DNA of 64,000 nt from Acidobacteriota bacterium. GTDB taxonomy: Bacteria > Acidobacteriota > Terriglobia > Bryobacterales > Bryobacteraceae. The stretch lies in contig CANIVU010000010.1 in assembly GCA_947470805.1 (NCBI GenBank), forward strand, positions 1-64,000, written 5' to 3'. The notes beneath the pieces were generated by a model that made no database searches, was not told the DNA's origin, and was given only the letters and a program-made list of their open reading frames with translations. Positions 1-64,000 of this stretch are shown piece after piece (position 1 is the first letter of the stretch; each line of letters opens with the position of its first letter). A program made the translations under genes and the position numbers.

Positions 1-117
1 GGAAAAATCGCCCATAATGAGAACCTGGAATGGAGAGTCCGGCTCCGGGGTTGCATCGATCCTTCGTTTCCCCGGCTCTACATCCAGCACTACGCCCGCA
101 TAGTCATTTTTTGGCAT
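1..117 (-). CDS. N-terminus of a probable type VI secretion sheath-family protein (partial)
   Basis: Only the first 39 codons are present, read leftward from an ATG at 115-117; the gene runs off the window. The peptide begins MPKNDYAGVV and ends PFQVLIMGDFS. The PF-x-(I/V)-L-(V/I)-(L/M)-GDFS string near the N-terminus recalls the start of T6SS contractile-sheath proteins (TssB/TssC relatives), where a similar 'ILVLGDFSGR' segment occurs. That assignment rests on one short motif. The gene is divergent from the methyltransferase at 194, with a 76-bp gap that should hold both promoters. Confidence 0.5.
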   Translation of the reverse strand, partial: MPKNDYAGVVLDVEPGKRRIDATPEPDSPFQVLIMGDFS

Positions 118-193
118 CTGCTGTTCCCTTTTCGGCTGCTACGACATTCTCGCAGCCCTATTTTACCTGTGAGTTTATTGGTTGAGGCAAGTA

Positions 194-1687
194 ATGACAA
201 TACCGTACCAGAATTCAGAATCGATTGATGCCGTGCTGGCGCCCTTGCCCGCGGAGTTGGCGGTGCGGGTGCGGGAGGCGCTGGCGAAGTTCGCCTACTC
301 GGGCGACGCGGTGGGCGCGATGGTGACGGAGGCGCGCACACCGGACCTGACGGAAAACGAGCAGGCGGCGCTGCTGGCACGGCTGGAGCCGGTGACGCCA
401 CTCGCTTGCCTGGTGCGGGCGTTTGGGCTGCAACTGCCGACGAAGGAAGAAGACCTGCGGCGGGAGCTGGGGGATGAGTTTGTTGCGTTGTGTGGAGAGG
501 CGGGACTGTGGCAGCGGGTTGGCGAGGAGGTAACGGGGTCGGTGGTGATCATGTCGCACGGGGACTGTTTTGTGGTGAGCGACCATGAGACCCGAGAGGG
601 TGAGTCGGCATCGGCGCATTGGGTGATGGGGATTGGAACGTCATCGGGGCAGGTGGCGCAATCGGTGATCCGGCGGCAGTATGAGCGGCTATTGGACCTG
701 TGCTGCGGGAGCGGGATACAGAGTTTTCTACTGCAGGGGATGGCGAAGGAGGTGGTGGCGATAGACCGGAACCTGCGGGCGCTGAATATGGGGCGGTTTG
801 GCGCGGCGATGAGCGGGTATTCGCATATCGAGTTTCGGGAGAGCGATTGTTATTCGGCGGTGGCGGGGGAGGCGTTTGACGGGATTGTGTGTAATCCGCC
901 CTTCGCGATTTCGCCGGGCCGGACGAAGATGTACCGGGATGGGGGTATGCGTGGAGACGACTTTGCGCGGCGAGTGATTTCGGAGGCTCCGGCGTATTTG
1001 CGCGAGGGCGGGTTTGCGTTTTTTGTTTGCGATGTGGCGGCGATTGGGGAGGCTACGAGCGAGGCACGACTGCGGGAATGGGTGGCCGGGTTGAACTGTG
1101 ATGTGGTGGCGATTACGGCCGCGCCGACGGCGGTAGAGGCCTATGTGACGGCGTGGGTGGGCGGGAACGAAGGTGAGGTGGCGGAGTGGGCGGAGTTCCT
1201 GGCGGAGACGGGCGTGCGGAGTGTTTCGAATTGGAATGTTGTGCTACGGAAGCGGAGTTGCGGCGGGGCGAACTGGTTCCGGAGTGAGGGGATGCCGGAG
1301 GGTGTGATCGGGTATTTTGGCGCTCAAATCGGGCGGCGGTTTCGGAATCAGGATTTTCTGTTGCAGGGGGAAGAGGCGATTTGGCAGGGGCGGTTGCGCG
1401 TGGCACCGGAGGTGCGCGTGGAGCGAACGGCGCGGCCGCAAGGCGGGCGGTGGGTGACCGAGGGGGCGAAGGTGGTGGTGACGACCGGATTGACGGCATC
1501 GTCCCAACTGGATCCGCGCACGGTGGACTTCTTCCCTTTGTTCGATGGGGTGAATACGATGGAAGAAATTCTGGTCCGGGTGGCGGGGGCGATGGGTGTG
1601 CCGGTGGAGAAGGTGCGGAGCGGATGGCTGAAATATGTGTCGCAATTAACGGCGGATGGCGTTCTGGAGGACGTGAACAATGACTGA
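194..1687 (+). CDS. class I SAM-dependent methyltransferase, paralogue A (NPPF type)
   Basis: A 497-residue protein. Residues ~166-176 (LLDLCCGSGIQ) form the glycine-rich SAM-binding motif I, VVAIDRN is the motif II acidic strand, and IVCNPPF at ~230-237 is motif IV. NPP(F/Y) is the signature of N-methyltransferases acting on amide or exocyclic amines (HemK/PrmC, RsmC-like). An extra ~160-residue N-terminal domain and a C-terminal domain with PRTVDFFPLFDG flank the catalytic core; similar architecture occurs in uncharacterised actinobacterial methyltransferases. I chose ATG 194 over TTG 182 because GAGG at 184-187 is well spaced for it. The stop overlaps the next gene by 8 nt, so the pair is translationally coupled. 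The substrate is unknown. Confidence 0.85.
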   Translation: MTIPYQNSESIDAVLAPLPAELAVRVREALAKFAYSGDAVGAMVTEARTPDLTENEQAALLARLEPVTPLACLVRAFGLQLPTKEEDLRRELGDEFVALCGEAGLWQRVGEEVTGSVVIMSHGDCFVVSDHETREGESASAHWVMGIGTSSGQVAQSVIRRQYERLLDLCCGSGIQSFLLQGMAKEVVAIDRNLRALNMGRFGAAMSGYSHIEFRESDCYSAVAGEAFDGIVCNPPFAISPGRTKMYRDGGMRGDDFARRVISEAPAYLREGGFAFFVCDVAAIGEATSEARLREWVAGLNCDVVAITAAPTAVEAYVTAWVGGNEGEVAEWAEFLAETGVRSVSNWNVVLRKRSCGGANWFRSEGMPEGVIGYFGAQIGRRFRNQDFLLQGEEAIWQGRLRVAPEVRVERTARPQGGRWVTEGAKVVVTTGLTASSQLDPRTVDFFPLFDGVNTMEEILVRVAGAMGVPVEKVRSGWLKYVSQLTADGVLEDVNND

Positions 1688-3095
1688 TCGAATTCTGGCC
1701 CCGTTGCGGGTGGAGTGCGCGGCGCGGGTGCGCGAGGGGTTGTTGGCGTTCGGGTACACGGGCGAGGCGGTGGGGAAGATGCAGGGGTTGGAGCCGGTGA
1801 CGCCGTTGGCTTGTTTGGTGCGGGCGTTTGTGAAGCATTTGGCGACGCCGGAAGAGGATTTGCGGAGGGTGTTGGGGGAATCCTTCTTCACGGCTTGTGA
1901 GGAGGCGGGACTGTGGAAGCGTGTGGCGGGCGGCGTGACGGGCTCGGTGGTGTTGTTGGCCGATCAGGATAGTTTTCTGCTGAATGACCACGGGTCGGAG
2001 CGGGTGGGCGAGATGGAGATGTACTGGGTGATGGGGGTGGGCGCGTCGACGATGCAGGTGGCGCATTCGGTACCGGGCAAGCCGTATGGCCGGGTGCTGG
2101 ATCTGTGCTGTGGCGGCGGGATTCAATCGTTTTTGCTGGCGCGGTACGGGAAGGAGATCGTGGCGGTGGACCGCAATCCACGGGCGGTGAATCTGGGGCA
2201 ATTTGGCGCGGCGTTGAACGGGTTTGGGCACATCTCGTTCCGGGAGAGCGACTTCTTTTCGGCGGTGGCCGCAGAGCGGTTTGACGCGATCGTTTGCAAT
2301 CCGCCGTACGTGCTGTCGCCGGAGCGGGAGAAGTATTACCGGGACGGTGGCATGGAGGGCGATACGCTGGCGGAGAAGGTGGTGCGGGAGACGGCCGGCT
2401 ATCTGACCGAGGGCGGGTACGCGTACTTTGTTTGCGACGTGGCGACGCGGAATGGGGTGGCGGCGGTGGACCGGTTGCGCTCGTGGGCGGGTGGCAACGG
2501 GTGCGACCTGTTGGCGATTACGGCACCTGCGCTGGCGCCGCTTGCCTACGCCGATATGTGGTTGAAGCCGGAGAGCGAGGCGGCGCGGGCGGAGATGGAG
2601 AAGAAGTGGGTGGCGCGGTTTGCCGAGTTGGGCATTGAGAGTGTAACGCACATGCTGGTGGCGATGCGGCGGCGGACGGGGGAGAACTGGGTGGTGATTG
2701 ACGCGCTGCCGAAGCGGACAGAAGGGCATTTCGGCCGACAGATCGACCGGCGTTTTGAGGGGCAGGATTTTGTCCGGTGTGATGCGGCGGGGACGTGGAG
2801 CGCGCGGCTGCGGTTGACACCGGAGGCGCGTCTGCAGCGGCTTTTGCGGGCCGAAGGGGGCCGTTGGGCGACAGAGGAGGCGAAGGTGGTGGTGTCCGAT
2901 GGGCTGATGTATGAGTTTGTCGTGGATCCGCGGACGGTGGATTTCCTGGTGATGTTTGATGGGACTTTGACGATGGAAGAGGTGCTGGGGCGCCTGGCTC
3001 TGGCGATGGGGGTTGATGTGGAGAAAGTGCGGGCCGGTTGGCTGGGGTATGTGCACCAGTTGACGGCCGATGGGGTGTTGGAGGTGGTGTGTTAA
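1680..3095 (+). CDS. class I SAM-dependent methyltransferase, paralogue B (NPPY type)
   Basis: 471 residues, co-linear with the preceding protein over its whole length: the N-terminal domain (LAPLRVECAARVREGL), motif I LDLCCGGGIQS at ~140-150, VAVDRN, IVCNPPY at ~204-210, and the same C-terminal PRTVDFLVMFDG segment. It lacks an insert of about 18 residues found in paralogue A near position 50 (TPDLTENEQAALLARL region). The shared layout indicates tandem duplication followed by divergence, including NPPF versus NPPY at the catalytic motif. ATG 1680 lies inside the end of paralogue A. Its 3' end overlaps the CoA-transferase start by 7 nt, so all three genes look like one operon. Confidence 0.85.
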   Translation: MTDRILAPLRVECAARVREGLLAFGYTGEAVGKMQGLEPVTPLACLVRAFVKHLATPEEDLRRVLGESFFTACEEAGLWKRVAGGVTGSVVLLADQDSFLLNDHGSERVGEMEMYWVMGVGASTMQVAHSVPGKPYGRVLDLCCGGGIQSFLLARYGKEIVAVDRNPRAVNLGQFGAALNGFGHISFRESDFFSAVAAERFDAIVCNPPYVLSPEREKYYRDGGMEGDTLAEKVVRETAGYLTEGGYAYFVCDVATRNGVAAVDRLRSWAGGNGCDLLAITAPALAPLAYADMWLKPESEAARAEMEKKWVARFAELGIESVTHMLVAMRRRTGENWVVIDALPKRTEGHFGRQIDRRFEGQDFVRCDAAGTWSARLRLTPEARLQRLLRAEGGRWATEEAKVVVSDGLMYEFVVDPRTVDFLVMFDGTLTMEEVLGRLALAMGVDVEKVRAGWLGYVHQLTADGVLEVVC

Positions 3096-4180
3096 GCGGG
3101 GTGTTTGTTCTGGATTTGTCGCGCGCGGTGGCGGGGCCGTTGTGCACGATGTTGTTGGGGGATTTGGGCGCGCGGGTGGTGAAGATTGAGGAGGCCGGCG
3201 GGGATGAGGCGCGGAGTTGGGGACCGCCGTTTTATGGCGATGATTCGACGTATTTCCTGGGGTTGAACCGCAACAAGGAAAGCGCGATTTTGGATTTGAA
3301 GAATGCCGATGACGTGGCGCTGGTGCGGCGGATGGCGGCGCGGGCGGATATTATTGTGGAGAACTTTCGGCCGGGGGTGGCGGAGCGATTGGGGTTGGGC
3401 TATGAGCAGTTGCGGGCGGTGCGGCCGGCGTTGATTTATGGGTCGGTATCGGGGTTTGGGCAGGATGGGCCGGACCGGGACCGGCCGGGGTACGACCTGA
3501 TTTTGCAGGCGGCGAGCGGGTTGATGTACACGTCGGGCGGGAAGGTGTCGTTTCCGGTGGCGGATGTGTTGGCGTCGTTGTTTCTGCAACAGGGATTGTT
3601 GGCGGCGATGGTGCGGCGCGGGATTTCGGGCGAGGGTGCGTATGTGGACGTGTCGCTGTTGGATAGCTTGTTGGCGGCGATGTCGCCGTTGACGGCGTCG
3701 GCACTGATGGCGGGGATTGACCCGAAGCCGGCGGGCGTGGCGCATGCGAGTATCGTGCCGTACCAGGTGTTTGCGTGCCGGCAGGGGCAGGTGAGCCTGG
3801 GCGTGACGAATGAGCGGATCTGGGCTCGGTTTTGTGGCGCCGTGGGGCGACCGGATTGGCTGGCGGATGCGCGGTATGGGACGAATATTCTGAGAAATGC
3901 CAATCGGCGGGAGCTGTTGGCGGAGTTAGAGCCGTTGTTCCTGACGCGCACGGCTATGGAGTGGGAGGGCGTTCTGCGCGCGGCGGAGGTGCCGTGCGCG
4001 GCGGTGCGGACGGTGGCGGAGGCGTTGGCGCTGCCGGGGGTGCGGAGTTTATGGACGCTGGACGATGGGCTGCCGGTGTTCGGCAATCCGGTGCGGATCA
4101 GCGGGCAGGAGTCGCCGTTGGGGCCAGTGCCGAAGCGGGGGGAGCATACGGAATTGCTGCGTATGGAATTTGCCGGATGA
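3089..4180 (+). CDS. CaiB/BaiF (family III) CoA-transferase
   Basis: 363 residues from GTG 3089, which gives the family's typical N-terminus (MLSGVFVLDLSRAVAGP, then GDLGARVVKIE). GAGG at 3081-3084 precedes it and the start sits inside the last codons of the methyltransferase gene. FGQDGPDRDRPGYDL and VDVSLLDSLLA are standard family III motifs; the first Asp of VDVSLLD corresponds to the catalytic Asp that forms the acyl anhydride in formyl-CoA transferase. Family members move CoA between carboxylic acids in the cytosol. The exact acids cannot be read from sequence. The neighbouring methylmalonyl-CoA mutase subunit faces it convergently and makes an organic-acid role plausible. Confidence 0.88.
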   Translation: MLSGVFVLDLSRAVAGPLCTMLLGDLGARVVKIEEAGGDEARSWGPPFYGDDSTYFLGLNRNKESAILDLKNADDVALVRRMAARADIIVENFRPGVAERLGLGYEQLRAVRPALIYGSVSGFGQDGPDRDRPGYDLILQAASGLMYTSGGKVSFPVADVLASLFLQQGLLAAMVRRGISGEGAYVDVSLLDSLLAAMSPLTASALMAGIDPKPAGVAHASIVPYQVFACRQGQVSLGVTNERIWARFCGAVGRPDWLADARYGTNILRNANRRELLAELEPLFLTRTAMEWEGVLRAAEVPCAAVRTVAEALALPGVRSLWTLDDGLPVFGNPVRISGQESPLGPVPKRGEHTELLRMEFAG

Positions 4181-4227
4181 TTCCGTGATTACGGAGTTCC
4201 CCGGTAGCACGGCTCCAGGGGAAATCC
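4179..4227. repeat. dispersed intergenic repeat, copy B
   Basis: The 49 nt between the CoA-transferase stop and the mutase stop match, on the opposite strand, the 49 nt at 25662-25710 (40 of 49 positions identical, no gaps). Read on the minus strand, TTCCCC can pair with GGGGAA around a 15-nt loop. TCCGT-GATT-ACGGA at 4182-4195 forms a second perfect small hairpin. It looks like a REP-like or terminator-type element. Confidence 0.6.
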
Positions 4228-5723
4228 TAGCGATGCTCGCCGTAGACGCGGCGGAGGGCGTTGGCGATTTCACCGACGGTCGCTAGTTCTTTCGCCGCTT
4301 CGAGGATGGGCGGCATGAGGTTGTCGGCGGATTTCGCGGCTGCTTCGACGCGGGCGAGGGCGACGTCGACGGTGGCCTGGGCGCGGGAGGCGCGGAGGTC
4401 GCGGAGACGATCGATCTGTTGGCGCTCGATTTCGGGGTCGATTTTGAAGATGGGGGTCTTGGCGGGGTCGTTGCTGGTGAATTTGTTGACGCCGACGACG
4501 ACCTGATCGCCGGTCTCGATGCGCTGCTGGTAGCGGTAGGCGGCGTCGTGAATTTCGGCTTGCTGGTAGCCCTCTTCGATGGCCGTTAGCGCCCCGCCCA
4601 TGGCGTCGATTTTGTCGATATAGGCGCGGGCTTCCTGTTCCAGTTTGTCGGTCAAGGCTTCTACGACGTAGCTGCCGCCGAAGGGGTCCGGATATGCGGG
4701 GATGCCGGACTCGTGGGCGATGACCTGCTGCGTGCGCAGGGCGAGCGTGGCGGCGCTTTCGGTGGGCAGGCCGATGGCTTCATCCATCGCGTTGGTGTGG
4801 AGCGACTGGGTGCCGCCGAGCACGGCGGCCATGGCCTGGATGGTGGTGCGGACCGTGTTCACTTCGGGTTGCTGGGCTTGGAGGGAGGAGCCGGCGGTTT
4901 GCGTGTGGAAGCGCAGGAGGAGCGACTTGGGATCTTTGGCGTGGAAGCGGTCGCGCAACAGGTGCGCGTAGAGGCGGCGGGCGGCGCGGAATTTGGCCAC
5001 TTCTTCGAGGAAATCGTTGTGGGCGTTGAAGAAGAAGCTGAGGCGGGGGGCAAAGTCGTCGATGGCGAGACCGGCCTTCAACGCGGCGTCGATGTAGGCG
5101 ATGGCGTTGGCGAGGGTGAAGGCGATCTCCTGCGCGGCGGTGGAGCCGGCCTCGCGGATGTGATAGCCGCTGATGGAGATGGTGTTCCACTCGGGCAGTT
5201 CGCGGCCGGCCCAGGCGAAGACGTCGGTGATGATCCGCATCGCCGGCCGGGGCGGGTAGATGTAGGTGCCGCGGGCGATGTATTCCTTCAGGATGTCGTT
5301 CTGGATGGTGCCGGAGAGCTTGGCGCGGCTGGCGCCCTGGGCATCGGCCACCAGAACGTAGAGGGCGAGCAGGGTGCTGGCCGTTGAGTTGATCGTCATC
5401 GACGTGGACACATGGTCGAGGCGGATGCCGTCGAAGAGGCGCTCCATGTCGCGCAGGGAGCCGATAGCGACGCCGACGCGGCCGACTTCACCGGCGGCCA
5501 GCGGATGATCGGCATCGAGGCCTAATTGCGTGGGCAGATCGAAGGCCACCGAAAGGCCGGTAATGCCTTGAGACAGGAGGTAACGATAGCGGCGGTTACT
5601 CTCCTCGGCGGTGCCAAAACCGGCATACTGCCGCATCGTCCAAAGACGTTTGCGGTACATGTCCGGATAAATCCCACGCGTAAATGGGAACTCTCCGGGT
5701 TGGCCGTCGCGGTGTTCCGCCAT
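4227..5723 (-). CDS. methylmalonyl-CoA mutase, large (catalytic) subunit without B12 domain
   Basis: 498 residues of the TIM-barrel mutase domain: GEFPFTRG at ~11-18, [61 protein letters not shown] and GGTQSLHTN. The Tyr of RQYAGFG and the Arg of [10 protein letters not shown] are the residues that distinguish methylmalonyl-CoA from isobutyryl-CoA mutases. No cobalamin-binding domain (DxHxxG) follows, so the B12 subunit must be encoded elsewhere, as in split mutases. It interconverts succinyl-CoA and methylmalonyl-CoA by a B12 radical mechanism. The N-terminus is about 30-40 residues shorter than usual. An in-frame stop four codons upstream fixes ATG 5723 as the first possible start; no clear ribosome binding site is seen. 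Confidence 0.93.
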
Positions 5724-5732
5724 GAGAATAGA

Positions 5733-6017
5733 TTAGGAGCCGGAGCGGGCGATTTTCTTCGCGCGGATGAACGAAGACAGGCCGTAGACGAGCATCGTAA
5801 ACAGGAAAATGCTGGAGATGATCAGCCGGAAGAGTTGGCCGGGTTCGCCGTCGAAGCCACGCCAGGAGGTGTAGACCTTGGGAGCGGCGAAGATGGCGAA
5901 GCAGATAAACAGGAAAGCGATGATCTCGTTCCACAGGACGCGGAGCGGGGTCATGATTCCCGGAAGAACGTGCGATAGAAACTTTTTGCCCAGCGAAAAC
6001 ATCGAAGTGGTAACCAT
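5733..6017 (-). CDS. small membrane protein, unknown function
   Basis: 94 residues from ATG 6017 (MVTTSMFSLGKKF); ATG 6002 is an alternative. Two hydrophobic segments are visible, around IIAFLFICFAIFAAPKV and LIISSIFLFTMLVYGL, separated by a short polar stretch with GEPGQLF. The C-terminus is basic (IRAKKIARSGS). This suggests a two-pass inner-membrane protein with a positively charged cytoplasmic tail. It ends 9 nt upstream of the mutase gene on the same strand and may share its transcript. No domain is recognised. Confidence 0.6.
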   Translation of the reverse strand: MVTTSMFSLGKKFLSHVLPGIMTPLRVLWNEIIAFLFICFAIFAAPKVYTSWRGFDGEPGQLFRLIISSIFLFTMLVYGLSSFIRAKKIARSGS

Positions 6018-6074
6018 TCCGATTATATGGCACCGTGCAGAAATTCGCGAAGGCAGCCGATGAGTCAGGGTGGG

Positions 6075-6113
6075 TACTACCCGGTGGTATCCTGAGTGCA
6101 GGTTCGGGTAGTA
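6075..6113. promoter_or_regulatory. inverted repeat in divergent intergenic region
   Basis: TACTACCCG (6075-6083) and CGGGTAGTA (6105-6113) are perfect 9-bp arms, 21 nt apart, between the minus-strand membrane protein (start 6017) and the plus-strand gene at 6135. The position suits a shared operator or a leader hairpin for the rightward gene. Confidence 0.45.
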
Positions 6114-6134
6114 GACGGGAAGAAAGGCTTTCAT

Positions 6135-6467
6135 TTGGACGACCGGTTGAAAGATCTGATGCAGGACTTGGGAAATGCAATTAATGAATCCCTGTCCGAT
6201 TCTGACCGGATTGCGGAAGCGATCGGTGAGATCAAGCGCGCCGGGTACGATGTGTTTCTCGTGCTGGAGGCGACGATCGGGTTCAACAAGCGCGAAGAGG
6301 GTGAGGAGGCCGAAGACGGCGACCTGGCGGAGATTGCCGGGGAGTTGTCCGGTAGCCAGCCGGAGCCGAAGACGCGCGGCAGATCCGGGAAGCTTTCCTG
6401 GACGTCGCAGGACCAGAAGTTTCTGCGGGCGTTAAAGATCTCGCTCGACGAGGATTCGTCGAAGTAG
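6135..6467 (+). CDS. small acidic conserved hypothetical protein
   Basis: 110 residues if started at TTG 6135 (MDDRLKDLMQDLG), which has GAAAGG 7-8 nt upstream; GTG 6096 and ATG 6159 are alternatives. The N-terminal half (DLMQDLGNAINESLSDSDRI-AEAIGEIKRAGYDVFLVLEATIGF) is predicted to be helical and is followed by a very acidic linker (REEGEEAEDGD). The C-terminal WTSQDQKFLRALKISLD segment looks folded. The composition suggests a soluble cytoplasmic protein. No catalytic motif is visible, and no function is assigned. Confidence 0.65.
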   Translation: MDDRLKDLMQDLGNAINESLSDSDRIAEAIGEIKRAGYDVFLVLEATIGFNKREEGEEAEDGDLAEIAGELSGSQPEPKTRGRSGKLSWTSQDQKFLRALKISLDEDSSK

Positions 6468-6471
6468 GCAT

Positions 6472-7500
6472 TTACAGCAGTTCCTGATAGGCGGCCCAGG
6501 TTGCGTCGACGGCGCGATCCCAAGTGAACTGTGCGGCCCATTCGTTGCCGCGCGCGACGAGTTCGCGGCGGAGCGTGGGCTGGTCCATTAGCGTCTGGAG
6601 CGCGAGGGTGATCGCGCCGGTGTCGTGCGGATCGACGTGGAGCGCGGCGGTACCGGAGATTTCGGCGAGCGCTGAGCGATCCGAGGTGATGACGGGTACG
6701 CCCCAGGCCATCGCCTCGATTACGGGAATGCCGAAACCTTCGTCGAGGGAGGGGAAGGCGAACAGCGATGCGCGCCGGTAGAGCGCTTCGAGATCGGCGT
6801 TGTTGATGTAGCCGGTGACCTGGATATCGGCCGCGCGGGGACTTTTGCGGATTTGCTCGACGATCTCCTCTGCCCCGAAGCCGGCGGCGCCGGCCAGGAT
6901 TAGCTTCCAGCCGGGGCGGGTTTGTGCAAAGGCCTCTACCAGCCGTGCGGTGTTCTTGCGCTTTTGAATGGAACCGACGCTCAGGACGACGTTTTCCCGC
7001 TGGGAGGCATCTGTGGGCGTCGCGGGCGCGTGGACGCCGTGGTGGACCACGCGAAGGCGCGCCTTGGGCACGTTGAGCAGTGACTCCACCTGCGAGGCGG
7101 TGAAGGCCGAGACGCAGAGGATCAGATCGCTGCGCTCGGCGGCCTGACGGGCCTGGGCGGTGAAGCGTTCGCGGAAATCGGGCGTGGAATAGTCGCCCGT
7201 CATCACGAAGAGATCGTGGAAGGTGGTGACGCAGCGGCGCGTGCGGGCGGCGGGGACGCGTTGGTTCAGTCCGTGGAATAGATCGTGCCGGGGGAGCCAG
7301 GATTCGGTGAACGGGCGGCGCGCGGCGCCCCGGGGGAGTGTGTCGCGGAAGGACTTGAGGAACTTGTGGGAGCGGTAGCAGAAGCTCCAATTCGATTCCG
7401 GGTGACGCCGGACGAGGCCGTGGGCGATCTCGCGTGAATAGACGCCGACGCCGGTGAGTTCCGGGCCGGTGCCATAAGTCAGGTCGAGAGCAATGCGCAC
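6472..7500 (-). CDS. GT4-family glycosyltransferase
   Basis: 342 residues starting at GTG 7500 (MRIALDLTYGTG-PELTGVGVYSREI). The GT-B fold is recognisable: the N-terminal Rossmann half has GVGVYSREIAHGL and TTFHDLFV; the C-terminal half has LSVGSIQKRKN, LILAGAAGFG, VTGYINNADLEALYRRA and SLDEGFGIPVIEAMAWGVPV. The last carries the E-x7-E nucleotide-sugar motif of retaining GT4 enzymes. It probably adds a sugar from a nucleotide donor to an envelope or exopolysaccharide acceptor. It starts 4 nt after the receiver-GGDEF gene and is third in that operon, suggesting that the regulators control polysaccharide output. Confidence 0.87.
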   Translation of the reverse strand: MRIALDLTYGTGPELTGVGVYSREIAHGLVRRHPESNWSFCYRSHKFLKSFRDTLPRGAARRPFTESWLPRHDLFHGLNQRVPAARTRRCVTTFHDLFVMTGDYSTPDFRERFTAQARQAAERSDLILCVSAFTASQVESLLNVPKARLRVVHHGVHAPATPTDASQRENVVLSVGSIQKRKNTARLVEAFAQTRPGWKLILAGAAGFGAEEIVEQIRKSPRAADIQVTGYINNADLEALYRRASLFAFPSLDEGFGIPVIEAMAWGVPVITSDRSALAEISGTAALHVDPHDTGAITLALQTLMDQPTLRRELVARGNEWAAQFTWDRAVDATWAAYQELL

Positions 7501-7504
7501 CGGC

Positions 7505-8404
7505 CTATTTTTGCATGGTAGCGGCCTGGCGGAGAGGCGCGCGGAGGAGATCGGCGAGTGAATCGTCGCTGTCGTGGAGCAGTAGTTCGCTGGTGGCGTA
7601 CTCGAGCGGCGGCGTTGCCGTTTGGCGGCCGATGCGTTGCTCCACCCAGCGGATGGTGCGGGTTTGAATCGGCTCCGGCGCGGCGGGGGGGCCTAGGGAG
7701 AGCGCGGCGAACTGTTCAGATCCCACACGGGCCAACAGGTCGGCATCGGGGAAGAGTTCGCGCAGCATTTCGCCGGTCTCAATCAGCGCCATGTCGCGCG
7801 CCTGCGCCCCGAACACATCGGTCATCCGGCCGTACCCGGTCAGCGTGATGAGCGAGAGGCGAGCCGTCTTGCCCCAGCGGGACGAAAGACGCCGCACCAT
7901 TTCGCCGAGATAGAGAAATCCGGCGCGGGAGGTGAGCCCGGTGAGGTCGTCGACGCCGGGCATTTCTTCGCGGGCCATCAGCGCCTGTTGATGTTCGAAG
8001 GCAGCGCGGACCGTGCGCGCCAGGGGCAGGCAGTCCAGATCCTCCTTCAGGAGATATCCGGCGGCCCCTTCACGCATGGCGGTGAGAGCCAACGACTCCT
8101 CTTCGCGAACCGTGAGGATCACGAACGGGGTTGACGGTGCCAGGTCGCGGAGCCGGAGGTAGGGATGGAGCCCGGAGGCGCCGCCGGTGGCGAGGTCGAG
8201 AAGAATCAGGTCATAGGTCTCGGCCGAAGCGGAGACGACGGCTTCTTCGATGGTCTCGGCGTGAAAGAGCTCCACCGGGCGGCCCAGCAGATTTTCGTGG
8301 GGGCGCTCTTCCAATTCGTCGAGCGCTTCCTGAATCAGGCCCGCGTCCCAGGGGTCGCTTTCAACCAATAGGAGCCGCGCCCGTGTTTTCTCACCGGTAG
8401 ACAT
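7505..8404 (-). CDS. response regulator with degenerate GGDEF-like output domain
   Basis: 299 residues from ATG 8404, preceded by AGGTG. Residues ~8-130 form a receiver domain: LLLVESD at the acidic pocket, LILLDLATGG with the phospho-acceptor Asp, LTVREE and a Lys in YLLKED. Residues ~150-260 align with diguanylate cyclases (DDLTGLTSRAGFL, LITLTGYGRMTDVFG, ADLLARVGSEQF). The signature GG(D/E)EF reads GSEQF, so cyclase activity is unlikely; it may bind c-di-GMP or act through protein contacts. The gene lies between the sigma-54 activator (44 nt) and the glycosyltransferase (4 nt). Confidence 0.8.
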   Translation of the reverse strand: MSTGEKTRARLLLVESDPWDAGLIQEALDELEERPHENLLGRPVELFHAETIEEAVVSASAETYDLILLDLATGGASGLHPYLRLRDLAPSTPFVILTVREEESLALTAMREGAAGYLLKEDLDCLPLARTVRAAFEHQQALMAREEMPGVDDLTGLTSRAGFLYLGEMVRRLSSRWGKTARLSLITLTGYGRMTDVFGAQARDMALIETGEMLRELFPDADLLARVGSEQFAALSLGPPAAPEPIQTRTIRWVEQRIGRQTATPPLEYATSELLLHDSDDSLADLLRAPLRQAATMQK

Positions 8405-8448
8405 TGCCAATCACCTATTCAGGTAGTGGCGTACCGGCGGGAAAGTTC

Positions 8449-9489
8449 TCACACGGCCATCTGATATTCCTTCAATTTCCGGTAGAGCGTGGTGCGGCCG
8501 ATGCCCAGCAGGCCGGCGGCCATCAGGCGGTCGCCCTTGGTGTATTCCAAGGCGTGGACGATGGCGCGGCGTTCCATTTCAGTCAGCGGGAGGATGGGGG
8601 AATCGAGGTAGCGCGGATCGACGGCGGGGCCAGTGGCGACAGCGGCCGCCGTCAGGGACGATTGGAACATGCCCACCCCAGCCGCGGCGGCCATCGCGAT
8701 GCCGGGGCCACGGCGGGCGTAGAGGTGGTTCTGCACGGGCGAAGGCAGGTCGTTCAGATGCAATAGCGGGCCGGTGCGCACGGCCACCATCTGCTGGATC
8801 ATGTTCTCCAGTTCACGCACGTTGCCGGGCCATTCGTAGCTGATCATGGCGTCCATGGCTTCCTGCGTGAAGGTGTGGCCGGAGCCGTATTTGGCCAGGA
8901 AATGCTGCATGAGCAACGGGATGTCTTCCTTGCGTTCGCGCAGCGGCGCCAGGCGCACGGTGACGACGTTGAGACGGTAGTAGAGATCGCGGCGGAAGGT
9001 TCCTTTTTCCACTTCCTTCAGCAGATCGCGATTGGTGGCGGCGATGATGCGGAAGTCCGAACGCTTCGTCTGCAGCGAGCCCACCGGGCGGAACTCCTTT
9101 TCCTGCAGCACGCGGAGGAGTTTGGCCTGCAGGTCCAGCGGCAACTCGCCGATTTCGTCGAAGAACGCCGTGCCGCCGTTGGCGGCTTCAATGAGACCGA
9201 TTTTGGCGTTGACGGCGCCGGTGAACGATCCCTTCGCATGGCCGAAGAGTTCGCTTTCCATCAGCGGGCCGACGAACGAGGAGCAGTCAATGGTGACGAA
9301 GGCGCCCTGCGGGTTGGCCGCGTGGATCGACCGGGCCACTACTTCCTTACCCGTACCGGTTTCACCCAGGATCAACGCCGGCCAACGGCCCGAGGCCAGC
9401 TTGTCTACCATTCGTTGTACGTGACGAAGGCGCGGGGAGTTGCCCACAAGAGTGGGTTCGGTGGGGAAGGGTTGGTTGAAAAAGGCCAT
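8449..9489 (-). CDS. sigma-54-dependent transcriptional activator (AAA+ / Fis)
   Basis: 346 residues. The AAA+ core is complete: Walker A ILGETGTGKEVVARS, the sigma-54-contacting loop (GSFTGA in place of GAFTGA), Walker B GGTAFFDEIGEL, the sensor region ATNRDL and YYRLNVVTVRLAPLRERKEDI. A Fis-type helix-turn-helix closes the protein (GDRLMAAGLLGIGRTTLYRKL). There is no N-terminal sensory domain, only about 15 residues, so control must come from partners; the receiver protein encoded next is an obvious candidate. First gene of a three-gene minus-strand operon. Confidence 0.92.
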   Translation of the reverse strand: MAFFNQPFPTEPTLVGNSPRLRHVQRMVDKLASGRWPALILGETGTGKEVVARSIHAANPQGAFVTIDCSSFVGPLMESELFGHAKGSFTGAVNAKIGLIEAANGGTAFFDEIGELPLDLQAKLLRVLQEKEFRPVGSLQTKRSDFRIIAATNRDLLKEVEKGTFRRDLYYRLNVVTVRLAPLRERKEDIPLLMQHFLAKYGSGHTFTQEAMDAMISYEWPGNVRELENMIQQMVAVRTGPLLHLNDLPSPVQNHLYARRGPGIAMAAAAGVGMFQSSLTAAAVATGPAVDPRYLDSPILPLTEMERRAIVHALEYTKGDRLMAAGLLGIGRTTLYRKLKEYQMAV

Positions 9490-9711
9490 GATCGGTATCC
9501 GTCTGGGGCACGCTCCGCGAAGTCTGGCGGAGGCGCCTTAATTAAGTAGTGTGTGCCGGTAAGAATTAATCTACGCGGAAATGAAAATTTTCTGTAGACC
9601 GCAGGGGGGAGAGGTGGGGGAGGTTTGTTGCGGCCATATATACCCGCGTGTGAGGGTATGCCGGATTAAGTACTCTCAGGTAGGGTTCCCCCCATGCGAA
9701 TGGCCGTTCCG

Positions 9712-9760
9712 GACGCCTACTCGGCGTTCCAGGGCCGACGCCTACTCGGCGTTCCAGGGG
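9712..9760. repeat. 25-bp tandem duplication at the 3' end of rlpA
   Basis: A 25-nt unit beginning GACGCCTACTCGGCGTTCCA occurs at 9712-9736 and again from 9737. On the minus strand each copy carries the same in-frame end codons (…WNAE-stop), so the duplication repeats the end of rlpA downstream of its real stop at 9742. Confidence 0.8.
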
Positions 9761-10413
9761 ACGATGAATGCGTTGGGGAACTTGTCCTGCAGCCGTTCCA
9801 GGACTCGTTGCGCATCTGCGGGTGTCGACTCGCGCCCCACCACGACGCGCCACGCCTCCGCATGCCCGCCCTTCGGATTCGCCGACCGGTAGCGAACGTC
9901 GACGTTCTTGTGCTGCGGCGAGAGTTGCCGTTGTAGCGACTCGGCCCGCGCCTTTGTCGCGACCGAACTGACCTGCACCGTGAATTGCCGTCCGCGAAGA
10001 TACTCCTTCGGTGGCGAAATGACCGTAACTCGCACCTTCGCCACACCTGGTCCAAGAAGCCCGAGATCGCGTGCCGCGCCGCGCGAAAGATCGATGATGC
10101 GACCCTTCACGAAAGGCCCTCGATCGGTGATGCGAACGTCGGTGTTTTTGTTGGTCGCGAGCAACCGGACACGCACCCAGGTCTCGAAAGGAAACGATGG
10201 ATGCGCGGCCGTGAACTGCTCCATATCGAAGATCTCTCCATTCGCCGCGCGGCGGCCGTGATACGGCTCTCCATACCAACTTGCGATGCCCTCTTCCGCT
10301 GCGCCAATGCGTGCGGCGGGAACCCGCGCGGGGGCTCGGCGAGAGCCGCATGAAGCAAGCGTCGCGAGGGAAATGAGAGCGAGCGCGAGGGAAGAATGGA
10401 AGGAGAGTTTCAT
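9742..10413 (-). CDS. rlpA: RlpA-family septal lipoprotein (DPBB + SPOR)
   Basis: 223 residues from ATG 10413. The start is set by the signal sequence MKLSFHSSLALALISLATLASC, whose LASC is a lipobox, so this should be a lipoprotein. A double-psi beta-barrel follows (GIASWYGEPYHGRRAANGEIFD, ITDRGPFVKGRIIDLS), then a C-terminal SPOR domain (FTVQVSSVATKARAESL). RlpA proteins sit at the division septum, where SPOR binds denuded glycan and the barrel can act as a lytic transglycosylase; activity here is inferred. The last codons are duplicated downstream. Confidence 0.9.
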   Translation of the reverse strand: MKLSFHSSLALALISLATLASCGSRRAPARVPAARIGAAEEGIASWYGEPYHGRRAANGEIFDMEQFTAAHPSFPFETWVRVRLLATNKNTDVRITDRGPFVKGRIIDLSRGAARDLGLLGPGVAKVRVTVISPPKEYLRGRQFTVQVSSVATKARAESLQRQLSPQHKNVDVRYRSANPKGGHAEAWRVVVGRESTPADAQRVLERLQDKFPNAFIVPWNAE

Positions 10414-10859
10414 GATGTGGCGGTCCGCGATGGGAAGGCTGCGAAATAAGTGACCACGTGCCCGAGCGAAAGGATGCCGATGTCGTGAACGGCCCATGAA
10501 TAAAGGCCGCGGCCGCATCCGCGCATCGAGTTGTTCGACGCGGCAGGTGCTCGTTGCGGTTCTTCTCGTACCGCTGTGCGCACGCTGCTCCGTACCGCTG
10601 TGGCGTGCACGTTCAGCACGCGCGGAACAGGTGCGCCGATGGTGTCCGCATCGCACGGCGCGAAATATTTTTTCCAGCGCGCGAAGGCGCTCACGAAGAG
10701 GCGCGGCGCGCACCGCATTTCTCGCGATGTGCGCGGAAGGCCTATGTTTATTGGCTCAGAACGCATCGTGCCTCATAAAACATTTTCACTCATCTGCGTT
10801 TTTTTCGCTCAGACCCTTTACTGGACGTGGTTTGACGCATCCAGCGGCTCACTTTTTTC

Positions 10860-10888
10860 TTGACTTGCATCGCAAACAAATTTATATA
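10860..10888 (+). promoter_or_regulatory. sigma-70-type promoter of the Lys/Ala-repeat gene
   Basis: TTGACT at 10860-10865, a 17-nt spacer and TATATA at 10883-10888 match a vegetative promoter well. Transcription should start near 10895, giving a leader of about 55 nt before the ATG at 10949. Confidence 0.7.
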
Positions 10889-10899
10889 TGGGACACGCT

Positions 10900-10927
10900 G
10901 CGATCTCTGAGGAGATCGCGATTTTTT
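10900..10927 (+). terminator. terminator-like hairpin inside the 5' leader (possible attenuator)
   Basis: GCGATCTC (10900-10907), loop TGAG, GAGATCGC (10912-10919), then GA and six T (10922-10927). The stem is 8 bp and perfect. It sits immediately after the predicted transcription start and upstream of the ribosome binding site AGGGAG (10934-10939). Confidence 0.6.
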
Positions 10928-10948
10928 GATGTTAGGGAGAATTACTCG

Positions 10949-11263
10949 ATGAAATACGCTACCGCCAAAAAAGCAGCCCCCGCCAAAAAGGCCGCTGCTC
11001 CGGCAAAGAAGGCTGCTGCTCCGGCAAAGAAGGCCGCCGCTCCGGCGAAGGCTGCTGCTCCGGCGAAGGCTGCTGCTCCGGCGAAGGCCGCTGCTCCGGC
11101 GAAGGCCGCTGCTCCGGCTAAGGCTGCTGCTCCGGCTAAGGCTGCTGCTCCGGCGAAGAAGGCCGCTGCTCCGGCGAAGAAGGCTGCTGCTCCGGTCAAG
11201 GCCGCTGCTCCGGCAAAGAAGGCTGCCGCGCCTGCCAAAAAGGCCGCCGCCAAGAAAAAGTAA
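10949..11263 (+). CDS. Lys/Ala/Pro-repeat protein, histone H1-like
   Basis: 104 residues, almost entirely repeats of (K)KAAAPAK: MKYATAKKAAP is the only non-repeat part and AAAKKK is the end. Such tails occur in AlgP/Hc1-type bacterial histone-like proteins and at the C-termini of some HU proteins, where they bind DNA electrostatically. Here the tail is the whole protein with no globular domain. AGGGAG 9 nt upstream defines ATG 10949. The underlying DNA is a near-perfect array of 15-18 nt units (GCTGCTCCGGCGAAG variants), prone to slippage. A strong promoter, a leader hairpin and a good terminator suggest high, regulated expression. Confidence 0.75.
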   Translation: MKYATAKKAAPAKKAAAPAKKAAAPAKKAAAPAKAAAPAKAAAPAKAAAPAKAAAPAKAAAPAKAAAPAKKAAAPAKKAAAPVKAAAPAKKAAAPAKKAAAKKK

Positions 11264-11312
11264 CCGTGAATCCTCGCTAGAGGAAACGCGAATAGCCAGT
11301 TGTATCGAGTCG

Positions 11313-11342
11313 GCCCCGGGCAACCGGGGCTGATTTGTTTTT
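11313..11342 (+). terminator. intrinsic terminator after the Lys/Ala-repeat gene
   Basis: GCCCCGG (11313-11319... pairing with CCGGGGC at 11324-11330) around a GCAA tetraloop, followed by TGATTTGTTTTT. It is 50 nt after the stop codon and is a strong GC stem with a U-rich tail. Confidence 0.75.
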
Positions 11343-11403
11343 GTACTCCTGCTTTCACGGGGGCGATACGTTTTGCGTGCCAGACACGATATACTGCAAC
11401 GCC

Positions 11404-12708
11404 ATGCTCCCTGCATACATTGAAAAGACCACGCCGAATCCGGCGTCGAACCGTGCACCCTGGTTCGTGAACACGGCGCCCAGTTACGCGGGCGTGTTCC
11501 TATGGATTGCGTTCTACCAGACGCTTGCGCAAGGCACGATCGACAGAGCCAGCCTTGGCCTTTGTTTATTGGCGTTGGCGTTGGCCGGCGCGTTGAGTTA
11601 CGCGCTGTTCTACTACGTTCCCGGCATGCTGGGAATGAAGACGGGCCTGCCGCTCTATGTTGTCGGCAGCTCCACATTCGGCACGGCGGGCGGCTATCTG
11701 ATGCCGGGCCTGCTGATGGGCCTTCTGCAGTTGGGCTGGTTTGCTGTCGGCACTTTTTACTCAACGAAATTCATTCTCAGTGCCGTGGGTTCGTCGGCTG
11801 GACCCGGCTCGATGGAGTTCGCCATTGTCGCCGTTCTTTGGGGCTACATCATGGCCTATATCGGCGTGAAGGGCATTCAGTATGTAGCCAAGGCCTCGCT
11901 GTTTCTGAACCTCATTCCGTTGCTCATGATTCTCTTCGTGTTCTTCAAGAACTTCAGCGGGATGGCGCTGCATAAGCCGGCGACGGACGATTCGATGGGC
12001 GCGTTCCTTACGATCCTCCAAACCGTGATTGGCTTCTTCGCCACCGCGGGCGCGGCCGGTGTGGACTTCGGCATGAACAGCCGCGACGAGAACGATGTCA
12101 AAATGGGCGGACTCACCGGCATCGCGCTTGCCATCGTCATCGCCGGCGGCTTGCCGATTCTCTCCGTGGCCGGCGCCCGCGCGCTCGACCCCACGATCAC
12201 CAGTTACTCCTACGACGCCGTCATCGGCGCGCAGGGCGGCTTCCTGGCCTCGGCCATGTTCATCCTCTTCGCCGTGGCCTCCATCACACCCGCCTGCTTC
12301 TGCGCGTTCATCGCGGGAAACAGCTTCTCCACCATGATCCCCGGCGTGCCGCGCATGTCCTCCACCATGGCTGGCGTCACCGTGGCCATCGTCCTCGCCA
12401 TCACCGGCGTGGCTGCCAATTTGGCCGCGGTGTTCTCTATCGTCGGCGCCTCCTTCGGGCCGATCTGCGGCGCGATGGTGGCCGACTACTTCCTCTCCGG
12501 CAAAGAGTGGTCCGGGCCGCGTCAGGGCATCAACTGGGCCGGCTACGGCGCCTGGGCCGCCGGCTTCGCCGTGGGCATTCAGACGAGCTATCAGCCGGCT
12601 GTCGTCTACAGCTTCTTCGTCGGGCTGATTGTCTACACCGTGCTCGCCAAAGCCGGTCTGCAGCCCGCCGTCGTGGCTCCTGTTAAAGCGAAGGCGGCGG
12701 GTCGATAG
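11404..12708 (+). CDS. NCS1-family cytosine/purine permease
   Basis: 434 residues with about 12 hydrophobic segments. The N-terminus NRAPWFVNTAPSYAGVFLW and following TLAQGTI are typical of the nucleobase:cation symporter-1 family (CodB, cytosine permease, and thiamine-precursor transporters). GGYLMPGLLMGLLQLGWF and FAVASITPACFCAF are membrane helices near the substrate path. It probably imports cytosine, a purine or a pyrimidine precursor with H+ or Na+. ATG 11404 follows TATACT at 11390-11395 so closely that the transcript would be nearly leaderless; no ribosome binding site is seen. No pathway neighbours help choose the substrate. Confidence 0.85.
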   Translation: MLPAYIEKTTPNPASNRAPWFVNTAPSYAGVFLWIAFYQTLAQGTIDRASLGLCLLALALAGALSYALFYYVPGMLGMKTGLPLYVVGSSTFGTAGGYLMPGLLMGLLQLGWFAVGTFYSTKFILSAVGSSAGPGSMEFAIVAVLWGYIMAYIGVKGIQYVAKASLFLNLIPLLMILFVFFKNFSGMALHKPATDDSMGAFLTILQTVIGFFATAGAAGVDFGMNSRDENDVKMGGLTGIALAIVIAGGLPILSVAGARALDPTITSYSYDAVIGAQGGFLASAMFILFAVASITPACFCAFIAGNSFSTMIPGVPRMSSTMAGVTVAIVLAITGVAANLAAVFSIVGASFGPICGAMVADYFLSGKEWSGPRQGINWAGYGAWAAGFAVGIQTSYQPAVVYSFFVGLIVYTVLAKAGLQPAVVAPVKAKAAGR

Positions 12709-12738
12709 CCCGCGGCCAATCCAGCGCGTGTCGATAGC

Positions 12739-12763
12739 GGCCGAGCCCTTGGGTGGCTCGGCC
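12739..12763 (+). terminator. hairpin between the convergent permease and der genes
   Basis: GGCCGAGCC (12739-12747) pairs with GGCTCGGCC (12755-12763) across a 7-nt loop, 31 nt after the permease stop. It is followed by GTTATTCT rather than a T run, so it is a weaker terminator candidate serving the gap between convergent genes. Confidence 0.5.
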
Positions 12764-12847
12764 GTTATTCTATGCGCGGTCAGTGCCTCGTCGATGCCGT
12801 GGTGGCCGTTGACGAGCTCGCGCTCCAGGCGCGCTGCGGCAACGCCG

Positions 12848-14380
12848 TTACTTCTTCGTCTTCTGCTTGTTCCGAACGGTGCCGCTCTTGGCCTTCCGCG
12901 CGCCCATTTTGCCGACGTTCTTCTTGCGGGTGGCTTTGCCGCCTGTTGCGTTGGTTCCCTCGGCGCTCCTGCCGCCCGTCCGCTTCACGGACTTCTGCGC
13001 GGTATTCCGCGGCGGCCGCTTCGTCGGCTCGTTCTTCCGCATCCCCTCAAACGGGTTCACGGCGAACTTCACCTTCACCTCAATCGGTGTGCCCCGGAAG
13101 CCGAAGGTGTCCCGCAAGCGGTTCACCAACTGTCGCTCGGCGGAGAAGTGCAATTCCCGCTTCTTATCGGGGAACACGATAAACGTCGGCGGGCGGATCG
13201 ACGCCTGCGTGATGTACTTGATACGCGTGTCGGGCTCCAGAATCAGGCCCGTGGAGAAGCGGTTTAATTCGCCCGTGCCCACGCGGTGCGAGGCCCACTT
13301 GTAGGCGTTGCGGATCATCTCGAACAACTGGCCGACGCCAGTCCCGTTCTTCGCCGAGATGAACGCCACCTGCGCGTACTCCAGGAACTTCAGCTCATCG
13401 CGCAGGTCCTCTTCGAACTTGCCTTTGTCCTTGTTCGGCGCGGCGTCCCACTTGTTGACGACGACGATCAGCGCGCGGCCCTCTTCGTGGGCGTAGCCGG
13501 CGATCGTCGCGTCCTGGCCCAGCGGGCCTTCGGTCGCGTCCATCACCAGCAGCACCACGTGCGCCATGCGAATGTGCCGGCGCGCCATGACGACGCTCAA
13601 CTTCTCCGCCATCAGATGGGTCTTGCCCTTGCGGCGAATCCCCGCCGTGTCCATGAACAGGTAGTCCACGTCCTTGTGCGTGATCTGTTCGTCGACGGTA
13701 TCCCGCGTCGTACCGGCAACCGGCGAGACGATGGAACGCTCCTCGCCCACGATCGAGTTAATCAGCGTCGACTTGCCGACGTTCGGGCGCCCAATGATTG
13801 ATACCTTGATCGGCGGCGTCTTCTTCGCCGGGGCCTCTTCGCCCTCTTCCAGGGGCTCTAATTGCTCCATCTTCGGGAACGGCCGCGTCACCAGATCGAG
13901 CATCTCGTACAGCCCCACCCGGTGCTCCGCCGAGACGCCGAACACCGGCTCGATCCCCAGTTGATGGAAATCATTTACCAGGTGATGGTTCTTATCGGAG
14001 TCAATCTTGTTCACCGCCAGCAACAGCGGTTTATTCAGCTTGCGTAGCATCAGCGCCAGTTCACGGTCGGCGGAGGTAATCTCCGTCCGCCCGTCGATGA
14101 CGAACAGAATGTGGTCCGCTGTTTCGAGAGCGAAGCGGGCCTGACGCAAAATTTGTGCGGGAATCAACGCGTGGTCGTCGGTAATAATGCCGCCGGTATC
14201 GATGATCTCGAATCTTTTCCCGCCATGTTCGGCAACTCCGCCGATACGGTCACGGGTAATTCCAGGCTCATCACCGACGATAGAACGACGGCTTCCGGTT
14301 ATGGCATTGAACAATGTGGATTTGCCCACATTTGGCCTGCCGACGATGACAACACACGGCAAACGATCAGTTTCAGCCAT
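12848..14380 (-). CDS. der: ribosome-assembly GTPase Der (EngA)
   Basis: 510 residues with two consecutive G domains, the hallmark of Der. Domain 1 has GRPNVGKSTLFN at ~14-25, DTGG and NKID; domain 2 has GRPNVGKSTLIN at ~205, DTAG and NKWD. A KH-like domain follows (RELHFSAERQLVNRLRDTFGF-RGTPIEV). Der binds the 50S subunit during maturation and is essential in most bacteria. The C-terminal ~60 residues are an unusually long basic tail (KRPPRNTAQKSVKRTGG … KSGTVRNKQKTKK), likely rRNA-binding, making it about 20 residues longer than the E. coli protein. Confidence 0.97.
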   Translation of the reverse strand: MAETDRLPCVVIVGRPNVGKSTLFNAITGSRRSIVGDEPGITRDRIGGVAEHGGKRFEIIDTGGIITDDHALIPAQILRQARFALETADHILFVIDGRTEITSADRELALMLRKLNKPLLLAVNKIDSDKNHHLVNDFHQLGIEPVFGVSAEHRVGLYEMLDLVTRPFPKMEQLEPLEEGEEAPAKKTPPIKVSIIGRPNVGKSTLINSIVGEERSIVSPVAGTTRDTVDEQITHKDVDYLFMDTAGIRRKGKTHLMAEKLSVVMARRHIRMAHVVLLVMDATEGPLGQDATIAGYAHEEGRALIVVVNKWDAAPNKDKGKFEEDLRDELKFLEYAQVAFISAKNGTGVGQLFEMIRNAYKWASHRVGTGELNRFSTGLILEPDTRIKYITQASIRPPTFIVFPDKKRELHFSAERQLVNRLRDTFGFRGTPIEVKVKFAVNPFEGMRKNEPTKRPPRNTAQKSVKRTGGRSAEGTNATGGKATRKKNVGKMGARKAKSGTVRNKQKTKK

Positions 14381-14434
14381 TATTCTTTAGGATATCACCC
14401 GCGGGTGGACGCAAACGTGGGACAATGAAAGAGT

Positions 14435-16240
14435 TTGAGCTCCACCAACCCCTCCTCTTTCATCCGCAATATTGCCATCATTGCGCACGTAGACCACGGC
14501 AAGACCACGCTGGTTGATTCAATGTTCCGACAGAGCGGTATCTATCGGGAAAATGAAGCACAGACCGAGCGTGTCATGGATTCCAATGATTTGGAACGTG
14601 AACGTGGCATTACGATTTTGGCTAAGACGACCGGCGTTCACTATAAGGACTTCACGATTAACATCGTGGACACCCCTGGCCATAGTGACTTTGGAGGCGA
14701 AGTAGAACGCGCCCTCAAAATCATTGATGGCGTAGTGCTCCTGGTGGATGCGAGCGAAGGCCCGCTGCCCCAGACGCGTTACGTTTTGATGAAATCGCTG
14801 GAAGCCAAGCTCGCGCCGATCGTTGTTATCAACAAGATCGACCGTCCCGACGCACGTCCGCAGGAAGTGTTGAACGAAGTCTACGACCTGTTCATCGATC
14901 TCGATGCCACCGAAGACCAGCTCGATTTCCCGGTCATCTACACCAACGGCAAGCTTGGCATTGCCAAGATGTCGCTGGACGACCCGAGCGAAAACCTGCA
15001 GCCGCTGTTCGAAACGATTCTCACCCACATCCCCCAGCCTAAAGGCGTTGCCGAAGATCCGCTGCAGCTCCTGGTCGCCAATCTCGACTACTCGGATTAT
15101 CTGGGCCGCCTCGCCATTGGCCGTGTCTTCAATGGCACGTTGCGCCTCGGTGACGAAGTCTCGGTATGCAAGCTGGATGGCAAGATCCAGAAAACCCGCA
15201 TCACCAAGATGTACTCCTTCTCCGGCTTGAAGCGCGTGGAAGAAACCCTGGCTGTGCCCGGGTCGATTCTCGCCATCGCCGGCGTCGAAGGCATCACCAT
15301 CGGCGAAACCGTCTCCAGCGCCGAAACGCCGATGCCGCTCCCGGTCATTCAGATCGACGAGCCCACCATCGCCATGACGTTTACCGTCAACACGTCGCCC
15401 TTCTCCGGTCGCGAAGGCAAGTACGTCACGTCCCGCAATCTGCGCGATCGTCTGGATCGCGAACTGCTCACCAACGTCTCGATTCGCGTCGAAGACGCCG
15501 GTTCCGCCGAAGCGTTCAAGGTCATGGGCCGCGGCGAACTGCAGTTGGCCATTCTCATCGAAATGATGCGCCGTGAGGGCTTCGAACTCATGGTGGGCCG
15601 GCCGGAAATCATCACGCGCAAAGTCGACGGCGTGTTGCAGGAACCGCTCGAAATGCTGACCATTGATTGCCCCGAGAACTTCGTCGGCGTAGTCATGGAA
15701 CGCATTGGTATGCGCAAGGGCAAAATGTCGAAGATGATCAACCACGGCTCCGGGCGCGTGCGCCTGGAATTCCTGGTTCCCTCTCGCGGCCTGATCGGTA
15801 TCCGTGGCGAACTGCTCACCGAAACGCGCGGCACCGCGATTCTGAACTCGCTCTTCCACGGCTACATCGAATGGCAGGGCGACATTGAAAGCCGGCCGAC
15901 CGGTGCGTTGATCTCCGATCGTGCGGGCAAGACCACGCCGCACGCCATCGAAAACCTCCAGGAACGCGGCACTATCTTCGTGCAGCCGACCATGGAAGTG
16001 TACGAAGGGCAGATCGTCGGCGAAAACGCCCGCAACACCGATCTCGACGTCAACATCGTCCGCGAAAAGAAGCTCACCAACATGCGCTCCTCCAGCGCCG
16101 ACGATGCTGTCCGCATCATCCCGCCGAAGGTGCTCAACCTGGAGCAGGCCATCGAGTTCATCAAGGACGATGAGTTTGTTGAAGTGACACCTACGTCCAT
16201 TCGTCTTCGTAAGAAGATCCTCAAAGCCAACCAGCGCTAA
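14435..16240 (+). CDS. typA: ribosome-associated GTPase TypA/BipA
   Basis: 601 residues. EF-G-like G domain: [10 protein letters not shown] at ~17-26, [29 protein letters not shown] and [10 protein letters not shown]. Domains II and III and the BipA-specific C-terminal domain follow ([53 protein letters not shown]). TypA acts in 50S assembly at low temperature and under stress. The start appears to be TTG 14435; the ribosome binding site is poor, and the ATG at 14425 is out of frame. It is divergent from der (54 bp), so two ribosome-assembly GTPases share one control region. Confidence 0.96.
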
Positions 16241-16249
16241 ACTGCCTGG

Positions 16250-16588
16250 GTGAATTACTTTTCACCGGAAGAGAACGAAGTCTTCGCAGCCGCCCGCCGG
16301 CTGTTGGAGGGCTTCGTTCAATCCCGGCCTGGGTACGGGCCAGTGGTCCATTTCGGCTTCTTTGCCGCCGGTGCTTCGCATATGCGGATGTCTCTCAACG
16401 CCGTGCCGCAATCCGAGGCCGTGCCTGCAATCATGTACCGGCAATGGCTCCTCGCCCCGAATGGCACTAGCAGTTGCAGCCTAACCGTCGGCGAATCGGT
16501 TTCCACGCTCGACCTGAACTTCCGTCAGCCCACAGCCGACGTCGCCGACCAACTCCGTACCTGGCTCTCCCGGGAACTCTCTCAATAG
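16250..16588 (+). CDS. hypothetical protein downstream of typA
   Basis: 112 residues from GTG 16250, 9 nt after the typA stop, so probably co-transcribed. The sequence ([21 protein letters not shown] … [19 protein letters not shown] … [11 protein letters not shown]) looks like a small soluble alpha/beta protein with an amphipathic C-terminal helix. There is no signal peptide and no recognised motif. Its last codons overlap the convergent chemoreceptor gene by 7 nt. Confidence 0.55.
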
Positions 16589-18048
16589 CCCTTGCTGTAG
16601 TGGTTCCCGCCAGCGCCAGCGCCCACCAACACCGTCAACCGGTCGACGATCTCCTTCAACGATCCCGATTGCGCGTGCAGCTCCTCGGCCGCCGCCGCGC
16701 TCTCCTCCGCGTGGGCTGCCGTGTTCTGCGTCACCTGTTCCATCTGCACGATTGCCCGGCCAATTTGGCTGATCCCCGTACCTTGCTCCTGGCTGCTTCG
16801 CTGAACCTCCTCGACAATCCTCCGGATCCTGTCGGCGTCGGTCGTAATCTCCTGGATCGCCGTCGCCATACCAGCTACTTTGGTTTTTCCCTCGTGCGCC
16901 TTGGCGATTGATTCCTCAATCATCAGCGCCGTGTCCTTTGCCGCCTGCGCGCTTCGTTGCGCCAGGCTGCGCACCTCGTCGGCCACCACCGCAAACCCCA
17001 TTCCCGCTTCACCCGCCCGCGCCGCCTCCACGGCCGCATTCAAGGCCAGAATGTTCGTTTGGAAGGCGATCTCGTCGATTACTTTGATGATCTTCGCAAT
17101 CCTTCCGCTCTGGGCGTTGATCCCTTCCACGGCCGCCACCGTCTGTTGCAACAACTGGTTCGTCTCGTCCAGTTTCTCCCGCGAGGCGGTCGCGATACGC
17201 GAAGCCGCTTCTGCCTTTTCCATGTTTTGCCGCGTCATCGAATTCACCTGCCCGCTTGACGCCGAGGTCTGTTCCAGTGAGGCCGCCTGCTCCGACGCTC
17301 CTTGCGCCAGAGACTGGCTTGCCCCTGCCACTTGCGCCGCCGCGCTCGCTAGTTGTTCGGCGCCCATCGTCATGTCCAATACCGCCGTTTCCAGACTCCT
17401 GTTCATATCGCGCACCATCTGGACTACGGCCCCTCCCACCATCGCGCAGAGTGCCAGCATGGCAATGGCGACCCACCAGTTGCGCTCGTACAGCGTCTGC
17501 ACCTCCTGCTGATTCGTCTTCAGCATCTCCACCTGTTGATTCACCAGCCGCGTCGCGGCCTCCTCAATTACCTTGAAAATCGGCGTCGCCCGTTCACCCC
17601 GGATGCGGTCCGCCGCCGACGCATCGCCGGCCCGCGCCGCCTTGGACAGCTCTTCAAACGCTATTTGCCACTCCCGGATTTGATTCGCCATCAGTTCGGC
17701 GTCCGCTCTGCCGTCTACCGTCACTGTTAGCCCTGCCAACTCCGCCAGATGCGTTTGCGCCAACGCCGCACTCTCTCGGAACGTCCGAATTCCCGTCTCC
17801 ACCTGGTCGCTCTTGTTCAACGCGCATCCGGCTACAACCAGCCGTTGCGCCGCCACCATGTCCGACTGTATGTTGTCCACCGTCATCGAGAGCAGTAGCT
17901 TTCGGGCCGTTCGATTCACCACGATGTCAAAATCACCTTTGAAACTCCGTAGCGACAATAGCGCTGTGATGCTCAGGACCAGAGTCAGCAGAAGAAATAC
18001 GAGCGTACTCGCCATCATCTTCCTGCCTATCGTGAGGTTGAATCGCAT
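16582..18048 (-). CDS. methyl-accepting chemotaxis protein
   Basis: 488 residues from ATG 18048, chosen because [12 protein letters not shown] precedes the first membrane helix ([19 protein letters not shown]). A periplasmic four-helix-type sensor (~35-200) follows, then TM2 ([19 protein letters not shown]). The signalling hairpin tip is intact: [20 protein letters not shown] and [16 protein letters not shown]. The stretch between TM2 and the signalling helices has no clear HAMP domain. It should couple to CheA/CheW, none of which are in the window. The C-terminus has no CheR-binding pentapeptide. Confidence 0.92.
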
Positions 18049-18214
18049 TTTAGGTCGTCCTGGTCCCGCGAAGAGAATTTGGCGGCATCGGCATCGGTCG
18101 CCGTCGCGGATTCCAAGGGTTCCTGGAACCCTCATAGCCCATATCGGCACAGGCACTACTTTCTTCTCGAAATCTCGGCCGCCCGCCTTCTCCAGCTTTG
18201 ATACCCTATCCCCG

Positions 18215-19660
18215 ATGCTCTCCCGCCGTAAACTATTCCCCCTCCTCGCTGGCGCCGCCCTCTCGGCCCAGGCCCCCAAGAAGCGCCCCAACATCATCTT
18301 CATCATGTCCGACGATCACGCCGCCCACGCCATCAGCGCCTACGGCAGCAAGATCAACAAGACTCCCAACATCGACCGCATCGCCCAAGGCGGCACCCGC
18401 TTCGCCAACTGCTTCGTCACCAACTCCATCTGCACCCCCAGCCGCGGCGTCATCCTCACCGGTCTCTACTCCCACCTCACCGGCATCAAAACCCTCAACG
18501 ACAAAATCGACCCCGCCGCCCCCAACGTCGCCAAACACCTCCAGGCCTCCGGCTACCAGACCGCCATCATCGGCAAGTGGCACCTCGTCACCAATCCCTC
18601 CGGCTTCGACTACTGGAAGATCCTTCCCGGCCAGGGCCTCTATAACGATCCCGTCTTCATCGAAATGGACGGCTCCCGCAAGAAATACCCCGGCTACTGC
18701 ACCGACCTGATCGGCGACTTCACCCTCGACTGGCTCAAGAAGCGCGACCGCGACAAGCCCTTCTTCCTGATGTGCCACCACAAGGCGCCCCACCGCGAAT
18801 GGACGCCCTCGGCCAAGTACAAGGACCTGTTCAAGGACGTCGAAATCCCCGAGCCCGATAACCTCTACGACGAGCACAAGGGCCGCGCCGGTGCCGCCGA
18901 GCGCTCCCGCATGCGTGTCGGCCAGGACAACACGAAAACGGATCTCAAGATGGATCCACCGCCCGGACTCGAAGGCAACGCCCTGCGCAAATGGGCCTAT
19001 CAGGTCTACATCAAGGACTATCTCCGCTGCGTCCAGTCCGTCGACGACAACGTCGGCCGCGTCCTCGATTACCTCGACGAAGACAAGATCGCCGACAACA
19101 CAATCATCATCTACAACTCCGACCAGGGCTTCTTCCTCGGCGATCATGGCTGGTTCGACAAGCGCTTCATGTACGAGGAATGCCTTCGCACGCCGCTTCT
19201 CGTTCGCTGGCCCGGCCACACCAAACCCGGCACCGTGAACAACGACATGGCGCTCAACCTGGACTTCGCGCCCACGTTCCTCGACGCAGCCGGCGCCCCT
19301 GTTCCCAAGGACATGCAGGGCGTCAGCCTGAAGCCTCTCCTCGAAGGAAAAACGCCCAAAAACTGGCGCACGGAGATGTACTACCGCTACTGGATGCACT
19401 TGGGCGGCGGCCACAGCGTCACTGCCAATTACGGCATTCGCACGCAGCGATACAAGCTGATTTACTACTACGGCAAGGCCCTCGGTTCCAGTGGCGCCGT
19501 TAACCAGGACACCCCGCCCGAATGGGAGTTCTTCGATCTGAAAACCGATCCGCGCGAGATGAAAAATCTCTACAGCGACCCCGGTTCGCAGAAGCTCATC
19601 GCCCAGTTGAAACTGCGCCTGGCCAAGCTCCAGGCCTATTACAAGGACACGCCCGCTTAG
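18215..19660 (+). CDS. arylsulfatase-family sulfatase (type I, FGly)
   Basis: 481 residues. [20 protein letters not shown] is a Tat-like leader. [12 protein letters not shown] gives the metal-binding Asp pair, and ICTPSRG at ~72-78 is the C-x-P-S-R motif whose Cys73 is converted to formylglycine. [23 protein letters not shown] and the C-terminal [17 protein letters not shown] are family markers. It should hydrolyse sulfate esters of polysaccharides in the periplasm or outside the cell. ATG 18215 was chosen from the leader. Convergent with another sulfatase: the two stop codons overlap at 19657-19660 (TTAG). Confidence 0.93.
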
Positions 19661-21189
19661 CCGTTCGGCCGGCTGCGGCCCTCATCCTGGTACCGCTTCA
19701 GCAACGCTGTTAGCCGCGCCACGATCTCGGGCCGCCGCCGGTACAGATTCACCCGTTCCTGTGGGTCTATCCGCAAGTTGTACAACTGCCCGGCGGCATC
19801 GGGTTCGGAAACCGGCAACTCCGGCGCGATCTTCGCGTAATTGTTGTCGCCCGCGCCCTGATGCAGCAGCAGCTTCCAATCCCCCTGCCGAATGGCGAAT
19901 GAGCCGTCGAAGGAGTGGTGCACCGTCGCCTCTCGAATCGGCCGCTTCCCCTTCTTGCCCAGCAGCGCCGGGAGCATGTCATAGCTGTCTTCGCCCGCCT
20001 CATTAGGCAGCGGTGCCCCGCTTACCGCCGCCGCCGTCGCCATCAAATCGGTCAGGCATAGCGTCTCCGTACTGGTCGCTCCCTTCGGAATCCGCCCCGT
20101 CCAACGCGCCACAAACGGCACCCGGTGGCCACCCTCCCAATTGTCCCGCTTCAGTCCGCGCAGCGTCCCCGACGCGTTGTGCCCGAACTCTTGCCGCACC
20201 TCGCGCACACACACTTCCGGCCCGTTGTCGCTCGTGAAGATGATGATCGTGTCCTCGCCAAGCCCCAAGCGGTCGACGGTCTTGATCAACTCGCCCACCA
20301 CCCAGTCGGCCTCCATCACGAAGTCGCCATACAGCCCCACGCCGCTCTTTCCCCGGAACTCCTTCGCCGGCAGAATCGGCATATGCGCCGCGCTCATCGC
20401 GTGATACAGGAAAAAAGGCTGCTCACGATGTGCCTTCGCATGCTCTTCCAAAAACCGCACGGACACATCTTTCAGAGTTACGTCCACCGTCGTCAGATCA
20501 AATCCAGGGGACCGCATGCCCGCCCGGTACTCAGTCATCGGCTGATCTTTTTCAAAGTTCCCACCCGGTTCGGCGATGGTCGGCCTCCCCACGGTCGCGC
20601 GGTTCTCGATGTACGAATAGAGGTAATCCGTCGTCGGGCACGCCGCGTTGCCAAAGAAATAGTCGAACCCGCAGTCAACCGGCCCGCCCGTGATCGGCTT
20701 CGAAAAGTCGATCTGGCCGGCGTCGCGAATGTGCCCGTCCTTCTGCGTGACGATCTCGCCATTCGCCTTCGTGAACGTCATCCCGACGTGCCACTTTCCA
20801 ACCGCCGCCGTGCGATATCCCTGTTGCTTCAACAGTCCGGCCACCGTCAGCCGGTCCGCTTCGATCATCGCCGGCGAATACGCCAGCAGCACGCCGCGCT
20901 TCAACCAGCCCCGCCACGCATATCGCCCCGTCAGCACTCCGTACCGCGTGGGGCTGCAAACCCCCGATGGCGAATGCGCATCCGTGAACCGGATTCCTTC
21001 CCGCGCCATGCGGTCGATGTTCGGCGTCGGAATCTTCGACGCCGCATGGAAACACCGCACGTCGCCATAGCCAACGTCATCAGCCAGAATGAACAGAATG
21101 TTCGGCCGTTTCGAGGGGCTTTTTTGCGCTCCCTGCGCCAGCGCGGAGGCCATTCCGCCGGTCGTTTTCAAAAAATCTCTGCGTTTCAT
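19657..21189 (-). CDS. sulfatase (type I, FGly), Tat-exported
   Basis: 510 residues from ATG 21189. MKRRDFLKTTGGMASALAQG is a textbook Tat signal. RPNILFILADDVGYGD, then VCSPTRYGVLTGRY at ~77-90 with Cys78 as the formylglycine precursor, AVGKWHVG, FTSDNGPE and the C-terminal LYNLRIDPQERVNLY region identify an arylsulfatase A-type enzyme. It differs from the facing sulfatase in motif (CSPTR versus CTPSR) and in the middle region, so they probably have different substrates. No sulfatase-maturating enzyme is encoded in the window. It is divergent from trpE(G) with 90 bp between starts. Confidence 0.93.
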   Translation of the reverse strand: MKRRDFLKTTGGMASALAQGAQKSPSKRPNILFILADDVGYGDVRCFHAASKIPTPNIDRMAREGIRFTDAHSPSGVCSPTRYGVLTGRYAWRGWLKRGVLLAYSPAMIEADRLTVAGLLKQQGYRTAAVGKWHVGMTFTKANGEIVTQKDGHIRDAGQIDFSKPITGGPVDCGFDYFFGNAACPTTDYLYSYIENRATVGRPTIAEPGGNFEKDQPMTEYRAGMRSPGFDLTTVDVTLKDVSVRFLEEHAKAHREQPFFLYHAMSAAHMPILPAKEFRGKSGVGLYGDFVMEADWVVGELIKTVDRLGLGEDTIIIFTSDNGPEVCVREVRQEFGHNASGTLRGLKRDNWEGGHRVPFVARWTGRIPKGATSTETLCLTDLMATAAAVSGAPLPNEAGEDSYDMLPALLGKKGKRPIREATVHHSFDGSFAIRQGDWKLLLHQGAGDNNYAKIAPELPVSEPDAAGQLYNLRIDPQERVNLYRRRPEIVARLTALLKRYQDEGRSRPNG

Positions 21190-21279
21190 GCGCCTGTCGT
21201 TCCTGCCAGCCGAGCCTACCACAAGCGGCGCCGAGTTCTAATGAATCCCTCTCCTCTTGCTACCCTAGTAGGAAGCACC

Positions 21280-23442
21280 ATGCGAACACTCCGCTACGAG
21301 ACAAAAAGCGGGATCGCGGTCAGCAGGACATTGAGCAAAGCCCCGTACCGGCGCGGCTTGCAGCCTTTACTCCAAAAGCTCGACCGCTTCCGCGGCTTCT
21401 ACCTCTCCTCGGGATACGAGTATCCCGGGCGGTATTCGCGCTGGGACATCGCAGCCATCACCCCACCCGTTGAAATCGTCTCCTCCGGACGCAAGGTCGA
21501 TTTCAACCCGCTCAACGCCCGCGGCGAAATGCTCTGCCGCATGATCGGCCGCGCCATCGGCGCGCAGCCTTTCTGGGAAGACTGCCAGGTAGATGCCAAT
21601 GGCGCTATCCGCGCCACGCTGAAGCCGCTGCCCGCCTTCTTCGCCGAAGAAGAACGCTCCAAGCAGCCTTCGGTTTTCAGCGTCCTCCGCGCGCTCGTCG
21701 AAGAGTTCCGCCACCCCGATGACTCGCGCCTCTCCCTCGTCGGCGCTTTCGGCTACGACCTGCTCTTCCAGTTCGACCCCATCCAGCTTCGCCTCCCGCG
21801 CGGCGACCGCAAGGACCTCCATCTCTTCTTCTGCGACGACATCTACTACATGGATCGCAAGAAGGAACAGATCGAGCGGTTCCAGTACGACTTCACTCTC
21901 GGCGATCTGACCACCGCCGGCCTGCCCCGCGAAGGCACCGCTGTCCCCAAGCAGACCAAGCGCAAGCCCACACCCATCACGAGCGATCACACGCGCGAAG
22001 AGTACATGGCCAACGTGGAAACCGTGCGCAAGGGCATGAAACAAGGCGATTTCTACGAAGTCGTCCTTCGCCAGTCGTTCAAAACCACCTATTCCGGCAG
22101 CCCTTCGAAGCTTTTCAATACCATCCAGCAGGCCAGCCCCTCGCCCTACGAGTTCATCCTCCAACTGGGCGAAGAACAGTTGATCGGCGCCTCGCCGGAA
22201 ATGTTCGTCCGCGTCGAAGGACCGCGCGTGGAAACCTGCCCCATCAGCGGCACCGCCCGGCGCACCGGCGACCCGATGGTTGACGCCGAGAACATCAAGC
22301 AGCTCCTCATGTCGGCCAAGGAAGAGTCGGAACTCACCATGTGTACCGACGTCGACCGCAATGACAAGTCGCGCGTCTGCGTCCCCGGCTCGGTGAAGAT
22401 TATCGGCCGCCGCCTCATCGAAAGCTACGTCGGCCTCTTCCACACTGTCGATCACGTCGAAGGCGTGCTCATGCCCGGCTTCGACGCCATCGATGCCTTC
22501 CTCTCCCACATGTGGGCCGTCACCCTCATCGGCGCGCCCAAAAAAGCAGCCTCCCAAGCCATTGAAAACCTGGAGAAGGATGCCCGCGGCTGGTATGGCG
22601 GCGCCGTCGGTATGCTCTCGCTCAACGGCGATATCAACACCGGCATCACCATCCGCACCGTCCACCTGAAGGACGGCTACGCCACCTATCCGGCCGGCGC
22701 CACGCTGCTCTACGATTCCGACCCGGCCGCCGAAGAAGCGGAGACCCGCATTAAGGCCACCGGCTTCTTCCGCGCCCTCGAAGGCCGCGGCAAGAAAGCC
22801 GTCGAAGAAAAACCCGCCCTCGTCGGCGAAGGGATCAAAATGTTGCTTGTCGACAACGACGACTGCTTCATCCAAACCCTCGCCAACTATGCCCGGCAGA
22901 CCGGCGCAGAAGTCGTCACCTACCGCTCCGGGATCCCGGAGGCGATGATCGACGAAATCAATCCGGATCTGATCCTGGTCAGCCCCGGCCCCGGCCGGCC
23001 CTCCGATTTTGGCGTGCCGAAACTGGTCCAGTTCGCCGCTCGCGCCGGGTACCCTGTCTTTGGCGTCTGCCTGGGCCTGCAGGGCATCGTGGAAGCGTTT
23101 GGTGGCGTGTTGGGTGTGCTGGACTACCCCATGCACGGCAAGCCTTCCAAGGTCCGCCATTTCAATAAAGGCGCCTTTGCCGGGCTCCCGGAAACCATCC
23201 GCGTCGGCCGCTATCACTCCCTCTACGCCATCCCGGAAAAACTCCCGGATGTTCTGGAAGTCACCGCCGAATCCGAAGACGGCATCATCATGGGTGTTCG
23301 CCACCGCGAACTGCCCATAGAAGCCGTGCAGTTCCACCCGGAATCGCTGTTGACCCTGGAAGGCAACTGCGGACTCCATCTCATTGAAAACATCATCCGG
23401 CTTCACGGCCGGGCCAAGGCCAACCGTTGCGTAAGCCGCTAA
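21280..23442 (+). CDS. trpE(G): anthranilate synthase, fused TrpE-TrpG
   Basis: 720 residues. Residues ~1-500 are the chorismate-utilising TrpE part (YEYPGRYSRWD, EEERSKQPSVFSVLRALVEEF, IGASPEMFVRV, CPISGTARRTGDP, DVDRNDKSRVC). Residues ~520-720 are a class I glutamine amidotransferase (LLVDNDDCFIQTLANYARQTGAEV, SPGPGRPSDFG, catalytic Cys in FGVCLGLQG, His/Glu in VQFHPES). The fusion makes anthranilate from chorismate and glutamine in one chain, as in rhizobial TrpE(G), which it resembles from the first residues on. ATG 21280 has AGGAAG 6 nt upstream and is preferred over ATG 21241. No other trp genes are nearby. Confidence 0.95.
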   Translation: MRTLRYETKSGIAVSRTLSKAPYRRGLQPLLQKLDRFRGFYLSSGYEYPGRYSRWDIAAITPPVEIVSSGRKVDFNPLNARGEMLCRMIGRAIGAQPFWEDCQVDANGAIRATLKPLPAFFAEEERSKQPSVFSVLRALVEEFRHPDDSRLSLVGAFGYDLLFQFDPIQLRLPRGDRKDLHLFFCDDIYYMDRKKEQIERFQYDFTLGDLTTAGLPREGTAVPKQTKRKPTPITSDHTREEYMANVETVRKGMKQGDFYEVVLRQSFKTTYSGSPSKLFNTIQQASPSPYEFILQLGEEQLIGASPEMFVRVEGPRVETCPISGTARRTGDPMVDAENIKQLLMSAKEESELTMCTDVDRNDKSRVCVPGSVKIIGRRLIESYVGLFHTVDHVEGVLMPGFDAIDAFLSHMWAVTLIGAPKKAASQAIENLEKDARGWYGGAVGMLSLNGDINTGITIRTVHLKDGYATYPAGATLLYDSDPAAEEAETRIKATGFFRALEGRGKKAVEEKPALVGEGIKMLLVDNDDCFIQTLANYARQTGAEVVTYRSGIPEAMIDEINPDLILVSPGPGRPSDFGVPKLVQFAARAGYPVFGVCLGLQGIVEAFGGVLGVLDYPMHGKPSKVRHFNKGAFAGLPETIRVGRYHSLYAIPEKLPDVLEVTAESEDGIIMGVRHRELPIEAVQFHPESLLTLEGNCGLHLIENIIRLHGRAKANRCVSR

Positions 23443-23783
23443 AAGCGGCCCTGTACCTCGGCGTCTTCGCCTTCACGGCGATCTTCGCCATCAACTTTTG
23501 CGCCACTCTGTTCCAATGCGGCTGCCAGGGCATGTTTGGCTTGGCGGCCACCCACTGCAATATCAACGACCACGGCGGACGCCATTGCCCCTGGTGTACC
23601 CACGGTGGCGTCGGCTTTGTGGTCAGTATGGTACCAGTGTTTTTGGTGCAGGCCTGGGTCGTGTTTCGGACCGCCGATTGGGGTTGGAAAACCCGCCTGC
23701 TCATAGCCTTAGCTGCCTTCCCAGTAGTTGGGGGATTCTTCGGCGGCATTGTAGGATGGTTGCAGGGGTACTGGAACCATTGA
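23427..23783 (+). CDS. small Cys-rich membrane protein, unknown function
   Basis: 118 residues from TTG 23427, overlapping the end of trpE(G) by 16 nt and therefore probably coupled to it. Hydrophobic segments at ~7-24, ~62-80 and ~88-112. Between the first two lies a loop with six Cys and three His (FQCGCQGMFG, THCNINDHGGRHCPWCTH), including a CPWC motif, which could bind a metal or form disulfides. No family is recognised. Confidence 0.55.
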   Translation: MRKPLKAALYLGVFAFTAIFAINFCATLFQCGCQGMFGLAATHCNINDHGGRHCPWCTHGGVGFVVSMVPVFLVQAWVVFRTADWGWKTRLLIALAAFPVVGGFFGGIVGWLQGYWNH

Positions 23784-23841
23784 ACGTTGCCTGGTTGTTC
23801 CCCAAGTCCCATACTGGCTTGTAGAGGATAGACCCTTTCTC

Positions 23842-23964
23842 ATGGACCTTTCTGATATCACCTACGTCGCCTATTTGATCATTTGCGCCCTCATCGCCTT
23901 GGCCATTGGCGAATCGGGCGGTGGCGGCGGGAAGCGTTCCCGGTTACCTGCCGCTGCGGCATGA
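23842..23964 (+). CDS. 40-residue membrane peptide coupled to hpnE
   Basis: ATG 23842 opens a 40-codon frame: MDLSDITYVAYLIICALIAL is one hydrophobic helix, then GESGGGGGKRSRL and a short Ala-rich end. Its TGA (23962-23964) overlaps the hpnE ATG (23961) as ATGA, the classic sign of translational coupling. GAGGA lies 13 nt upstream, rather far. It could be a real single-pass microprotein or a leader that sets hpnE translation. Confidence 0.45.
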   Translation: MDLSDITYVAYLIICALIALAIGESGGGGGKRSRLPAAAA

Positions 23965-25274
23965 CCGACGTGATTGTCATCGGCGGTGGCCTTGCCGGCC
24001 TCTCCGCCGCCGCGGCCTTGGGCAGCACCGGCGCCACCGTGGAACTCTTCGAAACCCGCCCGTTCCTCGGCGGTCGCGCCACCTCGTACTCCCTCCCCGA
24101 TTCCGAAGTCATCGATAACTGCCAGCACATCCTCCTGCGCTGCTGCGTAAACCTGCTCGACTTCTACCGCCGCCTCGCTGTCGAGGACAAAGTCCACTTC
24201 TTCTCCGAAATCCCCTTCATGGAGCCGGGAGGCCGGATCTCCATCTTCAAACGCGGCCTCCTCCCCGCCCCACTCCACTTCACCGAATCGTTCCTCCGTC
24301 TCCCGTTCCTCTCCCTGGCCGACAAAATCGCCATCGCCCGTGCCTTCCTGGGCATCATGTGGGAGCACAGCCGCCGAACGGATCTGGACGACATCTCCAT
24401 GCTCGACTGGCTCCGCGAAAAAGGCCAAACGCCCAACGCCATCGAGCGTTTCTGGCGTCAGGTCCTCGTCAGCGCCATCAACGAAGAACTGGACCGTATG
24501 GCCGCCAGCCACGGCTTCCAGGTCGTCCGCCTCGGCTTCCTGGCGACAAATGATTCCTATGAGATGGGCGTGCCCAACGTCCCCCTCGGCGATCTCTACG
24601 GCTCTCACGCCTGGGGTCGCATGCCCAACGTCAGGCTCCGTCTCCGCGCCGCCGTCGAAAAGGTCAACGTCGAAGGCGGCCGCATCGCTGGCATCGTCAG
24701 CGGCGGCGAAACCCACACCGCCCGCCAGTACCTCTCCGCCGTCCCCTTCGAACGCATCGGCGCGCTCATTCCGGAAGCGGGCATCGACACCTCCGCCTTC
24801 TCCCACTCCTCCATCACCAGCGTTCACCTCTGGTTCGATCGGCCGGTCACCGAACTCGCCAACGCCACCCTTCTCGATCGCAATATCCAGTGGTTCTTCA
24901 ACAAAGAGGAAGGCCGCTATCTGCAACTGGTCGTCAGTGCATCCCGCAATTTATTGGAGATGCCGCGCCAGCAGGTGATCGATCTGGCGCTGAAGGAACT
25001 CCGTGAATTTCTCCCCGCCGCCTGCGAGGCAAAGGTCCTGAAAGCCCATGTGGTGAAGGAAGCCCGTGCGACATTCTCCGGCGTCCCCGGTTTGCACGTC
25101 CACCGCCCGGAACCCAAAACCCGCCTCGAAAACCTCTGGTTGGCAGGCGATTGGACGAACTCAGGCTGGCCGGCCACCATGGAAGGCGCGGTCCGCAGCG
25201 GTTATAAAGCGGCGGAATTTACGGCGGCGGCGTTGGATCGTCCCGCACGCTTCCTGCTTCCCGACATAAAATAG
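23961..25274 (+). CDS. hpnE: hydroxysqualene dehydroxylase HpnE
   Basis: 437 residues. An FAD-binding Rossmann motif opens the protein (VIVIGGGLAGLSAAAAL, then ELFETRPFLGGRATSY). DNCQHILLRCCVNLLDFYRRL, the interior region RFWRQVLVSAINEELDRMAASHG and the C-terminal WLAGDWTNSGWPATMEGAVRSG match squalene-associated FAD-dependent desaturases. HpnE reduces hydroxysqualene to squalene in the HpnCDE route to hopanoids. HpnC, HpnD and the cyclase are not in the window. Confidence 0.9.
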   Translation: MTDVIVIGGGLAGLSAAAALGSTGATVELFETRPFLGGRATSYSLPDSEVIDNCQHILLRCCVNLLDFYRRLAVEDKVHFFSEIPFMEPGGRISIFKRGLLPAPLHFTESFLRLPFLSLADKIAIARAFLGIMWEHSRRTDLDDISMLDWLREKGQTPNAIERFWRQVLVSAINEELDRMAASHGFQVVRLGFLATNDSYEMGVPNVPLGDLYGSHAWGRMPNVRLRLRAAVEKVNVEGGRIAGIVSGGETHTARQYLSAVPFERIGALIPEAGIDTSAFSHSSITSVHLWFDRPVTELANATLLDRNIQWFFNKEEGRYLQLVVSASRNLLEMPRQQVIDLALKELREFLPAACEAKVLKAHVVKEARATFSGVPGLHVHRPEPKTRLENLWLAGDWTNSGWPATMEGAVRSGYKAAEFTAAALDRPARFLLPDIK

Positions 25275-25281
25275 AAAGGGT

Positions 25282-25662
25282 ATGATGACGCGACTCCTGT
25301 TCACCTGTGTTTTCCTTGCCGCGGCGTTGCCCGTGCTGGCCGATCCGCCGATGACCAAGATCCGCGTGGAAGTCCGCAAGGCCGCCAACGACAAACCCGT
25401 CGATCGCGCCAGCGTCGTCGTCCGTTTCGTCGAAGGCCGCTCGGTCGTGAAACTCGGCAAGAAGATCATGACCAGCTACCAGATGCGCACCAACCAGGAC
25501 GGCGTGGCCACCATGCCCCCCATTCCGCAGGGCAAGATCCAGATCCAGGTCATCGCCAAAGGCATGCAGACCTTCGGCCAGATCATCGAAATCGGCGAAG
25601 AAGAAAAGACGGTGGAGGTCAAGCTCAACGACCCCCAACCCCAATACTCCGTCCACCAGTAG
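25282..25662 (+). CDS. secreted carboxypeptidase-regulatory-like (beta-sandwich) protein
   Basis: 126 residues, starting 7 nt after hpnE. MMTRLLFTCVFLAAALPVLA is a Sec signal peptide. The rest is one small beta-sandwich of the CarboxypepD_reg type (VEVRKAANDKPVDRASVVVRF … TNQDGVATMPPIPQGKIQIQVIAKGMQTFGQ). Such single-domain proteins are frequent in Acidobacteriota envelopes and may bind other surface proteins or glycans. The function is not known. Confidence 0.75.
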   Translation: MMTRLLFTCVFLAAALPVLADPPMTKIRVEVRKAANDKPVDRASVVVRFVEGRSVVKLGKKIMTSYQMRTNQDGVATMPPIPQGKIQIQVIAKGMQTFGQIIEIGEEEKTVEVKLNDPQPQYSVHQ

Positions 25663-25710
25663 GATTTCCCTGGGAGCCGGGCTACCGGGAAAAGCCGTAA
25701 TTTAGGAATC
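25662..25710. repeat. dispersed intergenic repeat, copy A
   Basis: A 49-nt element directly after the stop of the beta-sandwich gene, 40/49 identical to the reverse complement of 4179-4227. Here the outer arms are TTTCCC and GGGAAA; in the other copy they are TTCCCC and GGGGAA. The stem is therefore kept while its bases change. Confidence 0.6.
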
Positions 25711-25717
25711 GCCCTAG

Positions 25718-26104
25718 CTATTCCAACGCCGCGATGCACTCGATCTCAACGCGAGCATCCCGCGGCAACCGCGCCGCTTCCACCGTCGCCCGCGCCGGCG
25801 GATTCACGTGAAAATACCGCCCGTAGACCTCGTTAAACAGCGAAAACTCGCTCATATCCTTCAAAAAAACAGTCGTTTTCAACACCCGGTCCAACGAAGA
25901 TCCGGCCGCTTCCAGTACAGCCTTCAAATTCTCCAGCACCCGCGCCGTCTGTTCGGCGATGTCTCCTTCGACAATCCGCCCCGTCGCCGGGTCCAACGGA
26001 ATCTGCCCGCTGCAATAAATCAGCCCCCCATGCACAATTGCCTGCGAATACGGACCAATCGCCTGCGGAGCTAAGTCGGTTGCGACAACACGTTTTTGTG
26101 CCAT
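25718..26104 (-). CDS. ridA: RidA-family enamine/imine deaminase
   Basis: 128 residues, the usual length. APQAIGPYSQAIVHGGLIYCSGQIPLDP, the NLKAVLEAAGSSLDRVLKTTVFL stretch and the C-terminal ARVEIECIAALE are diagnostic; the Arg in ARVEIE corresponds to the substrate-carboxylate ligand. RidA hydrolyses reactive 2-aminoacrylate-type intermediates released by PLP enzymes. ATG 26104 has GGGA upstream. It follows pyrD by 6 nt in the same operon. Confidence 0.93.
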   Translation of the reverse strand: MAQKRVVATDLAPQAIGPYSQAIVHGGLIYCSGQIPLDPATGRIVEGDIAEQTARVLENLKAVLEAAGSSLDRVLKTTVFLKDMSEFSLFNEVYGRYFHVNPPARATVEAARLPRDARVEIECIAALE

Positions 26105-26110
26105 GATTCC

Positions 26111-27040
26111 CTAGTTTAACCGCAACGACCCCGTCAATTCCCCCACCCGCTCAATCTTCTCCGCCCGGCAGAAATCGTCCAACTCCCGCGCAATCCGCAC
26201 TGGTGAAGCCGGATCCCAGAACGTCGCTGTCCCCACCTCCACCGCCGTCGCCCCCGCCACCAGGAACTCCGCCGCATCTTCCCCCGTCGCAATCCCGCCC
26301 AACCCTACCACCGGAATCTTCACCGCCTTCGCCGCCTCATACACCAGCCGCAGCGCAATCGGCTTAATCGCCGGCCCCGACAGTCCGCCAAAGTTGTTCC
26401 CAATCCGCGGCCGGCGCGCCCGCGCATCCACCGCTAGCGAAATGAATGTGTTCACCAGGCTGATCGCGTCCGCCCCGGCGTCGGCCGCCGCCTGCGCCAG
26501 CGGGTCGATCTTCGCCACGTTCGGCGACAATTTCACAATCACCGGACGCTTCGTCAACGCTCGCACCCGCGCCACCACCCCGCCCAGCAGCGACGGATCG
26601 TTCGAAAAGAAAATCCCCCCATGCTTCGTGTTCGGACACGACACATTCAATTCATACCCCGCCAGCCCCTCTTCCCCATCCAAAATTCGGATTACCTCTT
26701 CGTAGTCTTCCACGGCATAGCCGAAAACATTCGCGAAAACCGGCGTCCCAATCTTCCGGATTCCCGGCAATTTGTCCTTCACAAACGCCCGCGCGCCAAT
26801 GTTCTGCAGTCCGATGGCGTTAATCATCCCGCTCTCGGCCTCCCAGATTCGCGGCGGCTTGTTGCCGTCCATCGGCTCCCGCGAGAGCCCCTTCACGACG
26901 ATTCCGCCCACCGCGCGCAGGTCAACAAGTGTTTCAAATTCAACGGCATACGCAAATGTGCCGGATGCCGCCAGAACGGGGTTTTTCAATGCGACGCCGC
27001 ACAACGTCGTGGCCAGGCGGGAGGAGGTGGGCGATCCCAT
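26111..27040 (-). CDS. pyrD: dihydroorotate dehydrogenase, class 1B-type catalytic subunit
   Basis: 309 residues from ATG 27040 (GGAGAG just upstream); ATG 27058 is an alternative that adds six residues. FMN-barrel motifs: ASGTFAYAVEF, VVKGLSREPMDGN, ESGMINAIGLQN, YELNVSCPNTKHGG (the Cys is the class 1 catalytic base, Ser in class 2), VKLSPNV, NTFISLAVD and VVGLGGIATGEDAAEFL. It oxidises dihydroorotate to orotate in pyrimidine synthesis. The iron-sulfur/FAD subunit PyrK of class 1B enzymes is not in the window. Confidence 0.93.
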   Translation of the reverse strand: MGSPTSSRLATTLCGVALKNPVLAASGTFAYAVEFETLVDLRAVGGIVVKGLSREPMDGNKPPRIWEAESGMINAIGLQNIGARAFVKDKLPGIRKIGTPVFANVFGYAVEDYEEVIRILDGEEGLAGYELNVSCPNTKHGGIFFSNDPSLLGGVVARVRALTKRPVIVKLSPNVAKIDPLAQAAADAGADAISLVNTFISLAVDARARRPRIGNNFGGLSGPAIKPIALRLVYEAAKAVKIPVVGLGGIATGEDAAEFLVAGATAVEVGTATFWDPASPVRIARELDDFCRAEKIERVGELTGSLRLN

Positions 27041-27156
27041 GTCTCTCCATTCTCCCAAATGCGCTCCCGCTCCCGAAGACTTCAGCGTTTTAACCCAGGT
27101 CCCATAAGGAAAATCCGGGTTCCGGCCGATTAGTATCTAAGGACCTGATCGCACTC

Positions 27157-29118
27157 TTGCATCCCAGCACGCACAATCCGGAACCCGCGCGTCATCGATC
27201 GCTCGCAACCAAGTTCTTCCTGTTTACGGCCGCCCTGCTGCTGTGGGTCGTCTTGGTTGTCGTCGCCTACGATGTCGCCTCCGGAAATGTCAGCATCGGA
27301 AAGAGTCTGCTTCTGTTCGCCGTGGTGCTCCTCATCGCCGCCGGCCTGGCCTGGATCACCATGCGTATCCTCGTTCGTCCGCTGCAGACGCTGCAAGCCG
27401 GCCTGCAGGCCGTCCGTGAAGGCCGCCTGGAGCGCATCCGCTACCGCAAGTCCGGCGACGAAATTGAATTCATTGCCCGCAATTTCAATCAGATGGTTGA
27501 GTCGCTGGAGACCAAGTCAAAAGTCATCCAGGAAAACCACGAACAACTGGAAACTCGAATCCGGCAGCGTACCGAAGAGCTCGAAACCGCCATGGGCAAC
27601 GCGCTCGCCGCCAACCGGGCGAAGACAGAATTCCTCGCCAACATGTCCCACGAACTCCGTACGCCGATGAACGGATTCCTCGGCATGATCGAACTCGTGC
27701 TTGATAGCCCCCTGCAACAGGAGCAGCGCGAACAGCTCATCACCGCGCAACGCAGCGCACACGCGCTGCTGGCCATTCTCAACGACATCCTCGATCTCTC
27801 CAAAATCGAGTCCGGCCGCATGCAGTTGGAGTTCGTTCCTTTCTCGGTCCGCACGCACCTGCGCGATTGCGTTCGCCCTCACCAGGTGCGGGCCCAACAG
27901 AACTCGATCGACCTTCGTCTCCGCGTCGATGACGCCCTGCCCGACATGCTTGTCGGCGATCCGCTCCGCATGAAACAGATTCTCAATAACCTGCTCAGCA
28001 ACGCGGTCAAGTTCACCACCAACGGGCACATCGATGTTCGCATCTCAGGTGAATCCGGCGATTCGCCGTCGGCCACCATGCTGGCGGTCTCCGTTCGCGA
28101 CACAGGCGCCGGCATCCCCGGCGAAAAGCTGCCCCAGATCTTCGAAAAATTCACGCAGGCCGATGGGAGCATCTCTCGCCGCTTCGGCGGCTCCGGCCTC
28201 GGGTTGGCCATCACAAAGCACCTGGTCAATCTATTCCAGGGCACTCTCAGCGTCACCAGTCAAGTCGGCCGCGGCAGTGAATTTCTTGTCCGGCTTCCCA
28301 TGGGCGTGGCCGCCACTGGATCCTGGGCTGTGCCTGCCGGTGAATCGAAGGCCACCCCCGCTCCGGTTTCAGCCAACGCGCTCATTCTCATCGTCGAAGA
28401 CAACATCGTCAATCAGAAGGTCATCAAGGGTCTACTACAGCGAAAGGGCTACCGCATGGAGACGGCGCCCGATGGCAGTCAGGCGCTCAGCATGTTGGAT
28501 CACTACAACTTCGACGCCATTCTCATGGATGTGCAAATGCCGGTGATGGACGGCCTCGAAGCTACCCGTCGCATCCGCGCGATGGAACAATGGCGCCAGA
28601 TCCCGATCATCGCCATGACCGCCCACGCCATGAGCGGCGACCGAGAACGCTGCCTCGCCGCCGGCATGGACGCCTATCTCTCCAAACCGGTCAATTCGGC
28701 CGAACTATTCAGCCTCCTCGACTCCTATCTCGGTGCCGACAAACAGGCGCGCGCCGCTGGCGCCCCCACCCCCGCTGTTCCTGAACCTATCGATCCTCGC
28801 ATTCGCGACGAAGTGTGCGAAGGCGATACCGCCCTCGTTGGCGATGTCGTCAATCTCTTCCTCCAACTGGCTCCGGAACGCATGGATAAACTCCAACGCG
28901 CGCTCAGCGCCGGCCAGTGCGATCTGGTTGCCGCCGAAGCCTCCGTCATCCGCCAATCGGCACAGCGGATCGCCGCCAATCCCGTTGCCGACCGCGCCCG
29001 CCGCATCGCCGAAGCTGCCGGCCGCCAGGACCAGGCTGCCATGCGCCACTCGCTCCTGCTCCTGCGCTCGGAACTCGATCGCCTCAAACGGCACGCCGGC
29101 GAACTCAAGCCGGCCTAG
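27157..29118 (+). CDS. hybrid sensor histidine kinase with receiver and degenerate HPt
   Basis: 653 residues. Two membrane helices (~18-40 and ~50-70) with almost no periplasmic loop, a HAMP-like segment (~70-120), a coiled coil, then HisKA with His165 in NMSHELRTPMNGF. The HATPase has NLLSNAVKF, DTGAGIP and FGGSGLGLAI. A receiver at ~408-530 follows, with Asp458 in ILMDVQMPVMDG. The C-terminal ~548-650 has the helical layout of an HPt domain, but the expected AHTLKGSA reads ASVIRQSA, so the phospho-accepting His is missing. The start is TTG 27157; no ATG is available. The last 4 nt overlap the convergent decarboxylase gene. Confidence 0.9.
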   Translation: MHPSTHNPEPARHRSLATKFFLFTAALLLWVVLVVVAYDVASGNVSIGKSLLLFAVVLLIAAGLAWITMRILVRPLQTLQAGLQAVREGRLERIRYRKSGDEIEFIARNFNQMVESLETKSKVIQENHEQLETRIRQRTEELETAMGNALAANRAKTEFLANMSHELRTPMNGFLGMIELVLDSPLQQEQREQLITAQRSAHALLAILNDILDLSKIESGRMQLEFVPFSVRTHLRDCVRPHQVRAQQNSIDLRLRVDDALPDMLVGDPLRMKQILNNLLSNAVKFTTNGHIDVRISGESGDSPSATMLAVSVRDTGAGIPGEKLPQIFEKFTQADGSISRRFGGSGLGLAITKHLVNLFQGTLSVTSQVGRGSEFLVRLPMGVAATGSWAVPAGESKATPAPVSANALILIVEDNIVNQKVIKGLLQRKGYRMETAPDGSQALSMLDHYNFDAILMDVQMPVMDGLEATRRIRAMEQWRQIPIIAMTAHAMSGDRERCLAAGMDAYLSKPVNSAELFSLLDSYLGADKQARAAGAPTPAVPEPIDPRIRDEVCEGDTALVGDVVNLFLQLAPERMDKLQRALSAGQCDLVAAEASVIRQSAQRIAANPVADRARRIAEAAGRQDQAAMRHSLLLLRSELDRLKRHAGELKPA

Positions 29119-30494
29119 GCCAGCCGCGTAATCTCCTCCCACAGCGCCCGCACATCCTCCCGCGTTGTGGCCTGATTTCCGATTGCTACCCGCGCCGCAT
29201 ACCGGCCCTTCAACACCGTCTGCGAAATGAAGAACCGTCCCGTCTGGTTCATGGCCGCCACCAGCGCGCGCGTCCGTTCCTCCCCGGCCCTCAACCGGAA
29301 ACACACCGCCGAAAACGGCGCCGGCGCCGCCAGTTCAAACCGCCCGTCCGCCTCCACCCAGCCAGCAAACTCCGCCGCCATCGCAATGTGTCCGCGGATC
29401 AGCTCCTGCAAAGTCTCCCGCCCGTAATACCGCAGCACATACCAAAGTTTCAGCCCCCGGAACCGCCGCCCCAACGCCACCCCGTAATCCATCAGGCTCA
29501 CCTCCCGGGGATCGGATGTGGTCTTCAGATACTCCGGCGTAATCGTGAACGTACGTCGCAACACATCCGGAAACCGCGTATAAAACGCGCTGCAATCCAT
29601 CGGCGTAAACAGCCACTTGTGCGGATTCACCACCAGCGAATGCGCCCGCTCGTTGCCGCGCAACATCCACGCGAACTCGGGCAACAGCGCCGCCGCGCCC
29701 GCATAGGCCGAATCGATGTGCACCCACACATTGTGCGCCTCGGCCACATCCAACACTGCCTCCAATGGGTCCACACTCGTCGTCGACGTCGTTCCCGCGC
29801 TCACAATTATGCAGCACGGCGTATACCCCGCCGCCACGTCGGCCTCCATCGCCGCCCGTAGAGCCTCCGGCCGCATCCGGAACGCCTCGTTACTCGCAAT
29901 TTTCCGCAAATTGCGCAGCCCGATCCCTGAGGCAATCACCGCCTTATCAATCGACGAATGCGCCTGATCGGAGCTATACACCGTCAGCTTTTTCGTAATC
30001 CCATCCAGCCGCGAATCCGGGTCCGCCCACTCCCGCGCCGCCATCACCGCATGCATCGTGCTGATCGACGCGGTATCAAAAATCTGTCCGAAATACCCCG
30101 CGTCCAGACCCATCCACTCCCGCAGCCAGCCCAGCGCCACCTGTTCCAACTCCGACACCGCCGGCGAGGCGATCCAGTTCAACCCGTTCGTGTTCATCGA
30201 TGCCGCCAGCATCTCCGCAATCACGCCCGGCACCGACGCCGTGCACGCAAAATAATTGAAGAACCGCGGATGATTCCAATGCGTCACCGCCGGTAGAATC
30301 ACCTCTTCAAAATCCGCTTGAATCCGCGCCAGCGGTTCGCCCTGCTCCGGCCCGCTCGCCGGCAACCGGTCCATCAGTTCGCCCGGCCGCATATCCGGAT
30401 TCACCCGAAAACGGGCAGGGTCTTCCAGGTACCGGGCGATCCATTCGGATGCTTCCGCCGCCGCGCGGCGGAAGGCTTCCACGTCATGCTTCAT
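29115..30494 (-). CDS. PLP-dependent group II decarboxylase (aromatic amino-acid decarboxylase-like)
   Basis: 459 residues. WNHPRFFNYFACTASVPGVIAEML is typical of aromatic-L-amino-acid and related decarboxylases. YSSDQAHSSIDKA provides the His that stacks on PLP, WVHIDSAYAG the Asp that pairs with the pyridine nitrogen, and VVNPHKWLFTPMDCSAFY the Schiff-base Lys. Likely products are aromatic amines from tyrosine, DOPA or tryptophan; specificity cannot be read. The downstream dihydrodipicolinate synthase-like gene on the same strand actually lies 3 nt upstream in transcription order, so the two form an operon. Confidence 0.9.
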   Translation of the reverse strand: MKHDVEAFRRAAAEASEWIARYLEDPARFRVNPDMRPGELMDRLPASGPEQGEPLARIQADFEEVILPAVTHWNHPRFFNYFACTASVPGVIAEMLAASMNTNGLNWIASPAVSELEQVALGWLREWMGLDAGYFGQIFDTASISTMHAVMAAREWADPDSRLDGITKKLTVYSSDQAHSSIDKAVIASGIGLRNLRKIASNEAFRMRPEALRAAMEADVAAGYTPCCIIVSAGTTSTTSVDPLEAVLDVAEAHNVWVHIDSAYAGAAALLPEFAWMLRGNERAHSLVVNPHKWLFTPMDCSAFYTRFPDVLRRTFTITPEYLKTTSDPREVSLMDYGVALGRRFRGLKLWYVLRYYGRETLQELIRGHIAMAAEFAGWVEADGRFELAAPAPFSAVCFRLRAGEERTRALVAAMNQTGRFFISQTVLKGRYAARVAIGNQATTREDVRALWEEITRLA

Positions 30495-30497
30495 TCC

Positions 30498-31421
30498 CTA
30501 ATTGTCGCCTGCGCACTCGTCCTTCATGGCGATCTCAAATCCGCGGAACCACTCCCCGAATTCATCGGCCTTCCGTTGCGCCGTCGGCCCGATCGGCAAC
30601 GCCGGCGCGGCCTTCTTGAATCCCCGCGCTTTCATCGTCAACTGAATGCCGAACGGTGTCGGGAACGGGTCGATGTGCTCGATAAACGAATCGAGCAAAG
30701 CCCCGCGCCGCGCCAGCGCTTCGCTGTCGCCCCGCGTCGCCGCCCGGTCAATCGCCACGATCAACTCTGGGATCCCGCAAGCGCACCCGCTGATCACCCC
30801 ATCGGCCTTCGCCCGGTGCGACGCCAGTAGCCGGTCGTTCCCCAGCAAATGCCGGAACGGCATCCGCTGCCGCAACGCATGCACCGCGTCGAAAATTTCC
30901 GTATTGCCGCTGGAATCCTTGATCCCCGCAAACTGCCCCGTCTCCAAAATCGCGCACGCTGTGGCCGCTTCCATCCCCGTCGTAAAGAACGGCAGGTTGT
31001 ACAGCAAGGTGGGCGCCAATCCCGCCGTCTGCCGCGCGAAGGCGTCGTAGTAGGCGATGATCCCTTCCTGGCTATGCCGGAAGAAGTGCGGCGGCATCAG
31101 CAACAGCGCCGTCGCCCCCACCTCCGTCGCCTGCCGCGCCAACACCACCGCGCCCTCCAGCGTCGAATGCGAGACGTTCACAATCACCGGCGTTCGGCTC
31201 CGCCGTACCGCCATCTGCGACAGCCGCATCCGCTCTTCCACGTCGTAGTGAATGAACTCGCCGGTCGCGCCCAGTACCGCCACGCCCTTCACGCCGCGTT
31301 CATTCACAAAGTCCACAATGTCCAGCGCCTGGCTGATATCAATCGTGTGGCCTTCTTCACGCCGCGGCGCAATCACCGCCGCCATCGCGCCAAGCACGGC
31401 GCCCTCACCCAACCGGGTCAT
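30498..31421 (-). CDS. DapA/NAL-family aldolase (dihydrodipicolinate synthase-like)
   Basis: 307 residues with a (beta/alpha)8 barrel: GVKGVAVLGATGEFIHYDVEER (pyruvate-carboxylate binding region, AxGATGE), VIVNVSHSTLEGAV, LLYNLPFF (catalytic Tyr) and FAGIKDSSGN with the Schiff-base Lys. Family members condense or cleave pyruvate-derived 2-keto acids. The TGE motif and operon with a PLP decarboxylase suggest a catabolic keto-acid aldolase rather than lysine synthesis. This is an inference. Confidence 0.87.
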   Translation of the reverse strand: MTRLGEGAVLGAMAAVIAPRREEGHTIDISQALDIVDFVNERGVKGVAVLGATGEFIHYDVEERMRLSQMAVRRSRTPVIVNVSHSTLEGAVVLARQATEVGATALLLMPPHFFRHSQEGIIAYYDAFARQTAGLAPTLLYNLPFFTTGMEAATACAILETGQFAGIKDSSGNTEIFDAVHALRQRMPFRHLLGNDRLLASHRAKADGVISGCACGIPELIVAIDRAATRGDSEALARRGALLDSFIEHIDPFPTPFGIQLTMKARGFKKAAPALPIGPTAQRKADEFGEWFRGFEIAMKDECAGDN

Positions 31422-31566
31422 AATCTGTTCCTGTAGTTTTTAGTTTTTTGCCGGCACTGCCAAAACGGTGGCGGCTGTGTCTAGCATATCGCGCGAGGCC
31501 TCTGTAAACTCTCCCTGCCCCTGGCCTACCTATCCGCGGCCCATCGCGTTTAATAGGGAGAGGAGC

Positions 31567-32484
31567 ATGTTTCCATTCATGCGTTATTGTTTATGGCTGC
31601 TCGCCGCCGGTCTCGCGCAGGCGCAGTTCTTCCCGCTCGAAGTCGGCAATCAATGGGTCTACCGTGTCGATGCCGGCCCCGTCAAAGAAGTCCGCGTCGC
31701 CGAAGTTCTCCGCATCGAGACCGTTGATGACAAAGAATACTTCGTCTACAAAGGAATCAACGGCGATACCGCCCGCCTTCGCCTCACGCCCGATAACAAA
31801 CTGGTCCAGTGGAACGCCGACGGCACCGAATCCCTCTGGGCCGATTTCAGCGCCGCCGAAGGCGCCACCTTCACCACCGCGGTCGACCGCTGCACCGGCC
31901 GCGCCCGCGTCGAATCCCGTAATGGCAAAACCGAACTGCTCGGCCAGACCTGGGATGGTGGCTTCCAAGTCGCCTATAGCCCTGCCAACTGCGCCGACGC
32001 CGGCATCACCAATGACTTATACTTCCCGGGCATCGGCCTCGCCCAGCGTACCTATCAGAGCTTCACCGGCCCGCGCGTTTTCAAACTCATCTATGCCCGC
32101 CTCGGCACCGCCAGCATCGTCACCAGCGGCGACTTCAACTTCCGCATCCACCTCGCCCAGCGCACCTACGCCGGCCGCGCCCTCATCAACCTCCGCCTGA
32201 CGCTCGAAAACTGGACGAAGGAGCCCCTCAAGCTGAACTTCACCAGTGGCCAGTCCTTCGACTTCGTCATCCGCGACGCCGCCGGCGAGGGCGTCTACTT
32301 CTGGTCGGCCAACAAACTCTTCACCGCCGAAGTCCGCGAACTGAATATCACCGGCGAAAAGAACTGGATCGCCACCGAAGAGCTGGACCTCAAGCCCGGC
32401 GAATACACTCTGGAAGCCTGGCTGGCCACCGCTGGCAAGCCCATGTACAAAGCCCAGCTCCCCCTCACCATCCTCCCCAACTAA
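31567..32484 (+). CDS. secreted protein with C-terminal BsuPI-like domain
   Basis: 305 residues from ATG 31567, which has AGGAG 2-6 nt upstream. MRYCLWLLAAGLAQA is a signal peptide. FFPLEVGNQWVYRVDAG opens an all-beta N-terminal domain of the kind seen in acidobacterial lipoprotein-like proteins. Residues ~200-305 (LINLRLTLENWTKEPLKLNFTSGQSFDFVIRD … DLKPGEYTLEAWLATAG) match the BsuPI (intracellular proteinase inhibitor) fold. The role is unknown; protease inhibition or a carbohydrate or envelope role are both possible. Confidence 0.7.
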   Translation: MFPFMRYCLWLLAAGLAQAQFFPLEVGNQWVYRVDAGPVKEVRVAEVLRIETVDDKEYFVYKGINGDTARLRLTPDNKLVQWNADGTESLWADFSAAEGATFTTAVDRCTGRARVESRNGKTELLGQTWDGGFQVAYSPANCADAGITNDLYFPGIGLAQRTYQSFTGPRVFKLIYARLGTASIVTSGDFNFRIHLAQRTYAGRALINLRLTLENWTKEPLKLNFTSGQSFDFVIRDAAGEGVYFWSANKLFTAEVRELNITGEKNWIATEELDLKPGEYTLEAWLATAGKPMYKAQLPLTILPN

Positions 32485-32485
32485 C

Positions 32486-32524
32486 CAGACAAATCCTGGG
32501 TGACTGTCACCCAGGATTTGTCTG
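32486..32524. repeat. perfect 18-bp palindromic hairpin
   Basis: CAGACAAATCCTGGGTGA (32486-32503), loop CTG, and its exact reverse complement (32507-32524). It starts one base after the BsuPI-gene stop and lies 48 nt before the next start on the same strand. No T run follows, so it is either a factor-dependent terminator, an mRNA stabiliser or a REP-like mobile palindrome. Confidence 0.85.
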
Positions 32525-32571
32525 ACCACTCCGCATTGCGTCGCAGGGCGCAATGCAGAGACAATGTTCGC

Positions 32572-33486
32572 TTGCCCTCTCCCACCGCTCCGGTCAGCGA
32601 ACCCATCGGCCCGCGAACCTTCCTCCTCGCCATCCTCGTCTCCATCCTCTGGGGCGGCAACCTCGTCTCCATCCGTGTCGGTGTCGATAGCGTTCCCCCG
32701 CTCTGGAGCGCCTTCTGGCGCATGGCCGTCGGCGTTCTGGTCGTCGCCGGCTGGTCGCTCTCCCGCGGCGTCTCCCTTCGCCCAGCCCCCTCCGAATGGC
32801 GCCCGCTCTTCCTCCTCGGCGTTCTCTTCACCACCCAAATCGGCCTGCTCAACTCCGCCAGCGCCATGACCTCCCCCTCCTACGGCGTCGTCATCCTCAA
32901 CTCCTACGCCGTCTTCGCCAACCTCACCGGCCACTTCTGGCGCGGCGCCCACGGCGAGGATCGCCTCACCCCCATGCGCGTCCTCGGCCTCTCCGTCGCC
33001 ATCGCCGGCCTCGTCGTCCTCACCATGGGCCGCGCCCCTAAGGCACTCGCCCCCCAACCCCTCCTCGGCAACCTGATGATGGTCGTCTCCGCCTTCCTCC
33101 TCGGCTACCGCCAGGTCTACACCCGCGTCCTTGTCCAGAACATCCACCCCGTCCGCACCGTCGTCTGGCAAATGGCTTGGTCCGTCCCCCTGTTCCTCGC
33201 TATCGCGGCAATCTCCGAACCCATGGTCTACGGCCACGTCACCTGGCAAGCCGTCGCCGCCATCTCCTACCAGGGCGTCATCGTCGCCGGCATCTGCTTC
33301 ATCGTCTGGGCTGAACTGCTGAAGAAACACGCCGCCGGCACCCTGTCGATGTTTTCGTTCCTCGTCCCCATCGCCGGCATCGCCCTCTCCGGCTGGATCT
33401 TCAACGAACCCCTCACCCCCGGCCTCGTCGTCGGCGGCCTGCTCGCCCTCACCGGCGTCTTCATTGTCACCCGCACCGCCAGCTGA
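32572..33486 (+). CDS. EamA/DMT-superfamily exporter
   Basis: 304 residues from TTG 32572 (MPSPTAPVSEPIG). Ten hydrophobic segments in two EamA repeats: LLAILVSILWGGNLVSIRVGV and the second half VVSAFLLGYRQVYTRVL … GTLSMFSFLVPIAGIALSGWIFNEPLTPGLVVGGLLALTGV. The end of each repeat carries the usual Pro-rich helix followed by a GEPLT-like turn (NEPLTP). It probably exports amino acids or metabolites by proton exchange; the substrate is unknown. It ends immediately against the convergent DUF1592 gene. Confidence 0.87.
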   Translation: MPSPTAPVSEPIGPRTFLLAILVSILWGGNLVSIRVGVDSVPPLWSAFWRMAVGVLVVAGWSLSRGVSLRPAPSEWRPLFLLGVLFTTQIGLLNSASAMTSPSYGVVILNSYAVFANLTGHFWRGAHGEDRLTPMRVLGLSVAIAGLVVLTMGRAPKALAPQPLLGNLMMVVSAFLLGYRQVYTRVLVQNIHPVRTVVWQMAWSVPLFLAIAAISEPMVYGHVTWQAVAAISYQGVIVAGICFIVWAELLKKHAAGTLSMFSFLVPIAGIALSGWIFNEPLTPGLVVGGLLALTGVFIVTRTAS

Positions 33487-35856
33487 CTACCGGCTCCGGA
33501 ACGCCTCGCTCTGCACCACCAGTTCCACCAGGTCCCGCAGCCCATTCCCACGGGCCCCAACGGCGACACCAATCGCCTCCACCCGCCCCCGGTCCGCCGC
33601 GTCAAACTTGCGCCCGCAAGCGTACGTCAACAGCCGTTCCGTCAGCACCCGCGTAAACGCCGCCTTCCGCGCACCCAGCGCCTGCCGCAGCCCGACGATG
33701 TCGGTGAACTTCTCCCCCGTCGTCAACTCTCCGGAAGCGTCAATCTCCCGGCCTCCCGGATACTTCGCGCGCCACCGTCCAATCGGATCAAAATTCTCCA
33801 ACGCAAACCCCGGCGGGTCAATCGACCGGTGACACGACATGCACGCCGCGCTCTCCCGGTGCTTCGTCAGCAAATCCCGCACCGTCTTCGCCCCCCGGAC
33901 ATCCGGATCCAACGCCGGTACATCGTCGGGCGGCGGTGCCGGCGGCGTGCCGAAAATGTTCTCCAACACCCACACCCCGCGCGTCACCGGCGACGTCTCA
34001 ATCCCGTTCGCCGACACCGTCAGAATGCTCCCATGCCCCAGCAATCCGCCCCGCCGCGCATCCGTCAACTCCACCTTCCGGAACACATGCCCGCCCACGC
34101 TCGGAATCGCATCCGCCATCCCATAGAGCCGTGCCAACGGCTTGTTCAGAAAGCTGTACCGCGCCTCGATGAAGTCGTGAAGGCTCTTGTTCTCATCCAG
34201 CAGATGCCGCATCAGCATCCGCGTCTCGGTCTTCATCGCGTTCTGTAGATCGTCCCAATAATAGGCGCCAAACGCGTCCCGGTCCGGCGGCATATCGCCA
34301 AGGCTGCGCAGGTTCAGCCAGCTGTCCAGAAAGCCCTCCACGAAAGCCTTCGCCCGCGGGCTCGCCAGCAGTCGCCGCGTCTCCGCCCGCAGCACGTCGT
34401 CCCGCAGCAACGCTTCCGTACTCGCCTGCCGCAACAGCGCCTCGTCCGGCATCGTCGACCACAGGAAATACGAAAGCCGCGAAGCCAGTCCATAGCTGCC
34501 TCCCTCGTTGCCCACGTAGAGAAACGCCGGCGAACACAGCACAGCCTTCAGCGCGTCTTTCAACGCTCCCTCCGGCGATACGCCGGTCGCCCGCCGCTTC
34601 TCCGCGATCGCCACCAGCCGGTCCACCTCCGCCGCCGTCGCCGGCCGTCGATACGCCCGCGTCGCGAACTTCGCAATGATCTCCCGCGTCCGCTCCGGCG
34701 CAAACGGCCGGTCGCCATACAGCACCTGCTGGCTCGCCGGAATCGCCGGCGGATCAATCGGCCCGCGAATCTCCACCTGATGAATCCGGATCTGCGGAAT
34801 CGGCCCGTACTTCATCATCGCGATGCGCCCCGGCACAATCCCCTGCGCCACGTTCCGCTGGTCTTCCGGCAGATACTGCGGAAACCGCCGCGCGAACGTG
34901 CTAAACACGTTTCGCACATTGTTCATTCCGTTCGGAAAGATGAACCGTGGCTGATACCCCGCGTCCAGTCGCACCCGGAACGTCACCCAATTTGGCCCAC
35001 CGTCGGCCAGGTCCACTGGCTCAGCCAGCAGCGGCTGCAAAGGTTGCTCATGCTGCAAATAGCCCGCCCGAGCATTCCCCGCCACCACCCCAAACCGGAA
35101 CGGTGCCTCCGGGTCCATGCCGAATAACTTCGCCTCGTACGGGTTCTTCCTGTGCAGCGCTTCCACCTGCGCCCTCACCTCATAAACCCCGTCGTAGGGA
35201 ACCCCTTCGGAAAAAGCATGGAGCGGTGCGTAAGCGCCCGCGTAATGTGGCGTCCTCGGATGCTCGAACAGCGACATGTACTGCATCAACTGGTTGCGCG
35301 TCCGCGCCCCGTCCAGCTCTTTCTGCTGCCGGAAATGATCCTTGAAAACCCACGTCCGTGCCGCCGGTGCCGGCTTGCCCGGCAGGGCCTTCTCAATCAC
35401 CGCCTCCGCTGCGTCCAGATACTGCTCCAGCAAATAGCCCGAGGTCACCAGCGTCTCCCCGATGTTGTCCATGTGCGCGTACTGCTGATCGCGCGGGAAC
35501 TTGCTCGTCGGGTCGAACTGATCCATCTCCATCCGTAGCAGATCGCCAATCGTGTTCACATACTCCCGTCGGTTCATCCGCCGCAACGCCACCTTCGCGG
35601 GCGCCTGCCGCGCTAGATGCCCAAGGAACGCCTCCCGCTCTGCCCGCCCAGGTTGTTTGGCCTGCTGGGGCGGCATCGTTCCGGCCTCCACCCGCCTTGT
35701 TACCGCCGCCGCGTCCGCCGCGTTCAATGGTCCCCGGTCGAACCGCCGGTTCGCCAGCTGCGCCTTTTCCCCATGGCACGGCGTGCAGTAGGTGGCAAGA
35801 AAGCTCGCCGCCGGGTTCGTCGCCGCGGCAAGCAGTAGAACAATCGAAAACGTCAT
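33487..35856 (-). CDS. DUF1592/DUF1588/DUF1585 haem-binding secreted protein
   Basis: 789 residues from ATG 35856 (MTFSIVLLLAAATNPAA, signal peptide). An N-terminal cytochrome-c-like segment has TYCTPCHG. It is followed by the DUF1587 segment RRMNRREYVNTIGDLL, the large DUF1592 core (RLSYFLWSTMPDEALL), DUF1588 (RRGGLLGHGSILTVSANGIETSPVTRGVWVLENIFG) and DUF1585 (ERLLTYACGRKFD). A second CxxCH is in CMSCHRSIDPPGFALENFDPIG. These proteins abound in Planctomycetes and Acidobacteriota and pair with DUF1552 proteins. They are thought to act in polymer breakdown or extracytoplasmic redox, unproven. It starts 4 nt after the DUF1552 gene. Confidence 0.92.
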   Translation of the reverse strand: MTFSIVLLLAAATNPAASFLATYCTPCHGEKAQLANRRFDRGPLNAADAAAVTRRVEAGTMPPQQAKQPGRAEREAFLGHLARQAPAKVALRRMNRREYVNTIGDLLRMEMDQFDPTSKFPRDQQYAHMDNIGETLVTSGYLLEQYLDAAEAVIEKALPGKPAPAARTWVFKDHFRQQKELDGARTRNQLMQYMSLFEHPRTPHYAGAYAPLHAFSEGVPYDGVYEVRAQVEALHRKNPYEAKLFGMDPEAPFRFGVVAGNARAGYLQHEQPLQPLLAEPVDLADGGPNWVTFRVRLDAGYQPRFIFPNGMNNVRNVFSTFARRFPQYLPEDQRNVAQGIVPGRIAMMKYGPIPQIRIHQVEIRGPIDPPAIPASQQVLYGDRPFAPERTREIIAKFATRAYRRPATAAEVDRLVAIAEKRRATGVSPEGALKDALKAVLCSPAFLYVGNEGGSYGLASRLSYFLWSTMPDEALLRQASTEALLRDDVLRAETRRLLASPRAKAFVEGFLDSWLNLRSLGDMPPDRDAFGAYYWDDLQNAMKTETRMLMRHLLDENKSLHDFIEARYSFLNKPLARLYGMADAIPSVGGHVFRKVELTDARRGGLLGHGSILTVSANGIETSPVTRGVWVLENIFGTPPAPPPDDVPALDPDVRGAKTVRDLLTKHRESAACMSCHRSIDPPGFALENFDPIGRWRAKYPGGREIDASGELTTGEKFTDIVGLRQALGARKAAFTRVLTERLLTYACGRKFDAADRGRVEAIGVAVGARGNGLRDLVELVVQSEAFRSR

Positions 35857-35860
35857 CGCC

Positions 35861-37165
35861 CTAAATCCCGCGCAGCGTGCCTGTCGACAACGCAAACTTC
35901 TGCTGCTCAACTCCAAACCGCTGCAGCATACTCACAAACAGGTTCGAAAGCGGCTGCCGCCCTGGCCCACTCGTCGGCAGTGCCTGATACGAACCGTGCT
36001 TGAATCCACCTCCCGCCAGCACCACCGGCAGATTCAGATTCGTGTGCGCGTTTCCATTCCCCATCCCGCTGCCAAATAGCACCATCGTATGATCCAGCAA
36101 CGACCCATCCCCGTCCTCGATCCCCTTCATCTTGCCCAAAAACCGCGCGAACTGCTCCGTCTGGTACCGTTCCAGCTTCACCAGCAGGTCAATGCTCTCC
36201 TGCACCTGTCCGTGGTGCGACAGCGAGTGATACTCTTTCCGCACGCCCAGCACCGCGGCCTCAAACCCGCCGGCAATTTCCAGCGTCGCAATGCGCGTCG
36301 AATCGGTCTGCAACGCCAGCGCCATCAGGTCATACAGCACCGGAATATCGTTCACCAACCCCTGATTCTCCGGCTCCTTCATCGGCGCCGCCGGCTTCGG
36401 CACGCCCGCCCACTTCTGCCGCAGTTCCAACACCTTCTCCACATCGCGAACGGAAGTGAAATACTCGTCCAGCTTCTGCCGGTCCCGCTCGCCCAACTGC
36501 CGCTGCAACGACTTCGCGTCCCCATTTACCGCATCCAGAATCGAGCCCTGCAGCGTCAACCGGTCCTTCGTTCGGACCTGTTCGCTTTCGCTCTCACTCA
36601 CGAACAACTTCCGGAACAGCTCCCGCGGCCCCTGGATCGGATTCACCCGCGTCCCGCTCCGCGTCCAACACATCATGCACCCGCCGTGTAGCCCCTCTTC
36701 CGAACCCAGCGTCAGCGAGGGAAACCGCGTGGCTCCGCCCACCGTTTCCGCCATCCGCTGATCCAAGCTAATATTCCCGTCCGGCATGCCCTTGGCGTCC
36801 ACCTGCCGCACACCGCTCAAAAACGAATGCACCGCGAAATGGCCGCCCTTCACACCGTGGTCTAGCCCGGAGAACACCGTGACATCCTTGCGATGCTTCG
36901 CAATCGGTTCCAGCAGGTGCGGCGTGTCGTAATCAGCGCCTTTGGCCTTGGGGAAAAACTGTTGTGAATAAAACCCAAACGCGTTGCCAATCGCAACCAT
37001 TCGCATCGGCCGCACCGTCTTCGCGTCCGCGCCCAGCGCCGTCACCGCCAGCCCCGACCCCAACACCCTCGCTCCCAGCGAGTCAAGAATCGGCAACGCC
37101 AGTCGCACCCCGGCAGCGCGCAGGAAGAATCGGCGGCCAGCAAGGTCGGGTCGGTTCGTCGGCAT
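35861..37165 (-). CDS. DUF1552 protein, Tat-exported
   Basis: 434 residues. The leader MPTNRPDLAGRRFFLRAAGV is a Tat signal. PMRMVAIGNAFGFYSQQFFP, VFSGLDHGVKGGHFAVHSFLSG, GNISLDQRMAE and VVLAGGGFKHG are DUF1552 hallmarks; the fold is related to the alkaline phosphatase/DUF1501 group, and several His (HG, HFAVH, SLSHHG) could bind metal. First gene of the DUF1552-DUF1592 operon. The functional link is inferred from the pair's constant co-occurrence. Confidence 0.92.
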   Translation of the reverse strand: MPTNRPDLAGRRFFLRAAGVRLALPILDSLGARVLGSGLAVTALGADAKTVRPMRMVAIGNAFGFYSQQFFPKAKGADYDTPHLLEPIAKHRKDVTVFSGLDHGVKGGHFAVHSFLSGVRQVDAKGMPDGNISLDQRMAETVGGATRFPSLTLGSEEGLHGGCMMCWTRSGTRVNPIQGPRELFRKLFVSESESEQVRTKDRLTLQGSILDAVNGDAKSLQRQLGERDRQKLDEYFTSVRDVEKVLELRQKWAGVPKPAAPMKEPENQGLVNDIPVLYDLMALALQTDSTRIATLEIAGGFEAAVLGVRKEYHSLSHHGQVQESIDLLVKLERYQTEQFARFLGKMKGIEDGDGSLLDHTMVLFGSGMGNGNAHTNLNLPVVLAGGGFKHGSYQALPTSGPGRQPLSNLFVSMLQRFGVEQQKFALSTGTLRGI

Positions 37166-37174
37166 GCGGCGATT

Positions 37175-38164
37175 CTACCAACTCCGTGCCCCCCTCGCCG
37201 CCAGCAACTCCGCTACCCCCTGTTTCCTGCACCGCACCGCCCGCCCGAACGGCGTCACCCCGTTCTTGTCCCGCGCCTCAATGGCCGCCCCGCAGTCCAA
37301 CAACGCCTCAGCAATCCCAGTAAACCCCCGCCGCGCCGCCATATGCAACGGAGTTGCCCGCATTACCCCATCACAAGCATTCACGTCCGCTCCGGCCCCG
37401 ACCAGCAAACGGACAATCTCCGGCCCCGTCGCGGCCGCACACCCATTCGCCACCGCGTACAGTGCCGTATGTCCGCCGCGGTCCATCAACCCCGGGTCCC
37501 CTCCAAGCCGCAGCACCACGGTCACCACCTCCACACATCCCGCCGCCGCCGCATAGTGCAACAGCGGCCGTCCTCCAAAGCTCTCCACGCCGAGCCCTGG
37601 CTCCCGTTCCACCGCCGCCTCCACAAATCGAATCAACGCCACCCGCCCCGTCCGCATCATCCGCGCCAACAGCCCAACAAACACCGCCGGTCGCCCCGCA
37701 AACGCCTCCACCCGTGCCACTACTTCCTCATCCCGCCCGTCCACAATCGCCGCCACTGCCTCATCCAACTCCCGCTGCCCGGTCCACCGTCCGTCCGCAT
37801 CCCCGCCCGCCAGATACCGCACACCCTGAGTAAACAACTCCCGCAACCCCTCCCGCGTCTCTTCATTCACCGGTTCGGCCGCCACCGTTGCCATCATCAA
37901 TTCCAACCACGCCTTCCGCTCGGCCGGCCCGATCTTGAACCGCGCATGCGACTCCCGCAAACTCAACCACCACCGCTTCTGCGTCGCCGTTTCATCCCCT
38001 CCCAGAAACTGAACCAGGAACGCGGAAAACTCCTCAATCGCGCACCGCATACTCTTCCCCGGAAACAGCGGCCGCAAAACCGGGTCCGCTCCCACCCGCC
38101 CGTAAAAGGACTCCGCCAGCCGCCGGCACCCAGCCTCTCCGCCCAACGATTCCAGCAAACCCAT
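37175..38164 (-). CDS. truncated haemoglobin (TrHb2-like) fused to ankyrin repeats
   Basis: 329 residues from ATG 38164. Residues 1-125 align with group II truncated globins: LLESLGGEAGCRRLAESFYGRV (B10 Tyr), ADPVLRPLFPG, FLVQFLGGD, LRESHARFKIG (proximal F8 His) and AERKAWLELM (G8 Trp). After a linker, residues ~190-325 hold about four ankyrin repeats (GGRPLLHYAAAAGCVEVVTVVL, GHTALYAVANG, ATPLHMAARRGFTGIAEALL, GVTPFGRAV). The haem residues are intact, so O2/NO/H2O2 chemistry or sensing coupled to a protein-binding module is likely. There is no signal peptide. It is convergent with nothing and lies 34 bp from the divergent peptidase gene. Confidence 0.8.
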   Translation of the reverse strand: MGLLESLGGEAGCRRLAESFYGRVGADPVLRPLFPGKSMRCAIEEFSAFLVQFLGGDETATQKRWWLSLRESHARFKIGPAERKAWLELMMATVAAEPVNEETREGLRELFTQGVRYLAGGDADGRWTGQRELDEAVAAIVDGRDEEVVARVEAFAGRPAVFVGLLARMMRTGRVALIRFVEAAVEREPGLGVESFGGRPLLHYAAAAGCVEVVTVVLRLGGDPGLMDRGGHTALYAVANGCAAATGPEIVRLLVGAGADVNACDGVMRATPLHMAARRGFTGIAEALLDCGAAIEARDKNGVTPFGRAVRCRKQGVAELLAARGARSW

Positions 38165-38198
38165 GCCGAATTGTACCCTTCGGGCTACACTGTCAACC

Positions 38199-39155
38199 AT
38201 GCGCCTCGCCCTCTGGGTCCTCGCCACTCTTGCCCTCTCCGCCCAGCCCAACTATCAATACTTCTTAAACGGCAACGCTGCCGACGTGCAACCCAAACCC
38301 ATCCCCGGCTACCTCCTCGCCGGCGGCGGCAAGGACGTCGACCCTGCCTTTAAATGGTTCCTCTCCCGCGCCAACGGCGGCGACGCCCTTGTCCTCCGCG
38401 CCTCCGGTGGCGACGCCTACAACCCCTACTTCCACACCCTCGCCAAACTCGACTCCGTCGAAACCATCATCTTCAAAAACGAATCCGCCGCCCGCGAACC
38501 CTTCATCGCCGAAAAGATCCGCAACGCCGAAGCCATCTTCCTCGCCGGCGGCGACCAGTGGAACTACATCCGTTACTGGCGCAACACCCCCATCGCCGAA
38601 GCGCTGAACGACGCCATTCGCCGCGGCGTCCCCATCGGGGGCACCAGCGCCGGCCTCGCCGTTCTCGGCGAATTCGCCTTCTCCGCCAAGCACGACACCG
38701 TCACCACCCCCGAAGCCCTCGCCAACCCCTACGACGAAAAAGTGGACATCTACCAGGGCCTGCTCAACATTCCCCAACTAACCTGCTTGATCACCGACAG
38801 CCACTTCGCCAAGCGCGACCGCATGGGCCGCCTGCTGGTCTTCCTAGCCCGCATCAAGAAGGAGTCGAAGTGCTCCACAGTCCGCGGCCTCGGCATCGAT
38901 GAACGCGCCGCCGTGACGCTCGACCCCACCGGCCACGCCCAGGTCATGGGCGAAGGCGCCGCCTACCTCGTCCAGCTCTCCGCCACCCCGAACATCCAAC
39001 CCAACACCCCCGCCACCATCCCCGCCATGCCCGTCACCGCCATCCCCGCCGGCCAGTCGTTCCAAATGAACAAATGGCCCGCAAAGACTTACGAACTCTC
39101 GGTCGCGAATGGCGTTGTCAAATCCAGCAAGGACGGCCAGTACGGCGCTACATAG
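38199..39155 (+). CDS. secreted cyanophycinase-like S51 peptidase
   Basis: 318 residues from ATG 38199 (MRLALWVLATLALSAQ, signal peptide). GYLLAGGGKDVD, AIFLAGGDQWNYIRYW and RGVPIGGTSAGLAVLGEFAF with the nucleophilic Ser are peptidase family S51 motifs; ITDSHFAKRDRMGRLL supplies the downstream His region. S51 includes cyanophycinase (beta-Asp-Arg cleavage) and aspartyl dipeptidase. Export suggests scavenging of external cyanophycin-like or aspartyl peptides. Confidence 0.85.
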   Translation: MRLALWVLATLALSAQPNYQYFLNGNAADVQPKPIPGYLLAGGGKDVDPAFKWFLSRANGGDALVLRASGGDAYNPYFHTLAKLDSVETIIFKNESAAREPFIAEKIRNAEAIFLAGGDQWNYIRYWRNTPIAEALNDAIRRGVPIGGTSAGLAVLGEFAFSAKHDTVTTPEALANPYDEKVDIYQGLLNIPQLTCLITDSHFAKRDRMGRLLVFLARIKKESKCSTVRGLGIDERAAVTLDPTGHAQVMGEGAAYLVQLSATPNIQPNTPATIPAMPVTAIPAGQSFQMNKWPAKTYELSVANGVVKSSKDGQYGAT

Positions 39156-39257
39156 GCAGGGAGCATCGCAACTCAGAATTGGGTATCGCGTACTCCCAAC
39201 GCCATTGCCCGGAGCGATGACACGTACTTTCTCCCGGCACAGCGCCAGGCAAACGTC

Positions 39258-39599
39258 CTACCGTCGCAACGGCCTGCTAAACGGAATATCCACCTCCGTA
39301 AACCCACCGGCTACAACCGAGTTCACCGCCTCCACCACCCGCTCAATACACGGCCGAACGTCCGGCCACTGTTGCTTGCCCAGGATGACGACCGCAATTC
39401 TCCGCCCCTCCAGACTCTGCTGATACCTCAGGTTCTTGTCGGTAGTAACAAGCACTTCAAACCGCGCCTCTTCCGCCGCCGCCAGCAACTCGCCATTCGT
39501 CAATCGGTCCCATCCAGCATCTTTCGCCTTCGTCACCTCATGCCCTTCAAGAAACGCAATCAGTGGCGCCGGAACGCCGTGATCAAGCAATACGCGCAT
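39258..39599 (-). CDS. DUF5615 PIN-like toxin
   Basis: 113 residues from ATG 39599. MRVLLDHGVPAPL, VLVTTDKNLRYQQ and VVILGKQQWPDV match DUF5615 (Mut7-C/PIN-like) proteins, which carry the acidic residues of a small nuclease active site. Its start overlaps the upstream DUF433 gene by 17 nt. The DUF433-DUF5615 order is a recognised candidate type II toxin-antitoxin arrangement. Toxicity is inferred. Confidence 0.82.
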   Translation of the reverse strand: MRVLLDHGVPAPLIAFLEGHEVTKAKDAGWDRLTNGELLAAAEEARFEVLVTTDKNLRYQQSLEGRRIAVVILGKQQWPDVRPCIERVVEAVNSVVAGGFTEVDIPFSRPLRR

Positions 39600-39849
39600 C
39601 GGGCGGAGCAATCTGCCGGCCATCCGGCAGCGGCGCCTCCAAGCTACGGGCCGCAAACGTCAACACGGCTGCAATCTGCTCATGGGACACGTCAAACCAC
39701 TCCATGATCTCCTCGATGCTCGCGCCCGCCTCCAGATTCTCGAACACAGCCGACACAGGCATCCGAGTATCTTTAAAAACCCACGCCCCGCTCACTTTTC
39801 CAGGGATACTTTCCACCGCCGGGCATTGGGACCAGTCGAGTGCTGCCAT
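39583..39849 (-). CDS. DUF433 antitoxin
   Basis: 88 residues from ATG 39849, with AGAGGA about 8 nt upstream. The DUF433 winged-helix pattern is clear: W-x-QCPAVESIPGKVSGAWVFKDTRMPVSAVFENLEAGASIEEIMEWFDVSHEQIAAVLTFAA (GxxxFxGTRxPV-type motif with IEEI…F…). DUF433 proteins usually bind DNA and pair with DUF5615 toxins, as here. Confidence 0.85.
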   Translation of the reverse strand: MAALDWSQCPAVESIPGKVSGAWVFKDTRMPVSAVFENLEAGASIEEIMEWFDVSHEQIAAVLTFAARSLEAPLPDGRQIAPPDARIA

Positions 39850-39991
39850 GATTGGAATCCTCTTCTCTTTACAATACCCCGCCGCACTTGCAAACTTCCC
39901 CCACCCCGTACCCACCCACCCCGCCAAACAACGTCATAATAAAACCAAGGCAATTCCGCCAAGGCATCGCTTTCCCAAAAATTGAGGCCCA

Positions 39992-41806
39992 ATGAACTTC
40001 CGGCTCGCCGCGGCCTGCGCCGCCCTTGTGTCCGTAGCTTTCGCGCAAACCCCCGCTCCAACGATGCCGCGCCCGCGCATCGGCAAGCCCCCCATCCTCC
40101 CCGTCTCCCAGGTCAAAAAAGGCATGCAGGCCATCGCCTGGACCGTCTTTGAAGGCACCGAGCCCGAAGCCGTCCCCGTCGAAATCATCGGCGTCTGGAA
40201 AAACGCCAACGGCCCCAAAGCCGACGTCATCCTCGGCCGCATGGGCGGCAAAGCCCAACGCACCAACGTCGCAGGCGGCATGTCCGGCAGCCCCGTCTAC
40301 GTCGATGGCAAATTGATCGGCGCCATCGCCCTCCGCCTCAGCTTCTTCTCCCCCGACGCCATCTGCGGCATCACCCCCATCGAAAGCATGCTCGAAATCA
40401 ACGAGCTCGACGCCTCCAAACCCGCCCAGCGCGCCGCCATCGAAGTCCCCGCCGAACTCCTCGCCGGCTCCGGTATCCCCGCCCAACAATCCCTCACCCT
40501 CCAACCTATTGACACCCCCCTCTCGATCTCCGGCGCCCACCCCGACGTCTTCCCCTACTTCAACGGCATCTTCAAAACGCAGGGTCTCCAACTCGCCCAG
40601 GGCGGCTCCACCGCCGCCCTCAAAGCCACCACCCTCGCCCCCGATTGGAAGACCTCTCTCAACCCCGGCGACACCGTCTCCATGATCCTCGTCTCCGGCG
40701 ACGTCAACATCTCCTCCGGCTGCACCGTTACCTATAACGACGGCACACGCGTCCTCATCTGCGGCCACGCCTTCCTCAACATCGGCCCCGTCAACATGCC
40801 CATGGCCAAGGGCGAAATCCTCTGGACCCTCGCCTCCACCTTCCAGCCCACCAAAGTCTCCAACGCCACCGAAGTCGTCGGTACCTTCACCCAGGATCGC
40901 CACCTCGGCATGCTCGGCAAGCTCGGCGAAAAGCCCCGCATGATCCCCGTCAAACTCACCCTACGCTCACTCAACGCCCAGGGCGCCGCCTTCAAAACGA
41001 ACACCCTCAATTTTGAAGTGATCGAGAGCCAGCGCTTCACGCCCCAACTCATGATGCTCGGCATGTTCAACGCCATCTCCGGCATGAACGAATTCGCCGA
41101 GGACACCACCTACCGCATCGCCGCCAACGTCAATCTCGCCAATGGCCAGAAGCTCGACCTCCACACCATGCTCGCCCCCAGCGAACTCCCCGTCCCCGCC
41201 TCCCTCCAATCGGCCATGTGGTTCGGCGACAAGTTCAATAAGCTCTTCGGCAACGCCGTTCGCATGCCCGACGTCGGCCGCGTCGAAGCGACAATCGATC
41301 TCATCCCCGAACGCCGCACCGCCGCCATCGAATCAGCCTGGATCCCCTCCGCCGAAGTCGAAGCCGGTGCCGAAATCCCCGTCAAAGTCTTCCTCCGCCC
41401 CTACCGTGGCGGCCGTGTCGAACGCGAACTCAAACTCAAAGTCCCCACCGGCCTCGCCCCTGGCAACTACAGAATCCAGCTCAGCGACGCGACGGCCCTT
41501 AACAACATGCAGAACATGACGCCTCTCGCCAACCGCTTCATGGAGCTCTCCCAAACCGTTTCCCTCATCAATCAGGAGCGCGCCAACAACCGCCTCTACG
41601 CCACCCTCGTCCAACCCCGCCCCACCGTCTACACCGACGATCGCACCCTCCCCAACCTCCCCAGTTCCGTCCTCAACGTCATGCAAAACGGCCGCAGCGC
41701 CAGCCGCAGCTTCATTGCAGCGCCCGAAACCGCCGTCGCCGAGCAATCCGTCCCGTTCGATTACGTTGTCACCGGCAGCCAATCGCTGCGCCTTACCGTC
41801 AAATAA
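39992..41806 (+). CDS. secreted SpoIVB-like (S55) serine peptidase domain protein
   Basis: 604 residues; MNFRLAAACAALVSVAFAQ is a signal peptide. Residues ~40-150 match the S55 fold: VKKGMQAIAWTVFEGTEPEAVPVEIIGV, then AGGMSGSPVYVDGKLIGAI, whose GMSGSP Ser is the nucleophile, and GITPIESMLEI. The rest is beta-rich with no clear domain. Acidobacteria have many such exported S55 proteins outside sporulation. Substrate unknown. It lies 11 nt before the propeller gene, so they are probably co-expressed. Confidence 0.82.
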   Translation: MNFRLAAACAALVSVAFAQTPAPTMPRPRIGKPPILPVSQVKKGMQAIAWTVFEGTEPEAVPVEIIGVWKNANGPKADVILGRMGGKAQRTNVAGGMSGSPVYVDGKLIGAIALRLSFFSPDAICGITPIESMLEINELDASKPAQRAAIEVPAELLAGSGIPAQQSLTLQPIDTPLSISGAHPDVFPYFNGIFKTQGLQLAQGGSTAALKATTLAPDWKTSLNPGDTVSMILVSGDVNISSGCTVTYNDGTRVLICGHAFLNIGPVNMPMAKGEILWTLASTFQPTKVSNATEVVGTFTQDRHLGMLGKLGEKPRMIPVKLTLRSLNAQGAAFKTNTLNFEVIESQRFTPQLMMLGMFNAISGMNEFAEDTTYRIAANVNLANGQKLDLHTMLAPSELPVPASLQSAMWFGDKFNKLFGNAVRMPDVGRVEATIDLIPERRTAAIESAWIPSAEVEAGAEIPVKVFLRPYRGGRVERELKLKVPTGLAPGNYRIQLSDATALNNMQNMTPLANRFMELSQTVSLINQERANNRLYATLVQPRPTVYTDDRTLPNLPSSVLNVMQNGRSASRSFIAAPETAVAEQSVPFDYVVTGSQSLRLTVK

Positions 41807-41817
41807 CGAAAACACTC

Positions 41818-43968
41818 ATGCGCCCTCTTCCCTTCGTGCTGGCCCTCGCCGCCCTCTCCGCGGCCTTCGCTGTCGATACCCGCTTCTGGACCTTCGCCTC
41901 CAAAGAGGATCACGACAAAGCCACCCTCAAACGCCTCTCGCTCCGCAGCGATGGCCGTATCACCCTTGCCCCGGCCGCCAGGGAACTCCACGACGCCGGC
42001 GTCTCCTACCTCTGGGCCGTCGCCCGCGGTGCCGATGGCGCCCTCTACACCGGCGGCGGCAACCCCGGCGCGACAACCGCCAAGCTCTTCCGCGTCCAGA
42101 ACGGCCAGTCCACCGTCCTCGCCGAACTCGCCGGCCTGCAAATCCAATCCATCGCCACCGATTCGGCCAACCGCGTCTACGCCGCCACCGCCCCCGATGG
42201 CAAGGTCTTCCGCGTCGGCCCCACCGGCACCACCGAGGTCTTCTACGACCCCAAGGCCAAATACATCTGGGCCATCGCCTTCGATAAATCCGGCAACCTC
42301 TTCGTCGCCACCGGCGACCACGGCGAAATCCACAAGGTGACCCCGCAAGGCCAGGGCTCCGTCTTCTTCCAAACCGATGAAGAACACGCCCGCGCCATGG
42401 TCGTCGATGCCTCCAACAACCTCCTCATCGGCACCGAACCCAGCGGCCTCATCATCCGCGTCAGCCCCGCGGGCGAAGGCTTCGTCCTCCACCAGGCCGG
42501 CCGTCGCGAAGTCACCGCCCTCGCCGTCGCCCCCGATGGCGCCATTTATGCCGCCGCCGTCGGCACCCGCACCGCCGCGCCGTCCGCCGCGCCCCCACCC
42601 GCTCCCGCCGCCGCGCCCATCTCCATCACCGTAACCGCCAACGGTGGCTCCGGTCCCGCCCCGGCCGCTCCCCGCGCCGCCCCGCCCACCCTAACCCCCT
42701 CCAGCGTCTCCGGCGGCTCCGAACTCATCCGCATCGCCGCCGATGGCTTCCCCCACCGCGTCTGGTCCGACGGCGCCGAAATCATCTACGCCATCACCTT
42801 CGACAAAACCGGCCACCCCATCCTCGGCACCGGTAATAAAGGCGGCATCTACCGTGTCGATAGCGACCTCCAGTCCACCCGCCTCCTCACCCTCGCCCCC
42901 ACCCAGGTCACCGCCCTTAACTCGGATTCGAACGGCGCCATCTACGCCGCCACCGGCAACATCGGCAAACTCTTCCAAATCGGACCCGCCCTCGAAAAGG
43001 ACGGAACTCTCGAAAGCGAAGTCCTCGACGCCAGCTGGTTCGCCGACTGGGGCCGCCTCGCCCCCAAAACCACCGGCACCGTGACCTTTGAAACCCGCTC
43101 CGGCAACCTCGACCGGCCCCAGAAAAACTGGAGCAACTGGGCCCCCTTCACCGGCCGCGTCAGTTCCCCCGGCGCCCGTTTCCTCCAATACCGCGCCACA
43201 CTATCCGGGGACGCCGCCGCCATCACCGGCACTGAAATCGCCTACCTCCCCCGTAACGTCGCCCCCCGCGTCGAACAGATCGAAATCACCGCCCCCAACT
43301 ACCGCTTCCCCAACCAGTCGTTGACCATGACGCCGTCCTCCACCCTTACCCTCAGCGGTATGTCCAGCCGGTCCGTGAACACCCAGTCCACGCCGAGCAA
43401 TGACCCCGGCAGTGTCACCCTCAACCTGGCCAAAGGCTACCAGGGCGCCCGCTGGAAAGCCGGCGACGCCAACGGCGACACGGTCCACTACACCGTCGAA
43501 ATCCGCGGCAAAAACGAAACCACCTGGAAGGTCCTGAAGAAGGATCTCGCCATCCGCCAGTTCAGCTGGGATTCCAGCGCCTTCCCCGATGGCGAGTACG
43601 TCCTCCGCGTCTCCGCGACCGACGCCCCCTCCAATCCGCCCGGCAAAGGCCTGACGGACTCGCTCGAAAGCGAGCCCTTCCTCATCGATAACACGCCCCC
43701 CGTCATCCGCAATCTGGCCGCCACCGGCAACGGCAACCGCGTCACGATCACCTTCAACGCCACCGATGCCGCGACCATCCTGACCAAGGCCGAATACAGC
43801 ATCAACGCCACCGAATGGATCTACCTCGAACCGACGACAAAGCTCTCCGACTCCCGCGACCACAGCTACACGGTCACAGTCGATCGCCCCGCCGGCGAAC
43901 TAACCATCGCCGTCCGCGTCACCGACGAGTTCGAAAATCACGCCGTCGAAAAGACCATCCTCAAGTAG
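41818..43968 (+). CDS. secreted beta-propeller / WD40-like protein
   Basis: 716 residues with a signal peptide (MRPLPFVLALAALSAAFA). Residues ~60-400 contain propeller blades of the type VSYLWAVARGADGALYTGGG, IQSIATDSANRVYAATAPDGKVFRV, IWAIAFDKSGNLFVATGDHGEIHKV, interrupted by a Pro/Ala-rich low-complexity linker (SAAPPPAPAAAPISI). C-terminal ~480-716 are Ig/fibronectin-like (WKAGDANGDTVHYTVEIRGKNETTWKVL, FLIDNTPPVIRNLA). Probably an extracytoplasmic binding protein acting with the S55 protein. Confidence 0.8.
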   Translation: MRPLPFVLALAALSAAFAVDTRFWTFASKEDHDKATLKRLSLRSDGRITLAPAARELHDAGVSYLWAVARGADGALYTGGGNPGATTAKLFRVQNGQSTVLAELAGLQIQSIATDSANRVYAATAPDGKVFRVGPTGTTEVFYDPKAKYIWAIAFDKSGNLFVATGDHGEIHKVTPQGQGSVFFQTDEEHARAMVVDASNNLLIGTEPSGLIIRVSPAGEGFVLHQAGRREVTALAVAPDGAIYAAAVGTRTAAPSAAPPPAPAAAPISITVTANGGSGPAPAAPRAAPPTLTPSSVSGGSELIRIAADGFPHRVWSDGAEIIYAITFDKTGHPILGTGNKGGIYRVDSDLQSTRLLTLAPTQVTALNSDSNGAIYAATGNIGKLFQIGPALEKDGTLESEVLDASWFADWGRLAPKTTGTVTFETRSGNLDRPQKNWSNWAPFTGRVSSPGARFLQYRATLSGDAAAITGTEIAYLPRNVAPRVEQIEITAPNYRFPNQSLTMTPSSTLTLSGMSSRSVNTQSTPSNDPGSVTLNLAKGYQGARWKAGDANGDTVHYTVEIRGKNETTWKVLKKDLAIRQFSWDSSAFPDGEYVLRVSATDAPSNPPGKGLTDSLESEPFLIDNTPPVIRNLAATGNGNRVTITFNATDAATILTKAEYSINATEWIYLEPTTKLSDSRDHSYTVTVDRPAGELTIAVRVTDEFENHAVEKTILK

Positions 43969-44683
43969 TCGCCGCGCCATCGATCTTGGCGGCCAGCTCT
44001 CGTAGCAGCGCCGCCCCGTCCCCCCGGTACGCGCTGCCGTGCTGACACGCCAGCAGTGCCGGGTCCAACGCCGCCAGCCGCTCCAGAATCGCCGTCGTGC
44101 TCGTGGCATGCGCGTAGTAGTCCATCATCCCGCGCATCCCCTCGCTCGCCGTCAGAATCTCCGATTCCGTCACCGGCGGCAGCCCCGCCCCTGCCTGCGT
44201 GAACAGGTCTCCGCACAATAGCGTCCGCGTCGAAATATCGAACAAAACTCCGCAATCCCAGCCGTGCGGTACGTGCGGCGTATACATCCATTTCATCCGC
44301 CGGCTGCCGATCGAAAACTCCTCCCCATCCCGCAGCCCGCGCGCCGGCCGGATTCCATAGTCGTTCAGCGACGTCATCACTCCCACCTCGGTCCCGAACG
44401 GAGTCGCCTGCGGCGCCACCGCCAGCAGCTCGTTCAACGCGCCGTACTCGTCGGCTTCAAAATGCGAACCCCCAATCCACCGCAGCTTCTCCGCGGGCAT
44501 CACTTTGGAAATCGCCTCCAGTGTCACCGGAAACAGCTTCCGGTACCCCGTGTGGAACAGTGCCGGTTCATCATCGTCAATCAGATAGGAATTGAACGTA
44601 AATCCTCCGGGAATCACATCCAGCGGCGTGCTGATGCGATAAATGCCCGCCGCCACTTCGTCAACGCGTGTATTCGTAATCAT
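43961..44683 (-). CDS. di-iron ODP / metallo-beta-lactamase-fold protein (FprA-like)
   Basis: 240 residues from ATG 44683. GGSHFEADEYGALN carries the H-x-E-x-D ligand set of flavodiiron-type (ODP) domains instead of the Zn HxHxDH; further ligands appear in VPHGWDCG, LLCGDLF and ACQHGSAY. ODP proteins bind O2, NO or peroxide at a di-iron centre. No flavodoxin domain is present, so it is a stand-alone sensor or an enzyme needing a partner. It is divergent from the ECF sigma gene across palindromic sites, suggesting a redox-sensing regulatory link. Confidence 0.8.
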   Translation of the reverse strand: MITNTRVDEVAAGIYRISTPLDVIPGGFTFNSYLIDDDEPALFHTGYRKLFPVTLEAISKVMPAEKLRWIGGSHFEADEYGALNELLAVAPQATPFGTEVGVMTSLNDYGIRPARGLRDGEEFSIGSRRMKWMYTPHVPHGWDCGVLFDISTRTLLCGDLFTQAGAGLPPVTESEILTASEGMRGMMDYYAHATSTTAILERLAALDPALLACQHGSAYRGDGAALLRELAAKIDGAATT

Positions 44684-44690
44684 GCCCGGA

Positions 44691-44730
44691 TGTGTAACGA
44701 AAAACCGCCCCGTTACACATAAAATGTGTA
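44691..44730. promoter_or_regulatory. nested palindromes between ODP and ECF sigma genes
   Basis: TGTGTAACG (44691-44699) is the reverse complement of CGTTACACA (44711-44719). TACACAT (44714-44720), AAA, ATGTGTA (44724-44730) is a second perfect palindrome ending 3 nt before the sigma-factor ATG. Together they occupy nearly the whole 50-bp divergent gap and look like operator sites. Confidence 0.6.
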
Positions 44731-44733
44731 GCA

Positions 44734-45279
44734 ATGGAAATCTCCTCCCTTGATGACGCGGCCCTCGCCCTCCGAATCCCCGCCGGCGACCCCACCGCGG
44801 AAGCCGAACTCTTCCGCCGCATGGCTCCCCGCGTCCATCTCTACGGCCTCCGCCACCTCCGCGATCGCCACGCCGCCCAGGATCTCTCCCAACAGGTCGT
44901 CGTCACCGTCCTCGAAGCTCTCCGCGCCGGTCGCCTCCGCGAACCTGAAAAGCTCGCCTCCTTCGTACTCGGCACCGCAAAAATGATCGTCCTCGACATG
45001 CGCCGTGGCGCCGGACGCAGAAAACACCTCCTCGAAACCTTCGGTGCCAGCGTCCCCGAACCCGCTCCGCCACCACTCCCCCAACTCGATCACCAACATC
45101 TCACCCGCTGCCTGCAAAATCTCAAGGAACGCGAACGCGCCGTCATCGTCATGTCGTTTTACGACGAACAGTCCAGCGACGAAGTGGCCCGCTCACTCGG
45201 CGTCTCCGAAGCCAACGTGCGCGTCATTCGCCACCGCGCCATCCACCAGCTCCGCGATTGCATGGGCGTGGCCGCATGA
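44734..45279 (+). CDS. ECF-type RNA polymerase sigma factor
   Basis: 181 residues. Region 2 (AEAELFRRMAPRVHLYGLRHLRDRHAAQDLSQQVVVTVLEALRAG, with the DLxQ core-binding helix) and region 4 (LKERERAVIVMSFYDEQSSDEVARSLGVSEANVRVIRHRAIHQLRDCM, helix-turn-helix) are clear, with an acidic-proline linker between. Its stop overlaps the anti-sigma gene ATG (ATGA at 45276-45279), the usual sigma/anti-sigma arrangement. It probably activates its own promoter in the gap shared with the ODP gene. Confidence 0.93.
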   Translation: MEISSLDDAALALRIPAGDPTAEAELFRRMAPRVHLYGLRHLRDRHAAQDLSQQVVVTVLEALRAGRLREPEKLASFVLGTAKMIVLDMRRGAGRRKHLLETFGASVPEPAPPPLPQLDHQHLTRCLQNLKERERAVIVMSFYDEQSSDEVARSLGVSEANVRVIRHRAIHQLRDCMGVAA

Positions 45280-45860
45280 GCTGCCCAACCCCCATCAGTG
45301 CCGCCATCCTCGCCGACTACTGGCTCGCCGCCCTCACCGAAGCCGAAGAACAGGCCACCGAGGAACACCTCTTCGCCTGCGACGAATGCGGCGCCCGGCT
45401 CCGCGAAATCATCGCCCTCGCCGAAGAGGTACGGCGTGTCGCCCGCGCCGGTTCCCTCCGCATGGTGGTCAACGATTCAATCCTGCAACGCGCCGCCAAC
45501 GAAGGCCTCCACGTCCGCGAATACGCCCCGCCCCCCGGCGGCGCCGTGCAATGTACCGTCACCGCCGAAGACGATTTTCTCATCGCCCGCCTCGCCGCCA
45601 ACCTCTCCGGTGCCAAGCGAGTCGATCTCAGCCTCTGCAACGAAGACGGCGTCGAACACCTCCGTCTGCCCGATATCCCGTTCCATGCCGCCGCCCCCGC
45701 CATCCTCTACCAGGAGTCCATCCCCTGGGCCAAGGCCATGCCGTCAAACCATCTCCTCGTCCGTATGATCGCCTTCGATGCCACGGACCGTGAACACCTC
45801 CTCGGCGAGTACCACTTCCACCACACCCGCTCCCTGCCCGGTCCCGGATCGCCTCCCTGA
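45276..45860 (+). CDS. zinc-binding anti-sigma factor (ZAS-like)
   Basis: 194 residues from ATG 45276. Residues ~10-45 form an anti-sigma domain with EEHLFACDECGARL, the H-x3-C-x2-C zinc motif of ZAS proteins. The remaining ~140 residues are soluble and beta-rich (AVQCTVTAEDDFLIARLAANL … LLVRMIAFDATDREHLLGEYHFHHTR) with no transmembrane helix, so it senses a cytoplasmic signal. The thiol/zinc centre makes redox control likely, in line with the adjacent di-iron protein. Confidence 0.82.
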   Translation: MSCPTPISAAILADYWLAALTEAEEQATEEHLFACDECGARLREIIALAEEVRRVARAGSLRMVVNDSILQRAANEGLHVREYAPPPGGAVQCTVTAEDDFLIARLAANLSGAKRVDLSLCNEDGVEHLRLPDIPFHAAAPAILYQESIPWAKAMPSNHLLVRMIAFDATDREHLLGEYHFHHTRSLPGPGSPP

Positions 45861-45940
45861 CAATTCCCGCGCCCGCCCTCCTTCCCCGCGATCTCTTCTA
45901 AAAGGACAGCGGCTTCATCCGCACCTTCTTCGGCCTCTAA

Positions 45941-46006
45941 CAGCCCAACCTCTTGATCAACGGCGTGTCGTCAAACACCGTCAAAATCCCCATCCGCCAG
46001 CGCTAA
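45941..46006 (+). pseudogene. C-terminal remnant of an Ig-like (TIGR03437-type) domain
   Basis: A 22-codon open stretch reads QPNLLINGVSSNTVKIPIRQR and stops at 46004-46006. 'GVxSNTVxIPI' is how acidobacterial TIGR03437-type C-terminal domains end. It is preceded in frame by a stop and has no start, so it would be a leftover of a deleted gene. Very short, hence tentative. Its end overlaps the hydrolase stop. Confidence 0.3.
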
Positions 46007-47304
46007 CCGGCCAGCCCCAAAACACTCTCCAACAAAACGTTCGCCCCATTCGCGCAATCGCCCCACGAAGTAAGCTCCTTCGGCGAATGACTAATCCCCC
46101 GGGCACTCGGAACAAATATCATCCCCATCGGCATCAGCGTAGCCATCATCTGCGCATCATGTCCCGCCCCACTGGGCAAATGTCGTGTATCCAATCGCAA
46201 CTTCCCAGCCGCCCCCGCAATCGCCCGCTGCATCTCCACCGCGGCCTCCGCCGCGTCATTGTGAACCTTGTGAGTCAACCGAATCTCCGTCCGCGACTCC
46301 CGTGCGATCGCAGAAGCCCGCCCTCGAATCTTCTCCATCAACCGTTCCAATTTCGCCGCCGACAGATCCCGCAGCTCAATACTCATCCGCACCTCGCCCG
46401 GAATCACATTGGCCGCATTCGGGCTCACCTCCATATGCCCCACGGTCCCCACCTGCGCCCCCGCCTCCCCCCGAACCACCTCCCGCACGGCCAGCGCCAA
46501 CTCGGAAGCCGCCAGTAGCGCATCCTGCCGGTCGGCCATCGGTGTCGTCCCGGCGTGATTGGCAACCCCAATCACCACCGCCTCATACCGGTCAACGGCA
46601 ACAATGCCATCCACGATCCCAACCGGCACCCCATCGCGAGCCAGCGTCCCGCCCTGCTCAATGTGCAATTCCAAATAGGCGTGATAAGCCCCCTGCGCAA
46701 TCCGTGCGCGCTCAATCCGCGCCGGATCCCCGCCAATCCGCCGGATCGCCTCCGCCTTCACCATCCCACCCGAAACGTGGTCCAACTCTCCCGGCACCAA
46801 CTTTCCCGCCGCCGCCCGGCTCCCGTTCAAACTCGCCCCGGCAAACGTCGCCTCCTCGCACGCCCAAATCACAGCGGTCAGCGGCCGCCGCGTCACCACC
46901 CGGTTCGCCTGCAAAATCCGCAAAATCTCCACCGCCGCCAGCGATCCCAAATCGCCGTCAAAGTTCCCGCCATTCGGTACCGAATCGATATGCGACCCAA
47001 ACAACACCGGCGGCAACGAATGGTCCACCCCCGCCCGGTCGGCAAAGATATTCCCCGCCGCGTCCACCCGTATCCGGGCCCCCGCGGCCTCTAGTAGTGA
47101 AACCACAAACCGCCGCCCGGCAATATCGGCATCGGAGTATCCCACCCGATTGACGCCGCTCTGAAACGTGCCCCCCGCCGGCTGCCCGAACACGCTCAGC
47201 GCAGTCAGCAACTCCTGCATCCTGTCCGCCTCAATACCCGGCACCGCCGGGGCCGCCAATCCGACACCCCCGGCAAGGGTCCCAAGAAAAATGCGGCGGT
47301 TCAT
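46003..47304 (-). CDS. M20-family Zn amidohydrolase (allantoate/N-carbamoyl amino acid type), Tat-exported
   Basis: 433 residues. MNRRIFLGTLAGGVGLAAPAVPG is a Tat signal, unusual for this normally cytoplasmic subgroup. Motifs: FGSHIDSVPNGGNFDGDLG (metal His/Asp), EEATFAGASLNGS (metal Glu), LELHIEQGG, GVANHAGTTPMADRQDAL (dimerisation lid) and PSGAGHDAQMM. This matches allantoate amidohydrolase, ureidoglycolate hydrolase and N-carbamoyl-L-amino acid hydrolases (AllC/HyuC). It would release ammonia or CO2 from ureido compounds outside the cytoplasm. Substrate choice is not resolved. Confidence 0.9.
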   Translation of the reverse strand: MNRRIFLGTLAGGVGLAAPAVPGIEADRMQELLTALSVFGQPAGGTFQSGVNRVGYSDADIAGRRFVVSLLEAAGARIRVDAAGNIFADRAGVDHSLPPVLFGSHIDSVPNGGNFDGDLGSLAAVEILRILQANRVVTRRPLTAVIWACEEATFAGASLNGSRAAAGKLVPGELDHVSGGMVKAEAIRRIGGDPARIERARIAQGAYHAYLELHIEQGGTLARDGVPVGIVDGIVAVDRYEAVVIGVANHAGTTPMADRQDALLAASELALAVREVVRGEAGAQVGTVGHMEVSPNAANVIPGEVRMSIELRDLSAAKLERLMEKIRGRASAIARESRTEIRLTHKVHNDAAEAAVEMQRAIAGAAGKLRLDTRHLPSGAGHDAQMMATLMPMGMIFVPSARGISHSPKELTSWGDCANGANVLLESVLGLAG

Positions 47305-47424
47305 CCTGCTAGCCTACACGACAGAAACAGAACACGTCTCCACCACATCCACCCAACCAACTCGCCCAAGTGCCTGTCCCACGCCATCCGCTCAGTCTGC
47401 CAATCCCAACGAGAAATAGTGGTA

Positions 47425-47449
47425 TGGCACAGTTTGACACAATGTGCCA
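47425..47449. promoter_or_regulatory. parDE operator/promoter
   Basis: TGGCACA (47425-47431) and TGTGCCA (47443-47449) form a perfect 7-bp inverted repeat with an 11-nt spacer. TTGACA (47434-47439) sits inside it and GATAAC (47455-47460) could be a -10, only 9 nt before the parD ATG. Binding by ParD or ParDE would block this promoter. Confidence 0.55.
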
Positions 47450-47468
47450 GGAGTGATAACCCTAGGGG

Positions 47469-47765
47469 ATGGCCACCCACCGGACTACCGTCAACATATC
47501 CATCACCCCGGAGCTCGACGCCTTCCTGCAAAGTCGCGTAAAGTCCGGCCGGTATCAGACAACGAGCGAAGTGGTGCGGGATGCCCTCCGGCTCCTGGAG
47601 CGCCATGAGCAGGACCGGGAACAAGCCGTCCATCAGCTCAAAGCGAAGCTCGAAAGAGGCGCCGCCCAGGCTGAGCGCGGGGAACTGCTCGATGGCGGCG
47701 AAGTCTTTGAAGAACTCCGGGAAATGATCGAAGAACGCCGCCGCTCCAAGGCTTCGAAAGAATGA
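47469..47765 (+). CDS. parD: ParD-family antitoxin
   Basis: 98 residues. MATHRTTVNISITPELDAFLQSRV begins a ribbon-helix-helix DNA-binding domain (VNISITPEL beta-strand; SGRYQTTSEVVRDALRLLERHE helices). The rest is a charged helix that wraps the toxin. Its TGA overlaps the parE ATG (47762-47765, ATGA). Expected to repress its own operon through the palindrome just upstream. Confidence 0.9.
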   Translation: MATHRTTVNISITPELDAFLQSRVKSGRYQTTSEVVRDALRLLERHEQDREQAVHQLKAKLERGAAQAERGELLDGGEVFEELREMIEERRRSKASKE

Positions 47766-48073
47766 GCCGAATGTTTGTCCTCACCCCGGAGGCCAGAAGC
47801 GATCTGAAAGAGATCCTACTAGCCATCGCGGAGGACAACCCCACTGCTGCCGAACGCATCCGCGAAGAGTTCCTGGAAGGTCTGCAATCGCTCGGCCGCT
47901 CGCCCGCCATCGGGCATTACCACGACGAACTTCTCGGCAGAAAGTATCGCTTCTGGAACTTCTACTCCTATGTCGTGGCCTACACCTGGGAGGCCAAGCC
48001 GATTCAGATAATTAGCATCGTACACGGTGCCAGAGATCTCGCCGCCTTCTTCAATGAGCGAATGATCCAGTAA
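47762..48073 (+). CDS. parE: ParE-family toxin
   Basis: 103 residues of the RelE/ParE fold: LTPEARSDLKEILLAIAEDNPTAAERI, RSPAIGHYHDELLGRKYRFWNFYSYVVAYTWEAKPIQIISIVHGARDLAAFF. The YRFW…YVVAY…I.I..I.HGARD pattern is typical for ParE gyrase inhibitors. Complete and apparently functional, paired with parD by an ATGA overlap. Confidence 0.9.
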   Translation: MSRMFVLTPEARSDLKEILLAIAEDNPTAAERIREEFLEGLQSLGRSPAIGHYHDELLGRKYRFWNFYSYVVAYTWEAKPIQIISIVHGARDLAAFFNERMIQ

Positions 48074-48156
48074 GCCGCCCGATTGTTGTCAAAACGCAAC
48101 ACGTAGGAGGGATTGCTACGTAGGTGTTTGCGGTCTTTGCTTCGAGCTCCTTTGCA

Positions 48157-48532
48157 TCATACAAAAAGCCAATGGCCGTCGTTCGCGAGGTGCCATGGCA
48201 CTAGCCGTGGCGCGTCTACGACACAAACGCTCCGCTCACTCTTCAGCTCCTGGAAGAGCCGCTCGCTCTGGTTTTCGAGAATGGGTGACTGAAGAACCTG
48301 CCGCAGATCCAGATGCGTGCTCCCTCCTGAGGCATTCGGGCCGATATGCACTGTCAGTGCCCTTTTCGTGTAACGATTGGGGCCATCGGCCTGCCCTTCC
48401 GGCCACGTACGGAGTGTTCGCGGACCAGACCACATGACTCGCCTGCGGCATCGGCAATTCCAAGTCTGGATTCAAGTCTCGCGGGTCCACTGCCGAACCC
48501 TGCAAAAGGGGGGCGACGTTCAATTCCATCAC
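48157..48532 (-). pseudogene. possible frameshifted gene remnant between parE and the LodA-like gene
   Basis: The 486-nt stretch 48074-48559 holds no convincing intact gene. On the minus strand one frame opens at ATG 48532 (MMELNVAPLLQGS … LPMPQASHVVWS) and another continues from about 48435 (SGPRTLRTWPEGQADGPNRYTKR … LANDGHWLFV) to a stop at 48157. Joining them gives a plausible ~120-residue protein, so a frameshift is possible. No family is recognised, and both frames could be chance. Confidence 0.25.
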
Positions 48533-48559
48533 CCCGCCTTCGGCCTCATCGCAACCATA

Positions 48560-51295
48560 TTATTCGGGAGTTCTCTCCACACTAATGTACTTTTCATTCG
48601 GCGACGCCACATCCAACTCGCCCTTCTTCGCATACGGATTCCGCACCACAAATCCCAATCGCGCCCACTCCGTCACCATCTTTAAATCACCCGCCAGCGT
48701 CTGCGGCACTCCGCGCGACCAGCCCAGAAACTGCAGATTCGGCTTGCCGTCGGCAACAGATACAGCTTCGTAAGTTTGCAGCGGTCGGTGCGCCGGCCAC
48801 CACATCGCATCCCACGTCTTCTGCTCCTGCTTCATCCACGGATCGTTATCGTCGACAGGATTGATCTGATTCCACATCTCATAGGTAATGTCGATTGGCT
48901 GGATCGTGCACTCGTTGAAATCCGCCTGCCACGGCACCGCCGAATACTTGGTCAAATCTCCCGGCTGGAGCCCGCGGCTGAAGTCGTTGCCCGTGCTGAG
49001 TTCCACATCGGTATTCGCCAAATAGGCCTGCTCGGGAATCTGGTTGGCATTCTGATTCGCCGCCGTCTGGCTGAACGCATAGAAGTCCGGATCGGCCTTC
49101 AGGCGGTACGGCTCCTTGTATATAGACGGGTTCCGAATCACCCAGCACACCTCCGCGCCCGGAAAGAACGCGCCGCCCAACATACCCATCAGCACGCCCC
49201 GGTCCAGGTCGCGCCCGCTCTTCCCCAGCAACCCCGTATAGGGATGGAACGGATCCACCGCCGTATCCGGCACCCAGCCCTCGTCCACCTCGTTGTAGAA
49301 TTTCCCCTCGGCCCACTGGCGAAGAATGAACAACTGGTAGTCCAGCAGCCGCAGGAACTTCGACGGCAGTTCGTTGCTCGTCGGATTGTCCCCGGCCAGC
49401 AGCGGCATCAGCGGAACCCGGAACAGCCGCGTGCCCGGCCGGCCTGCCGTCTTGAAAACGTTCTCTTCCCCCGGCTTGCGCAGCAGCCCGTACAGATACT
49501 GCCGGGCGTGCAAGTACGGATCGTTCTTCGATTCCGCCAGCGCGCGGGAATACGCAACGGTCAACAAACGGCCATTCCGGTAGACACCCATCGCCGTCTC
49601 GGCGATCTCCACAACCGCCTCCGTCACAACCTCCCTTAGCGTGCTGCCGTCCGCCACCAGTGCCTCACTGCCTGCCCATCGAGCCAAAGCCGCGGCAATG
49701 AACGCCTCCAACCCACGCAGCACGTCGCCACGGAACCGGTCCCGCGCCGCCGTGTACGCCGCGCCATCGTCGCGATATCGCCCCGTCCATGCCGCCCGAT
49801 ACTCGTCCGGCCCCAGTTCCGGACCGTTCGGCAATACGGCCATCGCAAACGCCGCCGCCGCCGTTTTCAGCGCCGTCGCGTGATTCTCGTGAGAGTCCGC
49901 CGCCGCAAACTGCTGCCGGGCAATTCCCCGCGCCGCCCGGATCTGATGAGGCAAATCGGACTTCGCGCCGCCCCCCGGTTGTGCCACCGCCGTCCTGGCA
50001 TGCCGGCGCAGCGCCTGTTCCACAACGTCGTCGAACACATGCAGCTTCAACTCGATCTCTTCCAGGAACAGCGTGCCGCCCTGGTTCGCCGTCGCCGCGG
50101 CCTTCTCCCGCTCCCGCAGCAGCACCTTGCTCACCACCGGCGGCACCGACAGCTTCGTCGGATCAAAGCTGCCCCGCTCCGTCTGATCGTGCGGCGCGTT
50201 CGACAAATTCAGAATACCGTTCAGATACTTGAGCTCATCCACACGGAACAGAATCGGCCAGACGTCCCGGTAGAACCACGGCCGGTACTCCGAATTCCAG
50301 TCCAGCGGACCAGCGTTCCAATGGTCCAACGCGCCGGCGTTCGAAATGTCGATCTTCTGCGGCGCATCGAACGTGCCCGGCACGCCATACAAATCGGTGC
50401 GATAAGCGAACTTGCGGACCGCCAGATCGTACACCACCTCGTCCAGCGTGATCATGTCGAGGATCTCGGGACAGTAGCGCGGGTACCCCACCAGCACCCA
50501 TGCCGGATCTTCCACGTCGATGTACCGGAGCGCCGTCACGTCGTCGGAATACATCACCAGCCGCGCCATCACCGGCCCGTCGGAGATATCGTCGAACCAC
50601 CCGTCGTTATTGGCGTAATCCGCAATCCGCGGCTCACCCAGGCCGCTGTCGCACGACCCGGAATTCCCATGCCCGCCAAGCACCAGCAGCCGCCCGGCAT
50701 TGTCGGTCACCAGTTCCCCCAACGTGTCGATCTCCCGCGGCGCCAGGCCCTTCGGCGGGAAGACCGTCGCGTAACAGTCGCTGTCCTGATCGAACGACGC
50801 GCGGCGCCGGTCGGTGCCGTTCACATACCGCGGACCGGCGTCAATCATGAGCCTGCGCCGGGCGTCATCGCCGGTGATGGACGCATTGCGAAGCGGTGCA
50901 TCCGCCGCATAGCCGTGCTCGCCGTTCAGCCCGTGGAACTCGTACCACGCCGCCTTCTTGTTCGCCAGATGCACGCGCCACTGAATGTCCACCAGCTTGC
51001 CGCAGTTGCCGCCGCCCCGCACGTCGGCAGTCAGTTCCAGCGGACGCCCTTCCGGCGATGCGTCGTCGTACACGTAGACCTGAAACCGCGCCGCCTGCCG
51101 CTTGATGCGGCCCTGCTCGTCCTTGAACTTGCTCACCACCTGCTCTTTCCCATAGGGAGACAGGACGGGATTTCCGTTGCTGTCGCACTCCACGGGAAGT
51201 GCCGCGGGCGCCTCCGGACCGATATAGAACTCCTCGGGGCTGTCGCCCAGTCGCGCCACTCCAATGGCCGGATGAATGCGGTAAACCGGTTGCAT
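48560..51295 (-). CDS. LodA/GoxA-family CTQ-dependent oxidase
   Basis: 911 residues from ATG 51295 (GGAG 5 nt upstream; ATG 51298 also possible). The start MQPVYRIHPAIGVARLGDSPEEFYIGPE is the family's signature N-terminus. GGAFFPGAEVCWVIRNP holds a candidate CTQ cysteine (~Cys717) and VPWQADFNEC a candidate tryptophan (~Trp789), 72 apart (65 in Marinomonas LodA). Family enzymes carry a cysteine tryptophylquinone formed from their own Cys and Trp and oxidise lysine, glycine or other amines to aldehyde/keto acid, NH3 and H2O2. It is about 180 residues longer than LodA, mainly mid-protein. There is no signal peptide. Last gene of the oxidase operon; LodB is two genes upstream. Confidence 0.9.
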   Translation of the reverse strand: MQPVYRIHPAIGVARLGDSPEEFYIGPEAPAALPVECDSNGNPVLSPYGKEQVVSKFKDEQGRIKRQAARFQVYVYDDASPEGRPLELTADVRGGGNCGKLVDIQWRVHLANKKAAWYEFHGLNGEHGYAADAPLRNASITGDDARRRLMIDAGPRYVNGTDRRRASFDQDSDCYATVFPPKGLAPREIDTLGELVTDNAGRLLVLGGHGNSGSCDSGLGEPRIADYANNDGWFDDISDGPVMARLVMYSDDVTALRYIDVEDPAWVLVGYPRYCPEILDMITLDEVVYDLAVRKFAYRTDLYGVPGTFDAPQKIDISNAGALDHWNAGPLDWNSEYRPWFYRDVWPILFRVDELKYLNGILNLSNAPHDQTERGSFDPTKLSVPPVVSKVLLREREKAAATANQGGTLFLEEIELKLHVFDDVVEQALRRHARTAVAQPGGGAKSDLPHQIRAARGIARQQFAAADSHENHATALKTAAAAFAMAVLPNGPELGPDEYRAAWTGRYRDDGAAYTAARDRFRGDVLRGLEAFIAAALARWAGSEALVADGSTLREVVTEAVVEIAETAMGVYRNGRLLTVAYSRALAESKNDPYLHARQYLYGLLRKPGEENVFKTAGRPGTRLFRVPLMPLLAGDNPTSNELPSKFLRLLDYQLFILRQWAEGKFYNEVDEGWVPDTAVDPFHPYTGLLGKSGRDLDRGVLMGMLGGAFFPGAEVCWVIRNPSIYKEPYRLKADPDFYAFSQTAANQNANQIPEQAYLANTDVELSTGNDFSRGLQPGDLTKYSAVPWQADFNECTIQPIDITYEMWNQINPVDDNDPWMKQEQKTWDAMWWPAHRPLQTYEAVSVADGKPNLQFLGWSRGVPQTLAGDLKMVTEWARLGFVVRNPYAKKGELDVASPNEKYISVERTPE

Positions 51296-51309
51296 CATGT
51301 CTCCTGTAG

Positions 51310-53328
51310 CTAGTCCAGAAAGTTCAGCGAAAGGCCTTCCAGCCTCAGCAAATCGGGATCGCTCTGATAATCGGCGCCAATCACCACCAGCGTGATCGCG
51401 AGCGACTTCGCACCGGCGTCCAGCAGCCGCTTGGCGCATGCCGACACGTTGATCCGGTGATTCCGCGGCGTATTGTGGCTCCGCGCGCGCAGGTCGTACT
51501 TACGGGCCCGCGCCGGTGGCGGGTCGCAGTGTCCCGGCCCCCCGTAGCAGGACCCGTGGCCAAACACCGCGATGAACCCCGCATAATTGGCGTGTGTCAG
51601 CGGTGTCGAGGCGTCGGCGTCCTTCAAGTTCAGAAACACCCGGATGAAGCACGACCGTTCCAGCTGCGGCACGCGGTGCAGCCGTACCTCCGCCCGCCCG
51701 AACGACGCCCGCACATTCTTCGGCACCGCCATGTCCTTCGAAACGAACCGGCCCACCGGCGACCCCAACCCCACCTTCACTATCTGCGTGCAGCGCACAT
51801 ACTCGTACCCGAACCGCTGCATCTCCAGCGTCTCGCCAACGGTGTAGTTCCACGGTGTCAACACCGCGTCCTTATCCACCGGCTCCGCGTTCGGGTGCAG
51901 TTGCTGCCACTCCCACCAGATGCGGTCGATGTTGGCGTGCACCGGCCAGAAGACCGGATCGTACGACGCGGTCAAATTGCTGAACATATCGCCGAACGGA
52001 GGCTGGCTATACAGGTCCTTGCGCGAATGGAACCGGCGGCCGGCCACCTGGACCGCCCGGTTGCGATCGGCCGCCTCCCCGCCTTGCCCCGCGTTCTTGT
52101 TCTGCCCGCCCGTCCAGATGTGCATCGTGTTGTGCGGGTTCTGATCCAGAAAGCCGAATGAATCGTCGTAGATGCTGCCGCCGCCGAAATCGCGGTAGGT
52201 CCGGAGCTGCATGATCTGCTCCATATCGTCCTTGGTCGGATAGTGGTAGTGGACTCTGTCGTTGATCGAGATCGGCTTTCCGCTGCCGTCAAAATACTCC
52301 GCCGGATAGCGTAGCGGATACCACAGCGAGTTGGCCGCCAGCAGCACGTCAATCAGACGGTTGCGCTCGTCCGGCGTCGGCGTGAACAGCTTGCCCACCG
52401 CGTCCAGGAACGTGTTCGTCGACGTATACAGCACGCCCACTAGCCCGCTCAGCTGTTGCACCTGCGCAGCGCTGAATCCCACCGATGAAAGATACGTCAA
52501 CGACTCCGGCCGCAGCACCGCCTTGAAGCTCTCCGGAATCACATTGCCGTGCAGCGGATCGGTCGGCTTGTAGATGTCCATCGTCCAGTCCCACCACGGC
52601 ACCGTCACATCGGGGCAGTGGTCCTGCAGCGCCTGCTCGAACTCGTACAGGTACACGCGGTGCCACGGCAGGAAGCGCTCCCACCCATGCTGGCAGTGGT
52701 TCTGGTGAATCAGCGCCAGGCCGTTATAGCTCCGCGAATCCTCGGGCCACTTGTTCAGCTCGTACAACTCCCGCATCGCGTACCGGAACTTCTCCAACTG
52801 CAAATCGCTCATGCAGTCCAGGTTCATCCGCTGCCGAGGCTCGCCGTGCTGATACAGATACTCGTTCGCCTCCGCCTCGGAAAGCTGCACCGCCTCCGCC
52901 GGCGCCGGTCCCGCGCTGATCGTCACCAGTCCCGACGAGCCGCCGACAAACTCCAGTCGCTTCGGCTCCGCCGCCGTGCCACAGCCCCCGTCAATCCACT
53001 CGGCGATAAACGCGATATCGGATTCCGATACCGCCGTCCCGCCCCACGGTAGACGCGGGAAGCGCAGCCCGTCGAATGGCGCCTGCCCCCGCAGGCCGGT
53101 AATCAACCCGGAGCGCTCGGAGCGGCTCTGCTGCTGCGCCCCGCCAGTGGAACAACAGGACTTCACCCCTTCGCGAGGAGCAATCAGCGGAATCCCATAC
53201 AGCGTCGCGGTCAGGAACTGGTCCGCCGGCAGGTCCCAAAAACGGCCGAGTCCGGCATAATCGGCGGGACTATCGCCTGCGGCCGCGGTCAGGATCGCCT
53301 TCACGCGCTCATACTGCTGTTTGGACAT
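51310..53328 (-). CDS. tyrosinase-family type 3 copper oxidase
   Basis: 672 residues from ATG 53328 (GGGAGA 5-6 nt upstream). CuA ligands lie in IHQNHCQHGWERFLPWHRVYLYEFE (~207-231) and CuB ligands in NPHNTMHIWTGG and DPVFWPVHANIDRIWWEWQ. An N-terminal ~130-residue extension (LPWGGTAVSESDIAFIAEWIDGGC, CCSTGG) and a ~130-residue C-terminal beta domain with CxxxxCDPPPA flank the core. It should hydroxylate or oxidise phenols or catechols to quinones. There is no signal peptide. It overlaps the LodB gene by 20 nt and ends 14 nt before the LodA start. Confidence 0.92.
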   Translation of the reverse strand: MSKQQYERVKAILTAAAGDSPADYAGLGRFWDLPADQFLTATLYGIPLIAPREGVKSCCSTGGAQQQSRSERSGLITGLRGQAPFDGLRFPRLPWGGTAVSESDIAFIAEWIDGGCGTAAEPKRLEFVGGSSGLVTISAGPAPAEAVQLSEAEANEYLYQHGEPRQRMNLDCMSDLQLEKFRYAMRELYELNKWPEDSRSYNGLALIHQNHCQHGWERFLPWHRVYLYEFEQALQDHCPDVTVPWWDWTMDIYKPTDPLHGNVIPESFKAVLRPESLTYLSSVGFSAAQVQQLSGLVGVLYTSTNTFLDAVGKLFTPTPDERNRLIDVLLAANSLWYPLRYPAEYFDGSGKPISINDRVHYHYPTKDDMEQIMQLRTYRDFGGGSIYDDSFGFLDQNPHNTMHIWTGGQNKNAGQGGEAADRNRAVQVAGRRFHSRKDLYSQPPFGDMFSNLTASYDPVFWPVHANIDRIWWEWQQLHPNAEPVDKDAVLTPWNYTVGETLEMQRFGYEYVRCTQIVKVGLGSPVGRFVSKDMAVPKNVRASFGRAEVRLHRVPQLERSCFIRVFLNLKDADASTPLTHANYAGFIAVFGHGSCYGGPGHCDPPPARARKYDLRARSHNTPRNHRINVSACAKRLLDAGAKSLAITLVVIGADYQSDPDLLRLEGLSLNFLD

Positions 53329-54268
53329 TGGAATCTCCCTCGTATTGCTGCCGGCGCGCCCAGAACGGAGCATCGGGCCAGCGGTTTTCCTGCCTGTAAA
53401 AGTGCCGGTGCGCGGAGCGGTAATGCGCATACTCGGCTTCGATGTAGCGTCGATACTTCGTCAACGCGCCCGGCACGCCGGACACGGCATCGCGAATCGT
53501 GTAGGCAGCAATCCGCCCCATCCGCAACGCCCGCGGAATCCCTTGCGACGACAACGGGTCAAACGCCGCCGCCGCGTCGCCCACCGCCAGCCAGTCCTCG
53601 CCCACGCAAGGCGACAGATGCTGCGAACAAGCCGACAAGACCGTCTCCGCGCTCTCGCGTCCGCCCCGGTACAGATCCGGATCCGTCATCCACGCCCGGA
53701 CATACCGGTTACCCGGCAGCGGCGTCGAGTACCACCACCCCGATTCCTGCGCCTCCACATACGTGCAGGCCATCGGTTGCGAACCCGCCACCACGGTCCC
53801 GGCCGCGATCAATCGGTCATCGGCGATCCGCCGCGCCCCCCGCGACACCCCATACACCGCCGAGCGGCCCGTACAGTCCGCCACGAAATCGAACGCGCCC
53901 GCAGCCTCAGCCGCAATCTCAATTCCCGCCGCCCGCAGCGCCTCCACGAGCATCGCATCGAACGCCGGCCGGTTCAGATGCCACCCCGGCCCCTGCGCCG
54001 AAAACAAATACTCGTTGTCGTAAGGCTCCGCCGATCCCCACGCCGCCCGCGTCCCGGCGGCCTGTGCATGACCGCCCGCCAGAAAACGCTCCCAAAGCCC
54101 CAGGCCCCGCAGCAGCGCCTGCGCACCCGGCGCCAGCGTCTCCCCGGGCTGCCAGCTACGCGTAGCCGCCCGGTGCGCAACAACAATCTCCCACGCCGGC
54201 TCCAACTGCCGCAGCGTCAGCGCCGTGGACGCCCCAGCCGGACCCGCCCCCCAGATCCCGACCCGCAC
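53309..54268 (-). CDS. LodB-like FAD-dependent oxidoreductase (CTQ maturation)
   Basis: 319 residues from GTG 54268, one base after the preceding stop (TTG 54298 would overlap it). VGIWGAGPAGASTALTL is the FAD dinucleotide motif, and LAVGDAAAAFDPLSSQGI is the second FAD motif in the form seen in LodB and tryptophan-halogenase relatives. YRRYIEAEYAHYRSAHRHFYR follows near the C-terminus. In Marinomonas, LodB is needed to convert the LodA Cys/Trp into CTQ; here it probably matures the LodA-like protein two genes downstream. Confidence 0.87.
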   Translation of the reverse strand: MRVGIWGAGPAGASTALTLRQLEPAWEIVVAHRAATRSWQPGETLAPGAQALLRGLGLWERFLAGGHAQAAGTRAAWGSAEPYDNEYLFSAQGPGWHLNRPAFDAMLVEALRAAGIEIAAEAAGAFDFVADCTGRSAVYGVSRGARRIADDRLIAAGTVVAGSQPMACTYVEAQESGWWYSTPLPGNRYVRAWMTDPDLYRGGRESAETVLSACSQHLSPCVGEDWLAVGDAAAAFDPLSSQGIPRALRMGRIAAYTIRDAVSGVPGALTKYRRYIEAEYAHYRSAHRHFYRQENRWPDAPFWARRQQYEGDSNVQTAV

Positions 54269-54269
54269 G

Positions 54270-54715
54270 TTACGGCTTCTTCTCTTTCCAAACCGCAATC
54301 CACGACGCCGTCACCCCGGCCGGCGCCACCGTGCCCGGCGCGGAGCCGCTATGCGGGATCGTGCGAACAATCGTCCCCACAATCGCCGGCACCTGGTCCT
54401 GCCCGTTCGGCCACGCCGGAACGACGAAGCCCAGATAATCGTAGATCCACTCTTCGCCGGCCACGATGCCCTTGCCCTGAAACCGAACCGCATTCGGGTA
54501 GCCGTAGTTGATGCTCCCGTTGCAGGCCAGCCCCCAGCCCGTGTCCCCGATCTTGCCCCGGAACACGCCCGCCGGCGCGTCATCGATCGTTATATCGTTA
54601 TATAACCGCTCCCGAACAGGTACTGATCGTACGGCGTCTTGAGGTCGGGATCGTTGTGGAAACTCCGATACGTCCACACCCCCGTCAGGCTGCCGATTTC
54701 TGGATTCTGACTCAT
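54270..54715 (-). pseudogene. small orphan protein of the oxidase operon, frameshifted by an 8-bp duplication
   Basis: ATG 54715 has a strong GGAGG 6 nt upstream and opens MSQNPEIGSLTGVWTYRSFHNDPDLKTPYDQYLFGSGYITI, then stops. The 8-mer CGTTATAT occurs twice in tandem at 54588-54595 and 54596-54603. Removing one copy restores GSGYITIDDAPAGVFRGKIG and a single 145-residue frame through GLACNGSINYGYP, EEWIYDYLGFVVPAWPNGQDQVPAIVG and WIAVWKEKKP to 54270. The intact form looks like a small all-beta protein (lipocalin-like); similar small proteins accompany bacterial tyrosinase/oxidase genes, as far as I recall. Either a recent mutation, a reversible switch or an assembly error. Confidence 0.75.
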
Positions 54716-54749
54716 ATCTACCCTCCAATTCGATCGCTCTCTAAATCCG

Positions 54750-56852
54750 TCAATGATGGCTAAAGCCTTCCGACGAACACGAGGCCGGAGCCTTCCCCCC
54801 GGGGAAGTTATCCACGCGGACCAGCTTCATCATGCCCCGATCCTCGTGCGCCAGAATGTGACAGTGCATCACGTAGATGCCCTTGAAATCGGCGAATTTA
54901 TGCCGGATTTTCACCGTCCCGCCCGGCGGAATCGCAATCACGTCCTGCCACACCGGCGAAACGGTGTTCACCGGGTTTCCATTCACTTCCAGCACCTGGA
55001 ACGGGTTGATGTGAATGTGGAACGGATGCGCCGGACCGTTGGCATCATTCGTCAGAATCCAGTCCTCCACCGAATTCACCTGCATGCAGTAGGAGATGTT
55101 GCTGGAATCCTCGAACTGCGTGCCGTCGATCATGAACTTCGGCGGCCCGATCGGGTCGCCCGTCTTCGCCGCTCTTACCCCAGGCCCGTGGCTCATCGTG
55201 AAACTCACCGTGCGCGCCGGAAGCGTCGGCTTTGGCAAATTCGTCAGAAACGCCGGCATCGCCGGATAGGCGGCCTGGTCCGCACCCCCGAACATGCGCA
55301 TCGAGACGGGCGTCCCGGCAACGGCCGCGCGGAACAGCAACTGGTTCCCTTGCCCCCCGCCCAGATCGTTCGGCACAAAGACATCGGCATTCAACGCCGT
55401 CACCGGTGCCTGCACCAGGAAGTCCGCCCGGTTGCCGCCCGCCAGTGTCAACGGCATTGGCCCGTTCATCCCCATCGGCTGCTTCACGTAGTTATCCCAC
55501 GAGAACTGCACCCCGTCCATCGCCACCTGCCGGATGGTGAACCCCTTGGCCACCAGCGCGGAAATCCACGTTGTGTCCAACGTTCCCTTGTTCCCGCCGC
55601 CCATTGCGTTCACGAAACGCCACAGCTGGACCTCGCCCGGCGCCATCGGAATCTGCGGCCCCTTCACGCCATTGATGAACTTCTGATTGTTGCCGCTATT
55701 CGAGTTGTCGCCGACAGGGCCGCCGCCCTTGGTCACCATCAGGTTCTGCTTCACGCTGAACTGTTGGAACACCAGAACCCGCTCCACAAACTTCTGGCCC
55801 TGCGGCAGTTGCCGGCTGAAGAACGCGCGAATCTTGTCGTCGTAGTCGCCCTCCACCACCAGCGCCCCGGCCAGCCCGTTGAAAATATGCAGCGATGTCG
55901 AACCGTGCTTGTGCGCGTGGTACCACTGCGTCCCTGGTGCCTGTCCGGCCTGCGGCGGCCCGCCCGGCAGCGGCGCGCGCGGCAGCGTCAGCGTGTTCGG
56001 GAACGCGCCCACCACGTACTGCGGCCACCCATACTGCACAATGCCGGTCGGCTTCGCCGGCGCCGCGCCGTGATCCATCCCCGCGTGGACCCCCGTGCGC
56101 AGAATCAGGTCGCGGTTCTTCGTCCAGAATTCGGTCCCCGCCTTCGCCACCAGTCCCCCCGGCTGTGCCGACGCAAGCTGGTTTGCCGTGCAACCCATCT
56201 GCGCAATCTGATACTCCGGTGGTAGCTCCGCCCAGCTCCCCGGCGGATTCGGCTTATCGAAGATCTTCTTGAACATCCCCTGCCACTGATCCTGCTTGGT
56301 GGTCTTATCGGGAATCACTTCAATCAACACGTTATCGCCCAGCCCGGACGGGCTGGTGTGCGTGCCGTGGAAATGCAGGTTCCCGGAGTTCGACCCGTGG
56401 AAACAGTTGGGAAACGTGTCGGTGAAAGGATACCCCGGCCCGCTGGTGTCGCACTTCCCCGGCGCCGTCTCCGGGAACTGCTCGTTATCCAACCGGTTCA
56501 GGAACATCAGGTTCATCCGTCCGCCGGCTCGGACACGGAGCGTTGGCCCCGGCCCGTACACGCTGGTGTTCACGACGCCCTTCGCCGCCGGATCGTACAG
56601 ATCCCAGCCCTGGAAGTAGCGCCGGACCTGCCCGTCCGATGGGCCGCCGGAAAGTTCGATGACGCCGTTCAGCGTCGGCTGGCCGCCCGGCTTCAGCACC
56701 TTTGTAAGTAGTTCCCCAATGACCGGCACCGTCGGCAACTGCGCGAAGGCTTCGGTCGGCAACAGGTACCCGGCGGCAATCGTGGAGGCCGCCAGGCGGG
56801 CACGGCGCAGGAACTGGCGCCGCGAGGCGCTCTGGGATTTGGAGGTGTTCAT
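54750..56852 (-). CDS. multicopper oxidase (laccase/bilirubin-oxidase-like), Tat-exported
   Basis: 700 residues; SRRQFLRRARLAASTIAAGY is a Tat signal. All four copper motifs are present: GNLHFHGTH, TQWYHAHKHGSTSLH, HPFHIHINPF and HCHILAHEDRGMM, the last with Cys and axial Met for the type 1 site. It is larger than CotA-type laccases because of loops around residues 150-260. It oxidises phenols, aromatic amines or metal ions with reduction of O2 to water, in the periplasm. GGAAG lies 6 nt before the ATG; it follows the cupredoxin-like gene by 10 nt. Confidence 0.95.
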   Translation of the reverse strand: MNTSKSQSASRRQFLRRARLAASTIAAGYLLPTEAFAQLPTVPVIGELLTKVLKPGGQPTLNGVIELSGGPSDGQVRRYFQGWDLYDPAAKGVVNTSVYGPGPTLRVRAGGRMNLMFLNRLDNEQFPETAPGKCDTSGPGYPFTDTFPNCFHGSNSGNLHFHGTHTSPSGLGDNVLIEVIPDKTTKQDQWQGMFKKIFDKPNPPGSWAELPPEYQIAQMGCTANQLASAQPGGLVAKAGTEFWTKNRDLILRTGVHAGMDHGAAPAKPTGIVQYGWPQYVVGAFPNTLTLPRAPLPGGPPQAGQAPGTQWYHAHKHGSTSLHIFNGLAGALVVEGDYDDKIRAFFSRQLPQGQKFVERVLVFQQFSVKQNLMVTKGGGPVGDNSNSGNNQKFINGVKGPQIPMAPGEVQLWRFVNAMGGGNKGTLDTTWISALVAKGFTIRQVAMDGVQFSWDNYVKQPMGMNGPMPLTLAGGNRADFLVQAPVTALNADVFVPNDLGGGQGNQLLFRAAVAGTPVSMRMFGGADQAAYPAMPAFLTNLPKPTLPARTVSFTMSHGPGVRAAKTGDPIGPPKFMIDGTQFEDSSNISYCMQVNSVEDWILTNDANGPAHPFHIHINPFQVLEVNGNPVNTVSPVWQDVIAIPPGGTVKIRHKFADFKGIYVMHCHILAHEDRGMMKLVRVDNFPGGKAPASCSSEGFSHH

Positions 56853-56862
56853 GTCCGGCTTC

Positions 56863-57438
56863 CTAGTTGATCGTGATCTGAAAGGTATCGGTCAGGACGT
56901 TGCTCAGCGCGTCCTGGATCGTCACGCGCAGCAGATACGTGCCTGGAAGCGTGGTGGAGCCCGTCACCTGCGGGCCGTTGTCGCCACCATCGGTCACCTG
57001 CACGCCCGCCGGCAGTTCGCTGTATGCCACCTGAAACGTGTAGTTAGGCTTGCCGCCGGTAATCAGCGCCGTCGGCGGCAGGACGTTGCCGTTCCGGGTA
57101 ATGCTGATCTGCTCATTCGGCACAAAGAAATCGTTCACGATCTCCAGAATTCCTGTCGCTGCGGGCTGCAGGCTGCATGTGTACTTCACTTGGAACACCT
57201 CGCCTTGCTTGAGCGTCGGGGCTGAGCCTCCGGGAGCCTGTGTGTTGGACGTCGTTCCCGGGGCAATCGGCCCAGGGAGTTGAAACGCGTCGGCAGGTGT
57301 CACAGGGACAGGGAAATGGGGCTTAGTGTCCTTATTCGTCCAGAAGACCAGTTGGCTCAGCGTCACCCCGACAGTCGGGAATACCGCGACGCCGGAAGGA
57401 CCTGCCTGAATCACAACGTTAGGTGGCTGAATCTGCAT
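56863..57438 (-). CDS. cupredoxin-like / beta-sandwich protein, first gene of the oxidase operon
   Basis: 191 residues from ATG 57438 (GAGG 6 nt upstream; ATG 57444 is too close). Two beta domains: VVIQAGPSGVAVFPTVGVTLSQLVFWTNKDTKPHFPVP resembles a cupredoxin half, and LPAGVQVTDGGDNGPQVTGSTTLPGTYLLRVTIQD an Ig/cadherin-like half. A His (KPHFPV) and one Cys (KYTCSLQP) could be copper ligands, but a full type 1 set is not evident. There is no signal peptide. It may donate electrons or copper to the multicopper oxidase, or act as a substrate or carrier. Confidence 0.6.
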   Translation of the reverse strand: MQIQPPNVVIQAGPSGVAVFPTVGVTLSQLVFWTNKDTKPHFPVPVTPADAFQLPGPIAPGTTSNTQAPGGSAPTLKQGEVFQVKYTCSLQPAATGILEIVNDFFVPNEQISITRNGNVLPPTALITGGKPNYTFQVAYSELPAGVQVTDGGDNGPQVTGSTTLPGTYLLRVTIQDALSNVLTDTFQITIN

Positions 57439-57536
57439 GCACATCCTCAGAAGGAAATTTATAAATCAGAACCGTAATTCGACGATATAAACAATTTTTC
57501 GTGGCTATAAAATCAGCCCGAAAAGTCCACTGCGAA

Positions 57537-57565
57537 AGTATACGAGTGAACAACTTTGGCGTCAA
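57537..57565 (-). promoter_or_regulatory. sigma-70 promoter of the oxidase operon
   Basis: On the minus strand TTGACG (57560-57565), 17-nt spacer, TATACT (57537-57542): close to consensus. Transcription would start near 57530, giving an AT-rich leader of ~92 nt before ATG 57438. The -35 box lies in the last codons of the CPVC membrane-protein gene. Confidence 0.7.
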
Positions 57566-57957
57566 TGAAATTCCGCGGCGCACCCTGGCGAACTCTGTCC
57601 CCGTCGCCGCCACGCCAGCCCCGTGGCAACCAGCAAAACAACCGCCACGCCCGGCCACAAAACCGCAGGGGACCACCGCGCCGCCGCCAGTAGCAACGCA
57701 CCCGGAAAAGCCCCGGCAATGCTCGAAAAAGACAGCTTGCCTCCGCGAAGCGCCACGGCGAACAGCAGCACGCTGGCCCCGAGCAGAGCGAAAGCCACTA
57801 CCCGAAGCAGTAGCCCATCCACGGGTAGCGCCACGCCCGCCGCCGCCAGCAGCGCACCCGCGCAGACGGGACACTTCGGAAGAAGTAAAAAACTGGACGC
57901 CGTAAGAATCCCGGCAGGAAAATGGCGATTGATTTGGCCCATGTTTCGACAGATCAT
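57562..57957 (-). CDS. small membrane protein with CPVC motif (MerC/MerT-like topology)
   Basis: 131 residues from ATG 57957 (GGAG 4 nt upstream). Four hydrophobic segments; the first, AGILTASSFLLLPKCPVCAGALLAAAGV, carries KCPVC in or at the membrane, as in MerC-type metal importers. The others are LRVVAFALLGASVLLFAVAL, AGAFPGALLLAAARW and WPGVAVVLLVATGLAWRRR. A Cu or Hg thiolate transport role is plausible beside a copper-oxidase operon, but this is inference. The N-terminal MGQINRHF could be an alternative start (57942). Confidence 0.65.
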   Translation of the reverse strand: MICRNMGQINRHFPAGILTASSFLLLPKCPVCAGALLAAAGVALPVDGLLLRVVAFALLGASVLLFAVALRGGKLSFSSIAGAFPGALLLAAARWSPAVLWPGVAVVLLVATGLAWRRRGQSSPGCAAEFH

Positions 57958-58049
57958 AACACTCCTGCTTCCGCCTCTCGCATGAAAAGTATGTGTCAAT
58001 GTTCGGGTAACCCGTGTCCCTGTGCTAGCTTTATGAAGCCGCCACCGGC

Positions 58050-61000
58050 ATGCTCCCAATACGTATGGGCCTTCCGATGCTCCGAAATATCGCGCTGCTC
58101 ACCATCGCCTGCGTGCTGCCCCTGACGGGCGCTGGACCCGAGGGCGCACTGCAGGGAACCGTTCGCGACGCGAGCGGCGGCGTAATCACCGGGGCAACCG
58201 TATCCGCAAACCGGGCTGACACCGGCTGGTCCTGGCGCGCGACGACCGATGCCGCCGGGCAATACCGCATTCCCGCCATGCAGCCCGGCCAATACGCCGT
58301 CCGCATCGAGGCCGACGGCTTCCGCGCCCTGGAGGCCCCGCGCGCAACTATTCAGCTCGATCAAATCACCCGCCTCGACGCTGTGCTCGAAGTCGGCCGG
58401 CAAATCGAGGTCGTCAACGTCGAAGCGCCCCTACCCGGGCCCGATAACAACTCCGCCACCCGTAAGTGGACCGTGCCGCCCCAGCCCATCGCCGCCATTC
58501 CGCTCAACGGACGCCAGTTTCTGGACCTCGCCATGCTCGTGCCCGGCAGCGTCCCCGCGGCCGCCGGCACACAGGGCGCCGGCTTCAGTGTCAACGGAAT
58601 GCGCTCGCAATCGAACGTCTACCTGCTCGATGGCATGAGCAATGCCGACACGCAAACCAACCAGCCGCTGAACCTCTTCCGCATCACCGACGCTGTGCAG
58701 GAGTTCTCCGTCCAAACCAGCGCCGTCCACCCGGAACACGGCCGCGGCACCGGCGCGCAAGTCAACGTGCTCACCCGCAGCGGCAGCAATCAGTTCCACG
58801 CCAGCCTCTTCGAGTACTTCCGCAATACCGTCCTCAACGCCTCCGATTTCTTCACCAATAAGCTCGGCGGCATCAAAAGCCCCATAAACCGCAACCAGTT
58901 CGGCGCCACGCTCGGTGGCCCGTTGCACCGCAACCGGACATACTTCTTCAGCTCCTGGGAAGGCTTCCGCCAAAGCGCGCCCACCGTCACCGCCACTCTC
59001 ACCCCCACCCTCGCCCAGCGCGCCACGGTAACCGATTCCATCTCCCGCAAACTCCTCGCCTTCTATCCCCTCCCCAACGTCGAAGGCGGCCAGCTCTACA
59101 CCGCCAACGTCCCCAACGCCGATAACGACAACACCGCCCTCATCCGCATCGACCACACTCTCTCCACCCGCGACCACCTCACCGGACGCTGGACCCAGTT
59201 CTGGGGCGTGGGCTCCACACCCGGCGCCACCCCGCTCTCCGGCGGCAACGAAGGGCCCTCCTCGCAGGTCGCCGCCATGCTCCACGAACGCCACGACTTC
59301 TCCCCCACAACCACCGGCGACCTCCGCCTCGGCTTCTCCCGCTACGCCGTCTCGCGCCTGCCGCAGGACGCCACCTTCGACGCCCGCTCTCTCTTCACCG
59401 CCGCCAATGGCGCGCCCCTGCCCGGCGTGCCCGCCACGAGCGGACTGCCCTCCATCTCCATCGCCGGCGGTTTCCCCGCGCTCGGCGCCGGTATGAACTT
59501 CCCCCAAGGCCGCACTGCCAACACGTTCGAGCTCATCGGTTCCATTCGACAAACCGCGCCCTTCGGAGCCAATCGCCACACCTGGTCCTGGGGCTTCCAC
59601 CTCCGTCGCGAAGATCAGTACCGCTACCTCGACCGCGCCCGCCGCGCCGTCATCAACTTCGCCAACTTTGCCGACTTCGCCCGCGGCCTCGTCAACAGCG
59701 CCACTATCCGTACCGGCAGCACCTACTCCGCCTGGACCCGCCTGCCAGCAAGCTTCTGGTGGCAGGATACCTACCGCCCCCTGTCCAATCTCAGCATCAC
59801 CTTCGGCGCCCGCTACGAGTCGTTCGGTGCCTTAACGGAGCGCACCAAGCGCGCCGCCAACTACATCCCCGGCGTCGGCTTGATCACCGCCGGCACCAAC
59901 CAACTCATCGATATCGACCCGCGCGCCACCGGCCCCGCCGCGCTCCTCCAACGCACCAGCCCTGTGTCCCTCCCCCAAGCCGGCATGTACGCCGATCGCA
60001 ACAACCTCGCGCCCATGCTCGGCCTCGTCTGGACGCCGGGTGCGAACGGGCTGTGGGTCATTCGCGCCGGCGCGCGCCTGGCATACGATGACCTGTTCAA
60101 TAACATCCCGCTCAGCATGGGGCTCGCCCCGCCTGCCAGTCTCCAAACCACCCAATCCGCCAACGTCACCCAACCCGGACGTTTCGCATGGCCCCTTGCC
60201 TTTGACCAGAACGTCCCCCTGATTGCGAACTTCGGGCGCCAGGGCCCCGGCACTCCCGTCAGCGGAATCATCGCCCTCCAGGGCGTCGATCCGAATCTCC
60301 GCACGGCGCGCGCCCTGCTGCATCACTTCGGCCTGCAACGGCAGTTCGGCCGCATCATCGCCGAAATGGATTATCACGGCAGCCAGGGCCGCCAACTCGG
60401 CATCTTCACCGATGCCAACCAGCCCACCGTCATCGTTCGCGATCCAGCCCGGCGCGGTCCCGTCGCCCCCAACGGGCAGCTGTTTCCCGATCCCCGCTTC
60501 GGCCAGATCCAAATCGCCAAGTCGATAGCCAACTCCAGCTACCACGCCCTCACCCTCAGCATGCGCCGCCAATCCGTTTCCGGCGCCTACCTGCAGGCCT
60601 GGTACTCCCTCGGCAAGTCCATCGATACCAACTCCTCCTACTACGGCTCCGGCAATCAGCCCGGTGAGCCCGGCGCGCCCATCGACAATCGCAACCTCCG
60701 GCTCGAACGCGGCCTCTCGGCCTTCGACGCCCGTCACCGCTTCGTCGCCGCCGCCGTCCTGCCCCTGAAAGTCTTGACCCTTTCCAGCGTCGTAACCCTG
60801 CAGTCCGGCACCCCGTTCACCGTCGTCCACGGCGGGCCCGATACCAGCGGCTTCAATCAGTCCACGCAAGGCAGCAGTCCCAACGCCCAGAACCGGCCCA
60901 ACCTAATCGGAGCAGGCCCCGTCCGTCGTGACAATCGCAACCCCGATTCGGCCTTTGACGTCGCCCGCCTCGCCCCCGCGACAGCGGGCCAGCCCGGCAC

Positions 61001-61280
61001 CGCCGGTCGCAACATCCTCACCGGCCCCGGCCTGAACAACATCAATCTGGCGGCCATCCGGCGCATACGCCTCCGCCCCGAAGGAATGTACCTCGAACTC
61101 CGCGGCGAGTTCATGAACCTGCTCAACCACACCAACTTCGCCCAACCCGTCGCCGACCTCAACAATGCCAGCTTCGGCCGCGTCCTCCAGACCGTCGGAT
61201 CCACCACCGCCAACTCCAGCACCGGCGGCTCCACCGGTGGCTCCCGCCTCGTCCAACTCGGCGTCCGGCTCTCTTTTTGA
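58050..61280 (+). CDS. Oar-like TonB-dependent outer-membrane receptor
   Basis: 1076 residues. A signal peptide (LRNIALLTIACVLPLTGAG) is followed by a CarboxypepD_reg domain (LQGTVRDASGGVITGATVSANRADTGWSWRATTDAAGQYRIPAMQPGQYAV). The plug comes next (IPLNGRQFLDLAMLVPGS, GFSVNGMRSQSNVYLLDGMSN, GTGAQVNVLTRSGSNQFHASLFEYFRN), then a large beta-barrel ending in RLVQLGVRLSF with a C-terminal Phe. Starts at 58050, 58065 and 58077 are all possible. Divergent from the CPVC protein and adjacent to the oxidase operon, it may import a chelated metal or a phenolic ligand. Confidence 0.92.
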   Translation: MLPIRMGLPMLRNIALLTIACVLPLTGAGPEGALQGTVRDASGGVITGATVSANRADTGWSWRATTDAAGQYRIPAMQPGQYAVRIEADGFRALEAPRATIQLDQITRLDAVLEVGRQIEVVNVEAPLPGPDNNSATRKWTVPPQPIAAIPLNGRQFLDLAMLVPGSVPAAAGTQGAGFSVNGMRSQSNVYLLDGMSNADTQTNQPLNLFRITDAVQEFSVQTSAVHPEHGRGTGAQVNVLTRSGSNQFHASLFEYFRNTVLNASDFFTNKLGGIKSPINRNQFGATLGGPLHRNRTYFFSSWEGFRQSAPTVTATLTPTLAQRATVTDSISRKLLAFYPLPNVEGGQLYTANVPNADNDNTALIRIDHTLSTRDHLTGRWTQFWGVGSTPGATPLSGGNEGPSSQVAAMLHERHDFSPTTTGDLRLGFSRYAVSRLPQDATFDARSLFTAANGAPLPGVPATSGLPSISIAGGFPALGAGMNFPQGRTANTFELIGSIRQTAPFGANRHTWSWGFHLRREDQYRYLDRARRAVINFANFADFARGLVNSATIRTGSTYSAWTRLPASFWWQDTYRPLSNLSITFGARYESFGALTERTKRAANYIPGVGLITAGTNQLIDIDPRATGPAALLQRTSPVSLPQAGMYADRNNLAPMLGLVWTPGANGLWVIRAGARLAYDDLFNNIPLSMGLAPPASLQTTQSANVTQPGRFAWPLAFDQNVPLIANFGRQGPGTPVSGIIALQGVDPNLRTARALLHHFGLQRQFGRIIAEMDYHGSQGRQLGIFTDANQPTVIVRDPARRGPVAPNGQLFPDPRFGQIQIAKSIANSSYHALTLSMRRQSVSGAYLQAWYSLGKSIDTNSSYYGSGNQPGEPGAPIDNRNLRLERGLSAFDARHRFVAAAVLPLKVLTLSSVVTLQSGTPFTVVHGGPDTSGFNQSTQGSSPNAQNRPNLIGAGPVRRDNRNPDSAFDVARLAPATAGQPGTAGRNILTGPGLNNINLAAIRRIRLRPEGMYLELRGEFMNLLNHTNFAQPVADLNNASFGRVLQTVGSTTANSSTGGSTGGSRLVQLGVRLSF

Positions 61281-61408
61281 CGGATGGCAGGTCAATGTGA
61301 TACCCTGGAAATGGACTTTGTGTTTCTTCACGTCGAGCGCCACCCCGCCCAAGCAAAGCCGCAAAAAGCTGTATAGGTGGATATAACCCAAAAGTTGTTG
61401 AAAACAAA

Positions 61409-61433
61409 GGGCCGGACCCTGGATCCGGAACCC
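61409..61433 (-). terminator. terminator downstream of the thioredoxin-like gene
   Basis: Read on the minus strand, GGG-TT-CCGGA pairs with TCCGG-CCC around a 7-nt loop with a 2-nt bulge, then TTTGTTTT. The surrounding 61281-61503 gap is otherwise AT-rich with scattered 'ATAACCC' words and no gene. Confidence 0.55.
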
Positions 61434-61503
61434 AAAAAACCAATCATAAAACCACCAAAAACCCAAGTTATACCCACGAATAACCCGACATAACCCAAGG
61501 TGT

Positions 61504-62379
61504 CTATTTAGCCACCCCTGCCACCGCCAACCGCAGCTCTTCCGCCATCATCGCCCCCGGATGATACATCCGCACAATCCCCTTCCCATCCACCAAAACC
61601 AGCGTGGGCGTTGAACTCACCCCATACACCCGAAAGTTCTCCTCACTCACCGGAATCGGCACCCCGTTCAGCCACGGATAGTGCTCCTTCTGAACGGCCG
61701 CAATGTACCGGGTCTCCACGTCCGTCGGAGCCTCCTCTCCACCGGCGACATACCCATACCGCTGCGTCGGCGCCACCACCTGGAGCGACGGAAACTCCTT
61801 CCGGATCGCCTCAATAATCGGCCCTTGGGCTTTACAGTCGACGCACCAGTGCGCCCACAAAAACAGCAGCACCGGCTTCCCGTTCGCTTCCAGTGATCCG
61901 TTCTCCAACCGAGGCGCCTTCTGCCCCACCAGCGAAAGTAGGTGCAGGTTCTTCTGAATTCGCATCCGCATGGAGCTTTCCTTCCACCGGGCCAACTCGT
62001 CTTTGAGGAACGAAACCCCCTCGCTCCGCCGCCCGCTCCCGGCCAGCGCCTGCCCCTGCACTTCGATCGAGGCGCTCAACGCCAACGGCAAATTCGGCTC
62101 CGCGTCAATCGTCCGGGACTTCAGCATGTCCAACGCCATCCGCCGCGTTTCCGCGGCATAAGTCAGCGCCTGCTCCCACTTCCGATTCGCCTGCGCCCCC
62201 CGCCCCAGCCACGAGTGAGCGAGGATCAATTCAGCAGTCCAAGGCCCAAATTCCCGAGCCTGTTGCAACCGCGCCTGAGCCGCCGCAAAGTCCCCGGCCT
62301 GCGCCGCCTTCCGAACATCCTGAACCACCTGCGCCGCCATCACCCCGGCAGCCAAAACGATCAACGCAAGGAGCCTCAT
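61504..62379 (-). CDS. TlpA/ResA-like thioredoxin-fold protein
   Basis: 291 residues from ATG 62379 (MRLLALIVLAAGVMAAQ, signal peptide). The N-terminal ~150 residues are helical, TPR-like (AAQAGDFAAAQARLQQAREFG, WEQALTYAAETRRMAL). A thioredoxin domain follows: KPVLLFLWAHWCVDCKAQGPII with a CVDC redox pair, then NFRVYGVSSTPTLVLVDGKG with the cis-Pro. It probably reduces extracytoplasmic disulfides. Alternative upstream starts would destroy the signal peptide. Confidence 0.87.
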   Translation of the reverse strand: MRLLALIVLAAGVMAAQVVQDVRKAAQAGDFAAAQARLQQAREFGPWTAELILAHSWLGRGAQANRKWEQALTYAAETRRMALDMLKSRTIDAEPNLPLALSASIEVQGQALAGSGRRSEGVSFLKDELARWKESSMRMRIQKNLHLLSLVGQKAPRLENGSLEANGKPVLLFLWAHWCVDCKAQGPIIEAIRKEFPSLQVVAPTQRYGYVAGGEEAPTDVETRYIAAVQKEHYPWLNGVPIPVSEENFRVYGVSSTPTLVLVDGKGIVRMYHPGAMMAEELRLAVAGVAK

Positions 62380-62479
62380 CGCTATAGAGTAACCCACCCC
62401 AAAGCAGCCCCCGCCGCCTCCCACGTTCGGCCCATAACCCAATCACAGCCGTGTGCCCCAAGATGCGAGACTACCCGCC

Positions 62480-62850
62480 GAAGGAAAATGCGATGCCCCA
62501 CTAGGCCCGTACCCCGCCGCTGCATCCACCGCCGCTCGACCCGCCCTCAGGTACGCAGCCACGAAGCGCAACTCGACCCACCCCCGGCGCCCATCCAGCC
62601 CGTACCCCGGCGCGGAATCCACCACCGATCGGCCGCACTTCGGTCCGCAGCCAAAGCGCAACTCCGCCCGCCCCCGGCGCCCAACCGACCCGCACCCAAC
62701 CGCGGTATCCACGACCGCTCGGCCCGCCCTCCGCTCCGCAGCCAAGGCGCGCAACTCGACCCACCCCCGCCGCGGCATCCACCAACGCTCGGCCCGTACC
62801 CTGAATCACAGCCAAGCAGCGCAACTACCCGCCGGCGCACCACGCCCCAA
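62480..62850. repeat. degenerate tandem repeat block, ~70-90-nt units
   Basis: At least four diverged copies of a unit containing GCGCAACTCGACCCACCCCC … ATCCACCACCGATCGGCC … CCGCAGCCAAAG can be followed from about 62490 to 62830. The copies vary in length (about 71-92 nt). They fill most of the 476-nt gap between the thioredoxin-like and isomerase-like genes. Frames through them on either strand give low-complexity Arg/Pro/Gly proteins and are not credible genes. Confidence 0.65.
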
Positions 62851-62855
62851 AACCC

Positions 62856-63887
62856 CTACAACAACCTTTTCCCCTTCAACCAAGCAATCGACGTTTCCAA
62901 ATCCTCCCGCTCCAACGCCGCCGCCCGCTCCTTCGCCGGTGCTGGCCGAGACTCCCGCGCCTTCCCCGTCTCCGCAATCGCCGCAAACCGGGCGAACTCC
63001 CAAGCCGGGGTCGTCCGGAATGCCTTCCAAAAATCAGGCTGCAAATAGGGAAACGGCCGCGTCCCGGTCACGATAATCTCCAACGACATCGCCTTCCCCG
63101 GACACAACGCCGCGAACTTCCGCACCCACCCCTCAATGTCCACGTTCCCCTCGCCCATCCGCGTCCACTGCATCGCCGCGCCCTCCGGCGTCCGCCACAC
63201 ATGACTGTCCCGCACATGCGAAGTCAGCACGTACGGCGCCAGCGTTTCCAACGTCACATGCGGGTCCTCGATCGCCCAGGTCGGGTTCCCCGAGTCGATA
63301 CACGCCCCCACAAAATCGGTCCCCGCCGCCTCGATTAACATCTTCAACTCGCGCCCCTGCAGGTCCCCGCCGTGGTTCTCAATCGCGATCTTCTTCCCCG
63401 CGTCAATCGCCCGCGTCCGCACCGCCCGCAGCGTCTTCACCGTGTTCTCAATATGCTGCTCCAGCGGCACTACCGACGCCCGGTCCCGCCAGTCCCCCAA
63501 TACCGCCCGCACCAGGGGCGCCCCGGCTATCCGCGCCGCCTCGATCATCCTCGCCAACTGCTCCTCGGCCGTACCCAACTTCGGGTCGAACCGCGCCGCC
63601 GTCGGGCAGATCGAGAGCATCCCGATTTCCAACTCGATCCCGAGGCCCCGCGCATGGTCGCGCACCTTCTCCAGATGCGCCTTCTCCAAGCCACCCAGAA
63701 ACCGGATCTCGGAAAAATGCACCACCTTCGCACCCTGTTTGGCGCAGTAGTCCAGGTGCTCGAACGCGGTCCACCCCTGGGTCCGCAGGCTGAAGAGATC
63801 AATGCCAAATTTCAAGTTGGGGCTCCTCCCTTGCGCCATCAAGGCGGCCGGCGCCGCCGCGAGGAATGTCCGGCGTTCGATAGTCAT
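62856..63887 (-). CDS. sugar phosphate isomerase/epimerase-type TIM barrel, exported
   Basis: 343 residues. MTIERRTFLAAAPAALMAQG is a short Tat-like leader. The AP_endonuc_2/xylose-isomerase-like barrel shows FGIDLFSLRTQGW, ELEIGMLSICP, KKIAIENHGGDLQG (metal Glu), VGACIDSGNPTWAIED (metal Asp), LTSHVRDSHVW (metal His) and MSLEIIVTG (Glu). It may epimerise or dehydrate a sugar or inositol derivative; the exact reaction is unknown. It follows the partial gene at the right edge by 11 nt. Confidence 0.85.
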   Translation of the reverse strand: MTIERRTFLAAAPAALMAQGRSPNLKFGIDLFSLRTQGWTAFEHLDYCAKQGAKVVHFSEIRFLGGLEKAHLEKVRDHARGLGIELEIGMLSICPTAARFDPKLGTAEEQLARMIEAARIAGAPLVRAVLGDWRDRASVVPLEQHIENTVKTLRAVRTRAIDAGKKIAIENHGGDLQGRELKMLIEAAGTDFVGACIDSGNPTWAIEDPHVTLETLAPYVLTSHVRDSHVWRTPEGAAMQWTRMGEGNVDIEGWVRKFAALCPGKAMSLEIIVTGTRPFPYLQPDFWKAFRTTPAWEFARFAAIAETGKARESRPAPAKERAAALEREDLETSIAWLKGKRLL

Positions 63888-63898
63888 CGCCTTCTATC

Positions 63899-64000
63899 TT
63901 ATCCGCGCAGCGAGGCGACCAACTCAACAATCCGGTCCGCGCCCAACCCGGCGCCCAACTCGAACCACAAACGGCGCGATGCGCCCGCGCCAATCGCCTC
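63899..64000 (-). CDS. C-terminal end of an unidentified gene (partial)
   Basis: Thirty-three codons in frame from the window edge, ending at a TAA (63899-63901): …GAGASRRLWFELGAGLGAD and RIVELVASLRG. The following isomerase-like gene starts 11 nt later, so the two are probably co-transcribed. Too little is present to name a family. Confidence 0.5.
   Translation of the reverse strand, partial: EAIGAGASRRLWFELGAGLGADRIVELVASLRG

Follow-up and report, generated by a model that had tools for sequence, protein, structure and literature searches.

Does the close packing of a LodA-type oxidase, its LodB-like partner, a tyrosinase and a multicopper oxidase (MCO) in one bacterial operon reflect a common function? 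We addressed this question in a 64,000-nucleotide stretch of an Acidobacteriota genome (contig CANIVU010000010.1, hereafter the window), in which the genes, all on the minus strand, run in the order cupredoxin-like, MCO, small protein, LodB-like, tyrosinase and LodA-like. A sequence-only reading of this DNA had described six genes separated by gaps of -20 to +34 nt, and the tight packing is borne out by intergenic gaps of +10, +34, +1, -20 and +11 nt. Five of the genes were confirmed at the ORFs proposed, but the small gene, called an 'orphan', turned out to be interrupted. The tyrosinase does sit between LodB and LodA, giving the order small-LodB-tyrosinase-LodA. The consensus promoter claimed for the cluster fared less well; the minus-strand hexamers TTGACG-17-TATACT (57537..57565) are present and well placed, but three such sites occur in 16 kb against 3.0 expected from shuffles, so that placement is the one point in favour of this promoter-like site.

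The combination of genes is not new. It had been stated that LodA and LodB normally form their own pair, which overlooks published operons with tyrosinase and MCO. The available part of Campillo-Brocal et al. 2015 (PMC4417212) describes 'group ID' LodA operons, from Bradyrhizobium japonicum USDA6 and others, in which lodA-like, small unknown, lodB-like, tyrosinase and MCO genes lie in one operon, as in the window. As this combination has been in print since 2015, we dropped a reading of the cluster as a novel gene combination. The same text counts one Acidobacteria member in group ID and names one member of the group from which the small gene is missing. The window has the group ID gene content, with a small gene (split), lodB, tyrosinase and MCO accompanying lodA, but not the published lodA-small-lodB order, and it differs further in its upstream cupredoxin-like and CPVC membrane genes, in the split itself and in having parts from different sublineages. 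In Mesorhizobium relatives a small gene of 138-140 aa lies between lodA and lodB, against 138-142 aa in the available text of PMC4417212, and the window LodA groups with these Mesorhizobium operons, which fit the group ID description. The window operon is a rearranged variant of a rare, previously described tyrosinase and LodA-type cluster, and what looks new is its mosaic make-up.

The LodA-like oxidase (48560..51298, 912 aa) contains both LodA_N (214 bits, cut-off 26) and LodA_C (133 bits, cut-off 25). The sequence-only reading had proposed the cysteine tryptophylquinone (CTQ) Cys/Trp pair as its own test, and the pair was found: C797 (codon 48908..48910) and W834 (codon 48797..48799) align with C516 and W581 of LodA, which together with the two domains places the protein in the LodA/GoxA family. 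W860, a candidate CTQ tryptophan by distance, was rejected because LodA numbering pairs W834 with W581 and W860 is clade-specific. The protein resembles LodA of Marinomonas mediterranea (PDB 3weu/2ymw) in its domains, its aligned CTQ residues and its LodB partner, but has 912 rather than 726 residues, a linked tyrosinase, LodB upstream and a glutamine at the position of K530. The lysine at this position, which we take to have a role in lysine binding, occurs in 30/30 ordinary LodA rows and in 4/47 rows of the clade to which the window belongs, the window residue being Q811. Neither NCBIfam equivalog was reached, the LodA lysine 6-oxidase model scoring 328 bits (cut-off 600) and the GoxA glycine oxidase model 197 bits (cut-off 750).

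How far does the linkage to tyrosinase extend? We mapped 85 LodA loci, a partial sample drawing on the best 80 of 253 LodA-relative stretches. The gene immediately 5' of LodA is a tyrosinase in 49/85 of these (48 fetched loci from five phyla, plus the window). In a LodA tree built by a quick method, a 47-member clade (SH-aLRT 100) contains all 45 tyrosinase-linked rows of tree length; in the two remaining members (L033 and L058) the sequence starts right at the edge of the contig, and the short rows L029, L042, L057 and L059 were left out. Thus every clade row with a visible upstream side (45/45) has the tyrosinase. The CTQ Cys and Trp are each conserved in 46/46 clade rows with a residue at the position. 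At a further 34 alignment columns the clade shares a residue (in at least 44/47 rows) that ordinary LodAs hardly ever have (at most 2/30). Some of these columns adjoin the CTQ residues (E796, H837 and R838), a pattern indicative of a coupled change in chemistry. Ordinarily the genes are arranged as (MCO)-tyrosinase-LodA-small-LodB. Conservation of gene order, suggested earlier as a check, therefore holds for the tyrosinase-LodA linkage, which is widespread, but not for the exact window order small-LodB-tyrosinase-LodA, found in no other locus among the 85 mapped in this partial sample. Because the linkage is kept far beyond the relatives of the window, these comparisons support a functional link between the tyrosinase and the LodA-like oxidase.

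The MCO (54750..56852; Cu-oxidase_2, 91 bits) can be recognised as such by its Cu-oxidase domains and by the copper motifs HFH, WYHAH, HPFHIH and HCHILAHEDRGMM, all four identified by reading the sequence. It bears a Tat-type twin-arginine signal, SRRQFLRR, also read from the sequence, no signal was seen by eye in the tyrosinase or LodA, and the MCO and the tyrosinase/LodA pair may work in different compartments. Its closest relative is the MCO of L031 (51% identity), to which it is sister with SH-aLRT 99 in a quick tree with flagged long branches. Among the 49 tyrosinase-LodA loci the MCO is missing from the examined flanks of 28 and present in 21; 17 encode an exported protein that has one heme motif and belongs to no known family, and none has both. 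This gives a Fisher p of 6.5e-6 over the 49 loci with kinship ignored. Over random tree pairings there are usually 2-3 independent informative pairs, with a median sign-test p of 0.25, and so the apparent mutual exclusion is suggestive. A search of the rest of the window genome for a heme-motif homologue, run without a positive control, gave no match.

The gain and loss of these two proteins among loci would fit an alternative in which nothing more than common regulation underlies the linkage, oxidases with antimicrobial or stationary-phase roles having been gathered without a common substrate. There is a precedent in M. mediterranea, where, according to the available parts of PMC2855505 and PMC4417212, one histidine kinase regulates tyrosinase, laccase and LodA despite their separate genes. 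However, the constancy of the tyrosinase throughout the clade and the 34 clade-fixed LodA columns, some beside the CTQ residues, argue against it, and we consider this explanation rather unlikely.

The tyrosinase (51310..53328, 672 aa) consists of an N-terminal domain (residues 1-118) with an invariant C58-C59, a type-3 copper core and a beta-strand C-terminal domain. Its assignment follows from the PF00264 domain (123 bits) and six histidines, which we take to be the copper ligands and which are invariant in 37/37 aligned tyrosinases. The copper core and C-terminal beta domain are like those of the latent plant polyphenol oxidase of tomato (6hqj, Foldseek E 1.5e-13) and the bacterial Ralstonia TYR (7xio, E 6.5e-13), but the whole-chain TM is low (0.27-0.29 by query length, rmsd >20 Å), and the window protein has the extra N-terminal domain with its invariant Cys-Cys. 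This domain has no Pfam match and, outside these operons, was found among 101 genomes searched only in the two that bear the operon; in a draw from the phylum it turned up in 1/396, a weak result with only 11 candidates scored per genome. A cytochrome-like origin of the domain was considered and set aside: Pfam gave no match for it, and in the fold search the protein aligned with tyrosinases.

The LodB-like flavoprotein (53309..54268, 319 aa, GTG start) matches the NCBIfam GoxB and LodB models at 190 and 184 bits, both below the equivalog cut-off of 400, and is shorter than the 358- and 361-position profiles. It groups with LodBs of Eremiobacterota, Bradyrhizobium and Solibacteraceae (the L037/L051/Bradyrhizobium/L039/L040 group; support 100/99, also recovered in the full 78-row tree), and joining it to the kin of its LodA was rejected (AU p 0.0165). 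The window LodA groups instead with L013 and kin (98/96), and its joining the LodB group was rejected (AU p 0.0006). Both trees used subsets of 35-36 rows chosen by us, with L028 and L041 left out. The tyrosinase is placed like LodA (quick tree of 33 rows; placement with the LodB kin gives AU p 4e-47), and the C part of the small protein groups with L051 and L041 (97/93; in 30 rows without L028, joining the LodA kin gives AU p 0.007). All AU tests were posed after the trees had been seen, and that for LodB is modest, the window sequence being short and on a long branch. Taken as they stand, the trees support a mosaic operon, in which one sublineage would have supplied tyrosinase-LodA, a second small-LodB and a third cupredoxin-MCO. 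LodB thus looks to have come from a different sublineage than LodA, although LodB is thought to be partner-specific, and the window could serve as a natural test of the specificity of LodB for its own LodA, which bears on the making of protein-built quinone cofactors. A mosaic origin may also explain the gene order. Gene-tree conflict occurs elsewhere in the family, the L039 small protein grouping with the LodA kin; the LodBs of L028 (AU p 0.058) and L041 (AU p 0.25) stand apart from their own LodAs without significant support for an exchange.

The small gene (54270..54715), previously termed an 'orphan beta protein', proved to be split. The frame opening at the ATG at 54715 ends after 41 codons and a stop (N part, 54715-54590) where the 8-nt unit ATATAACG occurs twice in tandem (54588..54603), and the remainder (C part, 54593-54270) continues in another frame; the ORF apparently taken for this gene begins in the wrong frame. 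Matches were obtained in 38 relatives, and in 38/38 the two pieces correspond to a single ORF. Beyond the two pieces, no second small-protein gene was found in the window genome. The C part retains 14/15 invariant residues, which suggests either that the frame was broken not long ago or that the break is an artefact of assembly. The gene seems dispensable, since none was detected in the examined DNA of 7 other tyrosinase-LodA loci where the region downstream can be seen, and in the relative L013 it carries an in-frame deletion. A structure model of the L035 protein (pLDDT 80) had xenavidin as its best PDB match (E 0.0076, TM 0.54/0.66; none at E 0.001 or better), and we tentatively predict an avidin-like fold of eight strands, a barrel with possible room for a small ligand.

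Blue-copper sites are formed by a His, Cys, His and Met ligand set. The cupredoxin-like gene (56863..57438) encodes a protein with a cupredoxin-like N-terminal and a possibly Ig-like C-terminal half. The earlier description as cupredoxin-like stands in part, as one His and the Cys are present, but in the motif YTCSLQP a Gln replaces the second His, and the Met is missing, leaving the copper site incomplete. Pfam gave no cupredoxin match, and for the C-terminal half the only one was PKD, below cut-off (E 0.033). The homologue adjoining the L031 MCO has the motif YTCSLHP and He_PIG above cut-off. Large Mesorhizobium 'cupredoxin' matches were discarded by hand, having matched via Ig-like repeats.

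With the small gene broken and LodB shortened, the operon may be decaying. An explanation in which it is a non-functional copy would account for the split, for the short and replaced LodB and for the loss of the second cupredoxin His, and would sit well with the deletion in L013. However, LodA, the tyrosinase and the MCO are full length with their cofactor residues kept, the small gene is well conserved in its C part, and it seems dispensable; we regard this explanation as improbable. A role for the tyrosinase in making the LodA cofactor, through an extra Trp oxidation and with no separate substrate, is very improbable, since its strict adjacency to LodA would suit such a role but ordinary LodA-LodB loci have no adjoining tyrosinase, none of the 45 tyrosinase loci whose contig continues past LodA lacks LodB, and LodB is needed for the LodA cofactor (available part of PMC4417212).

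A rearranged mosaic variant of group ID with a scheme of phenol and amine oxidation is, as a whole, the explanation we favour, at slightly better than even confidence. In this scheme LodB would act on the LodA tryptophan to give CTQ between C797 and W834. The tyrosinase would oxidise a phenol ring, its copper possibly loaded through the CC-bearing N-terminal domain, and LodA would oxidise an amine, with free lysine an improbable candidate, yielding an aldehyde, NH3 and H2O2. Quinone, aldehyde and peroxide could then form a cross-linked or antimicrobial product, and the exported MCO would act on the products, or take electrons from them, outside the cytoplasm; the exported heme-motif protein might fill this role in other lineages. 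The predicted small barrel, whose gene is broken in this assembly, could be a ligand holder. We infer, as had been proposed, a joint phenol/amine/H2O2 pathway. Against it stand the lack of an MCO in 28/49 loci and the possible separation of the MCO from the tyrosinase and LodA. In its available part, PMC4417212 reports no oxidase activity for group ID, and cultures of one member, Saccharophagus degradans, showed no lysine oxidase activity. A broader proposal, which we think doubtful, is that tyrosinase and LodA form one catalytic unit with a swappable LodB and small-barrel maturation module and an MCO or single-heme-motif exported protein as electron acceptor, the whole being a mobile system that makes a cross-linked or toxic aromatic product. 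The fixed tyrosinase-LodA pairing, altered residues near the cofactor and recurring partners narrow the search for a substrate in the direction of an amine carrying, or reacting with, a phenol. Among the papers returned by our literature searches, which were not worded for these subjects, none dealt with the mosaic, with the N-terminal domain of the tyrosinase or with the heme-motif, DJ-1 and CPxC partner proteins, and we make no claim that they are unpublished.

Upstream of the operon, also on the minus strand, lies the CPVC membrane protein (57562..57957, 131 aa, motif LPKCPVC), which had no family match above cut-off. In the melC and ppoB operons, as described in the available part of PMC2855505, a tyrosinase is accompanied by a copper-transfer helper; the CPVC protein is possibly the window counterpart, by analogy, although here, unlike in those operons, the tyrosinase is linked to a quinoprotein. 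Its sole homologue among the mapped loci is at L059, between the MCO and the tyrosinase. Proteins similar in motif and size (the L048 kind) occur at 14 other mapped loci; a single CPxC family was rejected, as the profiles of the two kinds missed each other, and what they share is motif and size.

The operon is a real, conserved and previously described type, and the window copy, which is rearranged and carries a broken small gene, appears to be a mosaic. Its six minus-strand genes run from 57438 down to 48560 as cupredoxin-like, multicopper oxidase (MCO), small gene, LodB-like, tyrosinase and LodA-like, and the tight packing claimed in the sequence-only reading, with gaps of -20 to +34 nt, was borne out by measured gaps of +10, +34, +1, -20 and +11 nt. 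Pfam and NCBIfam matches back the identities of the MCO, LodB-like, tyrosinase and LodA-like proteins; the last scores far below the cut-offs of the NCBIfam lysine oxidase (328 bits, cut-off 600) and glycine oxidase (197 bits, cut-off 750) equivalogs. No terminator-like site was predicted in the intergenic gaps. Two minus-strand predictions within the operon, near 55390 and 49340, are both intragenic, and over the region such predictions are rarer (7) than expected by chance (13.2). One common mRNA is plausible for the predicted operon. A ParD/ParE toxin-antitoxin pair (47469-48073, plus strand; Pfam 42 and 53 bits) is convergent with the LodA 3' end, and a large protein combining an outer-membrane barrel and a carboxypeptidase regulatory-like domain (58050-61280, plus) is divergent from the gene for the CPVC membrane protein. 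A sigma-70-type regulator (44734-45860, plus) precedes an ORF that by eye resembles an anti-sigma factor. Elsewhere the genome holds two more tyrosinase-type loci (contigs C20 and C9) and five more MCO loci (C86, C11, C6, C43 and C211).

The joining of LodA and LodB with a tyrosinase and an MCO had been thought unusual; such operons are already published. The LodA 'group ID' of Campillo-Brocal et al. 2015 (PMC4417212) has between lodA and lodB a small gene (138-142 aa) that lacks any known domain, and its operons also contain tyrosinase and MCO genes, so the operon type is not new. Group ID was known from 11 microorganisms, one acidobacterium among them, and its authors state that oxidase activity had not been reported for any member (PMC4417212).

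To map the distribution we scanned the GTDB genome collection with two short peptide seeds, NKKAAWY and DGWFDDI, a non-exhaustive scan in which the second seed may favour the clade of the window. The best 80 of 253 LodA-relative stretches, four LodA loci from relatives of the window and the window itself gave 85 mapped entries. Tyrosinase lies immediately 5' of LodA in 49 of these (20 Pseudomonadota, 15 Bacteroidota, 10 Acidobacteriota, 2 Vulcanimicrobiota, 1 Verrucomicrobiota and the window). This adjacency is conserved; the usual order, [MCO]-tyrosinase-LodA-small-LodB, differs from that of the window. LodB is present in 45 of the 49, the contig stopping inside LodA in the other four, and the small gene was detected in 38, the split window copy included. 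In a quick tree of LodA, built on 82 rows after four short ones were left out, a single clade of 47, with support 100, contains all 45 tyrosinase-linked rows; the remaining two are truncated by a contig edge. One locus, L056 from Lacihabitans, holds beside its operon a further LodA-LodB pair, distant and on the opposite strand. Near the genome of the window the operon is rare: among 101 genomes searched, 6 have LodA_C and 2 have the tyrosinase N-terminal domain, the latter in none of the 18 same-genus genomes listed. Tyrosinase homologues also occur on four plasmid records, all rhizobial and one conjugative, which fits horizontal spread of the operon. The two plasmids viewed, L108 and L109, read MCO-tyrosinase-LodA position-small-flavoprotein, the LodA-position gene being annotated LodA in L108 and 'hypothetical' in L109. 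Both operons are close to transposase genes, and L108, the conjugative plasmid, has a gene annotated DarT family in the vicinity.

The trees support the view that the window operon is a mosaic of sublineages. With hand-picked rows for LodA (36) and LodB (35), L028 and L041 left out, and AU-tested groups defined only after the first trees were inspected, the window LodA groups with its nearest relative L013 and Sphingomonas/Mesorhizobium (98/96), and placement with the LodB-kin group is rejected (AU p 0.0006). The tyrosinase is placed as LodA is, the LodB-kin placement being rejected at AU p 4e-47 (quick tree, 33 rows). LodB, on a long branch (1.4), instead falls within an Eremiobacterota/Bradyrhizobium/Solibacteraceae group (100/99; trees of 78 and 35 rows), and placement with the LodA kin is rejected (AU p 0.0165, 35 rows). 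The 3' piece of the small gene groups with L051 and L041 (97/93; AU p 0.007, 30 rows). In a quick tree with long branches flagged, the MCO is sister to that of L031 (support 99), to which it is 51% identical, other MCOs reaching at most about 30%; L031 also has the cupredoxin-like gene. At locus L039 the small protein is placed among the LodA kin, unlike the LodA and LodB of that locus, which may reflect movement of small genes or a misleading short alignment. A specific action of LodB on its own partner has been suggested (PMC4417212), from which the window would depart.

The small gene had been read as a whole 'orphan' beta protein gene; it is split between two frames. The ATG frame from 54715 stops after 41 codons and the remainder lies in a different frame, the change falling at a tandem duplicate of an 8-nt unit (54603-54588). 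Both pieces match a single ORF in 38 of 38 relatives with a match. Because the 3' piece keeps 14 of 15 residues invariant over 30 aligned relatives, the break is either a recent event or an assembly error. In L013 the small gene (6902-7183) has lost the conserved WIYDY...IPH stretch through an in-frame deletion. A model of the small protein from a relative, L035 (pLDDT 80), is an eight-strand barrel with avidins as the nearest, weak match (E 0.0076). The usual copper site of a cupredoxin has four ligands. The cupredoxin-like gene is present at the operon start as claimed, with its copper site incomplete, as two of the four ligands are missing on inspection.

The window LodA retains the CTQ Cys and Trp (C797/W834) in alignment with LodA, a pair whose absence had been set beforehand as refuting the sequence-only reading. 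Lys at LodA position 530 is found in 30/30 ordinary LodA rows versus 4/47 clade rows. The C448 position is Cys in 43/47 clade rows and Phe in three, the window among them. In all, 34 alignment columns are clade-fixed (at least 44/47 rows) and nearly missing from ordinary LodAs (at most 2/30), among them E796, H837 and R838, which adjoin the cofactor residues. The loss of K530 and the clade-fixed residues argue for a substrate other than lysine. The tyrosinase model (pLDDT 84) matches latent polyphenol oxidases at E 1.5e-13, but the TM over the whole chain is low (0.29 by query length, rmsd 23 Å). It has an extra N-terminal domain, its Cys-Cys invariant in 37/37 rows, that may serve copper loading.

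The gene content is established, as is the conservation of the tyrosinase-LodA pair and of the residues. LodB would mature the CTQ in LodA, the tyrosinase would oxidise a phenol and LodA an amine with H2O2 release, which could yield a joint product, and the Tat-type MCO would act extracytoplasmically. In Marinomonas mediterranea LodA is secreted, LodB stays inside the cell and three oxidases are regulated jointly (PMC2855505), which makes a shared role credible. Common regulation alone, without a shared role, fits these observations too.

Several loci have further partner genes. A heme-motif protein, about 530-640 aa as a stop-to-stop ORF and bearing a single CMGCHSSAG, lies beside the tyrosinase-LodA operon in 17 loci (L044-L050, L052-L056, L061, L081, L015, L036 and L041). 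Its start, read in L015, is signal-like; there was no Pfam match for L048 and L036, and no NCBIfam or PDB match for L048. The MCO is found in 21 of the 49 flanks examined, together with the heme-motif protein in 0/49, and 11 have neither; support for mutual exclusion is weak after tree correction. Of the 85 entries, 16 encode a membrane protein bearing a PKCxxC motif, the window and L059 having one kind and 14 others a second; we found no profile link between the two, and one protein of the 14 is weakly MerC-like, below cut-offs. A DJ-1/PfpI gene, whose product may remove carbonyls, lies near or inside the operon in 9/49 tyrosinase loci (L016, L017, L025, L027, L028, L032, L034, L039 and L043) and in one further locus.
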